A stretch of DNA of 44,072 bases, from positions 1 through 44,072 of IMG/VR virus record IMGVR_UViG_3300029286_000083; one strand, written 5' to 3'. Below the pieces are notes generated by a model that saw only the letters and a list, made by a program, of their open reading frames with translations, was not told where the DNA came from and ran no database searches. This DNA is from a virus. Of this stretch, positions 1 through 44,072 are shown in pieces. Every line of letters starts with the position of its first letter. Positions within the stretch are counted from its first letter, which is position 1. Made by a program: the position numbers and the translations under genes.

Positions 1-960
1 ATGAGGAGAGACCTATACAAAAGTATACCAGAATCACTAAGGGTATTTGGTGGGGATACCTACCTGTTCTCCTGGATCCTAAAACAAGGATTCAAGTTTG
101 CTGTTCTATATAGTTCTCCTATCATTCATTATAGATCAAAGACAGTTAGGGCTAGAGATGATTATAAAGAACTAAGTATACAAGATCAAACAAAGTATGA
201 CGAAATAAGAGTGATTGAGAAGCTAGGATCTCTATTACCATTGAATGTTGCTAGAGGAATTGGAAATCATCTACCACCAGCTGACATGCTACTACCACAA
301 ATGGGCTATAGAGAATTGATAGATAAAGACCTCAGATTCTACCAAGAGATGTTGACAAAGCTTAGATGTAATCAATCCTTTGCATATACTCGTTGGGGTG
401 ATGGTGAATGGTTTGCAATTGAAAAGAGACAGGGATATAACTGTGACAAGTGCAATTATTATCCCAGTCTTGGAATTGCACTTGAGAAAATAGTTGAAGA
501 GAAACAAGACTATTATATGGGAAGAGGAAAAGACAAGAACCTATATTCAGCAGCTAGTAAGTATCAACAGGATTGGCAATCAGCAGAGGTTTTCATTGAT
601 GCAGACTATGTTGGTAAACTTGATCTTTTCATAGATGTTCTGAAGACTAAACACGTTGTCTACATTGGTAACAAAGATCTTAAAAAGCTGCCTTTCATTG
701 ATGAGTTCATTGAGATCCCACAGGCTAATGTCTGGAATTTTAAAGACTCAATCATGAGCAAGATCAGAGCAACAATGACAGATGACCACAAGATTTATTT
801 GTTCTCAGCTGGAATGGCATCAAATGTTTTCATTCATGAGTTGTGGAAAAACAATGACTGGAATACATACATTGATGTTGGATCTGTCTTTGACAGATAT
901 GTTGGAAAGACAACCAGAAGTTATCAGAAATTAATGCCAGAGATTAAGGAGTTAAAATGA
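1..960 (+). CDS. Glycosyltransferase C-terminal part (GT-D-like domain), truncated by window start
   Basis: This is the left-hand allele of the gene seen complete at 42247-43608. It lacks the first 134 codons, and the ATG at position 1 aligns with an internal ATT codon of the complete copy, so it is not a real start. It keeps the end of the GT-A domain (GGDTYLF) and the whole C-terminal domain with RWGDGEW at local residues 131-137. That motif resembles the DGE (DxE) signature of GT-D fold glycosyltransferases (DUF1792 type). Relative to the other copy there are about ten amino-acid changes in 319 residues, for example Y/W, G/V, E/K and W/C. The stop overlaps the next start (ATGA). Confidence 0.85.
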   Translation: MRRDLYKSIPESLRVFGGDTYLFSWILKQGFKFAVLYSSPIIHYRSKTVRARDDYKELSIQDQTKYDEIRVIEKLGSLLPLNVARGIGNHLPPADMLLPQMGYRELIDKDLRFYQEMLTKLRCNQSFAYTRWGDGEWFAIEKRQGYNCDKCNYYPSLGIALEKIVEEKQDYYMGRGKDKNLYSAASKYQQDWQSAEVFIDADYVGKLDLFIDVLKTKHVVYIGNKDLKKLPFIDEFIEIPQANVWNFKDSIMSKIRATMTDDHKIYLFSAGMASNVFIHELWKNNDWNTYIDVGSVFDRYVGKTTRSYQKLMPEIKELK

Positions 961-1424
961 GTGACCTTGATGAACTAGATCTATTAATGGATGAGCTCTC
1001 ACAAAAGAAGCACATCTCAGTTTCTCAGATTGGTCAAGTTAAAAGATGTCCTAGACAGTGGGTTTACAGGTACATAGAAGGAAAGAAAGTTGCACCTGGG
1101 ATTGCCTTGATCACTGGTTCATCATTCGACGAAGCGATGAATATGAACTACACTCAAAAGATTGAGACCAAGACTGACCTACCAGTTGAACAAATGGTTG
1201 ACAAGTTTTCTGATGAGCTAGATCGTAGAGTTGAAGAGCTTGAGGATCCAGAAGAAAAGAAAGAAAAGGGTGTGATCAAAGATGTCTTTACGGCAGGAAT
1301 ACCTCTCTTTTGTAATCAGATTGTATCGAAGGTGCAACCAATCAAAGTGCAAACGAAGGTTCTCATCCCTCTGGATGACCAGTTTGATTTTCTTGGATTT
1401 CTGGATTTGGAGACTGAAACAAAG
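1..1424. repeat. Left copy of a divergent terminal direct repeat
   Basis: This stretch matches 42649-44072 base for base with a constant offset of 42,648 and no indel. By eye I count about 70 substitutions (about 95% identity). The longest identical runs are 126 bases (38-163 and 1299-1424). Most differences are third-codon changes. The repeat carries the 3' two thirds of a glycosyltransferase gene and the 5' part of a nuclease gene. A true terminal redundancy would be identical, so this looks like the same locus from two strain haplotypes, or less likely a real diverged duplication. Confidence 0.95.
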
Positions 1425-1751
1425 ATTATAGACAACAAGACAGCCTCCAGGTACACAGATGATTTTGTGAAGAAGCACATGACACAGCTCAAAGCCTATG
1501 TGTGGGCAATCTACGAGACCACAGGGCAAGTGAAAGCAACTGAGCTGAACACTTTAGTGAAGACCAAGAAGCCTTCATGCAAGATCGATACAGTTGACAA
1601 CATCAAGCCAACTGATTTCTTGCAGGAAGAATCAAGGACAATTAATTTTATCAAGAAGCTGCATGCAGATCCAGACATGGCATTTAAGAATACAGATGGG
1701 TGGCATTGCAGCCAGAAATGGTGTGGATACTATAACGAATGTCAAAAGTAA
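957..1751 (+). CDS. PD-(D/E)XK nuclease, RecB/Cas4-like, with a four-cysteine cluster
   Basis: The 264-residue protein has the RecB-type nuclease core: GFLD with D150, then IIDNKT with D159-N-K161 as the (D/E)xK motif, then QLKAY (Q177 to Y181) as the QxxxY motif. Cysteines C31, C251, C256 and C262 are placed as in Cas4/AddB proteins that hold a 4Fe-4S cluster around the nuclease fold. It probably trims or degrades DNA ends in replication or recombination, or in host DNA breakdown; phage Cas4-like proteins have such roles. No cas1/cas2 or CRISPR array is present, so a CRISPR role is not supported. It starts in an ATGA overlap with the glycosyltransferase gene. A second allele starts at 43605. 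Confidence 0.85.
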   Translation: MSDLDELDLLMDELSQKKHISVSQIGQVKRCPRQWVYRYIEGKKVAPGIALITGSSFDEAMNMNYTQKIETKTDLPVEQMVDKFSDELDRRVEELEDPEEKKEKGVIKDVFTAGIPLFCNQIVSKVQPIKVQTKVLIPLDDQFDFLGFLDLETETKIIDNKTASRYTDDFVKKHMTQLKAYVWAIYETTGQVKATELNTLVKTKKPSCKIDTVDNIKPTDFLQEESRTINFIKKLHADPDMAFKNTDGWHCSQKWCGYYNECQK

Positions 1752-1810
1752 TAGGACATATTTGTCTTCAGTAGAAGACTCTAAGCGGACATAAAAGACC
1801 TAAGGTAAAT

Positions 1811-1885
1811 GAGTTTGTGGTGTAGTTGGTAGCACAATGGTCTCCAAAACCATTAGCCTAGGTTCGAATCCTAGCAGACTTGCCA
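1811..1885 (+). tRNA. tRNA-Trp (anticodon CCA)
   Basis: A full cloverleaf can be folded by hand. The acceptor GAGTTTG pairs with CAGACTT (two G-U pairs). The D-stem is GTGT/GCAC with a GG-containing loop. The anticodon stem is ATGGT/ACCAT with loop CTCCAAA. The T-stem is CTAGG/CCTAG with loop TTCGAAT. CCA is encoded. The anticodon reads UGG; it is CCA rather than UCA, and many genes here end in TGA, so there is no UGA recoding. The 3' end lies only six bases before the Shine-Dalgarno of the next gene. Confidence 0.95.
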
Positions 1886-1903
1886 AGCAATAAGGAGGTA
1901 GCA

Positions 1904-2314
1904 ATGAAACGAATCTATTTTGCACATCCAATGGAAGGGAAAGAAATCTCTGAGTCTGGAAAACGTGCTCTTGAGGCTCGCAGACTGCTGCCTAACTTTA
2001 CTATATTAATCCCAGAAGAATGGCAACCGGAGGTTACATATGAAACCATTGTTAAGGAAGACCTTAAGCAGCTTAAGTCTGCTCAAATTGTACTGGCTGA
2101 TCTGTACGACGTACACCTTGAGAAAAATGGGGTACTCATTAAAGGAATTGGCACCTTTATGGAAATGGGTTATGCTATTGCGAGGGACAAACGAATCGTC
2201 GTTATTACTAGACAACGAGAAAACCTTCACCCATTTTTTCTACACCCATCCATCCATACATACAATTCACTCGAAGAAGCATGCGAAAAAATAAGGAGTC
2301 TATACAATGAATAG
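1904..2314 (+). CDS. Nucleoside 2-deoxyribosyltransferase-like protein
   Basis: The 136-residue protein begins IYFAHPM and carries a Rossmann-like layout with QIVLADLYD near residue 64 and GIGTFMEMGYAIARDKRIVVIT near 80-101. The GTxxExGxA motif is characteristic of nucleoside 2-deoxyribosyltransferases and related phage proteins. Such enzymes move deoxyribose between bases, and would fit nucleotide salvage or production of modified nucleotides. The start at 1904 is chosen because TAAGGAGGT sits six bases upstream; a longer reading frame would begin inside the tRNA. The next gene overlaps its end. Confidence 0.75.
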   Translation: MKRIYFAHPMEGKEISESGKRALEARRLLPNFTILIPEEWQPEVTYETIVKEDLKQLKSAQIVLADLYDVHLEKNGVLIKGIGTFMEMGYAIARDKRIVVITRQRENLHPFFLHPSIHTYNSLEEACEKIRSLYNE

Positions 2315-2519
2315 TATCACAGCAAATTATAGACATGACTTTAAATTTGGTTTGAGGCAGAGAGTACATGTTCCCCATCTCTCCTGCTATGGCATCATCG
2401 TATCTTGCATCTGGGCAGCCTGGGGCAACGTATATGATGTTAGATTGTACACAGAAGTTGGGATCGATAATGCTAACTTATACGAAACAGAATTAGAGGA
2501 GTCTTCAGATGATAATTAG
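2307..2519 (+). CDS. Small SH3-like phage protein of unknown function
   Basis: The 70-residue protein has the pattern FGLRQRVHVPHLSCYGIIVS, then WAAWGNVYDVRLY, then an acidic tail ELEESSDDN. This layout of a short beta barrel with a conserved GxVxVP-type first strand is common in small phage proteins, but no function is assigned. It overlaps the end of the deoxyribosyltransferase-like gene by eight bases, and AAGGAG precedes its start within that gene. Its stop overlaps the RuvC-like start, so it is co-translated in the nucleic-acid metabolism block. Confidence 0.7.
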   Translation: MNSITANYRHDFKFGLRQRVHVPHLSCYGIIVSCIWAAWGNVYDVRLYTEVGIDNANLYETELEESSDDN

Positions 2520-2994
2520 TGTAGACCCTGGGATGTCAACATCCGGTTCTGGAATTACAGTTTATAACGAGAAAACAAAGACAGTGGTCTTTAGTAAGTA
2601 TTTGCCACCATCAAAAGGCAAGGCACAAGACACATTGTTTGTAAGATTGAAAGAGATTGTCAGAACAGTTGAAGACCAACTGAGATCACATCCTGGAGCC
2701 ACAGTTGTAGTTGAGGAGACCTTCTATCAAGGTCTTGCCAATCGTTTGCACCAGAGGATGATCGGAGTCTTGATGTATCACTTTGACATCCAGACACTTG
2801 CCCCAACTTCAATTAAGAAGTATGTCACAGGAAGTGGCAGAGCAGGCAAACAGGAGGTGGCTGATGCTTGCAGAGCCCTAGTCAATGAGGAGTGTAGGAT
2901 TGATTGGGAGAATGTAGACATCACAGACTCCATAGGGATAGCAGTAGCCTATGACAGAAAAATAAATGGACAGGTGGAATTTAAAGATGAATAA
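2509..2994 (+). CDS. RuvC-like Holliday junction resolvase
   Basis: The 161-residue protein shows the RNase H-like RuvC layout: strand 1 with D6 in ISVDPG, VVVEE with E69/E70, and VDITDSIGIA with D137 and D140 supplying the C-terminal acidic residues. A basic patch (KKYVTGSGRAGK) lies in between. RuvC-like phage enzymes cut branched DNA intermediates before packaging. The ATG at 2509 overlaps the upstream stop, and GAGGAG lies about ten bases before it. Confidence 0.85.
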   Translation: MIISVDPGMSTSGSGITVYNEKTKTVVFSKYLPPSKGKAQDTLFVRLKEIVRTVEDQLRSHPGATVVVEETFYQGLANRLHQRMIGVLMYHFDIQTLAPTSIKKYVTGSGRAGKQEVADACRALVNEECRIDWENVDITDSIGIAVAYDRKINGQVEFKDE

Positions 2995-4729
2995 AGAAAT
3001 GTTTTCACTAATCATACCAACTAATAGATTCTTCATGGTTGACAACGGAGAGAATGATATTGATAATTTGATCAAGTCAATATTAGATCAAAACTACAAG
3101 AGCTATGAAATTATCATTGTCACTAATGGGGAGGACAGAGAGTTCCTAGCAGAATACTTAACTGAGAAATATATAGACCAGACTAATCTTTTTGTATTCC
3201 AGAATGAGGAAGCCTCTGCTCCTGCTGCCAAGAATATTGGGTTGGTTCACGCCAAGGGCGAATACCACATGTTTATTGGAAGTGACACTTTATTATATCC
3301 TGGACTTCTGGAGAAATATGCAACAGAGTTCAAGGCAAATCCAGATGCTTCTCTTCTGTACACAGACTTGGAGTATTTGGACAATGGAGTTCCCTCTGGT
3401 AGAGTGACCTCCTTTAGACAGTATGATAGGCATGTACTATTAGCAAGCCCATATATTGATGGAACCTCAGCAGTGAGAGCAATCCACTCAAAACCTTGGG
3501 ATACAAGGATCAAGGCATTGCAGGATTGGGGATGGTCAATTAATTGCACATCTGAAGCCCCTGCTGTCAAAGTTCCTGGTGTATGGTATGGGATGGAGAT
3601 GCCAAGAGAAGGTGGTCTTGGAACCTACTTCAACGAGCATTGGGAAGAGCTAGTTGCTCTGACAAAAGAGATCTACAACCTGCCAAAGAGAGATATGGTT
3701 GTCACAGGCGAGAATGAAACTGAAGCAATCAGGATCTCAAAACTGATTGAAGCAGACTTTGTTCCACTATTCATGCTCCAGCAAAGAAAGTTTGAGTATA
3801 AACTATGTTTGATGATTGGATACAATGTCCATCATTTGGATGTGTTGAATCAAGCATTTAAACTATTACCAAACACATGTGCAAAAGTAATATTCCTTTC
3901 TGGTCTTGACCTTTTATCCTTTGAGAGTTTGACTTGGAGAGCGAACAAGAACTTGTGCAAGATCTTGCCAGATTGGTTTTCAAAGGTGATAGTTGGTTCT
4001 TCCGAGGCAGCAGCTCTGCTAGAGGAAATGGGAGTCCAGTCAGGGATCTGTGAACCAGTTGCAGACTTGACCTCATTGCCTTTTAAGTATACAAAAATTA
4101 GAGAAATTCCTACTATTGGTTTATACACTGAAGGGTGGTCTACAGAACAGATTGAACAAGCTAATGTGGTTCTAGCTGCAACCATTGCTGGTTATTTACC
4201 TGAATATAAGTTCAACTACTATGGAACTGATATTAAGGTTGACATACCAAGTGAGGATCCAGCCAAACCAAACTTGACTGATATTAATATAGAAGTCAAA
4301 GGAAACTATCCAGTGGAACAGATTGCAGATGAGATTGACATATTCCTACAAATCCCAACATTTAGCACAGAGGATCTTCTCTCAACTCAAATGATTGTGA
4401 TGGGTAAGGAAGTTGTCAATGCAAACATTAGTATTCATGGAGCCTATAACATTGGTTCTGGTGACTATCATCCAGCTTTCCTGCACAAAGTTGCAAAGGA
4501 AGTTGTGAAACAGATCAAGTATATTATTGAGAACCATAAGAGTGAGGAACAAGCAAAAGCAGATAGGGAGTTCTTCTTAGTTGCTAGAAGTTCCAAAGAG
4601 GTCTTGAACTTCTACCTGAAAACAGCAATTGATGAGGAACCAGCCAAGATGGAGAGAATCAAAGCCAAAATAGAGAAAGCAAAGAAGGGGGCTAGTGATG
4701 ATAATGGTACAGAGAAAAAAGCTGAATAG
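2987..4729 (+). CDS. Two-domain glycosyltransferase (GT2-type GT-A plus GT-B-like region)
   Basis: The 580-residue protein opens with a GT-A fold of family 2 type: SLIIPTNRF, ILDQNYKSYEIIIVTNG, NIGLVHAKGEYHMFIGSD (the acidic metal-binding position) and LLYTDLEYL. From about residue 270 a second, Rossmann-like part follows, with ILPDWFSKVIVGSSEAAALLEEMGV and a later half rich in alternating strands and helices, suggestive of a GT-B-like or accessory domain. The tail is highly charged and helical (KMERIKAKIEKAKKG). I chose the ATG at 2987, which overlaps the resolvase stop and has GGTGG upstream. Substrate unknown. Confidence 0.75.
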   Translation: MNKEMFSLIIPTNRFFMVDNGENDIDNLIKSILDQNYKSYEIIIVTNGEDREFLAEYLTEKYIDQTNLFVFQNEEASAPAAKNIGLVHAKGEYHMFIGSDTLLYPGLLEKYATEFKANPDASLLYTDLEYLDNGVPSGRVTSFRQYDRHVLLASPYIDGTSAVRAIHSKPWDTRIKALQDWGWSINCTSEAPAVKVPGVWYGMEMPREGGLGTYFNEHWEELVALTKEIYNLPKRDMVVTGENETEAIRISKLIEADFVPLFMLQQRKFEYKLCLMIGYNVHHLDVLNQAFKLLPNTCAKVIFLSGLDLLSFESLTWRANKNLCKILPDWFSKVIVGSSEAAALLEEMGVQSGICEPVADLTSLPFKYTKIREIPTIGLYTEGWSTEQIEQANVVLAATIAGYLPEYKFNYYGTDIKVDIPSEDPAKPNLTDINIEVKGNYPVEQIADEIDIFLQIPTFSTEDLLSTQMIVMGKEVVNANISIHGAYNIGSGDYHPAFLHKVAKEVVKQIKYIIENHKSEEQAKADREFFLVARSSKEVLNFYLKTAIDEEPAKMERIKAKIEKAKKGASDDNGTEKKAE

Positions 4730-4988
4730 AAGTCAAGAGTCCTTAGAAGAAGAATTACTGTTTCTGCTCCAGACTAGTCAGTATACCAAGTATGATAAAC
4801 TCCTGGTAGAGCTCTATGGTGTTGAGCCTCTGGTAACTTTCCCTGAGAGAAAGGGAAGAACTGACTATTCAAATGGATCACATGGGGGAACCAAAGTGTT
4901 CTCCCTTGATTCCTTTGGTGACAAGTTGTCAGATGAGGAGTTTGAGTTTGAGGCTGTCATCCCAGATAAATATGAGGTTATACAATGA
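4698..4988 (+). CDS. Unknown acidic small protein
   Basis: About 96 residues, not recognised. The N-terminal half is charged and probably helical (SQESLEEELLFLLQTSQYTKYDKLLVELYG). The C-terminal half is acidic (DKLSDEEFEFEAVIPDKYEV). It overlaps the end of the glycosyltransferase gene. GTG 4695, ATG 4698 and ATG 4704 all lie within reach of AAGAAGGGGG; ATG 4698 is chosen. The stop overlaps the next start as ATGA. Confidence 0.65.
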   Translation: MIMVQRKKLNRSQESLEEELLFLLQTSQYTKYDKLLVELYGVEPLVTFPERKGRTDYSNGSHGGTKVFSLDSFGDKLSDEEFEFEAVIPDKYEVIQ

Positions 4989-5191
4989 ATTTTAGAATAG
5001 AGATACTCAATAAGTATTATCTGAGTATTGTTATAGTGAAGTCTGATACTCTAGTCAGTATTCTAGGAGGTAGAGTTAGACCCTGGGGTGACCTATATAG
5101 TGACCACAAACTAAAAATTAGTTTTGGATTTGGCTACCCAAGACAGTTATATTTTAGATTCTTTGGTGATAGAGAAATATTACATGACTAA
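4985..5191 (+). CDS. Unknown small protein
   Basis: A 68-residue protein, not recognised, rich in aromatic and beta-prone segments (KYYLSIVIV, LKISFGFGYPRQLYFRFFG). It is linked to both neighbours by stop/start overlaps, which supports it being translated. No signal peptide or clear membrane helix is evident. Confidence 0.55.
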   Translation: MNFRIEILNKYYLSIVIVKSDTLVSILGGRVRPWGDLYSDHKLKISFGFGYPRQLYFRFFGDREILHD

Positions 5192-5735
5192 ATACAAACC
5201 AGTTTTTATTGCAATTATTTGTGCCCTACTATTGATTGGAGCATTGTATGTCAAAGAAAGAATTTTGGGAAAAGGAATATCCCAACAACCCATTCGCAAC
5301 ACTTCCGTACTCACTACCCACTCGACTGTTGAAGGAGTCAACATATCTACGCCAGCAGGAATCCAAATCGTCTCGATTAACAACCGAGGTGATAAACGAA
5401 TACTTCCAACAGCTTTGGGAGTTAAGGCTACAAGAGATATCAAAAAAGGGGAACAGCTAGTTGGGGTAATGAAGTATGATGGGGTGATCAAGAATGACTT
5501 GGGAAAATTTCAGTTCTGTTACAATTATCTGGATCAAGAATTTTGTCCAGGTATTGCGTATGATCTTGTTAATGTCGGTGATCTTAGCGGTGGCATTGGC
5601 ATTTTCTCTAGGGGTGCAGGTTTTATTTTTGGGTACTCCATCAGACCAAGTGTTGCTGTTTTGCTTGGCGTGGTCAGTCCTTATAGTTATATACCAGATA
5701 TTCAATTAACTTTTGGAGTGGGGTTTAGACTATGA
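5184..5735 (+). CDS. Membrane-anchored beta-rich protein of unknown function
   Basis: The 183-residue protein starts MTKYKPVF and has one membrane segment at about residues 8-24 (IAIICALLLIGALYV). The rest is exported or cytoplasmic and rich in glycine and aromatic residues. The C-terminal 50 residues alternate like beta strands (GIGIFSRGAGFIFGYSIRPS, then LTFGVGFRL) and end in an aromatic-R-L terminus reminiscent of outer-membrane barrels. It could be an envelope protein or a spanin-like factor, but it has no lipobox and no C-terminal helix, so that is only a guess. ATG 5184 overlaps the upstream stop; a longer in-frame start at 5124 lacks support. Confidence 0.65.
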   Translation: MTKYKPVFIAIICALLLIGALYVKERILGKGISQQPIRNTSVLTTHSTVEGVNISTPAGIQIVSINNRGDKRILPTALGVKATRDIKKGEQLVGVMKYDGVIKNDLGKFQFCYNYLDQEFCPGIAYDLVNVGDLSGGIGIFSRGAGFIFGYSIRPSVAVLLGVVSPYSYIPDIQLTFGVGFRL

Positions 5736-6610
5736 TTTGTTATTTATGTCCATCCACCAATGAGTTCATTGGTGGCATCAGGATCATCTATAATCATGTG
5801 GACATACTTAATAGGAATGGCATTGAGGCAGCAGTCTTACATGAGACTGTAGGATTCAAGGTCACTTGGTTTAAGAACACAACTAAAGTTGTCTACTCTT
5901 TAGATGATAATAATCTACTAATAACTCCAGAGGTATATTCACCTTCAGTGTTTCCTGGGAGAGACAGAATAATATTCAACCAGAATTATTATTTGTCAAA
6001 ATCAATTGACCATACATGCAAAGGGATCATGGCAATATCTCATCATAATGCAAAGTTGATCAGAGCTAAATTCCCAGGGATTCCAGTGACAGTTGTGAAT
6101 TGGAGCCTACCAAAAGACATTTACTTCTATGATCCTCTTATAGCAAAAGAAAATATTATCTCCTTCTTTGGTATTAAGAACACTGTAACCTTGGAGGTTG
6201 TTAGAAAGCACCTCTTAGGATCCTCATGGAAACTTGTTCAGCTAGAGGGATCAGATTTAGAGGTTGCAAACACACTGAGAAAATCAAAAATCTTCCTCCA
6301 GCTAGGTTTGAAGGAAGGGTGCCCAAGACCTCCTGCTGAGGCAATGGCATGTGGTTGTATGGTTGTTGGATACGATGGTGGTGGTGGTAAAGACTACATG
6401 GATGGTAACTATTGTTATCCTTGTGAAAGTGATGATCTTAGTTCTTTACTTATAAAATTGAATAGGGCAATTAATAATCCCTATCTGACAGAGTTAAGCC
6501 CTATTAAAAGCTATTATATCTTAAATAAGTACAGTGCAGAGCTGGAAGAAAACCTGTTATTGGAGGCAATTAAACCTTATGTTAATACCACACGTCAGAC
6601 TCGACATTAA
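5732..6610 (+). CDS. GT-B glycosyltransferase, GT4-like
   Basis: The 292-residue protein shows an N-terminal half with YLCPSTNEFIGGIRIIYNH, like the glycine loop of GT4 enzymes, and a C-terminal half with the hallmark EGCPRPPAEAMACGC near residues 195-210, in which the acidic residues bind the sugar nucleotide. It is shorter than usual GT4 enzymes (350-400), so it is a compact version. It starts in an ATGA overlap with the membrane protein gene and ends overlapping the next gene. Acceptor unknown; the neighbouring sugar-transfer genes suggest a shared pathway. Confidence 0.8.
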   Translation: MICYLCPSTNEFIGGIRIIYNHVDILNRNGIEAAVLHETVGFKVTWFKNTTKVVYSLDDNNLLITPEVYSPSVFPGRDRIIFNQNYYLSKSIDHTCKGIMAISHHNAKLIRAKFPGIPVTVVNWSLPKDIYFYDPLIAKENIISFFGIKNTVTLEVVRKHLLGSSWKLVQLEGSDLEVANTLRKSKIFLQLGLKEGCPRPPAEAMACGCMVVGYDGGGGKDYMDGNYCYPCESDDLSSLLIKLNRAINNPYLTELSPIKSYYILNKYSAELEENLLLEAIKPYVNTTRQTRH

Positions 6611-6854
6611 AGTTGTATGTCCAAAGCACCCAAAGCTGGTGAAAAATAAAGCACAGGGTCTCTTCATGGTGAAGCGGAATGAGAATCGGTATGAGATCTA
6701 CATTGCAGACAATGAGGACTCAAAGGACACCTTCTTGCATGAGCTCACACACTTCTTGATTGAGGTGATGGGAAAGAGCCCAGGATTCCAGAGCTCCTAT
6801 CACAATGCTAAATTTAAGAGAATCCTAAAGACATTGAAGGAGGAATTGGAGTGA
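6579..6854 (+). CDS. Small zincin-like protein with HELTH motif
   Basis: The 91-residue protein contains DTFLHELTHFLIEVMG, an HExxH zinc-binding helix as in small metallopeptidases and SprT-like proteins. No third zinc ligand is obvious in so short a protein; a later histidine in SYHNAKF could serve. The start at 6579 follows GGAGG at 6562-6566 and lies inside the end of the glycosyltransferase gene. It may cleave a protein, or may be a degenerate zinc-binding fold. The next gene begins at its stop. Confidence 0.65.
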   Translation: MLIPHVRLDIKVVCPKHPKLVKNKAQGLFMVKRNENRYEIYIADNEDSKDTFLHELTHFLIEVMGKSPGFQSSYHNAKFKRILKTLKEELE

Positions 6855-7537
6855 AGCCTGTTGCAGTCTTTTATCATGCCTATCTTCCAGGAATCCATCC
6901 AGCATATGACTATGATACATACATGTCACAGATTGCTGCTCTATCAGATTCACTACTGCTCTTTAAAGCAGATAGAGTAACTATTAATATATTTGGAGAT
7001 GCTCCTGATGTTCCTGTCCTGAATAAAGGAAACATTACATTATTAAGACATAAGGCAAGTGAAGCAAAATCTGAGGCAGATACTCTAAGATTATTAAAAG
7101 AATACTCAGATACTAATGATGGTTATGTATTATACTTTCATACCAAGGGAATAACCAGAGGCACTAAACAGTGTGACTCTTGGAGAGAGTACATGCAGTA
7201 TTACTGTATCAAGAACTGGAAAGATGCGGTAAAGGTACTGGAGAATGGTTTTGATACTTATGGTGTAGCCTGGTTTAAAACAAATGACTCAAGAAATATT
7301 CAAAGGCATTATTCTGGAAACTTTTGGTGGTCAACCACAGATCACATTAAAAAACTCTCATGTATAACTTCAGAAATGTATACATCAGATAAAAGATGGG
7401 ATTCAGAATGGTGGATTACTAAGATACCAACAAAGGTATTTGTTGCTCATCAAGTGTATAAAGATATGTATGAATATGTAACTACTTGGGATCATACACA
7501 CCACAACACAGAATTTAATTATATGGATGTGATATAA
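6851..7537 (+). CDS. Glycosyltransferase-like protein of a phage/capsule type
   Basis: The 228-residue protein has FYHAYLPG at the start, YVLYFHTKGI near residues 92-102, WREYMQYY, and HYSGNFWW near 153-160 with WWIT further on. This HTKG, W-R-Y-M, SGNFWW pattern recurs in uncharacterised glycosyltransferase-like proteins from capsule loci and phages. The start is GTG, overlapping the upstream TGA, with AGGAGG ahead of it. It is the last large gene of the sugar-transfer cluster. Confidence 0.65.
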   Translation: MKPVAVFYHAYLPGIHPAYDYDTYMSQIAALSDSLLLFKADRVTINIFGDAPDVPVLNKGNITLLRHKASEAKSEADTLRLLKEYSDTNDGYVLYFHTKGITRGTKQCDSWREYMQYYCIKNWKDAVKVLENGFDTYGVAWFKTNDSRNIQRHYSGNFWWSTTDHIKKLSCITSEMYTSDKRWDSEWWITKIPTKVFVAHQVYKDMYEYVTTWDHTHHNTEFNYMDVI

Positions 7538-7660
7538 ATGATTACTATAAATAAATATATTGGATGGGATGAGGCTACCCAAACAACCTGTATTATAGTC
7601 ACACTTAAACTATTTGGCTTTATACAGCTATACTATTATGCTAAGGAGTTTGCTCTATGA
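7538..7660 (+). CDS. 40-residue unknown peptide
   Basis: ATG at 7538 directly abuts the upstream stop and the frame runs 40 codons to a TGA that overlaps the next ATG. The product contains a moderately hydrophobic stretch (CIIVTLKLFGFIQLYYY). Tight packing between two genes supports translation, but the upstream Shine-Dalgarno is weak. Function unknown. Confidence 0.45.
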   Translation: MITINKYIGWDEATQTTCIIVTLKLFGFIQLYYYAKEFAL

Positions 7661-7797
7661 TTGATTTAATATTGGCAGGGATCATTGGATTTGTGGTTGG
7701 TGAGAGAGTTTCAACTTTCTTCTACCAGCAAAAGATTGAAGACTTTGCAGAGGCATTAGTCAAGATTGTGGCAAACAATGTAGTCCCTTTTAAATGA
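7657..7797 (+). CDS. 46-residue single-pass membrane protein
   Basis: ATG 7657 overlaps the preceding stop and AAGGAG lies upstream. The product has a membrane segment at residues 2-14 (IDLILAGIIGFVVG) followed by a short amphipathic helix (QQKIEDFAEALVKIV). It is the last gene of the rightward arm, immediately before the terminator. It could be a lysis or superinfection factor, but nothing proves that. Confidence 0.55.
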   Translation: MIDLILAGIIGFVVGERVSTFFYQQKIEDFAEALVKIVANNVVPFK

Positions 7798-7807
7798 TAC
7801 AAACAAC

Positions 7808-7838
7808 AAAGCCCAGGCATTAAAACCTGGGCTTTTTT
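7808..7838 (+). terminator. Rho-independent terminator at the convergence of both arms
   Basis: Stem GCCCAGG (7811-7817) and CCTGGGC (7826-7832), extended by A-T pairs, with loop CATTAAAA and a run of six T (7833-7838). It lies between the last rightward and last leftward gene. Read on the minus strand the stem is followed by a less uniform T-rich stretch, so it may also end the late transcript. Confidence 0.9.
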
Positions 7839-7839
7839 A

Positions 7840-8046
7840 TTATGCACCTTTTGTTAAAGAGTTCCCTGCAATGTAGGCAGAAGCCAAAACTGCTATGGAT
7901 CCGGCTAAAGTGCCTGAATCACTCACTCCAAAAAGCCCTAGAAGGGCTATCAAACCCATCCCAATGAGGGTTACTATGAACTTTCTGGAGGCATAACTAG
8001 TGCTTTTGGGTGATAAGCAACTCATAGATTTTGGTGATCTTTGCAT
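7840..8046 (-). CDS. Holin-like small membrane protein
   Basis: The 68-residue protein has a basic N terminus and two membrane segments at about residues 23-41 and 46-62, which fits a class II holin layout. AGGAGGATACC precedes ATG 8046 with ideal spacing, so the longer start is right although it overlaps the preceding gene by 50 bases. It is the final gene of the structural arm, where lysis genes often lie. No endolysin follows on this strand; the lysin candidate is far away at 40691. Confidence 0.6.
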   Translation of the reverse strand: MQRSPKSMSCLSPKSTSYASRKFIVTLIGMGLIALLGLFGVSDSGTLAGSIAVLASAYIAGNSLTKGA

Positions 8047-8239
8047 TGGTATCCTCCTGTAGATATTTGATGTCCTCTGTATTTTGACAGACTTTGGCTT
8101 CTAAAGCCTCCACCCTTTGAGGAACTATGACTAGTCCTGCAAAGAGGGAGGTCAGCATTGTGATCACTAGAGCAGCCATGACTGTTGCCAATACTTTCCT
8201 TGTGAATTCTTGCAAGTGGTCTTCCATTTTCTTTGGCAT
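7997..8239 (-). CDS. Membrane protein with coiled coil, XhlA/holin-like
   Basis: The 80-residue protein has an amphipathic start, one membrane helix at about residues 17-39 (LATVMAALVITMLTSLFAGL) and a coiled-coil-like tail (VEALEAKVCQNTEDIKYLQE). A membrane helix joined to a coiled coil recalls small XhlA-like holin accessory proteins, here in reversed order. TAGGAGTAG precedes ATG 8239. It overlaps the next gene, so the two probably work together in lysis or as virion membrane components. Confidence 0.55.
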   Translation of the reverse strand: MPKKMEDHLQEFTRKVLATVMAALVITMLTSLFAGLVIVPQRVEALEAKVCQNTEDIKYLQEDTNAKITKIYELLITQKH

Positions 8240-8249
8240 GTTACTACTC

Positions 8250-11200
8250 CTAATACATTCTTAAAGCATTGACTACTGGATCATCTGAAACTGCTTCATT
8301 TTTTCTGTCTTTGGCATTTGGCTTGATCCCCAGGATCCTAGACCATTCTGCTGTCTGTTCCCCTAACCTTACATCTGTCAGGGCTGCTGCTGGATCAATT
8401 AGAGGGTTAATGTTTCCACCAACGGAGGCTGAAATTAACTGTGCTGTGATCTTTGTAAGATCAACTAGAGCAGTCTCTAATTCACCATCACCCTGCACAA
8501 ACTCTGTCAATGACTTCCCTGACTTGTCCATTGCATCAACTATGTCCGAGATGGCTCTAAGCAATGGGTTGTCTAATTCATACTTGGAACTTCTTCCATC
8601 CTCTGACATGGCATACAGGATGTCACCAAGGACAGGGATTGTTCCTAGAGAGGATTGCTTGGTCTGTCTGATCAACTGTTCTTCATATCCAACTGGGTCA
8701 TCTTCATTTCTAACTGCACCAGAGATGAACATTGAATCAATTGCTGTTGCAATGACTGCCGGAAGTGTCTGGTTGTAGAAGACATCCTTCCCTGTTTCCT
8801 TGATGAACTTGAGCTTCTGTCCCTTTGGTGCATTTCTCATTGCACTCAAACTTTCCACTGTTCTATCTAACATCTGCTTCTGCTGTGTTTTGAAGAGCAT
8901 TGCATATTTTAAGACTGGGGTTGTCTCCATCGCAGATCTTGTTGCAACCATTGTTTGTGGCTGTGTCATCAAAAGGACATCATCAGCAATTGCTTCAGCC
9001 CCTTTGACTGTCATGCCTTTAATTTGAAGTGCCTTATTCTTTGCAGAAAGCCAGGAGATTGCAGCCATGTTCTTATCCATTGCTTGCATTCCAATCAATG
9101 GGATCCTCTTGGCATTTTTAAGGGCTTCACTTCCAAAGCTACTATTCAAGTAGTCTTCCAAGCCAACACTATTATATCTGTTGTTGAACACTTTGCTCTT
9201 TGCCATGATGTATGACAAGAGCTCAGGCTGTTTCTCCAGTTGTCTCAGTGCACCAATGGTGTTCTTCCACCCAGTGACATTGGCAATTGGTGATAGCTGT
9301 GTTACCTGAATTAAGCCTAATTTGATGGGTTTATTACCCAATTTAGATCCAATTATGTTAGAGGTCACTTTGTTTGCAATGTTGGTCAAACCTTTGTCAG
9401 AGGCAAATCCTGCTAGTTCTGGGGTCAAGAATGACTTATCCATGTTGGCAATGATTCTCTGGTAGCCAGCATCCCCAAACTTTGATACCAATCTTTCCTT
9501 TAAGGCAACAATGTTCTTATACACAGGAATCGTTGGAGCTGCTTTAATATAGGCAGCAACATCTTCATCATGTGATCTTATAGTTCTGATCAAACCTTTG
9601 CTAAGGTCAAATACAGCAGTGTCAGGGATCTCATCCGCTGCCTTTTTCAAGGTTCCTGGAGTTAAGATCTTCTTGCTACCTGTTTTAATTTCTTCCAATT
9701 CATCTTTCAGAGAATCTAGCTTCTGTGCAGCATAAGATCTCTTGCTACCTTTGGAAACAAACTCTCTCTTGACTAAATATTCATCTGCCAAGACCACAGG
9801 CTTCCCTGTCTTCTCAAGGTCAGCCTTGCTGACCATTCTACCAATTACTGAGTTCTTCTGTGCTAGTGTGCTCGCTGTCTCTTGCAACTCAGGGTATTGT
9901 TTGGCTAGGCTCTGTAGCTCTTTACTAGACAATGTTATTGTCTTGCCATTACCTAGATAGACATTCATGCTTCTGCCTACCATTTTGTTTCTTGGGTCGG
10001 TATATAGCAATAAAGCCTTTAGCACCTGCTCCTTGTTCATGGTTGTGTCTTGAATGGACACCTTTGCAGGAGACTTACTTCTCTTAATAAAGTCTGCAAT
10101 GCCTTTGGTGTAGTCCTCAGAGGCTCTAATTGCCTGACCACTTCTGTTCTCAGCATCAATTGTTGCTCGACCAATGGTATTATAGAACCCACCTGTCTGT
10201 TTTCCATCCAAGGCAAGCTTGGCAGGGTTTCCCTTGCCATCCAATTTAATCCAGAATGACATTGGAGATGTCAAAGCTTCATCAAATAATTTGGCAGGAG
10301 TGCCTTCCTTCATTAAGGATTTCCCATACACTGAAGGGTTGTCCAAAGAGGCATCAAGATCCCCCACAGCCTTCTGGAGTCTAAACTTGGGATCCGCTTC
10401 AATTCCCTTTGCAATTAATTGTAGATCTTCATCTGAAAATCTAGCTTTCTCTGTCTTCAACAACTTGTTGGATGCTGTTATTTTCTTTAGTATTTCTTCT
10501 TGTGTATCTGTTGGTTTAACTTCACTCTTATTGATCAGTCTACTGATAGACTTCGTTTTCATATCTTTTAATACTTCAAAATTCCCTCTCTGAATTACTT
10601 CATCAGGAACTAACTTGTTAATTTCATTTAGATCTAATTTCTTTCCGGCAAGTTTCTCTACTTTCACACCCTGCGAATTAGCATACTTTTCCAAAGTGCC
10701 TAACATATAATTGTCTAGCTCGGTAATTGTGCCATTTGATCTTGCAGCTTGGAGATTCTTCAACTTGGTGGAGTCCAAAGCCACTTTCCCTGATTTCTCA
10801 AGGGTGACAGCACTCTGACCTAGATTGAATAGACCAGCCCAGATCAAGGCAGAACCAGCAGAGCCAGATCCTTGGATCAGTTTCTCTTCTGGAGTAAGAT
10901 TCTTGTTCATCATTACTTTTCCAACATTGTATGCACCATAGCCAACCATTGCCGGAACCCCACCAAATGCTTTGGTGGCAATTAGGGTGGCAGCTACTTC
11001 TACCCCTGTGATAGTCCCTTGCACAGCGGAGATCTCAATTAGTTTCTCCCCATACTTCTTGGAGACTTCAAGATCCTTGGCAATGTATTCTTGCAAAGAG
11101 ATCTGTTTTTTCTCAAACTGTTCTTTGTAGGGCTGTCTTGCTTTGGCAAATTCATCATTGAGCTTTTTAATCTGAACAGCTTGTTCACCCAAATAAGCTT

Positions 11201-11498
11201 CAGAGGATTTCCCAAATTGAGTCATTGACTCTTTGTAGGTTCTCTCTGGGTCTGCACCAATGTCATAGGTGGTCTTAACACCCTGGGCTGCAAGGAAGGA
11301 CAGATCTACTATTGGTTTGATAGTCTTAGTCCAAACCATGTCCTCAACTATTTTGGCAGTCACTTCTAAACCCTTTTCAAAGTCAACACCACTGAGGGCT
11401 TCTTTTACCTTCCCAGTGGGGTTTGCTTTCTTTGTGGGATCAGTTGGAGTGCTGCTTTCCATAATTCTAGCCATCCATTTTTCGTCAAGATTTGACAT
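8250..11498 (-). CDS. Large internal virion (DNA ejection) protein candidate
   Basis: The 1,082-residue protein follows the tail genes, where podoviruses keep the large ejection proteins. It is mostly helical and charged (for example KEQFEKKQISLQEYIAKDLE). It has glycine- and alanine-rich stretches near residues 165-215 (VPAMVGYGAYNVGKVM) that could line or enter a membrane, and more near 895-920. I see no lysozyme or transglycosylase catalytic motif. Assignment rests on size, composition and position. The ATG at 11498 follows an AGGGAGT site. Confidence 0.6.
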   Translation of the reverse strand: MSNLDEKWMARIMESSTPTDPTKKANPTGKVKEALSGVDFEKGLEVTAKIVEDMVWTKTIKPIVDLSFLAAQGVKTTYDIGADPERTYKESMTQFGKSSEAYLGEQAVQIKKLNDEFAKARQPYKEQFEKKQISLQEYIAKDLEVSKKYGEKLIEISAVQGTITGVEVAATLIATKAFGGVPAMVGYGAYNVGKVMMNKNLTPEEKLIQGSGSAGSALIWAGLFNLGQSAVTLEKSGKVALDSTKLKNLQAARSNGTITELDNYMLGTLEKYANSQGVKVEKLAGKKLDLNEINKLVPDEVIQRGNFEVLKDMKTKSISRLINKSEVKPTDTQEEILKKITASNKLLKTEKARFSDEDLQLIAKGIEADPKFRLQKAVGDLDASLDNPSVYGKSLMKEGTPAKLFDEALTSPMSFWIKLDGKGNPAKLALDGKQTGGFYNTIGRATIDAENRSGQAIRASEDYTKGIADFIKRSKSPAKVSIQDTTMNKEQVLKALLLYTDPRNKMVGRSMNVYLGNGKTITLSSKELQSLAKQYPELQETASTLAQKNSVIGRMVSKADLEKTGKPVVLADEYLVKREFVSKGSKRSYAAQKLDSLKDELEEIKTGSKKILTPGTLKKAADEIPDTAVFDLSKGLIRTIRSHDEDVAAYIKAAPTIPVYKNIVALKERLVSKFGDAGYQRIIANMDKSFLTPELAGFASDKGLTNIANKVTSNIIGSKLGNKPIKLGLIQVTQLSPIANVTGWKNTIGALRQLEKQPELLSYIMAKSKVFNNRYNSVGLEDYLNSSFGSEALKNAKRIPLIGMQAMDKNMAAISWLSAKNKALQIKGMTVKGAEAIADDVLLMTQPQTMVATRSAMETTPVLKYAMLFKTQQKQMLDRTVESLSAMRNAPKGQKLKFIKETGKDVFYNQTLPAVIATAIDSMFISGAVRNEDDPVGYEEQLIRQTKQSSLGTIPVLGDILYAMSEDGRSSKYELDNPLLRAISDIVDAMDKSGKSLTEFVQGDGELETALVDLTKITAQLISASVGGNINPLIDPAAALTDVRLGEQTAEWSRILGIKPNAKDRKNEAVSDDPVVNALRMY

Positions 11499-11512
11499 TT
11501 AATACTCCCTAA

Positions 11513-12640
11513 CTATTGCTTCGCTAATTGTTCCAGTACATACTCATAGGCTAACTGATTTAGCTGGTATTCATCCAATGCTCTTCCACCAGCCTTAGCT
11601 GCTCCTTGAATTACTTTCTTTGCATCTCTTATTAATTTGTTCTTTGTGTTATCCGGCAATGCCTTGAAAGCTGCAATTCCTGTGGAATTAACACTCTTTG
11701 AGGTTTGTTTAATTGCTTCAATTTCAGCATCAGAAGTTCCAGCAATCTTTTCATATCCTGTAAGAACTCTTTCTTTCTTGCCTGTCACTGGATTAACCTT
11801 GAGCTCATAGATTGGCTTCCTATAGCCCATCCGGTTATTTCCCACAGGTTCAGTCTCAATTATTCCAAGTGGTGTGAACATGTCGGCTGTTATCCCATAT
11901 TCGCTAAATGCTTTGTTAAATTCTTTTTCATTCATCTGACTAGCCATTGATTTCATCGCAGGTAGAACTGTGTCAATCGTACCCCCAACTGCATCACTGA
12001 TTGTCTTTATGCTCTGACCAAGCAAGGTTGGATCCTGCCCAGAAGCCTTTGAAATGTCTGTAAAGATCCCTTGAGCCATTGGTAAAACAATCCCAAGACC
12101 TTGCATGATCCCCATAATATTCCCAGTTGCTTGGCTTGCATCAAGAGCACCTTTTGCAGCATTGTACTGACCTTCATAGGCAGCTTCTTGCTGGTCATAG
12201 CTGGCATCAAGTTCCATCAAACCTCTATTTGCAACATCCTTGCGATTCTGAACAGTTGAAAGGAGATTTGCATCCTGGGCACCATAGATCTCATTGAGAG
12301 CTTTTTGGATCCCACCCTGTGCTGAACCAACTATTCCACCATTTCTTCCACCAGTGGCACTAATCCCTGCTCTGCTGGCAGATTGATTAAGCCTATTGGT
12401 GGCTTTGGTTCCTTGATCAAGAGTGCTGTTCTTCATCTGTTGCAAGGCAAGAAGATCAGCATCAGTTGCTTTCCCTGATAATGCATCAGCAAATAGGGCT
12501 TTGTATTTGGCAAGCATCTGATCCTTCTTATCAATGAAGTCATCATACTCCCCCTGCTTCTTTCTAGCATCCTCATAATTCTTTGTGCTATTAATAGCAT
12601 TAGAACCTAACCCTATTATTGCAGATATTATGTCTCCCAT
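11513..12640 (-). CDS. Internal virion protein candidate
   Basis: The 375-residue protein starts MGDIISAIIGLGSNAINSTK, with an amphipathic N-terminal helix as in many podovirus internal core proteins. It is rich in A, Q, G and S with long helical stretches (KKQGEYDDFIDKKDQMLAKY) and a glycine-rich middle (GISATGGRNGGIVGSAQGG). Its neighbour on the distal side is the 1,082-residue ejection protein candidate. Both may travel in the capsid and enter the cell with the DNA. No enzymatic motif is seen. The start is preceded by AAAGGAG. Confidence 0.6.
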   Translation of the reverse strand: MGDIISAIIGLGSNAINSTKNYEDARKKQGEYDDFIDKKDQMLAKYKALFADALSGKATDADLLALQQMKNSTLDQGTKATNRLNQSASRAGISATGGRNGGIVGSAQGGIQKALNEIYGAQDANLLSTVQNRKDVANRGLMELDASYDQQEAAYEGQYNAAKGALDASQATGNIMGIMQGLGIVLPMAQGIFTDISKASGQDPTLLGQSIKTISDAVGGTIDTVLPAMKSMASQMNEKEFNKAFSEYGITADMFTPLGIIETEPVGNNRMGYRKPIYELKVNPVTGKKERVLTGYEKIAGTSDAEIEAIKQTSKSVNSTGIAAFKALPDNTKNKLIRDAKKVIQGAAKAGGRALDEYQLNQLAYEYVLEQLAKQ

Positions 12641-12662
12641 TGTCTTTCTCCTCTTTCTTTTC

Positions 12663-13439
12663 TTAAACTGGATAACTAATTATTGCTGAAGCATCCGCTG
12701 TTGTCATTCTCTTTGCCATTAATGCTTCCGCTGCCTCAAATGAAGCAATTGAATTATGAATTGCAATCTCTTTTATTCTAGCATCATAAATACCTAAAGT
12801 AGGCTTGTTTGGTGATGAACTAGCATAAGCATCACCAATTGACAAACAATTTAAGTCATTCGTACTGGCTACAAAAGTTCCCAAGTAACTTTGTGTCTTA
12901 TTTATATAGACAGCCAATTCATTAGTACCTGTTCCCAAACATACAATAGTAACATAATAAGTTCCTGTTGTAAGATTTGCTGTTGCTGGTATTACTGGCG
13001 TATAACCTGAAGACTTATTAAAACTAAAACAAAAATTTACTGCTGTCCAATAGGTCATTGTTAGATATAATGCCCTTGGTAATCTCAGAAGAACTTCAGA
13101 ATATAAAATATTTGGTATAGTTGGTACAGTTACAACTACCTCATACATAAAAGAAGTGTGTACATTAGTATCTAGTAGTGCTAAACTTTTTGTAGAGTCT
13201 AATAAACCAAATGCTGAGGGGTTAGGATTATCTGTAGTATTATTACCACAAAATGTTCCTCTTGTTATTCCATCTCCTCCCACTGTACCTGATCCAATAA
13301 TTGGCAAATCAAAGTTTCCTAATGTATCAATCAGTGCCCCTGAAAGTTCAGTTCCCTTATAGTAGGCAACTAGACCAGGTGGGTATGTGGATTGCGGATA
13401 GAAATGATCCGACAATTTAATGTGTGAATAGTTTGTCAT
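12663..13439 (-). CDS. Lectin-like (LamG/concanavalin-type) tail appendage protein
   Basis: The 258-residue protein has GLVAYYKGTELSGALIDTLG near the start, then repeated beta strands and a closing LGIYDARIKEIAIHNSIAS near residue 215. This order is typical of laminin-G/concanavalin-like sandwiches in phage tail proteins, which bind glycans. It follows a second lectin-like gene, so the phage carries paired carbohydrate-binding appendages. No enzyme motif is seen. AAGGAAATTAA precedes the start. Confidence 0.6.
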   Translation of the reverse strand: MTNYSHIKLSDHFYPQSTYPPGLVAYYKGTELSGALIDTLGNFDLPIIGSGTVGGDGITRGTFCGNNTTDNPNPSAFGLLDSTKSLALLDTNVHTSFMYEVVVTVPTIPNILYSEVLLRLPRALYLTMTYWTAVNFCFSFNKSSGYTPVIPATANLTTGTYYVTIVCLGTGTNELAVYINKTQSYLGTFVASTNDLNCLSIGDAYASSSPNKPTLGIYDARIKEIAIHNSIASFEAAEALMAKRMTTADASAIISYPV

Positions 13440-13449
13440 TTAATTTCCT

Positions 13450-14733
13450 TTAACTTACTCTGCATATTGTTATTTGATTTAGATAAGCTCCTGCTAGGTT
13501 TGCCCCTGAGCAATACCCCCATATACGTTTCCCTGCCTGTATATAACCTACCCATGATATCCCTCCTCCATACCCTGTAGCTGGTACATAAGAGGCAGAC
13601 ATAGTTTCTACTCCTGAATTGTCATTATTTATGCTAGTATCCACATGTATTTCTATAAACTTAACTTGTGGTACAACATTGTACCACGCTACTAGTGAGA
13701 TAGAGTATACACCTGAAGTATTAATTAGAAAACTATCACCAAGAGTAGCAGAATTTACATAAGTTATATCTGATCCAGCAGACTCATTAGCAGTCCCATA
13801 GATAATTACAGATGCATTAGTTGATCCTCTTGTTACCCCATTTGATCTTCTCATCCATGAAATAGGTGTTTTAGGCATAGCCTCAAAAGTTACTGTTTTA
13901 TTAGTATCTATAGACATAGCTAGTTCTGGTGTGGCTGCTGTATTGGTATAAATTCTTAGCTTATTAGCATTTATTGTTAATCCATTAGCAGCAGATTGGG
14001 TGGCAACCTCAGATATAAATAAATGTGAGTAACCAGTTCCAAGTGTGTTCTGATATAAAGCAGCAATAATTTCAGCATCCGTATGAGATGCTGCTAATTC
14101 ATCATAGTCTAAAAGAGCAAAATCAAAAACACCACCATCAAACCAGTCTGCTGCTGCTGCATTATTCTTACCAACAGCACTTGTAGAAGACCAAACACCA
14201 GCTCCTATAGTGGTATTGTTTGAGGCTGCAAGTACACCATTGATATATAGGGCTTGTTTTACCCCTCCATCAATACCTGAGTTGGAGCATAGAACAGCAA
14301 GATGTATCACATTATTAACAGCAAAAGTTGTGTCTGCACTCTGTAACTGTCCTGCTGATCCTGTTGAGTATTGATCAAATGACCAATCGTCTTGTGCCTT
14401 ACTGAGATAGAATTGTACCCCTCTAGCTGTTGCTATTGTATAACCACTGCATACCATTGGATCTGCTGCCACATTCTGTGCAAAGTCTGGTCTGATCCAA
14501 CAATGTATGATGTGATTACTCATATTAATTGATGAACCATCAAAGGTGTATGCCATTGTAGAGCCATCAAGGTCAAAAAACTTTTCGGTTCTACCATTAG
14601 GAAAGGCTGCTGCTGTTGCTTCTAATGCTGGATTATCAACTAGAGTAAAGTCAGTAAGGTTAATAGTGCTTTTAGTGGCTTGCAATTTTTTATAGATTGC
14701 TGCTACTAGTTCATTCTGTGTAATAGCTGCCAT
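13450..14733 (-). CDS. Tail appendage protein with LamG-like and C1q-like domains
   Basis: The 427-residue protein has a concanavalin/LamG-like sandwich at about residues 30-230 (TMAYTFDGSSINMSNHIIHC, ALYINGVLAASN, FDFALLDYDEL). After a linker comes a C1q/TNF-like jelly roll of about 130 residues (INTSGVYSISLVAWYN to the end). C1q-like tips are common in phage receptor-binding proteins and form trimers. ATG 14733 is preferred because GAGAGG lies nine bases upstream; an upstream TTG would add five residues. The start overlaps the end of the 73-residue gene. Confidence 0.65.
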   Translation of the reverse strand: MAAITQNELVAAIYKKLQATKSTINLTDFTLVDNPALEATAAAFPNGRTEKFFDLDGSTMAYTFDGSSINMSNHIIHCWIRPDFAQNVAADPMVCSGYTIATARGVQFYLSKAQDDWSFDQYSTGSAGQLQSADTTFAVNNVIHLAVLCSNSGIDGGVKQALYINGVLAASNNTTIGAGVWSSTSAVGKNNAAAADWFDGGVFDFALLDYDELAASHTDAEIIAALYQNTLGTGYSHLFISEVATQSAANGLTINANKLRIYTNTAATPELAMSIDTNKTVTFEAMPKTPISWMRRSNGVTRGSTNASVIIYGTANESAGSDITYVNSATLGDSFLINTSGVYSISLVAWYNVVPQVKFIEIHVDTSINNDNSGVETMSASYVPATGYGGGISWVGYIQAGKRIWGYCSGANLAGAYLNQITICRVS

Positions 14734-14932
14734 TTGACATCCTCTCAAATTTATCTTGATCTATCTTGTCTTGTTCAAGTTCTTCAGGAGTCCTTAATCT
14801 CTTATTGGCTAAATATATATCTAAAGACTCCATCACAAACCTTTTACTAAAGACCTCGGATTCTAGCCCTTTATCCCAAATGTGTTTAGCAACATCTCTC
14901 TTCGTTTGGTTTGAATATTTTTTAATGTCCAT
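14711..14932 (-). CDS. Small charged protein between tail fibre and appendage genes
   Basis: A 73-residue, highly charged helical protein (KKYSNQTKRDVAKHIWDKGL, RTPEELEQDKIDQDKFERM). ATG 14932 shares its A with the tail fibre stop (TAATG), and GGGGAG lies 11 bases upstream. It could be a fibre chaperone or connector, as small proteins between fibre genes often are. No family recognised. Confidence 0.6.
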   Translation of the reverse strand: MDIKKYSNQTKRDVAKHIWDKGLESEVFSKRFVMESLDIYLANKRLRTPEELEQDKIDQDKFERMSNGSYYTE

Positions 14933-16962
14933 TATATCCATGACTCCCCAATAATAGATTCTGTAGCAGTTTCAAAGAACACTGTTCCAGTGAAGGTCTT
15001 ATTTCCAGCGATTGATTCATCACCAGTTGTGTGCACGAATCCACTGTCATCAACACCATTGTCATCAACATACTTTTTGTTGGCAACCTGATAGTCAGTT
15101 GTTGGTGCTTCACTAGGTGTCACAGGAAAAGAACTAAATGTCTTGATTCCTGCTACTGTTTCATTACCAGTATTTAACACATAACTCTGTGTCACTGTCA
15201 GTGGACTAGCAACTGTTCCTGCACCTGTCATTGTTGTGTCTGTTGTCACTGAGGCTAAGTAATTACCAGTGGCTAATGTTGCAACCTGAGAGTATCTTGA
15301 ACCTGTCAGGACTTGATTCTTAACAATTGACCAATCACCACCTGTATATTGAATGGTCAATCTTGCAATTAAAACAAACTCAGGAATTAATGCTGACAAT
15401 GTTGTCAAATTTAATTCTGATGGGAGTCTAGCTTCCTCTGCACTCTGAGCAGTTAATAAAGAACCTGATGAAGAATTTTGTGCTTGTGTCACCCACTGAG
15501 GCTGAATCCAAACGTGTCTATACTTCTGATTTGTTGCACCTGCTGCTACAGGTAACTCCATCAACCAAACAGTTGCCAAACTATTTGCTGGCATCCCTGT
15601 CTGCCCCCAGTTTGGGGTGCTAAAACTATTATAAGCTGGCTGTGCTCCTGTCAATGGCACAATCTCTGTTTGATCAACTGCAAACTCTGCTGCTGTTCCT
15701 GAATTAAAGAAATGTGCATTGGTTGTAGCATTGTCTGCTTGAACCACATTGGTTGTTGAGCAGTCCTCATCCATGATTATACACTCAGATATGGAAGGTC
15801 TACGCTCTGCTGCTGTTACACTACCAAGTGTGATTCCTGCGACAGCACCACCACTAACCTTGTATGTTCCAATTGTGTTATGTAAAACATTATGGACAGT
15901 ATGTGGCATGAAACCATGACACTCTCTTAACCCAAACTTATGTGTTGCTCCATAACTAACAATTGCAATTAGAATTGTGTCATATCCTGGGAGCCCATCA
16001 GTTGCCCAAACAAAAGATGTTCCATTATGGCTTAGAAAATAGGTATGACCTGTTGTATTAGTGTGTGCTGTGCTCTCAACTGTTCCTGTCAAAGCAGCAA
16101 CCACTACACCCTTTAAATATGCTGCATAGGTTCCAGATAATGTGACCTTTTGGGTTGCAGCATCATAAGTAACTACTGGAGCACCAGAGAACCCAGTTGG
16201 TTCACTTGTTATAGTTCCCAGTAAAGTATTATAAGTTGTTAGTGCATTTAATTGTGTTTGAATTGGACTGGTCACATCATGAACATATCCCAACTCTGTT
16301 GCTGTGGTTGCACTTGATGTGATTTCTTTAGTTGCACTGCTAACCAAGGCAGTTGATGCAGTAAGATCTGTTAGGATCAAAGAAGCGTGCTCAACATCAC
16401 TGTCTGTGTCGACATGTTGATCAATCATTTGTTCAACAACTAATCCACGCATGTTGACAACTTCAGCCATGCCATCCTTTAGAGCCAATAGAATTGGCTT
16501 CTGAACATGACCTTCCGTCAATGGTTTTGTCAAAGTCAATCCACCTGCTGTGGTTGGACTAACATAGTAGATGTAACCATTGATCAGACCAAGATCAGAG
16601 AGATCAATTGCACCACTAGTTGCAACTGTGAATATGTCAGCAGCAGCACTAGTGACAATGCCACAGCACTCGGCTGTGGCTTCAGTGTCAGCTTTTGATT
16701 TCTCATATTTTGCAGTGTCAGGGTTATAATAAATTGCCTGTCCTCTGACAAAATCATTTACTTGAGTAACTGCCTGAGAGATCTCAGGCGAGTTATCTTG
16801 AATTTGCTGCAAACCATCAACAGTAAGGAGGAGAGAGGCATACCTATCCTTTAGACGATTCAGTGACCACTCAATGTCACTAATGCTCTCTGTGTGACTA
16901 TTGACTTGTGTGCCATAGTCTTGTGGAGCTAATCCTTCCTGTTCTGGTTCAAATGGATTCAT
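14932..16962 (-). CDS. Tail fibre / receptor-binding protein
   Basis: The 676-residue protein has a helical N terminus (ISDIEWSLNRLKDRYASLLL) likely for attachment, followed by long beta-rich stretches full of T, S and G. Near the C terminus are the phage fibre repeats NETVAGIKTFSSFPVTP, then DYQVANKKYVDDN, then DESIAGNKTFTGT. These are typical of trimeric fibres. There is no C-terminal intramolecular chaperone; the protein ends right after the repeat, and two lectin-like proteins follow, so receptor binding may be shared among three gene products. Confidence 0.8.
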   Translation of the reverse strand: MNPFEPEQEGLAPQDYGTQVNSHTESISDIEWSLNRLKDRYASLLLTVDGLQQIQDNSPEISQAVTQVNDFVRGQAIYYNPDTAKYEKSKADTEATAECCGIVTSAAADIFTVATSGAIDLSDLGLINGYIYYVSPTTAGGLTLTKPLTEGHVQKPILLALKDGMAEVVNMRGLVVEQMIDQHVDTDSDVEHASLILTDLTASTALVSSATKEITSSATTATELGYVHDVTSPIQTQLNALTTYNTLLGTITSEPTGFSGAPVVTYDAATQKVTLSGTYAAYLKGVVVAALTGTVESTAHTNTTGHTYFLSHNGTSFVWATDGLPGYDTILIAIVSYGATHKFGLRECHGFMPHTVHNVLHNTIGTYKVSGGAVAGITLGSVTAAERRPSISECIIMDEDCSTTNVVQADNATTNAHFFNSGTAAEFAVDQTEIVPLTGAQPAYNSFSTPNWGQTGMPANSLATVWLMELPVAAGATNQKYRHVWIQPQWVTQAQNSSSGSLLTAQSAEEARLPSELNLTTLSALIPEFVLIARLTIQYTGGDWSIVKNQVLTGSRYSQVATLATGNYLASVTTDTTMTGAGTVASPLTVTQSYVLNTGNETVAGIKTFSSFPVTPSEAPTTDYQVANKKYVDDNGVDDSGFVHTTGDESIAGNKTFTGTVFFETATESIIGESWI

Positions 16963-19074
16963 TTATTTCAATCCCCTTGTTTGTTTCACTCTAGCTGTCC
17001 AGTATAGAACAGCCATGCTCTGATTAATTTGTTTGTTCGTGAACTCTGTTGACAAATAACGCCCATACAATTTGTTCAGTATGGAGGTTGTTGTCTCTGG
17101 TTCAGTTGACAGTGTGTTTATGACAGCACTGGTTGTTGTTCCCAATTCATTGTACAGTTTGACAGTGATTGGACAATCAACTTTAGTTCCACCAGAGGTG
17201 GCAGGTGTTTCTACGACAATCTCTGTGTCAACCATCTGCTTGGATCTCCTGGGGTTACCATAGGCACTGTACACTGATTTCCACTCCCCAGAAATAGCCA
17301 AAGATGTTCCACCACCAACGGCATCATAATAGTCATTTATAGATAATGACGTTTCTCTATACATGTTGTATAAATACTTATCATTTCCACCCATTATCTC
17401 ATATGTTGTTATGCCATCTGTTAGCACATAGGAAGTATTAATACTACCCTGTCTAAATTCTGTCCATGCTTTACTCTCAACACAATATACTAAACAATTA
17501 GCACAGGTTGTTTGACCTGTTGTTGGATAGTATAGTTTGTATAACTTGTTCTTTGGTTCATAGACTGCAAAGCAATAGGTAAGATCTGTGTCTGTTAGAG
17601 CAGCAAGTCTTGAATTAACTCTCTTGCCAATTGAAATGGCTGATCCAGTTTCTCCAAGAGCATAGATCTTTCTATCGCTTCCAAGAAAAACATGGTATGT
17701 ATTGGCATTTAAGCCTTCCTCACTACCAAGAGCCACATTACAAAGAGTATCATTATTAGAAAGACCAACCCCATCTAATTTACTCCCCTCACTATATATT
17801 GCTTCTCTACGATATGGGATTACATCATCCCCTGTATATTTAATTCTATGAATGGAGCCTTTCTTGTAGGCAATCAATTGCTTTCCAAGAACTTTAGCTC
17901 CTCTAATGCTATCTCCATCCCCATCATCAATTCCTGCTGAGGAAGAGTCATCAGTCCATTCACTCCCATCACCCACTGCTGAGTAATAGAAGTTATTCTT
18001 GTCCAGAATGAATAGTCTACCATCATAGTTGGCTAGGTATCTGCTCTCTTCTGGGTAGTAAGGATCCTCAACCATTGTCCAACCTGAGTTGTCAATTGCT
18101 GTTGAAAGACCAGTTCTAGTGTCAACAGCTTTAATATCATCCAAATAGAAGGCTGGTTTAGTTCCTGTTGGACTGTCTATGAATATCTCTATTTTAATTC
18201 TTGTGGCTGCTGTAATCTGGAATGTTCCAGATGTTGCAAGGGCTTCTCTAGTAGCTGGATTAACTGTTCTAGTCATCCAGTAGTCATACTCAAAATCCCT
18301 ACCATTATCAGATACATCTTCATAGGTCTTATAGCTATGATATGTTGATCCAGAATATAGTGTTGTCTCCATTGACACTGATTGGTACGCTAAGTTGGCT
18401 GCACCAAGCTGACCATATAGTACATCATACCACAGAGCCATGTTAGTCAAATCCATTGGAGATGCTGGAGTATAGCTAATACCAAATTTGTATAGACCTT
18501 CTCCTGTTAATGCCTGTGCAGTGATTCCTTCAACCTTGACCGAACGAGAGCCTACTGTATAATAGTCAGCATCAGATGTCAGTCTGGCTACTAACTGATT
18601 GTAGGCTGGAGATACATTGTCCGCAGAGGTTGCATAAATTGTCGCAAAGTTTGCTGTGGTCTCACAATTTGTGATCTCGGTGGAAGTTCTCTTAGCACCA
18701 CGATAGCATTTCCCACCTAATGTGGAATATGTTGGTTTCCAAGAAAGATCAACTGTTCCCACTGTGGCACCAGTTATCCCACCTGTTAAGTTAATACTCT
18801 TAATTGTTCCTGTGTCATCCACAACTTGTGTATAGTTGGTAGTTCCAATGGTGAACTGGGTGAAATGATTTGCAGCATTTGCTTCAGCATTTGCCTTGAA
18901 TAGTTTTTTCCCAGATCTTTTATTGATGGATCCAAAGCTTCCATAACTCTTGTAGAATACATCAAAACTCACAGTGGCATCATTGCTGTTTGCCTGTGTT
19001 CTTGAAATTGCAAGATTCAGACCACCAGCATTGTTCGTGTAAGACTTTATGACATTATTATTTTGAGATCCCAT
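16963..19074 (-). CDS. Tail tubular protein B (nozzle) candidate
   Basis: The 703-residue, beta-rich protein follows the tail tubular A-like gene directly and precedes the fibre gene, the usual order in T7-like and related podoviruses. Segments such as LANYDGRLFILDKNNFYYSA and GSIHRIKYTGDD, spaced like propeller blades, fit the nozzle fold. It would form the distal tail tube and anchor the fibres. Its start is four bases after the upstream stop, and its stop abuts the fibre start. Confidence 0.75.
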   Translation of the reverse strand: MGSQNNNVIKSYTNNAGGLNLAISRTQANSNDATVSFDVFYKSYGSFGSINKRSGKKLFKANAEANAANHFTQFTIGTTNYTQVVDDTGTIKSINLTGGITGATVGTVDLSWKPTYSTLGGKCYRGAKRTSTEITNCETTANFATIYATSADNVSPAYNQLVARLTSDADYYTVGSRSVKVEGITAQALTGEGLYKFGISYTPASPMDLTNMALWYDVLYGQLGAANLAYQSVSMETTLYSGSTYHSYKTYEDVSDNGRDFEYDYWMTRTVNPATREALATSGTFQITAATRIKIEIFIDSPTGTKPAFYLDDIKAVDTRTGLSTAIDNSGWTMVEDPYYPEESRYLANYDGRLFILDKNNFYYSAVGDGSEWTDDSSSAGIDDGDGDSIRGAKVLGKQLIAYKKGSIHRIKYTGDDVIPYRREAIYSEGSKLDGVGLSNNDTLCNVALGSEEGLNANTYHVFLGSDRKIYALGETGSAISIGKRVNSRLAALTDTDLTYCFAVYEPKNKLYKLYYPTTGQTTCANCLVYCVESKAWTEFRQGSINTSYVLTDGITTYEIMGGNDKYLYNMYRETSLSINDYYDAVGGGTSLAISGEWKSVYSAYGNPRRSKQMVDTEIVVETPATSGGTKVDCPITVKLYNELGTTTSAVINTLSTEPETTTSILNKLYGRYLSTEFTNKQINQSMAVLYWTARVKQTRGLK

Positions 19075-19078
19075 TTAC

Positions 19079-19702
19079 TTACTCCGATCTTAGTGTAGTC
19101 CTTGATGTATCGTGCATCCTTCTGCTAGACTTAGCAGCTTTTAATTGCCTCTGATATTTAACTTCATAGGTGTTTGACTCATCATCTGATCTATCTCTTA
19201 AACAATCAGCTAACACACCATACTTTAGAGCCAAAACAACTTCATCATCAAATGGAATTGTTCCAGCTGAAGTGAAAGCAACTAGTTTCTTCTGGAAGTA
19301 ACCAGTGACTTCAACATCTGCAATTGGTGTTGGATACACATAAAAATCTGTTTCATTGATTGGAACGTATGTCGTTGGATCCCCAGAGCTGGTTCCAATC
19401 TGCTCCACAATGTCTAAGTATCTGTGTAGGGAAAGGAAATCTATCCTTCCAGCAGAACTTCCTTTATACATTTTCTTTAGGTTGGACAGTCTAACATTGG
19501 TGTCACCGGATAAGGTGTATTTGGTTTGACCTGATACTAGAGTGATCCCCTTAATATAGTTTAATTCATTCCAAACAAAACTATCTTGGATCTCCTGGAC
19601 TCTATCATTTAAAAAGTCAAGGATCAAATCACTAGTAGTTGAGGTTGAGTCGTTTAGTTTCCTCTGGATTTCGCTTCTGAATGTTGTTACGCTCTTTGAC
19701 AC
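19079..19702 (-). CDS. Tail tubular protein A (head-tail adaptor) candidate
   Basis: About 207 residues. The N-terminal pattern (FRSEIQRKLND, ILDFLNDRVQEIQDSFVWNE) and the later DEVVLALKYGVLADCLRDRS fit the gp11-like adaptor of podoviruses that joins portal and nozzle. GTG 19702 is preferred because GAAGGGAG lies about seven bases upstream; an in-frame ATG at 19723 lacks such a site. The gene begins inside the 3' end of the glycosyltransferase gene, overlapping by 71 bases in another frame. Confidence 0.75.
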   Translation of the reverse strand: MSKSVTTFRSEIQRKLNDSTSTTSDLILDFLNDRVQEIQDSFVWNELNYIKGITLVSGQTKYTLSGDTNVRLSNLKKMYKGSSAGRIDFLSLHRYLDIVEQIGTSSGDPTTYVPINETDFYVYPTPIADVEVTGYFQKKLVAFTSAGTIPFDDEVVLALKYGVLADCLRDRSDDESNTYEVKYQRQLKAAKSSRRMHDTSRTTLRSE

Positions 19703-20795
19703 GTTGTATGCTCCCTTCAGCATATTTATTTACTCTTTTTAGCAATCTAAAATAATACTTTGCTAAACGATTCATAGAGAATCTCTTTTTTACATCCTCA
19801 TAAGATTCTTCACCAATCTTGCGTCTGAGGTCATAGTCTTCAATTAGCAATGATAGGTTCTTAACCCATTCTTCTGTGCTACTGCACAACAATGCTTTCG
19901 TGTTCTTGTAAGGCTCAACATTGGATGCAACCAATGGTGTCTTAGTAGCTGATGCTTCCAAGTACCTTAGATTGGATTTTCCTCTGCTGAAATAGCTGTC
20001 AGTCAGTGGAGCAATCTCAATGTCAAAATTGTATCCTGCTCTATACTTTGGATATTCTTCAATTGGCACGAACTTATTTATAAATTCAACTCTGTCACCT
20101 TTTAACTCATCCAGGAAAGAATCACCAATGAACTTTAACTGCACGTTGGGATACTTCGCTAGGATCTCCAACAGGGCAGGTTTCACTAACTCAAGGTCTT
20201 CTTTGTGACCATGAGCTCCTGAGAATCCAATGGTTATAGTTTCTTTCTTTGAGTGGTCTGTTTCATGGATCCACTTGTCAAAATCAATTCCATTTGGAAC
20301 TACATATATTCTACGATTAAACTTTTCATAAACTGTTTTAAGAGTTTGAGTTGAAACAAATACTGCATCAGAAAGATACAATTGCTCTTCAACAATTGCT
20401 CTGATCTTTGGGTTCTCAATATATGTTTTATAAGCTGCATTTGTTCCTGGGATATGATATATATCATCATCAATCTCTGTGATCACTGGAACACCAAAAT
20501 GATGGCAGAACTTAACAAAAGCAAGTCCCCATTCTGTGTAAGTCATTTGCATGATCACTGGCTTTGTTCCTCTCTCTTTGAAGAGAAACTGGAGCTGACT
20601 TTGGAGTTCCATTCTGAACTCTTTATCAGACATCAGTGCATCAAAACTCCCTTTTAACTTCTGTTGATCAAATGTAATTTCTGTATTGTACACATCTTGG
20701 ATCAATCCAAGTTGTTTCATCTTTACACCATAACTAAAAAGACGATACCAAGCACTTCCATGTGACATAGTAGGTACAATAAACAAATTCATCAT
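19632..20795 (-). CDS. GT-B glycosyltransferase (GT4-like) inside the morphogenesis operon
   Basis: The 387-residue protein begins NLFIVPTMSHGSAWYRLFS and contains PVITEIDDDIYHIPGTN, then YVVPNGIDFDKW and ITIGFSGAHGHKEDLELVKP (start of the second Rossmann domain). FDIEIAPLTDSYFSRGKSNL and YLEASATKTPLVASN follow as the nucleotide-sugar motif. This order matches GT4-type enzymes. ATG 20795 is chosen because AAGGAG lies nine bases upstream; the longer reading frame runs into the hairpin. It sits between capsid and tail genes, so its likely targets include virion proteins. The last 24 codons overlap tail tubular A. Confidence 0.85.
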   Translation of the reverse strand: MMNLFIVPTMSHGSAWYRLFSYGVKMKQLGLIQDVYNTEITFDQQKLKGSFDALMSDKEFRMELQSQLQFLFKERGTKPVIMQMTYTEWGLAFVKFCHHFGVPVITEIDDDIYHIPGTNAAYKTYIENPKIRAIVEEQLYLSDAVFVSTQTLKTVYEKFNRRIYVVPNGIDFDKWIHETDHSKKETITIGFSGAHGHKEDLELVKPALLEILAKYPNVQLKFIGDSFLDELKGDRVEFINKFVPIEEYPKYRAGYNFDIEIAPLTDSYFSRGKSNLRYLEASATKTPLVASNVEPYKNTKALLCSSTEEWVKNLSLLIEDYDLRRKIGEESYEDVKKRFSMNRLAKYYFRLLKRVNKYAEGSIQRVKERNNIQKRNPEETKRLNLNY

Positions 20796-20825
20796 ACAAT
20801 ATTTCTCCTTGTGTTTAGGTGGGCA

Positions 20826-20843
20826 GGGGAGGTGCACCTCCCC
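20826..20843 (-). promoter_or_regulatory. Perfect 18-bp GC-rich palindrome between capsid and glycosyltransferase genes
   Basis: GGGGAGGTGCACCTCCCC is a perfect palindrome in an AT-rich genome, 40 bases after the capsid stop and 31 bases before the glycosyltransferase ATG. A second weaker stem (GTGTC/GACAC) spans 20846-20865. There is no T tract on the minus strand, so it is not a standard terminator. It may protect the 3' end of the capsid mRNA, pause RNA polymerase, or lower expression of the downstream genes. Confidence 0.7.
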
Positions 20844-20883
20844 TTGTGTCTCTAGCCCAGGACACTAGTACGCTTAAACTATA

Positions 20884-21957
20884 TTAAGCAGCATCTACAG
20901 TGATTACACCGAGACCTTGGTTCTGATCAAGAACGATAGCAGCACCTGTGTAAACCCATCCTACAGTTGCAACTCTGCCTAAAGCATGAGCATGGTCAAT
21001 TGCAGAAAAAGGAACTACTTTAGCACTGATACCAGTATCACCTTCAAATTCACTAACAGCAAAACAGTTCTTGCCTAAGAAAATATTCAGAGAAGTTTTC
21101 TTAGAAGCAGTAGCCATTTTAGCAGGTGTCTTTGTGGCAACAATGTTTGTAGAAGCAACAAAACGGCAACCTTCGATTGCAGTCTGTTCACCACGAAACA
21201 TTTTGTCAGCATTGGAGTAACGAGCCCATTCAACATAGTCAGGATCCGATCTCAACATGTTGATCTGAGTAGGTCTGCTAACACAAACATAAGAATCATC
21301 GTACGGAAGTACGTTGTCTTCTTGAAATTTGCTAACAACGTGTCTAACTTTAGCAACAGTTAAACGGCTGTACACATTCTGCATTGCACCAGTTAGTGCA
21401 TTGAAAGCTGTGCTAGTTTTAACTTCAGTGATATTACCAGCAGAAGTCTGTGACAGATAGATCAAAGGAAGTTTGGTCTTCTGTACTGATTTACCAGTGA
21501 TCAAAGCAGTTACAACAGTAGCAGCGATCGGAGCATCAGCAATACTTGTAACAGTCCCGAACAATGTGCCCTGGATGTATTTATCAATCGTACGAGCAGA
21601 AGCTTCACCGAAGCGAACTTGCAACTGATCGATCATATTGATGATAGCTCCACGAGAATAGAGATCACTAATCTGTTTCTTTCCACCAAACTGAATCAGG
21701 TCAACTGATTTAGATCCAGCAGTGATACCAAGAGCATCAGGATCATTATATTCAGATGTGAGGATCTCACCATCTTCAAAAGCATTGATGGTATGAAAAG
21801 TGATGGTCAAGCCATTCTTCTCAGTCATCATTTTCTTAATTGCGAATTGTTTCATTACGCAATTATTTTCCAAGACTTCCAGTAAGGATTTGTCATGGAA
21901 AGAACCGAACATATCATTTTCTGCGGTTCCGTCAGAATTTACAATATAATCTGTCAT
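20884..21957 (-). CDS. Major capsid protein, N4-gp56-like
   Basis: The 357-residue protein has the look of N4-gp56 family capsid proteins. An N-terminal region (LTITFHTINAFEDGEILTSE) leads into ALGITAGSKSVDLIQFGGKK, then QISDLYSRGAIINMIDQL and ARTIDKYIQGTLFGT. The C-terminal half has AVSEFEGDTGISAKVVPFS. Position after a scaffold-like gene supports the call. It is flanked downstream by the palindrome at 20826-20843. Its codons look slightly less AT-rich than those of flanking genes, as expected for high expression. Confidence 0.85.
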   Translation of the reverse strand: MTDYIVNSDGTAENDMFGSFHDKSLLEVLENNCVMKQFAIKKMMTEKNGLTITFHTINAFEDGEILTSEYNDPDALGITAGSKSVDLIQFGGKKQISDLYSRGAIINMIDQLQVRFGEASARTIDKYIQGTLFGTVTSIADAPIAATVVTALITGKSVQKTKLPLIYLSQTSAGNITEVKTSTAFNALTGAMQNVYSRLTVAKVRHVVSKFQEDNVLPYDDSYVCVSRPTQINMLRSDPDYVEWARYSNADKMFRGEQTAIEGCRFVASTNIVATKTPAKMATASKKTSLNIFLGKNCFAVSEFEGDTGISAKVVPFSAIDHAHALGRVATVGWVYTGAAIVLDQNQGLGVITVDAA

Positions 21958-21973
21958 TTTAATTTCCCTTTAT

Positions 21974-22771
21974 TTATTTACCCCATAGTCTGTCAATTAT
22001 GGCTTGCTCATAAATAGCTGGATACTTGCGTTTCAGTTGCTCAGATGACAGTGTTTTCTTATCCTTTGCAAAATCGTTGTTTACAACTTTCTTGGTTGGG
22101 ACAGCTTCCACTATTGGCTGTGCTTGTTTCGCTTTCTCCTTCTCTATGATGACCTTGGCTAGTTTGTCTGCATCAACCTTAGCTTTTGACTCAGCTCTCC
22201 TCTGTTGATCTGCAAGTTTATCACTAGCAGCTTTTGAGCGAAGTAAATGGTACGTCGTTTCCCATTTCTCTTCATCCAAAACAGATAGTCTTGACGGATC
22301 CCGACGAAGAATTTCCGCTTCAACTTTTTCAGCAACTTCTTTGCTCCAGGGTAGCACTGAATCATTCGAGAATGACTCTGCCATGCTATTCTTGTTCATT
22401 GAAATTGCACTCTTAACGAGGATCTTTGTCTGCATATCAGGTTCAGAATTATGTTTCACTTGTCTTGGCTGTGGCTGGGGTTCTGGTTCATACTCATAGG
22501 TATCTTCCTCCACAGGCTTAACAGGTTTTACTAAACTCTCAGCAATCTTAGTAGCCTTTAAATCTTCAATTAGCTTATCTTTTCCATGAAGTTGTTGAAG
22601 GTATCTTTCGTTTTTAGCGACAAGGGCTTCATATTCCTCCTTGGTGATAGTAACTTCCGATTTCTGAACAGGTGCCTCATCGGGCTGTTCATTTTCTTTC
22701 GACACAGCAGCAGCTTCAGGGGTTACTTCTTCAGTGCCCTTATTCTCTGGTATGTTGTCTTGGTCTGCCAT
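21974..22771 (-). CDS. Scaffolding protein candidate
   Basis: The 265-residue protein is hydrophilic, acidic at the N terminus (ENKGTEEVTPEAAAVSKENE), coiled in the middle (EEYEALVAKNERYLQQLHGK) and has a lysine/alanine-rich helix (QQRRAESKAKVDADKLAKVI). The basic C-terminal segment (LSSEQLKRKYPAIYEQAI) could bind the capsid protein. This and its place just before the capsid gene fit a scaffold. AAAGGAG precedes the start. Confidence 0.75.
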   Translation of the reverse strand: MADQDNIPENKGTEEVTPEAAAVSKENEQPDEAPVQKSEVTITKEEYEALVAKNERYLQQLHGKDKLIEDLKATKIAESLVKPVKPVEEDTYEYEPEPQPQPRQVKHNSEPDMQTKILVKSAISMNKNSMAESFSNDSVLPWSKEVAEKVEAEILRRDPSRLSVLDEEKWETTYHLLRSKAASDKLADQQRRAESKAKVDADKLAKVIIEKEKAKQAQPIVEAVPTKKVVNNDFAKDKKTLSSEQLKRKYPAIYEQAIIDRLWGK

Positions 22772-22789
22772 ACTTTTTCTCCTTTAATT

Positions 22790-23032
22790 TTATTTATGAT
22801 CTTTTAGTTTTCTGTTAGCCTCCTGTTCCGTAAATTTTATTTCCGAGGATAAGTACCTCAGAATCATGTCACAGACTTGCAGGGTTGCCCTAGCTGTGAC
22901 ATCCTCTTGTTCTCTTAATTTTTCATAAGAAGAAGTTTTTAATAGTCCAACACGTTTCATTAACAATTTAAAAGCATAATTTTGTCTTAGCTTTTGATAC
23001 TCAATTGCTAACTCTACTGGATCTACATTCAT
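22790..23032 (-). CDS. Small helical protein between portal and scaffold
   Basis: An 80-residue, helical, charged protein (VELAIEYQKLRQNYAFKLLM, REQEDVTARATLQVCDMILR). It starts in an ATGA overlap with the portal stop. Its position suggests a head assembly or portal accessory role, but no family is recognised. Confidence 0.65.
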   Translation of the reverse strand: MNVDPVELAIEYQKLRQNYAFKLLMKRVGLLKTSSYEKLREQEDVTARATLQVCDMILRYLSSEIKFTEQEANRKLKDHK

Positions 23033-24924
23033 TGAACTCCTCCTGCCGGATTAGGTTGTGAACTCTCAGAAATGGCTTGTGCCTGCCCTTGCCCAGTTGG
23101 ATCATTGATCAACTGTTGCTGAATTGCTTGCTGTGCCATGTTGTTCGCCATCTGTTCTTCAGTTAAGAATAACTCATGGGTGTCATGTTCCCCACTCATC
23201 TGCTGCCATATCTTCTCAATCAAATATTTAAAGTTGATCATGTTGATTGCATTTGGAACACCTGCTGCAACTGTTAAGAAGTTTGTCAACTGATGAGCCA
23301 ATTGCTCCTGCTGAACTAATGCTCTTGAACCAACAGGAATGAAGTCAATGTCAAGTGCAATGTCTTCAGGAGATACTTCAATGTATTCCGTTACACCATC
23401 TTGTCCGTTATATTTCAAGACCTGAGCTTCTGTCATGTATTGCTGTAGTAGTCCGTAGAACTGCCTTATATAAGGAAGTAGCCAGGTTTCTTCAAACGTC
23501 AATACTTTCCCACGAATCTTGCTCTGTCCTAAATTGGCAATTGTTCTTGTCTGCCCATTAGATCTTACAGCTCCACTCTCATAGGAACCTTGCATGATCT
23601 TAGAGGCTGTCAAATCTTGGATCTCTCTTATTGCAATGTCCACCAAATTTGATGTGTTAACTTTTGAAAACGTAATCTGAGTTAGTAACTGAGATAACTG
23701 TTTTCCTTCTTGGTTGTCAACCCAGATCACTCCACCTTTGCGAGCAATTAACTCATCTGCATTAACCCCAGTGCTACGGTCAGCAATGACCATTATATTA
23801 TTTGATATTGCATCATTGTCAATCTGTACATTAACTGCTGTATTTAGCAACTGGTCTGCATCTTCACACAACTCAACCAAACCTCTTGATTCAATTTCTC
23901 CAGGTCTGATTATTAAGTTTGCACATTGGAAAGGTTTCTCCATGTGTTCATATGGATTCTGTTCATCATAAATGATAACACAACCACCAGCAACCATTGT
24001 CACCTGTGTTGCAATGTCATTCCAATATTCTAGGATTTCAATTTCACCATATTCATTGGCGTTAACTTTTTCCACATATTCTGTCGACACATTGTCTACA
24101 GTTGAATTGCCAAGTGATATTCCTTGGTTTGCTTTCTTAGTAGTAGTGTCTGCTTCAGCTAAATCAGCTTGCCTTGAAATCTCATACTTGGTTTCTAATT
24201 CTTCTAGGTTCTTGTAAAGCTTCTCTTTCGTCTGGTTCCTAAGCTGGTACTGCTTGTTGGCTGCTTTTAGTTTGTCAATTGTTGACCAAGTTCTATGGAT
24301 CACCCAAGTGCTCTCAATGTTCTTGGCTCTGGAAGAATAGAAAATATCCTTATAAGAAATGAACTCTAAATGAGGACAGTCTTTCTTAACAATTGTTTTC
24401 TTTGTCTTCTCAGTGTGTGTTCCAACTACTTCACCATTCTCATCCAGGTCTTCAACTTCTTCTGAAACTGTTCTCTCATAAGCTTCATACTTCCATGTTA
24501 GTTTTGAGAAAGCAATTCCACACACCATTAACTCAGTCAATAGTGCAACATACTCACGATACATCTGAGATTTGTTAATGAAGATCTTGATCATCTTTTC
24601 AATGACACCTGCTTGGGCATCATCAATCTTTCCATCATTGCCTTCAACTTTGAATGGATTGCCACGCATGAAGATCATTTCAACGAATTGACTAAGCACT
24701 GTGTCAACACCTTTGAAAACTTCCTTCATATTAATTGTTGAAGTTGTGGTTCTCACTGAACCCACTACATGGTCATGGGTTGCTTTAAATCCATTTGATT
24801 TCCAGCCTTCCCAAATGTCATAGTATCTGGCAAACCTTGCATTTCTACCTGAGAAGGTTGACTCAGCAGATGTCTTTAGTCCTGCTATAAACTCTGCTTT
24901 CTTTTTTTGTTCTTCAGTTTGCAT
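23029..24924 (-). CDS. Portal (head-tail connector) protein
   Basis: The 631-residue protein has features of podovirus portals: a helical N terminus, a long middle with EILEYWND and IIYDEQNPYEHMEKPFQCAN, then GQTRTIANLGQSKIRGKVLT and FEETWLLPYIRQFYGLLQQYM (stem/wing helices), ending in a Gln/Pro-rich tail. Size and order (terminase, portal, scaffold, capsid) agree. It forms the ring through which DNA is packaged. The ATG overlaps the upstream stop (TAATG). Confidence 0.8.
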   Translation of the reverse strand: MQTEEQKKKAEFIAGLKTSAESTFSGRNARFARYYDIWEGWKSNGFKATHDHVVGSVRTTTSTINMKEVFKGVDTVLSQFVEMIFMRGNPFKVEGNDGKIDDAQAGVIEKMIKIFINKSQMYREYVALLTELMVCGIAFSKLTWKYEAYERTVSEEVEDLDENGEVVGTHTEKTKKTIVKKDCPHLEFISYKDIFYSSRAKNIESTWVIHRTWSTIDKLKAANKQYQLRNQTKEKLYKNLEELETKYEISRQADLAEADTTTKKANQGISLGNSTVDNVSTEYVEKVNANEYGEIEILEYWNDIATQVTMVAGGCVIIYDEQNPYEHMEKPFQCANLIIRPGEIESRGLVELCEDADQLLNTAVNVQIDNDAISNNIMVIADRSTGVNADELIARKGGVIWVDNQEGKQLSQLLTQITFSKVNTSNLVDIAIREIQDLTASKIMQGSYESGAVRSNGQTRTIANLGQSKIRGKVLTFEETWLLPYIRQFYGLLQQYMTEAQVLKYNGQDGVTEYIEVSPEDIALDIDFIPVGSRALVQQEQLAHQLTNFLTVAAGVPNAINMINFKYLIEKIWQQMSGEHDTHELFLTEEQMANNMAQQAIQQQLINDPTGQGQAQAISESSQPNPAGGVQ

Positions 24925-25613
24925 TACTTGTCTCCTCTAAGAGTCCCTTGTAGGACTCCATCTCTTAAAGTTGGATCCGCATTTTTTCTAAACATTCTTT
25001 TTAATATCTCAATAGCATCTGGTTTGTCTTCTGATTCAGTTTTCTTAGCTAAGAACTCCTCAGCAGTCATAGCATTATCAAAAGACATCGCTTCTTTCTC
25101 TTCCTCTGTTAGCTCTCTAGATTCATCTGCATTAGCAACTACTCCAAGTTCATTACCAACATTCAGTGCCATCTCTTTACTAACCTCAATTGCATGTTCA
25201 ACTTCTTTTCTAATACTCTCTGTTAGATCATCCACTTTTTCAGGAACATCCTGAACTGCTTGTGTTGCCTTAGTGGCACCATCATTTAAAACTTTGTTAA
25301 ATATTTCTTTTAAATCTTTTTCTTTTAAATCCTTAACCTCTTGCTGAGTTAGATTAAAATCATGCAGGATCTCTTGCAGCAATATCTCTTGTTTTACCAG
25401 ACCTTCATTTTTATTCTTCAGGTCTAACCCTGTGAAGGCATTGGCTGTGTTGTTCAGTACCTCTAAGTCTAATTGTGCATTTGATAACCTGTCTTTGTCA
25501 GGAAGCTTTTGGTTTTCCTTATAGAGTTCTTTTGCCAACTCCGACAAGTGAGGATTCATATTCTCATAGTTTTTGGAAAACTTTTCTAATCCCATGTCTT
25601 TAAAATTAATCAT
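24924..25613 (-). CDS. Helical acidic protein upstream of portal, unknown
   Basis: The 229-residue protein is largely helical and charged (ELAKELYKENQKLPDKDRLS, QQEVKDLKEKDLKEIFNKVL, KVDDLTESIRKEVEHAIEVS). It is linked by TAATG overlaps to both neighbours. Similar placement suggests a structural or head-assembly protein, but no motif identifies it. Confidence 0.6.
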   Translation of the reverse strand: MINFKDMGLEKFSKNYENMNPHLSELAKELYKENQKLPDKDRLSNAQLDLEVLNNTANAFTGLDLKNKNEGLVKQEILLQEILHDFNLTQQEVKDLKEKDLKEIFNKVLNDGATKATQAVQDVPEKVDDLTESIRKEVEHAIEVSKEMALNVGNELGVVANADESRELTEEEKEAMSFDNAMTAEEFLAKKTESEDKPDAIEILKRMFRKNADPTLRDGVLQGTLRGDK

Positions 25614-26056
25614 TAAAACACCTGTATTCCTGGATCTCTAGTAGAAGAGTCTTGAGTCATTTCATCAAACATTGCTCTCTCCGCTGATGAATAACCTGCT
25701 TTGTCATAAGCTGCACCAGAGGCATCTTTTGCATAGCCCCCATTTTTGTAATATTCTATCTGTGCTTCATAATCCGAAATTTCTTGATCCCAATCGTTTC
25801 CGTCTCCACCACGTTTTTTATCTTTTGCATTTTTATATTCAGCATCAGCTAACCCTGCTTCTGCTGCTGCAAGATTTGTCCTGCGAGTTTCTTCCATGTC
25901 AAAAGTCATCTTCTTCCAATCCCCTAATGGATCAAAAGTGCCAGCATTGATCCGAGACCTTATGGTGCCATAAGTTCTGGAGTATGCTCTGTTGAACTCA
26001 GGAGTAATCCCAACAGTTCTGCGTGTGGAGCTCATATCATTAAATGCTAAAGCCAT
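25613..26056 (-). CDS. Unknown structural-region protein
   Basis: The 147-residue protein has an N terminus with STRRTVGITPEFNRAYSRTY, a helical middle (EETRRTNLAAAEAGLADAEY) and a charged, glycine-rich C-terminal half. The alanine-rich helix and lack of enzyme motifs suggest a virion component. AAGGATTTACA precedes the ATG. Its stop overlaps the next start. Confidence 0.6.
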   Translation of the reverse strand: MALAFNDMSSTRRTVGITPEFNRAYSRTYGTIRSRINAGTFDPLGDWKKMTFDMEETRRTNLAAAEAGLADAEYKNAKDKKRGGDGNDWDQEISDYEAQIEYYKNGGYAKDASGAAYDKAGYSSAERAMFDEMTQDSSTRDPGIQVF

Positions 26057-26065
26057 TGTAAATCC

Positions 26066-26218
26066 TTAATTCATATTCATTCTATAGTAGACAAACTTTC
26101 CTTCATACACGAACTTAACATCAGCATAGGTTAAACTTCTGTCAATTGTTTCCATTTGATCATGTAGCATTTCTAGGAACTGTACTGTTGTCATACTTTT
26201 GTTTTCTTCTTCATCCAT
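26066..26218 (-). CDS. 50-residue protein following tRNA-Met
   Basis: The reading frame MDEEENKSMTTVQFLEML continues with RSLTYADVKFVYEGKFVYYR and stops at 26066. The start at 26218 has AAAAGGAG eight bases upstream, and that site directly follows the CCA of the tRNA gene. A longer in-frame start would lie inside the tRNA. Unknown function. Confidence 0.6.
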   Translation of the reverse strand: MDEEENKSMTTVQFLEMLHDQMETIDRSLTYADVKFVYEGKFVYYRMNMN

Positions 26219-26233
26219 GCCAATCACTCCTTT

Positions 26234-26308
26234 TGGTTGCGGAGACAGGACTTGCACCTATGATCTTTGGGGTATGAACCCAACGTGTTACTCCTACACT
26301 ACTCCGCT
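26234..26308 (-). tRNA. tRNA with CAT anticodon (Met; initiator-like traits)
   Basis: The fold has acceptor AGCGGAG/CTCCGCA, with six pairs and an A-A mismatch at 1:72. The D-stem is GTGT/ACAC. The anticodon stem is TTGGG/CCCAA with loop TTCATAC. The variable loop has five bases. The T-stem is ATAGG/CCTGT with loop TGCAAGT, and CCA is encoded. An unpaired 1:72 and three consecutive G-C pairs under the anticodon loop are initiator traits. The loop TTCATAC and the T11-A24 pair look like elongator tRNA-Met. A lysidine-modified tRNA-Ile2 cannot be excluded. The gene starts on the base right after the TerL stop codon. Confidence 0.9.
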
Positions 26309-27928
26309 TTAATACCCTGTCTTAGAAAACTTTGGAGTGTATGATGCTGTACTTTTTAAAGTTCTATCCGAAGTTGTTGTCATCTTTGGTTTTAAAATAA
26401 CAGAGATGTTAGCAACAGCATCGATAACGTCATCATGCTCCATGTGTCCATAGTCAACCATCTGATCAATTAATTTCGCCTTACCTTCTCCAATAGAAAT
26501 TAGCTCCCCATTAACAGGGATTAAACTTTCTTTTTCAATTCCGTCATCCAGCACAATGTAGAACTTTTCATTTTCTGTAAATGGCTGTAGACTCCTTACC
26601 CTCTGGGCTTTGGAGGCTGTTGTTGGTGCATGGATCTGAACAATCTTTCTTGCCCACTGTGGGAAATTGAGGTTGATCAAACTAATGTACGCCTTACAGA
26701 AATTAACTTCCAACCCTATCTTTCCAGGGTTCCATTTAGCAACTGCATCACCCAACATTGTTAAGAACTCGTTGGATGATATTTTTGATTTTGCAATGAC
26801 ATCCATGATATAAACTCTTGGTAGAGTTGTACCACCTGTCATGCTAACTCCCAATGTAACAATTGCCCAATCATCTGCTCTTGAGTAGGTTGAATCAATT
26901 CCTGCTGGATCAACCAATGTCACATAATAAAGAGTGTCTTTGATGTCTGCTCTTTTAATAAATCTAAGATCTTCAATCCTAAATGCTGAGTCTTTCTCAG
27001 ACACCGGATGATTCATCTGCTGACAGGAGAACTCATAGAGTCCCACGTTTTGCAGCATGTCCAGAAAGTATTGCTTGTCAAACTTTTCTGGGAATAGAAC
27101 ATAGGTATCTTCCTGCATCAGAAGAGTTTTAGGATCCCTCTTCCAAGTCTTAGGAAATAATTCTTCCAGTCGTTTATTTCTTGCACATGGTTCATCAATC
27201 GTGAAATCAAGTGCCGTCTGGGATTTGGCTAAAATGAAATTGTATAGATCATTAAAATGCCAATTCGTCCCGACCATTAACATGGAACCATCTGGCTCCA
27301 AAAGATTTAAACAATCCTTGTAAAGCTTGAACTGTCCTTCACGCAGGATTGGGCTGTTCGAGTTTCCTCTAGTTGCCACATCGTCCAAAATAATAATGTC
27401 GAAATGCTTTCCTGTTGGATCCTTGCCAACCGAGAAAACGGAAACAGTGCGGTCTTTCATAATCTTGGTTCTTGGTGCAATGGTGATACCATCTTTTTTA
27501 GACCAAGTGTTCTTATTCTCCCATTCACCATAGAGCTCAATGAATTTCTTGTTCGAAACCATGTGCTCAATAATTTCTTCCAGGATCTTACTAGCCAAAT
27601 CTTCCGTACCCGAACCAATGCCAAAACGTAGGTTTGGATTCTTGGTCAACATCCACAAAACCCAGCCAACGGAAATTAGTGAGGTCTTCAAATGTCCACG
27701 AGGAATCTTGATCAAGCCTTTATGGAAGTCCTCGGAAATTGCATTCGCAATTTCGATATGGATCGGGGCAACCATGTCTCCATATCCGAGAACTTCCGAA
27801 CAGAATAGGAGGAGGTTGTTTTCACATTTCTTCTTGAGTAGAGTATTCTCTAAGTGCCTCGCAAGTTTGTCTAATTGTATCAATTCTCTTTTCAGTTTCA
27901 GAGATAAGATCTCCGATTGAAAGTCCAT
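26309..27928 (-). CDS. Terminase large subunit
   Basis: The 539-residue protein has an ATPase with Walker A-like PRGHLKTS (about 76-83) and Walker B FDIIILDD (about 176-183), then GTNWHFNDLY. The nuclease domain has LVDPAGIDSTYSRADDW (acidic residue about 340) and a late HMEHDDVIDAVANI. Together these drive DNA translocation and cutting. The ATG at 27928 is chosen because GGAG lies six bases upstream. It overlaps the small terminase gene by 107 bases in another frame. The stop codon is immediately followed by the tRNA. Confidence 0.92.
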   Translation of the reverse strand: MDFQSEILSLKLKRELIQLDKLARHLENTLLKKKCENNLLLFCSEVLGYGDMVAPIHIEIANAISEDFHKGLIKIPRGHLKTSLISVGWVLWMLTKNPNLRFGIGSGTEDLASKILEEIIEHMVSNKKFIELYGEWENKNTWSKKDGITIAPRTKIMKDRTVSVFSVGKDPTGKHFDIIILDDVATRGNSNSPILREGQFKLYKDCLNLLEPDGSMLMVGTNWHFNDLYNFILAKSQTALDFTIDEPCARNKRLEELFPKTWKRDPKTLLMQEDTYVLFPEKFDKQYFLDMLQNVGLYEFSCQQMNHPVSEKDSAFRIEDLRFIKRADIKDTLYYVTLVDPAGIDSTYSRADDWAIVTLGVSMTGGTTLPRVYIMDVIAKSKISSNEFLTMLGDAVAKWNPGKIGLEVNFCKAYISLINLNFPQWARKIVQIHAPTTASKAQRVRSLQPFTENEKFYIVLDDGIEKESLIPVNGELISIGEGKAKLIDQMVDYGHMEHDDVIDAVANISVILKPKMTTTSDRTLKSTASYTPKFSKTGY

Positions 27929-28334
27929 CATAATCTCCTAAGTCTTCGTCGATCTTTCCTTTTTGGTAATCCATGAACGCCTTGATGAATTTGTCGGGCT
28001 TACCTTGCAGATCTTGAAGTGCCTTGACTACGTTTTCGGTAGAAAACACAGAGTCTATGGTTTCTTCTTTTGGTGTTTGAGATTGAGGAGGCACCAGGAT
28101 CGCCTTGGCTGCCTCGGAACGATAGGTTTGGTAATCTACCTCATACTTTCTTATTAACTCTTGAATTTGGGGCATTTTCTTTAGTCTGGAGGCTTGTTTG
28201 TATGGGTCTGTGTTCCAATAACCTAGTTCTTGACAGATCTTCCCAGCAGCCTTCTTGGGATCTGCTGCTACTGCTCTGGCGAAAGCATCGTATTTCTGTT
28301 CGTCTGAGAGTTTCGGGGAGGACATCTCTGTCAT
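27822..28334 (-). CDS. Terminase small subunit candidate
   Basis: The 170-residue protein precedes TerL and has a helical DNA-binding N terminus (KAAGKICQELGYWNTDPYKQ, SRLKKMPQIQELIRKYEVDY) as in HTH-containing small terminases, a proline-rich linker and a charged coiled C terminus (ISETEKRIDTIRQTCEALRE). It would recognise phage DNA for packaging. AAGGA lies upstream of ATG 28334. It is the first gene of the leftward arm. Confidence 0.75.
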   Translation of the reverse strand: MTEMSSPKLSDEQKYDAFARAVAADPKKAAGKICQELGYWNTDPYKQASRLKKMPQIQELIRKYEVDYQTYRSEAAKAILVPPQSQTPKEETIDSVFSTENVVKALQDLQGKPDKFIKAFMDYQKGKIDEDLGDYDGLSIGDLISETEKRIDTIRQTCEALREYSTQEEM

Positions 28335-28380
28335 TCTGTTTTCCTTACTGGGTATATAGCCCTTTTTTTGGTTGTTTAAA

Positions 28381-28466
28381 ACTACTTATTGCTGGTTATA
28401 CACTAAGTATTTATTTATACTTAATACATTATACTTAGTATATCGCTGGCGATAAGTGGTTTTGAC
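28381..28466. repeat. Inverted AT-rich regulatory element, copy E1
   Basis: About 86 bp reading CTGGTTATACACTAAGTAT on the left and ATACTTAGTATATCGCTGG then CGATAAGTGGTTTTGA on the right. The two sides are inverted copies of each other around an AT-rich centre. About 80% of it is repeated at 34475-34559 (copy E2). It contains TATAAT-like sequences on both strands and lies 46 bases from the small terminase start, so it may control both arms. Confidence 0.75.
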
Positions 28467-28491
28467 GTCCAGGAATAAATGACTGTATAAA
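28462..28491 (+). promoter_or_regulatory. Candidate sigma70 promoter (rightward)
   Basis: TTGACG at 28462-28467 and TATAAA at 28486-28491, separated by 18 bases. The -35 box overlaps the conserved end of element E1, so a protein bound to the palindrome would block it. This is a motif match only. Confidence 0.5.
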
Positions 28492-28505
28492 ACTGAACAA
28501 TTTTA

Positions 28506-28527
28506 GGGGTTTTTGAAAACCTCAAAA
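28506..28527. repeat. 22-bp palindrome-containing repeat, copy 1
   Basis: GGGGTTTTTGAAAACC with the following CTCAAAA is identical over 22 bases to 31199-31220. The core GGTTTT-TG-AAAACC is palindromic. This copy is non-coding, while the other spans a stop codon. Both are followed within a few bases by GTGTGGG or GTTGTGGG. Possible operator. Confidence 0.6.
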
Positions 28528-28741
28528 GTTGTGGGTATATGGGGTCATTTATGGATGGAGGAAAGTGGGTAAAAAGCCTGTAAAGGGTAGATCTAGTGGG
28601 CATATAGGTTTCATTGTAGATACAAGAAATACGCAAAATGCGTGGGTAGATGCCCAAATCATATACCCTTATGATGCTTTTTAAGCTCTCTCTAATAAGT
28701 GTCAACTTTTTCTGGATCCCCAAAACAATTGATGAAGGGGC

Positions 28742-28771
28742 AAACCTCTTATCACTGGGAATAAGTGGTTT
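28742..28771. promoter_or_regulatory. Palindromic operator-like site
   Basis: Arms AAACCTCTTAT and ATAAGTGGTTT with an eight-base centre CACTGGGA; 10 of 11 arm positions are complementary. It is one of a family sharing ATAAGTRGTTT (also 28378, 28453, 28898, 29066 and 34545). Confidence 0.7.
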
Positions 28772-28878
28772 GATCAAAATTTCAATAGCGCTGTGGAAAA
28801 ATTTATTTTTAAAAATTATTTTATGAGTGGGTACTACCCCACAATCACACCACCAAAACACTCAAAGTCCATCGACGA

Positions 28879-28908
28879 AAACTATTTATCGCTAAAGATA
28901 AGTGGTTT
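28879..28908. promoter_or_regulatory. Palindromic operator-like site
   Basis: Arms AAACTATTTAT and ATAAGTGGTTT around CGCTAAAG; 9 of 11 arm positions are complementary. Same family as 28742-28771, with the same spacing. Confidence 0.7.
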
Positions 28909-29065
28909 GCCTTGTAACCTACTAGTTCAAAGTGTCACTTGAGACTTTTAGGTGTGTCCATTACCTAGTTTTTTCCTACAATAGTAGCGTACTCAATAAA
29001 TTGCCTTGCTTTTTCAACCCAGCATGGAATTGTGGTGTCCAACACCCAGCCTATGCCCTAAACCT

Positions 29066-29095
29066 AAACTACTTATCACCAGCAATAAATGAATG
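29066..29095. promoter_or_regulatory. Operator-like site, one strong half
   Basis: AAACTACTTAT (29066-29076) is a full half-site on the minus strand, followed by CACCAGCA and a degraded ATAAATGAATG. The centre resembles the GCTGG centre of element E1. It lies about 140 bases before the first rightward gene. Confidence 0.55.
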
Positions 29096-29231
29096 TTCAA
29101 TAATGAACATGCTAGTATGTCTAACACAACAGATTTAATCAATGTATTTTGTGGTATATAACTCTCATAATTGGGTAACCTGTTATTAACTTGGTGCATT
29201 AAAGCAAGTTGTACTGAAAGGATTGATGAGT

Positions 29232-29798
29232 ATGAACAAGCAAGATGTGTTGGCTAGTGAGTATTTGAGAGAGATAAGAGTAAGCAAACAGGGCATGGCT
29301 ACCAAGGCAATTATAGATATGATAGAGAGTGATCATGTTACTGCAAGAGAAGTAAAGACAATCGTTAGGAGAGCAAAAGCAAGGTACAGTGCTATCCGTT
29401 TCTATGACACCAAATTAGGGTCTAGCGTAGGTTATGACAGGTCTTGCTATGATGTGGTCAATGCTGAGATTTTCGGCAATCACGGAACATACATTGGATT
29501 GTCGGCTGATGACAAAGTAGCATTGCAAGCATTCAACCAGGGATTCTACCAGGTAAACAAGCAAGAAAAGTTAGCAAGCAAATCCACACCAGAGTATGTC
29601 CACGACATACAGGTACAAAAGGACAGTAAGAGAATCCACCGTATCAAAAGACAGAATAAAAAGCGTAGCGACAAAGCACTGATTAAGAGACTTGAGTTAT
29701 ACGCCAGCGGTTACAAACTTAGCCCTAAAATGGCGATTGAGAGAATGACATTGAGCATAGCCGAGAAACAATTCTTGTTGGGCATATATGGTAAATAA
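29232..29798 (+). CDS. Basic protein of unknown function, first gene of the rightward arm
   Basis: The 188-residue protein is basic and helical, with KTIVRRAKARYSAIRFYD near residue 45 and HRIKRQNKKRSDKALIKRLE near 140. The latter looks like a nucleic-acid-binding segment. No family is recognised. ATG 29232 fits AAAGGA at a nine-base distance; ATG 29226 is too close. Being first after the control region and followed by its own terminator, it is probably an early regulator or host-takeover protein. Confidence 0.65.
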   Translation: MNKQDVLASEYLREIRVSKQGMATKAIIDMIESDHVTAREVKTIVRRAKARYSAIRFYDTKLGSSVGYDRSCYDVVNAEIFGNHGTYIGLSADDKVALQAFNQGFYQVNKQEKLASKSTPEYVHDIQVQKDSKRIHRIKRQNKKRSDKALIKRLELYASGYKLSPKMAIERMTLSIAEKQFLLGIYGK

Positions 29799-29822
29799 AG
29801 CCCGATACAGGGCAAGGTAAAC

Positions 29823-29853
29823 AAGGGCTAGGGTAATTCCTAGCCCTTTTTCT
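29823..29853 (+). terminator. Rho-independent terminator
   Basis: AAGGGCTAGG and CCTAGCCCTT form a ten-pair stem with loop GTAATT, followed by TTTTTCTTT. It isolates the 29232 gene from the next block. Confidence 0.88.
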
Positions 29854-29948
29854 TTGCTGGAATATAACAGAAAATCTTAGTATATTTTGTTTCATTTTGT
29901 GTAAGATATACATCAGGTAAACGACAGATTGCCCGATGATAACGGGCA

Positions 29949-29977
29949 TTGAAAACAACATTTATTTTCGATATGAT
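29949..29977 (+). promoter_or_regulatory. Candidate sigma70 promoter for the 30 kb small-gene block
   Basis: TTGAAA (29949-29954), 17-base spacer, TATGAT (29972-29977), 58 bases ahead of the next start. A small hairpin TGCCCG/CGGGCA lies just upstream. It falls in the only gap between a terminator and the next gene. Confidence 0.6.
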
Positions 29978-30034
29978 TGGTTGTAATTAATGTAAGTTAT
30001 TCGTTAGGCAAACAAAAATTTAAAGGGGATAAAA

Positions 30035-30244
30035 ATGGCAAAACTATTTAGTGTGAATGTGAAAGGGCAAGAAAAGAAAAGGTACACCGCTCAATTGATG
30101 ACATATGCTACAATTGATAGACCAGATTTGTATATCCAAAATAGCAAAGGAAAAACTATCGGGTATGTAGAAGTAAAAGAATTGATAAAACTGCTGGATA
30201 GAATAAAAGCAGAAGATGATGTAAGTGATGTGCGGATATGGTAA
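30035..30244 (+). CDS. Small unknown protein
   Basis: A 69-residue protein with beta-rich first half (KLFSVNVKGQEKKRYTAQLM, DRPDLYIQNSKGKTIGYVEV) and a helical acidic end. AAAGGGG precedes the ATG. First gene of a tightly packed small-gene block; not recognised. Confidence 0.65.
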   Translation: MAKLFSVNVKGQEKKRYTAQLMTYATIDRPDLYIQNSKGKTIGYVEVKELIKLLDRIKAEDDVSDVRIW

Positions 30245-30336
30245 ATGAATATAAGGTAGTGGTAAACTACTCATACAATGGGCAGGAATTGAAAATAATT
30301 AAGCAGGTAATAATAAATAAAAGGGGTGTAAAATGA
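30238..30336 (+). CDS. 32-residue peptide, translationally coupled
   Basis: The frame MVNEYKVVVNYSYNGQELK then IIKQVIINKRGVK starts seven bases before the end of the upstream gene and stops in an ATGA overlap with the next. Both overlaps support a real gene, but the ribosome binding site is weak. Confidence 0.45.
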   Translation: MVNEYKVVVNYSYNGQELKIIKQVIINKRGVK

Positions 30337-30728
30337 GTGAACTTGATAGACTTTTGTTTAGGCGATTTGCGAATATAATTAATAAAGAGGGTGGAATAAC
30401 TCTGGCTCAAGATCTTTTAGAGGTAGGTCAGGATTATGGCTACTTTGTTAGTCTATTTGGCGTGAAAAGAGAATTACCTAATAGATGTGAAGATCACAAT
30501 ACAAGTTTTGTCAGTGGGCATGATGTGGAAGTATGCTTTAAGGAATTAGCTAACAAGTATGGTGTATTAGGGCTTATAGGATATGTAGGATTCTGGAAAG
30601 AAAATATAACTCTATATGCCGATATCACAATACACATTGAGCATAGGTTTTTAGCTGTTTTGGTTGGCAAACTATTCAAACAAAAAGCGATTTATGATTG
30701 CAAAGGTAATTCAGTAATTAATCTATAA
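30333..30728 (+). CDS. Unknown 131-residue protein
   Basis: Mixed alpha/beta protein (LLFRRFANIINKEGGITLAQ, then GVLGLIGYVGFWKENITLYA, then HRFLAVLVGKLFKQKAIYDC). No catalytic motif seen. AAAAGGGGTG precedes the ATG. Part of the accessory block. Confidence 0.65.
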   Translation: MSELDRLLFRRFANIINKEGGITLAQDLLEVGQDYGYFVSLFGVKRELPNRCEDHNTSFVSGHDVEVCFKELANKYGVLGLIGYVGFWKENITLYADITIHIEHRFLAVLVGKLFKQKAIYDCKGNSVINL

Positions 30729-30742
30729 GGGGGTTTAAGACG

Positions 30743-30919
30743 TTGGATAATATTAGTTATGAGCAACAGGTTATAGACCATTTTGAATTTGATTATAAGA
30801 ATGAAAGTTATTCAGTGGATTTTGTAAATGGTGAATATGTAGACTGGTATGGACAAAGGGCTAATTTGGCTACAGAAGAAATTAAGGCAATTGAAACTGA
30901 ATTATCAAAACACTTTTAA
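30743..30919 (+). CDS. 58-residue acidic protein, TTG start
   Basis: The frame (M)DNISYEQQVIDHFEFDYKN continues with YSVDFVNGEYVDWYGQR and ends HF. AAGGGGG sits about nine bases before TTG 30743. It is acidic and aromatic-rich. Acidic microproteins of this kind can be DNA mimics, but that is only a possibility here. Confidence 0.55.
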   Translation: MDNISYEQQVIDHFEFDYKNESYSVDFVNGEYVDWYGQRANLATEEIKAIETELSKHF

Positions 30920-30969
30920 TCAATGCTTTTGGTTGCAAAATTTGTAAGTATAACATAGGGGGTGTTATA

Positions 30970-31209
30970 ATGATAGATTTAGGCAAAGTTAGTAATTTAA
31001 AGGGACATAAACTTTTAACAGAGATTTTAGGTGCGCCTAAGTATGGCAAAGGGAAAGAGATATTTCAGGTTAACTTTTACTTTCAGAATGTGAATAGTTA
31101 TACAGGGGAGAAGTTTTTTACTGCTGTTGATAACAGAACTTATGATTGTTGGATTGAAGACTTTAAGAATGAAAGGCTGGCGAAATTATGGCTAGAATGG
31201 GGTTTTTGA
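30970..31209 (+). CDS. Small unknown protein
   Basis: A 79-residue protein with NLKGHKLLTEILGAPKYGKG and NVNSYTGEKFFTAVDNRTYD. AGGGGGTG precedes its start. Its last codons and stop lie within the repeated palindrome at 31199-31220. Not recognised. Confidence 0.6.
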   Translation: MIDLGKVSNLKGHKLLTEILGAPKYGKGKEIFQVNFYFQNVNSYTGEKFFTAVDNRTYDCWIEDFKNERLAKLWLEWGF

Positions 31210-31220
31210 AAACCTCAAAA
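31199..31220. repeat. 22-bp palindrome-containing repeat, copy 2
   Basis: Identical to 28506-28527. Here it covers the stop codon of the 30970 gene and the space before the 31222 gene, where a normal ribosome binding site is missing. It may act in RNA as a hairpin or in DNA as an operator. Confidence 0.6.
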
Positions 31221-31221
31221 A

Positions 31222-31554
31222 GTGTGGGCAGTGGTATCCGCAAGTGGTTATACTTCTGAAACTTTTGTACAGGTTTTCAGTACAGAGAAAAAAGCTGTTA
31301 AAGAATTTCAGACAATATTTGATGAATTTATAAAGGATAGTGAGAATGAGGTTCAAGGTGAAAGTTTTCTTGACTATGCTATTGATGACATTAAAGATAA
31401 GCTAGGGGGGAACTATACAGTTACTTCTAGTGGAAGTATAGATTGGAATTTGGTAGAAAAACTGTATAGGGCTAAGGTTGCAAGTGAAAGGCATTTTAGG
31501 TATGATGGTGAAGTAATTACTGAGGTATCAGTACAAAAGATCGAGGTGCAATGA
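31222..31554 (+). CDS. Unknown acidic protein, GTG start
   Basis: The 110-residue protein starts (M)WAVVSASGYTSETFVQVFS. It has a two-lobed acidic composition (FDEFIKDSENEVQGESFLDY) and ends VSVQKIEVQ. There is no clear Shine-Dalgarno before GTG 31222, so translation may depend on coupling with the gene that ends 12 bases upstream. Confidence 0.55.
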   Translation: MWAVVSASGYTSETFVQVFSTEKKAVKEFQTIFDEFIKDSENEVQGESFLDYAIDDIKDKLGGNYTVTSSGSIDWNLVEKLYRAKVASERHFRYDGEVITEVSVQKIEVQ

Positions 31555-31721
31555 TGACATTACCAGAATTTGTTTTGAAAAATAAAAGTTTACTCAAAAC
31601 AGTGATAACTGATAACACTCTAAGTTTTAGTGAAAAAGAAACTGCAATAGCCGAGTGTTGGCTTGATGAAGTTGGTAAAAAAGAGTTAACAGATATTCTG
31701 TTAAAATCTTATAATATTTAA
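31551..31721 (+). CDS. 56-residue unknown protein
   Basis: The frame MMTLPEFVLKNKSLLKTVIT then LSFSEKETAIAECWLDEVGK overlaps the previous stop as ATGA, with GAGGTG upstream. Probably helical. Not recognised. Confidence 0.55.
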   Translation: MMTLPEFVLKNKSLLKTVITDNTLSFSEKETAIAECWLDEVGKKELTDILLKSYNI

Positions 31722-31733
31722 TGGGGGTTTAAA

Positions 31734-31907
31734 ATGGAAACTTTAACGTGGTTGCCAGTTTATAATGCAGACTTATCTCAGATTGATGGCTATAGTGAAA
31801 AAGATTTTAACAAAGTTATTCAGGATAATTTTCCAAGGACAGTCTACAGTAAGCTTGGAACTTTTAGTAATGGTGAGAGTGTCTATAGACTAGCGGAGGT
31901 GTTATAA
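31734..31907 (+). CDS. 57-residue unknown protein
   Basis: The frame METLTWLPVYNADLSQIDGY then FPRTVYSKLGTFSNGESVYR has GGGGG upstream of its ATG and ends in a TAATG overlap with the next gene. Not recognised. Confidence 0.55.
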   Translation: METLTWLPVYNADLSQIDGYSEKDFNKVIQDNFPRTVYSKLGTFSNGESVYRLAEVL

Positions 31908-32077
31908 TGAATGAATGTACAAGAGATTATAGAAAAGGACAGTTTGAAAAGGTGGCAACTGTATACAGAGGGTATCAACCAAAGATAAAGATTATTAAAC
32001 CAGATGGTGAAACAAATTGGTTTGATATCACAGAAGAGGAATTGCAAAAGATCAAAGAATATTTACTGGGGGAATAA
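31907..32077 (+). CDS. 56-residue unknown protein
   Basis: The frame MNECTRDYRKGQFEKVATVY then RGYQPKIKIIKPDGETNWFD ends EYLLGE. GCGGAGG lies about nine bases before ATG 31907. The beta-hairpin-like core followed by a short helix suggests a compact fold. Unknown function. Confidence 0.55.
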   Translation: MNECTRDYRKGQFEKVATVYRGYQPKIKIIKPDGETNWFDITEEELQKIKEYLLGE

Positions 32078-32099
32078 GAAAAAGGGAGAGGTGTATACA

Positions 32100-32402
32100 A
32101 TGACAAAGGAATATACAGTGAGATTCGATAAGAGCCCATATAATGAGGACTACTATAAGTGCAGAATAATCTTTCATAGACCAGATGGTGTGAGCTTGAA
32201 AGAAATCTACGAGGTGTTGCTTAAAACAGATCAAAAGAAATTGGCAAAGGTGTGGGAACTTAATGCAGGTCAAGGTGTAGGAGTATTTGTGAATAAAGGT
32301 TACATGATAGGTGATGTGACAAAAGATGGACTTGAGATGTATAAAAAAATAAAAGCTAAAATGGAATCAGTTGCAGAGGAGGTTGAGCACAATGGAAATT
32401 AA
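32100..32402 (+). CDS. Unknown 100-residue protein
   Basis: The protein starts MTKEYTVRFDKSPYNEDYYK and has a basic helix KTDQKKLAKVWELN and a C-terminal helix (MYKKIKAKMESVAEEVEHN). GGGAGAGGTG precedes ATG 32100; a longer frame has no site. Unknown. Confidence 0.6.
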   Translation: MTKEYTVRFDKSPYNEDYYKCRIIFHRPDGVSLKEIYEVLLKTDQKKLAKVWELNAGQGVGVFVNKGYMIGDVTKDGLEMYKKIKAKMESVAEEVEHNGN

Positions 32403-32595
32403 GGATGTATCAATTTCTACCAGTTTTCAAACTGAGTTGCTCAAGTTTAGAGGGGAACTGAACTTAGTGCCAGATGTGTGGTGTGAGCATGCAACTTTGC
32501 TGGAAGAATTTGGAGAGCCATTGAACATTCCAGCTCTGGACATTCAGGTGAGGGATTATGCCGGACAGGACAAAAGATTTTGGGAGGTGGGTTAA
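32392..32595 (+). CDS. Small acidic unknown protein
   Basis: The 67-residue protein starts MEIKDVSISTSFQTELLKFR and is acidic (PDVWCEHATLLEEFGEPLNI). ATG 32392 has AGAGGAGG within 15 bases upstream and overlaps the previous gene. Unknown. Confidence 0.55.
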   Translation: MEIKDVSISTSFQTELLKFRGELNLVPDVWCEHATLLEEFGEPLNIPALDIQVRDYAGQDKRFWEVG

Positions 32596-33438
32596 ATGGC
32601 AAAGAAAAAAGAAGTAATAAAAGGATACAAGGCATTTAATATTAATGATAAGGGTGAAATAAGTTGTAGAGGGGTTACATTCAAGGTTGGTAAATGGTAT
32701 CATATGCCAAAGGGAAAAAAAATTAGCTTATGTCAGTCTGGATTTCACTTTTGTCAATCTGGTGCTGATGTTTACAATTATTACCCTTTCACTACAGGGA
32801 CTGTAGTTGGTGAAATAGAAGCCAAAGATGTTTCCCCTGAGAAAGAGAATGACAGTAAAAGGGTGTGTGGTTCAATTAGGGTTGTAAAATTATTGGGTTT
32901 AGAGGGATTTAACACAGGGAACAGCAACACAGGGCACAGCAACACAGGGAACAGCAACACAGGGAACAGCAACACAGGGCACAGCAACACAGGGAACAGC
33001 AACACAGGGAACTACAACACAGGATACTACAACACAGGGAACAGCAACACAGGGCACAGCAACACAGGGAACAGCAACACAGGGAACGACAACACAGGGA
33101 ACTACAACACAGGGAACGACAACACAGGGGACTACAACACAGGATACTACAACACAGGGAACTACCATACAGGATATTTTGGTATAGGGGAAGCTCCTGT
33201 ATATATGTTTGGGGAGCCAACTAAATATGACAGAGCAGTGCTAGGACAGCTTATACATAAGATTGATTTCTCTTTGGTCACAAAATATAGATTAAAGTCA
33301 AATCCAGAGTATATGGTGAAGAAATGCTGGAAGCTCTGGTATCTCAGGGCAACACCAAATCAAAGAAAACTTTTTACTGAACTGCCTAATTTTAGTAAAA
33401 AATACTTCTACGAGATGTCAGGATTGAAAATAGATTAA
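32596..33438 (+). CDS. DUF7666-like protein with NTGxx pentapeptide repeats
   Basis: The 280-residue protein has three parts. Residues 1-100 (VIKGYKAFNINDKGEISCRG, SGFHFCQSGADVYNYYP) resemble the DUF7666-type domain found in phage proteins ahead of repeat tracts. Residues 106-195 are 18 pentapeptides of the form NTG followed by two variable residues. The C-terminal 85 residues are a basic globular part with WKLWYLRATPNQRK. NxGxx repeats can form beta-helices. The variable residues are nearly all N, H, Y, D or S. Role unknown; a binding surface or structural rod is possible. GGAGG precedes the ATG. Confidence 0.75.
   Translation: MAKKKEVIKGYKAFNINDKGEISCRGVTFKVGKWYHMPKGKKISLCQSGFHFCQSGADVYNYYPFTTGTVVGEIEAKDVSPEKENDSKRVCGSIRVVKLLGLEGFNTGNSNTGHSNTGNSNTGNSNTGHSNTGNSNTGNYNTGYYNTGNSNTGHSNTGNSNTGNDNTGNYNTGNDNTGDYNTGYYNTGNYHTGYFGIGEAPVYMFGEPTKYDRAVLGQLIHKIDFSLVTKYRLKSNPEYMVKKCWKLWYLRATPNQRKLFTELPNFSKKYFYEMSGLKID
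32911..33180 (+). repeat. 18 tandem 15-bp units encoding NTGxx
   Basis: Each unit reads AACACAGGG or AACACAGGA, then NAC, then AGC, TAC or GAC. The fourth codon uses all four bases in its first position (AAC, CAC, GAC, TAC), while the rest is almost fixed. The first 17 units encode NTG and the last encodes HTG. Two antisense frames across it are also open, which is a by-product of the repeat. Confidence 0.95.
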
Positions 33439-33453
33439 AAGGGGGTGATTTGA

Positions 33454-33648
33454 ATGTATGATCAGAACAATAATTGGATAGTGGATAATGCAGAAAAGGA
33501 ACTGTTCGCAAGAGTAGCAAGACAGGCAACACCAGACTACTGGCAATGGAGGGCACTCCTAGCAGAAGCAAAGTGCAATCAGTTGCAGGAAGAAATTGGA
33601 AACTTAAAAGACGAGAAGTACAACATATTACACAAAGGGGAGGATTAA
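33454..33648 (+). CDS. 64-residue unknown protein
   Basis: The protein MYDQNNNWIVDNAEKELFAR continues with QATPDYWQWRALLAEAKCNQ and a coiled C terminus (QLQEEIGNLKDEKYN). AAAGGGGGTG precedes it. A short coiled coil suggests it forms dimers. Confidence 0.6.
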   Translation: MYDQNNNWIVDNAEKELFARVARQATPDYWQWRALLAEAKCNQLQEEIGNLKDEKYNILHKGED

Positions 33649-33649
33649 A

Positions 33650-33850
33650 ATGTTTGATTTATTAAATAAAAAAGAACAGAGAGAATTGATTCCATATTAC
33701 AAAGAACTAGGCAGAGCAGAAGCGATTGAAGCTTTCATGGGAACTTTGGATGATGACATATTTGGAATCTTGAGAGATGGTACAGAAGTGGCTCTTACAG
33801 TAGATAATTATGATCATAATTTTGTGCACTACGCTGTGAGGATTAAATAA
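33650..33850 (+). CDS. 66-residue unknown protein
   Basis: The protein MFDLLNKKEQRELIPYYKEL continues with GRAEAIEAFMGTLDDDIFGI. It has GGGGAGG upstream, and its stop overlaps the next ATG (TAATG). Probably an alpha/beta fold; unknown. Confidence 0.6.
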   Translation: MFDLLNKKEQRELIPYYKELGRAEAIEAFMGTLDDDIFGILRDGTEVALTVDNYDHNFVHYAVRIK

Positions 33851-33978
33851 TGCCATATTACTATTGTGAGGATTGTGACACTACCGTATGTGTTAAACAG
33901 GGGGATGAAATAGTTTGTGCAGAGTGTGGAAAACTTCTATCAAAAGAGGAGGATGAAAGTGAAACAGATAATTATTAA
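33850..33978 (+). CDS. 42-residue zinc-ribbon protein
   Basis: The frame MPYYYCEDCDTTVCVKQGDE then IVCAECGKLLSKEEDESETD has CxxC at residues 6-9 and CxxC at 23-26, spaced as in a rubredoxin-like zinc ribbon. ATG overlaps the upstream stop. Such small knuckles often bind nucleic acid or protein partners. Confidence 0.65.
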   Translation: MPYYYCEDCDTTVCVKQGDEIVCAECGKLLSKEEDESETDNY

Positions 33979-34060
33979 TGTGATCGCTGTAATTGCAGGA
34001 TTCTATGTTGGTTATTTTGTGATTCCATTTGGGGCTTATTGGGTGTGGTGTTTGCTATGA
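33953..34060 (+). CDS. 35-residue membrane peptide
   Basis: The frame MKVKQIIINVIAVIAGFYVG then YFVIPFGAYWVWCLL is almost entirely one membrane helix. ATG 33953 lies right after AGGAGG, too close, so GTG 33959 at seven bases may be the true start. It overlaps the zinc-ribbon gene in another frame and the next gene as ATGA. Confidence 0.5.
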   Translation: MKVKQIIINVIAVIAGFYVGYFVIPFGAYWVWCLL

Positions 34061-34332
34061 TTGAATTTTATAAGTACACACCAGCAATTGACAGTTTTTC
34101 AAGGAGATTGCCACTGATACCTTTGGTGCTCCTAGCAATCCCTGCCTACTTGTTGATTGAGATCTTCCAGGGAATAGGAAACCTGATTGGGTGGATTAGC
34201 AATCTGATAAAAATTCAAGCAGGGGTATTCAGTTTAGATCAGTACAATGATTTTGAGGGATGGAAGCAACCAGCAACAGGGAAATATTATGATCTTGGAG
34301 GAAAGGAATTTGGAGATAAGCATGACAGATAG
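34057..34332 (+). CDS. Membrane protein of unknown function
   Basis: The 91-residue protein has a membrane segment at about residues 18-38 (LPLIPLVLLAIPAYLLIEIF) and an amphipathic stretch after it, then a soluble tail (DFEGWKQPATGKYYDLGG). ATG 34057 overlaps the upstream stop. Together with the preceding peptide it forms a two-gene membrane unit. Confidence 0.6.
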   Translation: MIEFYKYTPAIDSFSRRLPLIPLVLLAIPAYLLIEIFQGIGNLIGWISNLIKIQAGVFSLDQYNDFEGWKQPATGKYYDLGGKEFGDKHDR

Positions 34333-34445
34333 AAAGCAGATAGCAAGTCAAATATATTTTCAAAACTATAGATAATCTGATTAAGGCCACTTGGGAAGTA
34401 GGGTATATGCAAGGGTATCATGATAGAATGGAGGAGGTATATTAA
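34322..34445 (+). pseudogene. Small gene split by a +1 frame change in a TTTT run
   Basis: ATG 34322 has GGAG six bases upstream and encodes MTDRKQIASQIY, then stops after five more codons. The next frame continues from the TTTTC run as FKTIDNLIKATWEVGYMQGY and HDRMEEVY to TAA 34445. Removing one T joins both into a 40-residue protein whose GYMQGYHDR pattern resembles short phage proteins. The cause may be an assembly error, a true mutation, or programmed slippage. Confidence 0.45.
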
Positions 34446-34474
34446 CAGGGAGGCAGATTTCTGTATGTATTTTA

Positions 34475-34559
34475 TACATTTATCTCTGGTTATATACTAA
34501 GTATAATTAATACTTATATATTTATACTTAGTGTATTCCTAGCGATAAGTAGTTTTGAA
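34475..34559. repeat. Inverted AT-rich regulatory element, copy E2
   Basis: About 85 bp matching E1 at 28381-28466: CTGGTTATATACTAAGTAT on the left, TATACTTAGTGTATTCC then AGCGATAAGTAGTTTTGA on the right. The outer arms match better than the AT-rich centre. It lies 13 bases before the TTG start at 34572, so it likely controls that gene and those after it. Confidence 0.75.
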
Positions 34560-34571
34560 AGGTGGTGTAAG

Positions 34572-34796
34572 TTGCTAGACAAATATCATAGAGATATGTT
34601 AGGTATGTATGAGAAAAAAGGGCTTATTCCTAGAGTGATCTCTCAGGAAAGGCATTTAGATGATTATGGGAAAGAGAAAAGAGTTGTCCTCCTGGGTGGT
34701 ATTTCCAGCATGGGGGCAAGAAGATTTGATAGGATAGTGCCAGAGAAACCAGTGTCCAGAACAACACTCTGGAGATGGAATAGGGAAGACTGTTAA
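34572..34796 (+). CDS. Small protein with HTH-like C terminus, possible regulator
   Basis: The 74-residue protein ends PEKPVSRTTLWRWNREDC. The SRTTLWRW segment strongly resembles the recognition helix of AlpA/MerR-type DNA-binding proteins, but the flanking fold is short. The start is TTG with GGTGG seven bases upstream. Because it directly follows palindrome element E2, it could be an autoregulated repressor or activator. DNA binding is inferred. Confidence 0.55.
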   Translation: MLDKYHRDMLGMYEKKGLIPRVISQERHLDDYGKEKRVVLLGGISSMGARRFDRIVPEKPVSRTTLWRWNREDC

Positions 34797-34799
34797 ACT

Positions 34800-34827
34800 G
34801 TTTCAAAGTAGTGCCATATATAAGGAG
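34800..34827 (+). promoter_or_regulatory. Duplicated 28-bp leader element, copy 1
   Basis: GTTTCAAAGTAGTGCCATA followed by TATAAGGAG, just after a stop codon and ending in the Shine-Dalgarno of the 34834 gene. It matches 41123-41150 at 27 of 28 bases. It may be a promoter (TATATA) or a translation control element. Confidence 0.65.
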
Positions 34828-34833
34828 TATGAA

Positions 34834-35034
34834 ATGTTTATAAAAGAGAAACCAACTGCTATCATGTGTCTAGTGAACAACAGTCATAGGATGGTGTATC
34901 ATGATGAGAGTGACGGATTTGAACCTGGGTTCTACTGCACAAGCTGTGAATATGTAGAGCTAGATTCTGATCTACTCAAAGGTGATCATGGAGAAGAGCT
35001 CTTATGTTCCCAATTACAAAGGCAGGTGAGATAA
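34834..35034 (+). CDS. Small protein with a CxxC pair
   Basis: The 66-residue protein MFIKEKPTAIMCLVNNSHRM continues with GFEPGFYCTSCEYVELDSDL. The CTSC pair suggests a metal knuckle, with C12 and a later C58 as possible extra ligands. Its Shine-Dalgarno belongs to the 28-bp repeated leader. Unknown function. Confidence 0.6.
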   Translation: MFIKEKPTAIMCLVNNSHRMVYHDESDGFEPGFYCTSCEYVELDSDLLKGDHGEELLCSQLQRQVR

Positions 35035-35035
35035 T

Positions 35036-35635
35036 TTGACAGACATGTTTGATGAAGAGGATAAGAAGCTAGAAACTGCTACAGGCTGGAACGCAAGACC
35101 TGAGCCTGAAGCAAAAGTAGAAGTGAGTGATGAAGCTTACGAGTATTTGAACACTCAAGGTGTTGCACTGATAGAGAAACTAACAAATAAAACGGAGGAA
35201 GAGAAAATGGCAAAGAATCAGTATCATTTAAACTTAAACTTAGGGGAGTACACCAATTTAATCATAGACCTTAATGATGTGTCAAATGAGGGAAAGATCG
35301 AGATCGCTGAAAGAGTTGCACTGTCAGAAAAGATCATGGGTTTTGTTGGGCTAAAGAAAGTTAAGGACTACAGCAAACCTGTTGAAGCACCAAAGCCAAA
35401 GGTCGATCCTTTTGCCACAGCACCAACTCCACAGCCTACTGCTAAGACAGAGCAAGCTCCTGGGGTAGCATGTGGTCTTTGTGGTTCATTTACAAAATAT
35501 GCAGAAGGAACTAGCAAGTTCGGAGTGTATCGTAACCATGTTTGCCAGAATCCCAACTGTGGTGCTAGAGGATTCATCAACAAAGATAAGAACACTGGAA
35601 TTGATAAGATCACTTGGAAAGCTAAGAGGGCTTAA
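35036..35635 (+). CDS. Acidic protein with C-terminal zinc finger; possible dual start
   Basis: From TTG 35036 the product has 199 residues: an acidic N terminus, a middle domain (NQYHLNLNLGEYTNLIIDLN), a Pro/Ala/Lys linker and a zinc finger with CGLCG and CQNPNCGARGF. An internal ATG at 35207 has GGAGG eight bases upstream and would give a 142-residue form starting MAKNQYHLNL. Preceding the replication module, it could be a single-stranded-DNA-binding or replisome protein, but that is inference. Confidence 0.65.
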   Translation: MTDMFDEEDKKLETATGWNARPEPEAKVEVSDEAYEYLNTQGVALIEKLTNKTEEEKMAKNQYHLNLNLGEYTNLIIDLNDVSNEGKIEIAERVALSEKIMGFVGLKKVKDYSKPVEAPKPKVDPFATAPTPQPTAKTEQAPGVACGLCGSFTKYAEGTSKFGVYRNHVCQNPNCGARGFINKDKNTGIDKITWKAKRA

Positions 35636-35642
35636 TTAAAAT

Positions 35643-35680
35643 GCCAGGGCACCCTGAAGAGGGTGCCCTGGCTCCTCTTT
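35643..35680 (+). terminator. Strong hairpin terminator before the replication module
   Basis: GCCAGGGCACCCT and AGGGTGCCCTGGC form a perfect 13-pair stem with loop GAAG, followed by TCCTCTTT. The T tract is interrupted, so some read-through into the replication genes is likely. A reading frame crossing it is not taken as coding. Confidence 0.85.
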
Positions 35681-35722
35681 GTCAATATAAGAGGATTTAA
35701 TTGTCAACATAGGGAGGGTAGA

Positions 35723-36166
35723 TTGTCAACATATAGACCAAAAGAGTTCGGGATCTTTGAAACTTTTGAATACAAAATGTGGAAGTTAGCAACTCTATCC
35801 GATACGGCAATACGAGTGCTGGAAGTGATCTTACTTCACATGGACTTCAAAGAGCAAACATCCTTTCCTGCACAGGACTTGATATGCAAAGAATCTGGAA
35901 TACAGACACTGGCAACAGTGTCCAGATCAGTTAAGGAGCTAGTCACCAAAGGTGCTATCTCCATCACAAAACGCAAAGGTGAATATAGGCACTATCCCTA
36001 TAACTGCTACAAAATCCTGATCTTTCAGGATAACAAACTAATACCTCCAAACCAAATTAATGTACCTGAAGAAAAAGTATCGTTGCTTACTAAGGAGGCA
36101 GTTAATGACATCATCAGAAGAAGTATTGAAATACCTAAATCAGAACAATATAGAGTGGAAGAGTAA
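35723..36166 (+). CDS. Winged-helix replication-initiator-like protein
   Basis: The 147-residue protein from TTG 35723 has FEYKMWKLATLSDTAIRVLE and a helix-turn-helix (QDLICKESGIQTLATVSRSV, KELVTKGAISITKRKGEYRH). That order of helices and wing is typical of replication initiator N-terminal domains and phage replisome organisers. GGGAGGGTAGA precedes the TTG. The start lies in the second of two ATTGTCAACATA copies 22 bases apart (35700, 35722), which could be its own operator. It overlaps the primase-helicase start. Confidence 0.65.
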   Translation: MSTYRPKEFGIFETFEYKMWKLATLSDTAIRVLEVILLHMDFKEQTSFPAQDLICKESGIQTLATVSRSVKELVTKGAISITKRKGEYRHYPYNCYKILIFQDNKLIPPNQINVPEEKVSLLTKEAVNDIIRRSIEIPKSEQYRVEE

Positions 36167-37811
36167 TGACAGTCAGATCATTACCAACTGCCCTGCATGT
36201 GGTTCTGAAGGCAAGGTATACATTGGAAAAGACAATGGTGTGTGGGATTGCAAATCTGGATCCTGCGAACTGAATGGAAAATCTTTTCCCTTTGGTAAAT
36301 ACCAGAGTCTTGTAGGGGTTAAGCAACCTACACAAACAAAGTTTGATTCATCCCTCTTGGATGAGTATAAACAAAGATTACAACAGAATCCAGCCGTCAT
36401 GGATTGGCTTCTGAACGTGAGAAAGTTCACACCAGAAGCAATCAAAGTGCTAGAACTTGGTGTGGATTACAACCAATTCAACACGATCCCACATTTTGAC
36501 AGAAATCATAAATTGACAGGAGTACAAAGACGTGATCCACAATGGACAAAAGAATCAGGAAAAGACAAGTTCTCCTACATCACAGGAAGCAAACCTGGGC
36601 TCATCAATGGGCATAATGTATTTATACAAGGGAACAAGCAATGTATTATCTTCGAGGGTGGGTATGACGTTGGTGCAGCCCTATCTTATGGAATCAACAA
36701 GTCCTTCCCACTGGGTGTCCCTGGTGCAAAGATGCGTAAAGATAAGTGGATTGATGATCTTGCTACTTTTGACACTATCTATATTTGGTATGACTCAGAT
36801 CAGGCAGGAACCTCCGGTGCCTATGATCTCGCACTTAGACTCGGATTAAAAAGATGCAAGAGGATCATAACTCCTCTAGGATACAAGGATATTAATGAGT
36901 GTTTGATCAATGGTGTGCCAAAGAAGGACATCATAGATGCGATCACCTCGGCACAGCATTTCTCAGTGTCAGGTGTGTCATCCACAATTGACTTTGTGGA
37001 AGAAGTTGTGAATGGTAGCAAGGATGAACACAAAGCCCTTGGAGCCATTACTGGGTTACAGGCATTTGATAAAATGATGAAAGGATTCAAGCTTGGAAAA
37101 ATATCCTTATTCTCAGGATTTCCTGATGCTGGCAAAACTACTTTTGCTAAGTATTGCTATTATAATATTGCCCTCAGAGGTGACCCAGTTCTCATATTCT
37201 CAATGGAGACGGAACCAGAAGTTTTAATTGGTGACATGGTTTCCATCATGGGCAATAAATCTAAATACACCATGCAACCTTCTGAGATTAGATCACTTGT
37301 CACTAAAATTAATAATGAAGTTCCTATTCACTGGTACAACTTTAAAGGTGAGGAGACACAGCTAACCTGTGATGCCCTCATCCAGTATGCCAAAGCTTGT
37401 AGGGATAGATATGGGGTTAAGTATGTTCTCTTGGATGATTTTTCTTTTATCAGTAACAATTCTTCTAATAAGTATAAAACTGGTGTAGAGAATGATGACA
37501 AGATCTTCTTGGATCTTCAGGATTCCTTCAAGAGATTGGACATGCACCTTTCAATGATTGCTCACATCAAGAAACCTGAATCATCCAAAGAGGAGAGCAA
37601 AATGCCTGGGATGTCAGACCTGAAAGGATCTGGAGCTGTGATGTACAAACCAGACTACATAATCATGGTTCACAGAGATCGGGACATTGACATGCCAGAA
37701 GAAGAACAGAAGTTTGTGGAGATTGGCATTGTCAAGAACAAGCCAGGAAATAAAAGAGGAAAGATCAGATTAAAATATAATACTGATACCTGCCAGTATG
37801 AGGAGATTTAA
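36105..37811 (+). CDS. T7-type primase-helicase
   Basis: The 568-residue protein has a zinc ribbon (C29, C32, C49, C54), a TOPRIM primase core (FEGGYD with E184; WYDSDQAG with D230 and D232), and a RecA-like helicase with Walker A GFPDAGKT (338-345) and Walker B VLLDD (441-445). This is the complete gp4/Twinkle layout, both making primers and unwinding DNA. AAGGAGG six bases before ATG 36105 fixes the start; a longer frame extends into the upstream gene. Confidence 0.93.
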   Translation: MTSSEEVLKYLNQNNIEWKSNDSQIITNCPACGSEGKVYIGKDNGVWDCKSGSCELNGKSFPFGKYQSLVGVKQPTQTKFDSSLLDEYKQRLQQNPAVMDWLLNVRKFTPEAIKVLELGVDYNQFNTIPHFDRNHKLTGVQRRDPQWTKESGKDKFSYITGSKPGLINGHNVFIQGNKQCIIFEGGYDVGAALSYGINKSFPLGVPGAKMRKDKWIDDLATFDTIYIWYDSDQAGTSGAYDLALRLGLKRCKRIITPLGYKDINECLINGVPKKDIIDAITSAQHFSVSGVSSTIDFVEEVVNGSKDEHKALGAITGLQAFDKMMKGFKLGKISLFSGFPDAGKTTFAKYCYYNIALRGDPVLIFSMETEPEVLIGDMVSIMGNKSKYTMQPSEIRSLVTKINNEVPIHWYNFKGEETQLTCDALIQYAKACRDRYGVKYVLLDDFSFISNNSSNKYKTGVENDDKIFLDLQDSFKRLDMHLSMIAHIKKPESSKEESKMPGMSDLKGSGAVMYKPDYIIMVHRDRDIDMPEEEQKFVEIGIVKNKPGNKRGKIRLKYNTDTCQYEEI

Positions 37812-37812
37812 A

Positions 37813-38016
37813 ATGCCAGATATTTGTATGTGCACCAATGAAGGTTGCCTATTGTCGAATAGATGTTACAGATCTATAGCTATTCCAGATCCATACAGTC
37901 AATCATGGGCACACTTTGACTATGTGGATGGGTGTGAATATTTCATTGATGTTATGAGTGATTTTAACAAGACAGCATTTGATCTCGGAGATGAATCAGA
38001 ACCATTTAGGGGGTAA
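37813..38016 (+). CDS. Cys-rich small phage protein
   Basis: The 67-residue protein begins MPDICMCTNEGCLLSNRCYR and contains SQSWAHFDYVDGCEYFIDVM. Five cysteines in a C-x-C-x5-C-x5-C pattern with a later C suggest a zinc site. Similar small proteins are frequent next to phage replication genes, function unknown. GAGGAG precedes ATG 37813 within the end of the primase-helicase gene. Confidence 0.7.
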   Translation: MPDICMCTNEGCLLSNRCYRSIAIPDPYSQSWAHFDYVDGCEYFIDVMSDFNKTAFDLGDESEPFRG

Positions 38017-38018
38017 AT

Positions 38019-38759
38019 ATGGCAGACAATAAAATTTATAGGTATGTCGGGATTACCGACACACATGGAAAAGAAGTCAACAAACAGGTGTGGAACAATG
38101 TTATACTTCCTTTCATCAAGGACTATAAGCCTGATGGAGTGATCCACTTTGGTGATGTTGGTGACTTTGATGGGATCTCTCACTGGAACAGAAACAAGAA
38201 ACTGAAGATTGAGGGCAAGAGGATCAAGTCAGACATCAAGGATGCCTGTAAGATCCTGACAGATATTAATGAGAATACTCCAAAAGACTGTAAGAAGGTG
38301 GTAATACTTGGAAACCATGATGGATGGGTTAAGGCATACGTTGAAGAGCATCCAGAGTTGGATGGAGTCTTTGACTTGGAGAAAGATTTTGCAGAACTCG
38401 GATGGAAAGTCATCCCAGAAAACGGAATATATAGACTTGGCAAGCTATTATGCTTTCATGGAATGTACACCTCAGAATTTCATACCAAAAAGCACCTCAC
38501 AGCCTTTGGTAAAAACTGCATGTATGGGCACATGCACGACCATCAAGTTTACACACTTTCACAGTATGAGGGTGAACACATGGCTCAGAGTATTGGTTGC
38601 CTTTGTAATAAGGGTGCTGAATACCTTAAAGGAAAGCCAACGAGATGGGTTCATGGATTTGCGCTGATCAACTACCAGCCATCCACTAATTTGTACTGGG
38701 CTTCATTCCAGAAAATAGTTTGTGGAACCTATGTCTACAACGGAAAGAAATATAAATGA
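38019..38759 (+). CDS. Calcineurin-like metallophosphoesterase
   Basis: The 246-residue protein shows all five metal motifs in order: TDTHG (D14, H16), GDVGD (D46), GNHD (99-101), FHG, and GHMHDH. It is a dinuclear metal phosphoesterase. Next to the polymerase it could be a nuclease of the Mre11/SbcD type, though it lacks the extra capping domain, or a nucleotide phosphatase. It starts two bases after the previous stop. Confidence 0.85.
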   Translation: MADNKIYRYVGITDTHGKEVNKQVWNNVILPFIKDYKPDGVIHFGDVGDFDGISHWNRNKKLKIEGKRIKSDIKDACKILTDINENTPKDCKKVVILGNHDGWVKAYVEEHPELDGVFDLEKDFAELGWKVIPENGIYRLGKLLCFHGMYTSEFHTKKHLTAFGKNCMYGHMHDHQVYTLSQYEGEHMAQSIGCLCNKGAEYLKGKPTRWVHGFALINYQPSTNLYWASFQKIVCGTYVYNGKKYK

Positions 38760-38818
38760 TTGAACTACTAATTGCAGTTATATTTCTTCTAATAATAGAA
38801 AGGACTTTTAGATGCTAG
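38756..38818 (+). CDS. 20-residue hydrophobic peptide
   Basis: ATG 38756 overlaps the phosphoesterase stop and encodes MIELLIAVIFLLIIERTFRC. It is nearly all one membrane helix and its end overlaps the polymerase start. It may be a true peptide or only a leader carrying the AAAGGA site for the polymerase. Confidence 0.35.
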   Translation: MIELLIAVIFLLIIERTFRC

Positions 38819-40599
38819 AGAGACTTTTAGATGCTCCCTATTACTCACTTGACTGTGAGACTTGCCCAAAAGACAAGACTTTCACAAAAAAAGCTGAGAT
38901 TAAAGAGGCAGCTCTTCATTTCAAAAAGAATGACATCATCTGCATTTCTTTTGCATATCCTGGTGGTTCTTTTGTAATGACTAAAAGTCAAATACTTAGT
39001 GAGATAGACACATTCAAGAAACTGATGCTAGATAGAAACATGAAAAAGATCGGGCACAATCTAAAGTTTGATGTAAAAACTATCACTGAGTGCTTCCAGG
39101 TTCCTGTCTATGGATTTCTAGCTGACACAGCAATCATGGCTCATCTCCTGGATGAAACAGGGAGTCACAAGCTAAAAGATCTAGCCCTTAGATATCTTGG
39201 GATCCAAATGGAAAAATATGAAGAGCAGACAGATTTGCTGGCTTACTGCAAAAAAGACTCAGAGGCTACCTTGGCACTGTATGAACTATTTATGAAGAAA
39301 CTCATTGCAGAAAATCTACATATTTGTCTATTAACTGAAATGAAAGTTCTCCATGTGATGTACAAAGCTGAGGTAAGGGGTATTGAGGTTAATACTGAAT
39401 ATCTAATAGCCCTCTATGACAAGTATAGCAAACACAGGGACAAGATTGAGAAGCTTGTCTTCAAACAGGTTAAGAAAGTTATTGACGAAACATTCACCTC
39501 GGCAGAACTGAATCAAGAGTTCCTAGCTTATGAGGCAATGTCAAAGAAAGACAAGAAATCTAAAGAATTTATGATCAAACTGATGTCATCTGGAGAATTT
39601 AACATAGATTCCCCAAAGCAGTTGGCTGAAGTGATGTACTCTCACATGGGTTTGCCAGCAGGGGAGACCTTATCGACTGACAAGAGAGCAATGTCAGACT
39701 TATCCTTTCAGGGGTTTAGGTTTGCTGACTACATTCAAGCTTATAAGAACTGGGCTAAATTGTGTGAGCATATTCAAAAGATAATTGATTCAACAATTGA
39801 TGGAAAAATCCATGCTAACTTTAGCACAAGAGGGACTGAGACAGGAAGGTTTTCCTGTAGCAATCCAAACTTACAGCAGATCCCCTCAAAGACAAAGGCA
39901 GCAATCAGACTTAGAAATGCCTTCTATGGTGATCTAATTGTTGCAGACTATTCAAATGTAGAATTGAGACTACTGGCACATTTCACTGGAGACAGAAAAC
40001 TCCTAGAGGTCTATAGACCTGGGGGAATTGGTGATCTCCATGAGGCAGTCTCAAGAGAGCTTGGAGTTGACAGAAGAATTGCAAAGGCAATAAACTTCGG
40101 GATCTCCTATGGCATGGGATCAAAGAAGCTTGCAGCAGAGCTAAGAATTACTCCAGAGCAAGCAAAGCAATACATAGATCACTGGTATAATACATACACT
40201 GAAGTTAAAAAATGGAAAGCCATGATTGAGAGAACCATTTGTAAATATGGTTACATCTCTTGCATGGGTGGAACAAAGAGAAGATTTGATGTAAAACCTT
40301 ATCTCTATAATTATGGGAGTGAGGTCAAGATCAAACCTTCCTGCATGAAAGACTACTATTCAGCAATTAGGGAGGGGATTAACTTTGTTATACAAGGCAG
40401 TTCAGCACATATCACTAAGCTTGCAATTAATGCTCTTGCTGATGAAAGAATCGTACTACAGGTACATGACGAAATTGTTATATCAAATCCTAAACGAAGT
40501 GTCGAGGAAATACAACAGATACTCAGTAGTGTGGTTAGTTGCAAATGTCCGATTACAGCGGAAGTTAAGAGAGTTAAGAACTGGGGGGAAGCAAAATGA
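38812..40599 (+). CDS. Family A DNA polymerase with 3'-5' exonuclease
   Basis: The 595-residue protein has an exonuclease domain (SLDCETCP with D14 and E16; KIGHNLKFD; YCKKDSEAT). The polymerase domain has GTETGRFSCSNPNLQQIPSK, motif A VADYSNVELRLL with D379, motif B RRIAKAINFGISYG with K425 and F429, and motif C QVHDE with H552 and D553. There is no 5' nuclease domain, as in T7-like polymerases. A phenylalanine sits at the position that sets dideoxynucleotide discrimination in Pol I (F762). The first codons are part of a 19-base near-duplication. Confidence 0.95.
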   Translation: MLERLLDAPYYSLDCETCPKDKTFTKKAEIKEAALHFKKNDIICISFAYPGGSFVMTKSQILSEIDTFKKLMLDRNMKKIGHNLKFDVKTITECFQVPVYGFLADTAIMAHLLDETGSHKLKDLALRYLGIQMEKYEEQTDLLAYCKKDSEATLALYELFMKKLIAENLHICLLTEMKVLHVMYKAEVRGIEVNTEYLIALYDKYSKHRDKIEKLVFKQVKKVIDETFTSAELNQEFLAYEAMSKKDKKSKEFMIKLMSSGEFNIDSPKQLAEVMYSHMGLPAGETLSTDKRAMSDLSFQGFRFADYIQAYKNWAKLCEHIQKIIDSTIDGKIHANFSTRGTETGRFSCSNPNLQQIPSKTKAAIRLRNAFYGDLIVADYSNVELRLLAHFTGDRKLLEVYRPGGIGDLHEAVSRELGVDRRIAKAINFGISYGMGSKKLAAELRITPEQAKQYIDHWYNTYTEVKKWKAMIERTICKYGYISCMGGTKRRFDVKPYLYNYGSEVKIKPSCMKDYYSAIREGINFVIQGSSAHITKLAINALADERIVLQVHDEIVISNPKRSVEEIQQILSSVVSCKCPITAEVKRVKNWGEAK

Positions 40600-40700
40600 T
40601 TACAACTCTGATATTTTATCTTAGTCTTTGGTTTCAGGTTGCTTTTATCCCGATCTTAGTTGCTATTGCACTAATTGGAGGTTATTTTGGATGTCTGTAG
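40596..40700 (+). CDS. 34-residue membrane peptide
   Basis: ATG 40596 overlaps the polymerase stop. MITTLIFYLSLWFQVAFIPI then LVAIALIGGYFGCL is one long hydrophobic segment. It carries the TTGGAGG site of the next gene. Coupled to a peptidoglycan-directed enzyme, it might serve as a pinholin-like partner. Confidence 0.5.
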   Translation: MITTLIFYLSLWFQVAFIPILVAIALIGGYFGCL

Positions 40701-41122
40701 ATATTGATATTGTATTGGAAACATATAAAGAAATTAGAGCTGACGGCACCTGTTATATTTGGGAGGATGGTAAGATCAAACAGCAATTCCCAATATGCTC
40801 TGGGGGTCACGGAAAAGGATGGCTGGAGATTGGATCCTATGCAATTAGGGGCTTAATTTCACCAGAAAGAATTGACAAGATCCCAGGATCAGTTGCATAT
40901 CAGACAGATGGCTACGGATGGGCTGCACCCTTATCACCTCTCTTTGGAAGCCATAGGCTAGGCATCTGGATGCACCCTGATGGCAATGTACCTGGATCAC
41001 TGGGCTGTGTGGTATGGACTATGCCAAAAGAGTTTAATGTTGCCCTCTATTCCTACTTATTAGCGGCACTAAAGGTACAGAGTTCCATACTAGTTTCAGT
41101 CAGAAAAACATGGTTAGACTAA
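40691..41122 (+). CDS. L,D-transpeptidase-like (YkuD-type) protein, possible lysin
   Basis: The 143-residue protein has GSHRLGIWMHPDGNVPGSLG with H88 and H95, ending in S103-L-G-C106. That His then SxGC arrangement is the signature of YkuD-like L,D-transpeptidases, in which Cys attacks the peptide stem of peptidoglycan. No signal peptide is present, so export would need a holin. It is the only peptidoglycan-directed enzyme I recognise in the genome, hence a candidate endolysin. ATG 40691 is set by TTGGAGG at nine bases. Confidence 0.7.
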   Translation: MSVDIDIVLETYKEIRADGTCYIWEDGKIKQQFPICSGGHGKGWLEIGSYAIRGLISPERIDKIPGSVAYQTDGYGWAAPLSPLFGSHRLGIWMHPDGNVPGSLGCVVWTMPKEFNVALYSYLLAALKVQSSILVSVRKTWLD

Positions 41123-41150
41123 GTTTCAAAGTAGTACCATATATAAGGAG
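41123..41150 (+). promoter_or_regulatory. Duplicated 28-bp leader element, copy 2
   Basis: GTTTCAAAGTAGTACCATA followed by TATAAGGAG, directly after the stop of the 40691 gene and providing the Shine-Dalgarno of the 41160 gene. It differs from copy 1 at 34800-34827 by one base. Confidence 0.65.
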
Positions 41151-41159
41151 AGTGTTAGA

Positions 41160-41831
41160 ATGAAACCACAGGAATATAATGATTTGGCAGACAAAATATG
41201 GAATGATTTGAAAGTGATCAGAGACAAAAAGTCACATGACTACGCTTCAAATGAGGACACCCTGAGAAACTTCAAGGTGACTGCTACAATTCTTGGTCAG
41301 CTTGGATTTCAAGTCAAAGGGGAAGAGATTAAATCATCTGATGTTGCCTTGTTCTTTGAAGTGATCAAGATGTGTCGGAGAGCAAACCTCAGAGGTAGAC
41401 AGCCTGACAATGAGTCAGTTCTGGACTCAGTTGAGGACAATGTTAATTATACTTGTCTGCAATATGCTTGTTTACTTGACGAGAATAAGAGCCCTGTGAC
41501 TCAGCAAGAGATCCAGCAAGAAGTGGGGATTGAATTTGACAATAAGAGTCTCGAAGAGGAATATGTAAACGGGTATGAAAGATGGTGCAACTCTAATGGA
41601 GAGCCTGGTGGAGTTATCTATATTGAAAAACCAAACTGGAAAGTAAAAGGTTTATTAGAAGTTGGAAAGAGCTATCAAGCTGCAAAGGACAGTTCAGTTG
41701 TATATAACTTCCTTGGAAAGGAAGCAGATAGTGGATTATACATCTTTAGTTCAGATAGTGATCTTAATCCCAGATATTTTACTAATGCTGGGTTAGATAT
41801 GCTGGATCTAGTGGAGGTGCCAAATGTTTAG
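41160..41831 (+). CDS. Two-part protein: phage KSHDYA-type domain plus small barrel-like domain
   Basis: The 223-residue protein has an N-terminal helical part with KKSHDYASNEDTLRNF near residues 23-38, then IKSSDVALFFEVIKMCRRAN. This pattern occurs in many phage proteins of nucleotide-related, MazG-like or DUF1599-like type. After a linker, residues 160-223 form a separate beta domain (VGKSYQAAKDSSVVYNFLGK, GLYIFSSDS) that resembles the next gene's product. Function not established. Confidence 0.65.
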   Translation: MKPQEYNDLADKIWNDLKVIRDKKSHDYASNEDTLRNFKVTATILGQLGFQVKGEEIKSSDVALFFEVIKMCRRANLRGRQPDNESVLDSVEDNVNYTCLQYACLLDENKSPVTQQEIQQEVGIEFDNKSLEEEYVNGYERWCNSNGEPGGVIYIEKPNWKVKGLLEVGKSYQAAKDSSVVYNFLGKEADSGLYIFSSDSDLNPRYFTNAGLDMLDLVEVPNV

Positions 41832-42012
41832 TTTTCAAGTAGGGCAATACTATAACCTACCTGGATTTGCAACACCTCTTAGATTTGAATATAAAAATCA
41901 AGCTACAGGTGAATTAGTTTTCCTATTCACAGGGGATGGAACTTTAAGGTTCTTCCATTCAGAAGAAATAAATTTAGAGGAGGTCTCCTATGCCATACAT
42001 AGCCCCGAGTGA
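41824..42012 (+). CDS. Small beta-barrel-like protein, paralogous to the preceding C terminus
   Basis: The 62-residue protein FQVGQYYNLPGFATPLRFEY then ELVFLFTGDGTLRFFHSEEI follows the same order of strands as the last 60 residues of the preceding gene (VGKxY, xFxG, YxF, RxF, L-D/E-x-V). A local duplication is likely. It starts inside the previous gene's end with GTGGAGG upstream. Confidence 0.6.
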   Translation: MFSFQVGQYYNLPGFATPLRFEYKNQATGELVFLFTGDGTLRFFHSEEINLEEVSYAIHSPE

Positions 42013-42250
42013 TAGACAGGAACTATATGATAATGTACGTTATCCAGAAACAGCAGGGGAATTGAATTTCTGCATCACAAGTCTCATTGACTGCTACCTT
42101 TCAGTTTCAAAGAACTATCAGGCAATCAATGATTGTCTTGGTGCACTAGAGGGTGCCAAACTGGAATTGTATAGGCGTGTTGCAGCTCCTTATGAGGACA
42201 AGAAAATTGTAGCAAATGGTGAAGTATACTCGGAGGACACTTTAAAATGA
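41990..42250 (+). CDS. Conserved phage protein (DUF6899-like)
   Basis: The 86-residue protein starts MPYIAPSDRQELYDN and has GELNFCITSLIDCYLSVSKN, then YQAINDCLGALEGAKLELYR and APYEDKKIVANGEVY. That layout matches a small protein family found in many phages (DUF6899-like), mostly helical and of unknown role. GAGGAGG precedes the ATG. It ends in an ATGA overlap with the glycosyltransferase gene. Confidence 0.75.
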   Translation: MPYIAPSDRQELYDNVRYPETAGELNFCITSLIDCYLSVSKNYQAINDCLGALEGAKLELYRRVAAPYEDKKIVANGEVYSEDTLK

Positions 42251-43608
42251 ATGAATTTGGAATGATCATTATTAATTACAATCAACCAGAGCTAACTGAT
42301 GACCTGCTGGTTGACATAAGATCACAGGATGTTTCCTTTGATCTCACTGTGCTTGATAATGGTAGTGATCAACCATACATGAAAGCTTCACAGAGAAATG
42401 CTAGGAATGAAGACTTGAACAGAGTATGGAACAAATTCCATGAAGAGAGCAATCACAAGTATCAGTGCTTCTTAAATAATGACACAAGGATTACAAAGAA
42501 TTTTGTGTCAGACACGATCAAGGTATTTGAGAAAGAACCTACAGTTGGTATCGTGGTGCACATCACAAATGATCCCAACTTTTGTAGACCATCAGAGCTT
42601 AACTATAAGATCCTGGATAATCCATCCTATCAAGGATGGGATTTCACAATTAGGAGAGACCTGTACAAAAGTATCCCAGAATCATTAAGGGTATTTGGTG
42701 GGGATACCTACCTGTTCTCCTGGATCCTAAAACAAGGATTCAAGTTTGCTGTTCTATATAGTTCTCCTATCATTCATTATAGATCAAAGACAGTTAGGGC
42801 TAGAGATGATTGGAAAGAACTAAGTATACAAGATCAAACAAAGTATGATGAGATAAGAGTGATTGAGAAACTAGGATCCCTGTTACCATTGAATGTTGCT
42901 AGAGGAATTGGAGATCATCTACCACCAGCTGACATGCTACTACCACAGATGGTCTATAGAGAGTTAATAGACAAAGACCTCAGATTCTACCAAGAGATGT
43001 TGACAAAGATTAGATGCAATCAATCCTTTGCATACACTCGTTGGGGTGATGGAGAATGGTTTGCAATTGAAAAGAGACAGGGGTACAACTGTGATAAGTG
43101 CAATTATTACCCTAGTCTTGGAATTGCACTTGAGAAAATAGTTGAAAAGAAACAAGACTATTATATGGGAAGAGGAAAAGATAAGAACCTATATTCAGCA
43201 GCTAGTAAGTATCAACAGGATTGGCAATCAGCAGAGGTTTTCATTGATGCAGACTATACTGGTAACCTTGATCTTTTCATAGATGTTTTGAAGACTAAGC
43301 ATGTTGTCTACATTGGAAACAAGGATCTTAAAAAGCTACCCTTTGTTGATGAGTTCATTGAGATCCCACAGGCTAATGTCTGGAATTTTAAAGACTCAAT
43401 TATGAGCAAGATCAGAGCAACAATGACAGATGACCACAAGATCTACCTGTTTTCAGCTGGAATGGCATCAAATGTTTTCATTCATGAGTTGTGGAAAAGC
43501 AATGACTGTAATACATACATTGATGTTGGATCTGTCTTTGATAGATATGTTGGAAAGACAACTAGGAGCTATCAGAAATTAATGCCAGAAATTAAGGAGT
43601 TAAAATGA
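42247..43608 (+). CDS. Fused GT-A (GT2) and GT-D-like glycosyltransferase
   Basis: The 453-residue protein has an N-terminal GT-A domain: MIIINYNQPELTDDLLVDIR, LTVLDNGSD, CFLNNDTRITKNFV (acidic metal site) and GGDTYLFSWIL. After a helical linker, residues about 245-453 carry AYTRWGDGEWFAI (DGE at 268-270) and a closing YLFSAGMASNVFIHELW then YIDVGSVFD, which fit the GT-D fold (DUF1792 type). Both domains may act in sequence on one glycan. It is the complete allele of the truncated gene at 1-960. Confidence 0.8.
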   Translation: MNEFGMIIINYNQPELTDDLLVDIRSQDVSFDLTVLDNGSDQPYMKASQRNARNEDLNRVWNKFHEESNHKYQCFLNNDTRITKNFVSDTIKVFEKEPTVGIVVHITNDPNFCRPSELNYKILDNPSYQGWDFTIRRDLYKSIPESLRVFGGDTYLFSWILKQGFKFAVLYSSPIIHYRSKTVRARDDWKELSIQDQTKYDEIRVIEKLGSLLPLNVARGIGDHLPPADMLLPQMVYRELIDKDLRFYQEMLTKIRCNQSFAYTRWGDGEWFAIEKRQGYNCDKCNYYPSLGIALEKIVEKKQDYYMGRGKDKNLYSAASKYQQDWQSAEVFIDADYTGNLDLFIDVLKTKHVVYIGNKDLKKLPFVDEFIEIPQANVWNFKDSIMSKIRATMTDDHKIYLFSAGMASNVFIHELWKSNDCNTYIDVGSVFDRYVGKTTRSYQKLMPEIKELK

Positions 43609-44072
43609 GTGACCTTGATGAACTAGACCTACTAATGGATGAGCTATCACAAAAGAAGCACATCTCAGTTTCCCAGATCGGGCAAGTCAAAAGATGCCCT
43701 CGGCAATGGGTTTATAGATACATAGAAGGAAAGAAAGTTGCCCCTGGGATTGCCTTGATCACTGGTTCATCATTCGACGAAGCAATGAACATGAACTACA
43801 CTCAAAAGATTGAGACCAAGACTGATCTACCAGTTGAACAGATGGTTGACAAGTTTTCTGATGAGCTAGATCGTAGAGTTGAAGAGCTTGAGGATCCAGA
43901 AGAAAAGAAAGAAAAGGGTGTGATCAAAGATGTCTTTACGGCAGGGATACCTCTCTTTTGTAATCAGATTGTATCGAAGGTGCAACCAATCAAAGTGCAA
44001 ACGAAGGTTCTCATCCCTCTGGATGACCAGTTTGATTTTCTTGGATTTCTGGATTTGGAGACTGAAACAAAG
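42649..44072. repeat. Right copy of the divergent terminal repeat
   Basis: Counterpart of 1-1424. The final 126 bases (43947-44072) are identical to 1299-1424, after which the window stops. Such an end is expected where an assembler reaches the point at which two strain variants merge. Confidence 0.95.
43605..44072 (+). CDS. PD-(D/E)XK nuclease, second allele, truncated by window end
   Basis: The 5' 156 codons of the gene at 957-1751. All 19 base differences in the shared part are synonymous, so the proteins are identical there. The window ends just after GFLDLETETK, before the DNK motif. Confidence 0.9.
   Translation, partial: MSDLDELDLLMDELSQKKHISVSQIGQVKRCPRQWVYRYIEGKKVAPGIALITGSSFDEAMNMNYTQKIETKTDLPVEQMVDKFSDELDRRVEELEDPEEKKEKGVIKDVFTAGIPLFCNQIVSKVQPIKVQTKVLIPLDDQFDFLGFLDLETETK

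Follow-up and report, generated by a model that had tools for sequence, protein, structure and literature searches.

The window, that is, the whole 44,072-nucleotide stretch analysed here, is the complete IMG/VR virus record IMGVR_UViG_3300029286_000083, a podovirus with a circular genome of ~42.6 kb (about 42,648 bp). The contig ends (1-1424 vs 42649-44072) overlap gaplessly at 95% identity with 71 differences, mostly at third codon positions, which is most simply read as a circular assembly joining two co-existing strain variants. Comparison of the terminal copies gave a dN/dS of 0.07 in the gene with GT2 and GT-D-like domains, and zero nonsynonymous changes in the nuclease gene part.

The + strand module encodes a DnaB helicase, PolA, a RuvC-like resolvase, a PD-(D/E)XK nuclease and a replication initiator, and the - strand late module encodes the terminase large subunit (TerL), an SU10-type portal, the major capsid protein (MCP), an SU10-type adaptor, a 703-aa hub-like protein, and BppL_N-repeat, LamG and 1082-aa proteins. 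The glycosyltransferase (GT) ORF at the centre of this study is placed in the late module, with the MCP gene on one side and the adaptor gene on the other (Table 1), an interval that we call the slot. Besides the slot GT there are genes for at least three further glycosyltransferases (2966-4729, 5732-6610 and 42247-43608), the C-terminal part of the last recurring at 1-960. LamG domain excepted, the other late ORFs scanned in the window gave no carbohydrate-enzyme match, and the ORFs scanned held no integrase or repressor domain; the phage, an uncultured podovirus, looks lytic. Its closest TerL among phage records is that of ANMV-1, a virus of an uncultured archaeon (26%, 8e-33), which is too distant to name a host, and a profile search of genome contigs with the TerL alignment returned no relative.

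Genes for tRNA-Trp and tRNA-Met lie at 1811-1885 and 26234-26308, the tRNA-Met gene within the late module just after TerL, and a YkuD-like L,D-transpeptidase domain (3.8e-5; 40628-41122) is coded right after PolA. A DUF7666 and pentapeptide-repeat protein (32596-33438) contains a 15-bp tandem repeat (about 32866-33210) and is adjoined by strong GC skew at 30-33 kb. Directly upstream of the ORF starts at 34834 and 41160 stands a 28-nt near-identical repeat (34800-34827 and 41123-41150) that ends in AAGGAG and is a candidate phage promoter or leader element; a further 30-nt repeat pair is found at 28506 and 31199.

Table 1. Coordinates of the principal features of the window
Feature	Position	Strand	Basis and remarks
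GT2-type glycosyltransferase, 587 aa	2966..4729	+	PF00535 3.9e-13
Second GT4-type glycosyltransferase, 292 aa	5732..6610	+	PF00534 5.7e-8
LamG/ConA-like protein	13450..14748	-	PF13385 (Laminin_G_3) 1.1e-7; 36-40% homologues in relatives
Tail hub-like protein, 703 aa	16963..19074	-	Next after adaptor in window and relatives; 27-31% to L182, L181 and L184 proteins, same order
SU10-type head-tail adaptor	19079..19723	-	PF24175 1.4e-19; downstream slot border; start may be internal
GT4-type (GT-B fold) glycosyltransferase, 387 aa	19632..20795	-	Pfam, PHROG, alignment, AlphaFold2 model
GC-rich hairpin GGGGAGGTGCACCTCCCC	20820..20845	-	Predicted fold; after MCP gene
Major capsid protein (MCP)	20884..21957	-	PHROG 1357 8e-21; upstream slot border
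SU10-type portal	23029..24924	-	PF23899 3.3e-19
Terminase large subunit (TerL)	26309..27931	-	PHROG 38 6e-70; GT-independent bait
GT2 and GT-D-like domains, 453 aa	42247..43608	+	PF00535 4.6e-5; GT-D-like 0.0026, below cut-off

The slot glycosyltransferase and the hairpin behind the capsid gene

The slot GT ORF runs from an ATG at 20795, with an AAGGAG Shine-Dalgarno sequence just upstream, to a stop at 19632-19634, and overlaps the adaptor ORF by up to 92 nt (19632-19723). Its product matches Pfam Glyco_trans_1_2 above the cut-off (3.7e-6) and PHROG 7162, 'glycosyltransferase' (7e-37), and it keeps all of the residues that are invariant in a 36-row homologue alignment (R18, D109, D110, N168, K273, S274 and E280). 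In its C-terminal donor-site motif, compared with the classic EX7E, Lys stands in place of the first Glu, and E280 is the conserved acidic residue. The AlphaFold2 model (pLDDT 86.5, pTM 0.85) has two Rossmann-like domains that match those of solved retaining GT4 enzymes, the PDB matches being MshA (3c4q, 1.1e-14), BshA, PglA and PimB' with TMq of about 0.6-0.7. Judged by its alignment and predicted fold the protein is a GT-B/GT4 glycosyltransferase with intact conserved residues, and it is presumably an active transferase. A hydropathy scan found no transmembrane segment in any GT of the window, and the weak best matches of these GTs in NCBIfam include EPS and teichuronic-acid enzymes.

The original prediction of a GT4-like enzyme on the same strand between the MCP gene and the next tail gene is thus borne out as to ORF, family and position. 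The label 'tail tubular A' that it gave to the downstream neighbour does not hold, the sole Pfam match of that protein being to the SU10 adaptor family (PF24175, 1.4e-19); we prefer an SU10-type identity to one in the T7 gp11 family.

A GC-rich hairpin does lie between the MCP and GT genes, as had been claimed, and it had been taken to set the GT apart. It lacks a T-run and was not called as an intrinsic terminator, and we reject that role for it. Each of the eight relatives found through TerL, like the window, has a GC-rich hairpin after the MCP gene, and two of these relatives lack any glycan gene in the slot. Because it is kept after the MCP gene even where the slot is empty, and is without a T-run, it belongs to the MCP transcript and is not a marker or boundary of the GT. 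It probably serves as an attenuator of the transcript or a stabiliser of its 3' end, limiting read-through or protecting that end, and its role would probably be to let capsid protein be made in excess.

The MCP-adaptor slot in relatives

No relative came up in IMG/VR when the GT, MCP and TerL were each used as single-protein queries, and alignments were therefore needed. Alignments of the MCP (A8) and TerL (A9) were used as baits, so that relatives were gathered independently of the GT and selection bias was removed. Sugar enzymes were present in the slot in 10 of the 12 relatives that were found only via TerL or MCP and had the slot visible, a small sample in which most records are contig fragments. 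The enzymes are of several kinds, namely GT4, GT2, NAD-sugar epimerase/dehydratase, methyltransferase, DegT aminotransferase and radical SAM. When late genes were counted in these 12 relatives, sugar enzymes accounted for 26/64 genes in the slot and for 0/45 across the remaining late intervals (Fisher p=9e-8), and for all 20 loci the counts were 48/125 and 0/68 (p=2e-11); these p-values are indicative, since the genes of a single phage do not count as independent and slot genes served in part as seeds for the sugar-enzyme HMMs. Independent Pfam scans back the enzyme types in six loci (L094, L095, L096, L116, L179 and L181), covering GT2, GT4, GDP-Man dehydratase/epimerase, methyltransferases, radical SAM/SPASM and DegT.

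The gene order of one relative, L182, is identical to that of the window (MCP-GT-adaptor-hub), with identities of 46% for TerL, 42% for the MCP, 36% for the GT, 34% for the portal, 30% for the adaptor and 27% for the hub. In the 41.8-kb record L184 (TerL 41%, PolA 40% and GT 38% identical to the window) the order is MCP-epimerase-136 aa-74 aa-LamG-GT-adaptor-hub; in L185 it is MCP-epimerase-adaptor-hub, in L181 MCP, DegT aminotransferase, GT2, GT2, GT, adaptor, and in L179 and L187 MCP-epimerase-...-LamG, while runs headed by a GT2 gene occupy the slot in L175, L176, L177 and L180. Among the distant homologues found through the GT, L094 and L096 have the MCP gene, a run of GT2, methyltransferase and GT4 genes, the GT and an SU10 adaptor, the run of L096 including a radical SAM gene as well and L094 having an epimerase between GT and adaptor; L100 and L105 have one or two small ORFs between the MCP gene and the GT, followed by the adaptor. 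The slot carries no glycan gene in two close relatives, L186 and L189, and its function is therefore dispensable in the lineage, which counts against a role in virion glycosylation.

The closest slot orthologues of the window GT are 36-40% identical to it. In a quick maximum-likelihood tree the window GT was grouped with those of L182 and L184 (support 96), and this group joined L181 and L094-L096 in a larger clade (support 99); the phi92-type homologues fell across the midpoint root. The label 'slot' required 5 changes on this tree vs a mean of 14.1 for shuffled labels, and none of 500 shuffles was as low. The GT2 at 2966-4729 has a homologue in all four of the long records that bear the GT; three of these have it within the slot, and the fourth has it on the + strand. 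Slot homologues of this GT2 are seen in L094, L096/L176, L177, L180 and L181, and a + strand homologue, as in the window, in L184. The slot GT and this GT2 likely act in one pathway.

No glycan gene was found in the slot in 41 assessable gut-phage MCP relatives (80 loci, gut-dominated alignment A1), and slot use is therefore a trait of the lineage and not of the capsid fold. The MCP-adaptor junction is a recurrent site of glycan enzymes in the relatives of this phage, an observation that is new here: orthologues of the GT occupy the same slot, and the other late junctions are without sugar enzymes, so the proposed check on gene conservation and position supports the placement on which the original prediction was built.

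The virion had been proposed to carry two lectin-like appendages, one of which, the LamG protein (13450-14748), is supported by its match to Laminin_G_3 (1.1e-7); the other, a 676-aa protein, has BppL_N repeats in Pfam and not a lectin domain. In L184 the LamG homologue is part of the slot, and in L179 and L187 it comes after an epimerase gene behind the MCP gene; the window copy is downstream in the tail region. This linkage to the slot is one independent hint that the phage lectin may contact glycans. An insert in the MCP (about aa 130-195) is common to the clade with glycan cassettes and absent from the gut relatives without the GT (alignment A10). It may be the acceptor region, a lead only, as clade and cassette are confounded and the AlphaFold2 model of the MCP (pLDDT 65.7, below 50 at insert aa 135-160 and 181-196) is too weak to place the insert on the surface.

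The target of the slot enzymes

In our judgement a variable glycan is probably built on virion proteins by these soluble enzymes, which would be produced along with the capsid. The GT would be made from the late (head-tail) transcript together with the capsid, a co-expression suggested by gene order, and the slot GT and at least three other phage GTs would assemble a short glycan on virion proteins. Addition of the glycan would take place in the cytoplasm of the host, either ahead of assembly or while it is under way, and the acceptor would most likely be the capsid or an associated head or tail protein; an effect on adsorption or evasion may be supposed. The MCP-adaptor junction would serve as a cassette site where glycan-building enzymes are kept and swapped, and swapping would make the sugar coat differ between relatives. 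We favour virion glycosylation because of late co-expression, exclusive use of the slot, soluble enzymes and sugar-tailoring partners, and because recognised membrane or base-modification partners are absent. The other GTs of the window count against it, as they reside in the + strand module beside the replication genes, outside the late genes. The original prediction had argued from late placement to decoration of the virion, and its premise is strengthened in that the placement is conserved and the enzymes are enriched there; its conclusion still faces a main rival in modification of the host surface.

According to this rival, which we consider unlikely though well worth weighing, the enzymes act late in infection to alter glycans of the host surface (LPS, capsule or S-layer), for example so that progeny do not adhere to debris or so that other phages are excluded, and the late operon merely tolerates the cargo. 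Phage GTs have often been interpreted as LPS-modifying auxiliary genes (PMC9599517, PMC10980836), the set of GT2, GT4, GDP-Man dehydratase, DegT and methyltransferase is typical of surface polysaccharide clusters, and the EPS and teichuronic-acid matches, weak as they are, point the same way. On the other hand, the GTs have no transmembrane segment by hydropathy, the family scans named no flippase, bactoprenol GT or ligase family, and the sugar enzymes are confined to one late junction and never occur at the others; prophage seroconversion in particular is unlikely given that the ORFs scanned yielded neither an integrase nor a repressor domain. Another reading, which is improbable, treats the slot as a hotspot for neutral cargo and the GT as a transient moron without a role in the virion: the content of the slot does vary widely, with cassettes that differ in number and type and an empty slot in L186 and L189, but it leans strongly towards a single function class, the conserved GT residues are intact, the terminal copies of another window GT are under purifying selection (dN/dS 0.07), and the GT clade tracks the phage lineage, as in L182, where GT identity (36%) falls among those of the MCP (42%), portal (34%) and adaptor (30%).

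Glycosylation of the phage DNA, which would block host nucleases, appears very improbable. Some viruses are known to encode GTs whose substrate is DNA (Pyle et al. 2024, cited in PMC12619734), and the homologues in phi92-like phages adjoin primase-helicase genes, one of them lying near a polymerase gene as well. These homologues, however, are separated from the window GT by the midpoint root of the tree, late placement with the capsid is ill-suited to modification during replication, and the ORFs scanned, including the large unannotated ones on the + strand, held no thymidylate-synthase-like, TET/JBP or other base-modifying enzyme, although a chemistry as yet unknown is possible.

When phage GTs turn up in metagenomes they are commonly catalogued as genes for modifying host LPS or DNA. 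That a conserved slot beside the capsid gene holds sugar enzymes across diverse podoviruses, and the other late junctions do not, argues that many phage GTs act on the particle, and glycan genes between the MCP and adaptor genes offer a simple genomic criterion for picking phages in which to test virion glycosylation. Were virion glycosylation to be confirmed here, a process shown in mycobacteriophages would extend to an unrelated phage group.

Comparison with known systems

The gtr O-antigen conversion cassettes also include phage-borne GTs, and the window GT2 has a weak GtrB-like PHROG match (7e-5). They differ in that the window GTs have no membrane segment, no flippase family was named in the family scans and the locus is not at a prophage end, and we do not count the slot among them. 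The GTs of PHROG 7162 and the phi92 type share the signature of the same GT4 subfamily (YxR, DDD, KSN..E) but are located beside primase-helicase genes in large phages and in a separate part of the tree; membership of the slot GT among DNA-hypermodifying GTs is not supported, no companion base-modifying enzyme having been found in the ORFs scanned.

Certain mycobacteriophages had been invoked as precedent, and Che8, Corndog and Myrna are indeed reported to have virion proteins glycosylated by phage GTs, with capsid and tail tube among the acceptors (PMC12363180, PMC11256854). Che8 gp108-110 (Freeman et al. 2023, as related in those papers) resemble the present case in that several GTs are encoded per phage, but they lie at the right genome end, whereas the window GT lies directly after the MCP gene. 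The slot GT profile matched none of the three, so that the precedent is one of process and not of homologous enzymes. The window GT2 family profile matches gp108 (7.5e-12) and is the sole window profile to do so; the C-terminal part of gp108 matches proteins annotated as O-methyltransferase in other phages. The window GT is thus similar in kind and different in family, with a putative acceptor.

It is possible, but rather doubtful, that this podovirus lineage builds its own multi-enzyme, lineage-variable capsid glycan coat from a dedicated site behind the MCP gene, and that the phage LamG protein reads or carries the glycans; such a coat would be comparable to the capsid glycans of chloroviruses, here in a tailed phage. 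A similar arrangement is seen in a distant phage, Podoviridae sp. ctQWt234 (MW202801.1, Manatee Spring), which differs in its other head and tail genes (a phage stabilization protein, as in P22), in its longer cassette and in having an integrase, and which is alike in carrying genes for a radical-SAM-type enzyme, two GTs, PhyH, a methyltransferase and a NodB-like protein close behind its MCP gene, with a GT 31% identical to that of the window.
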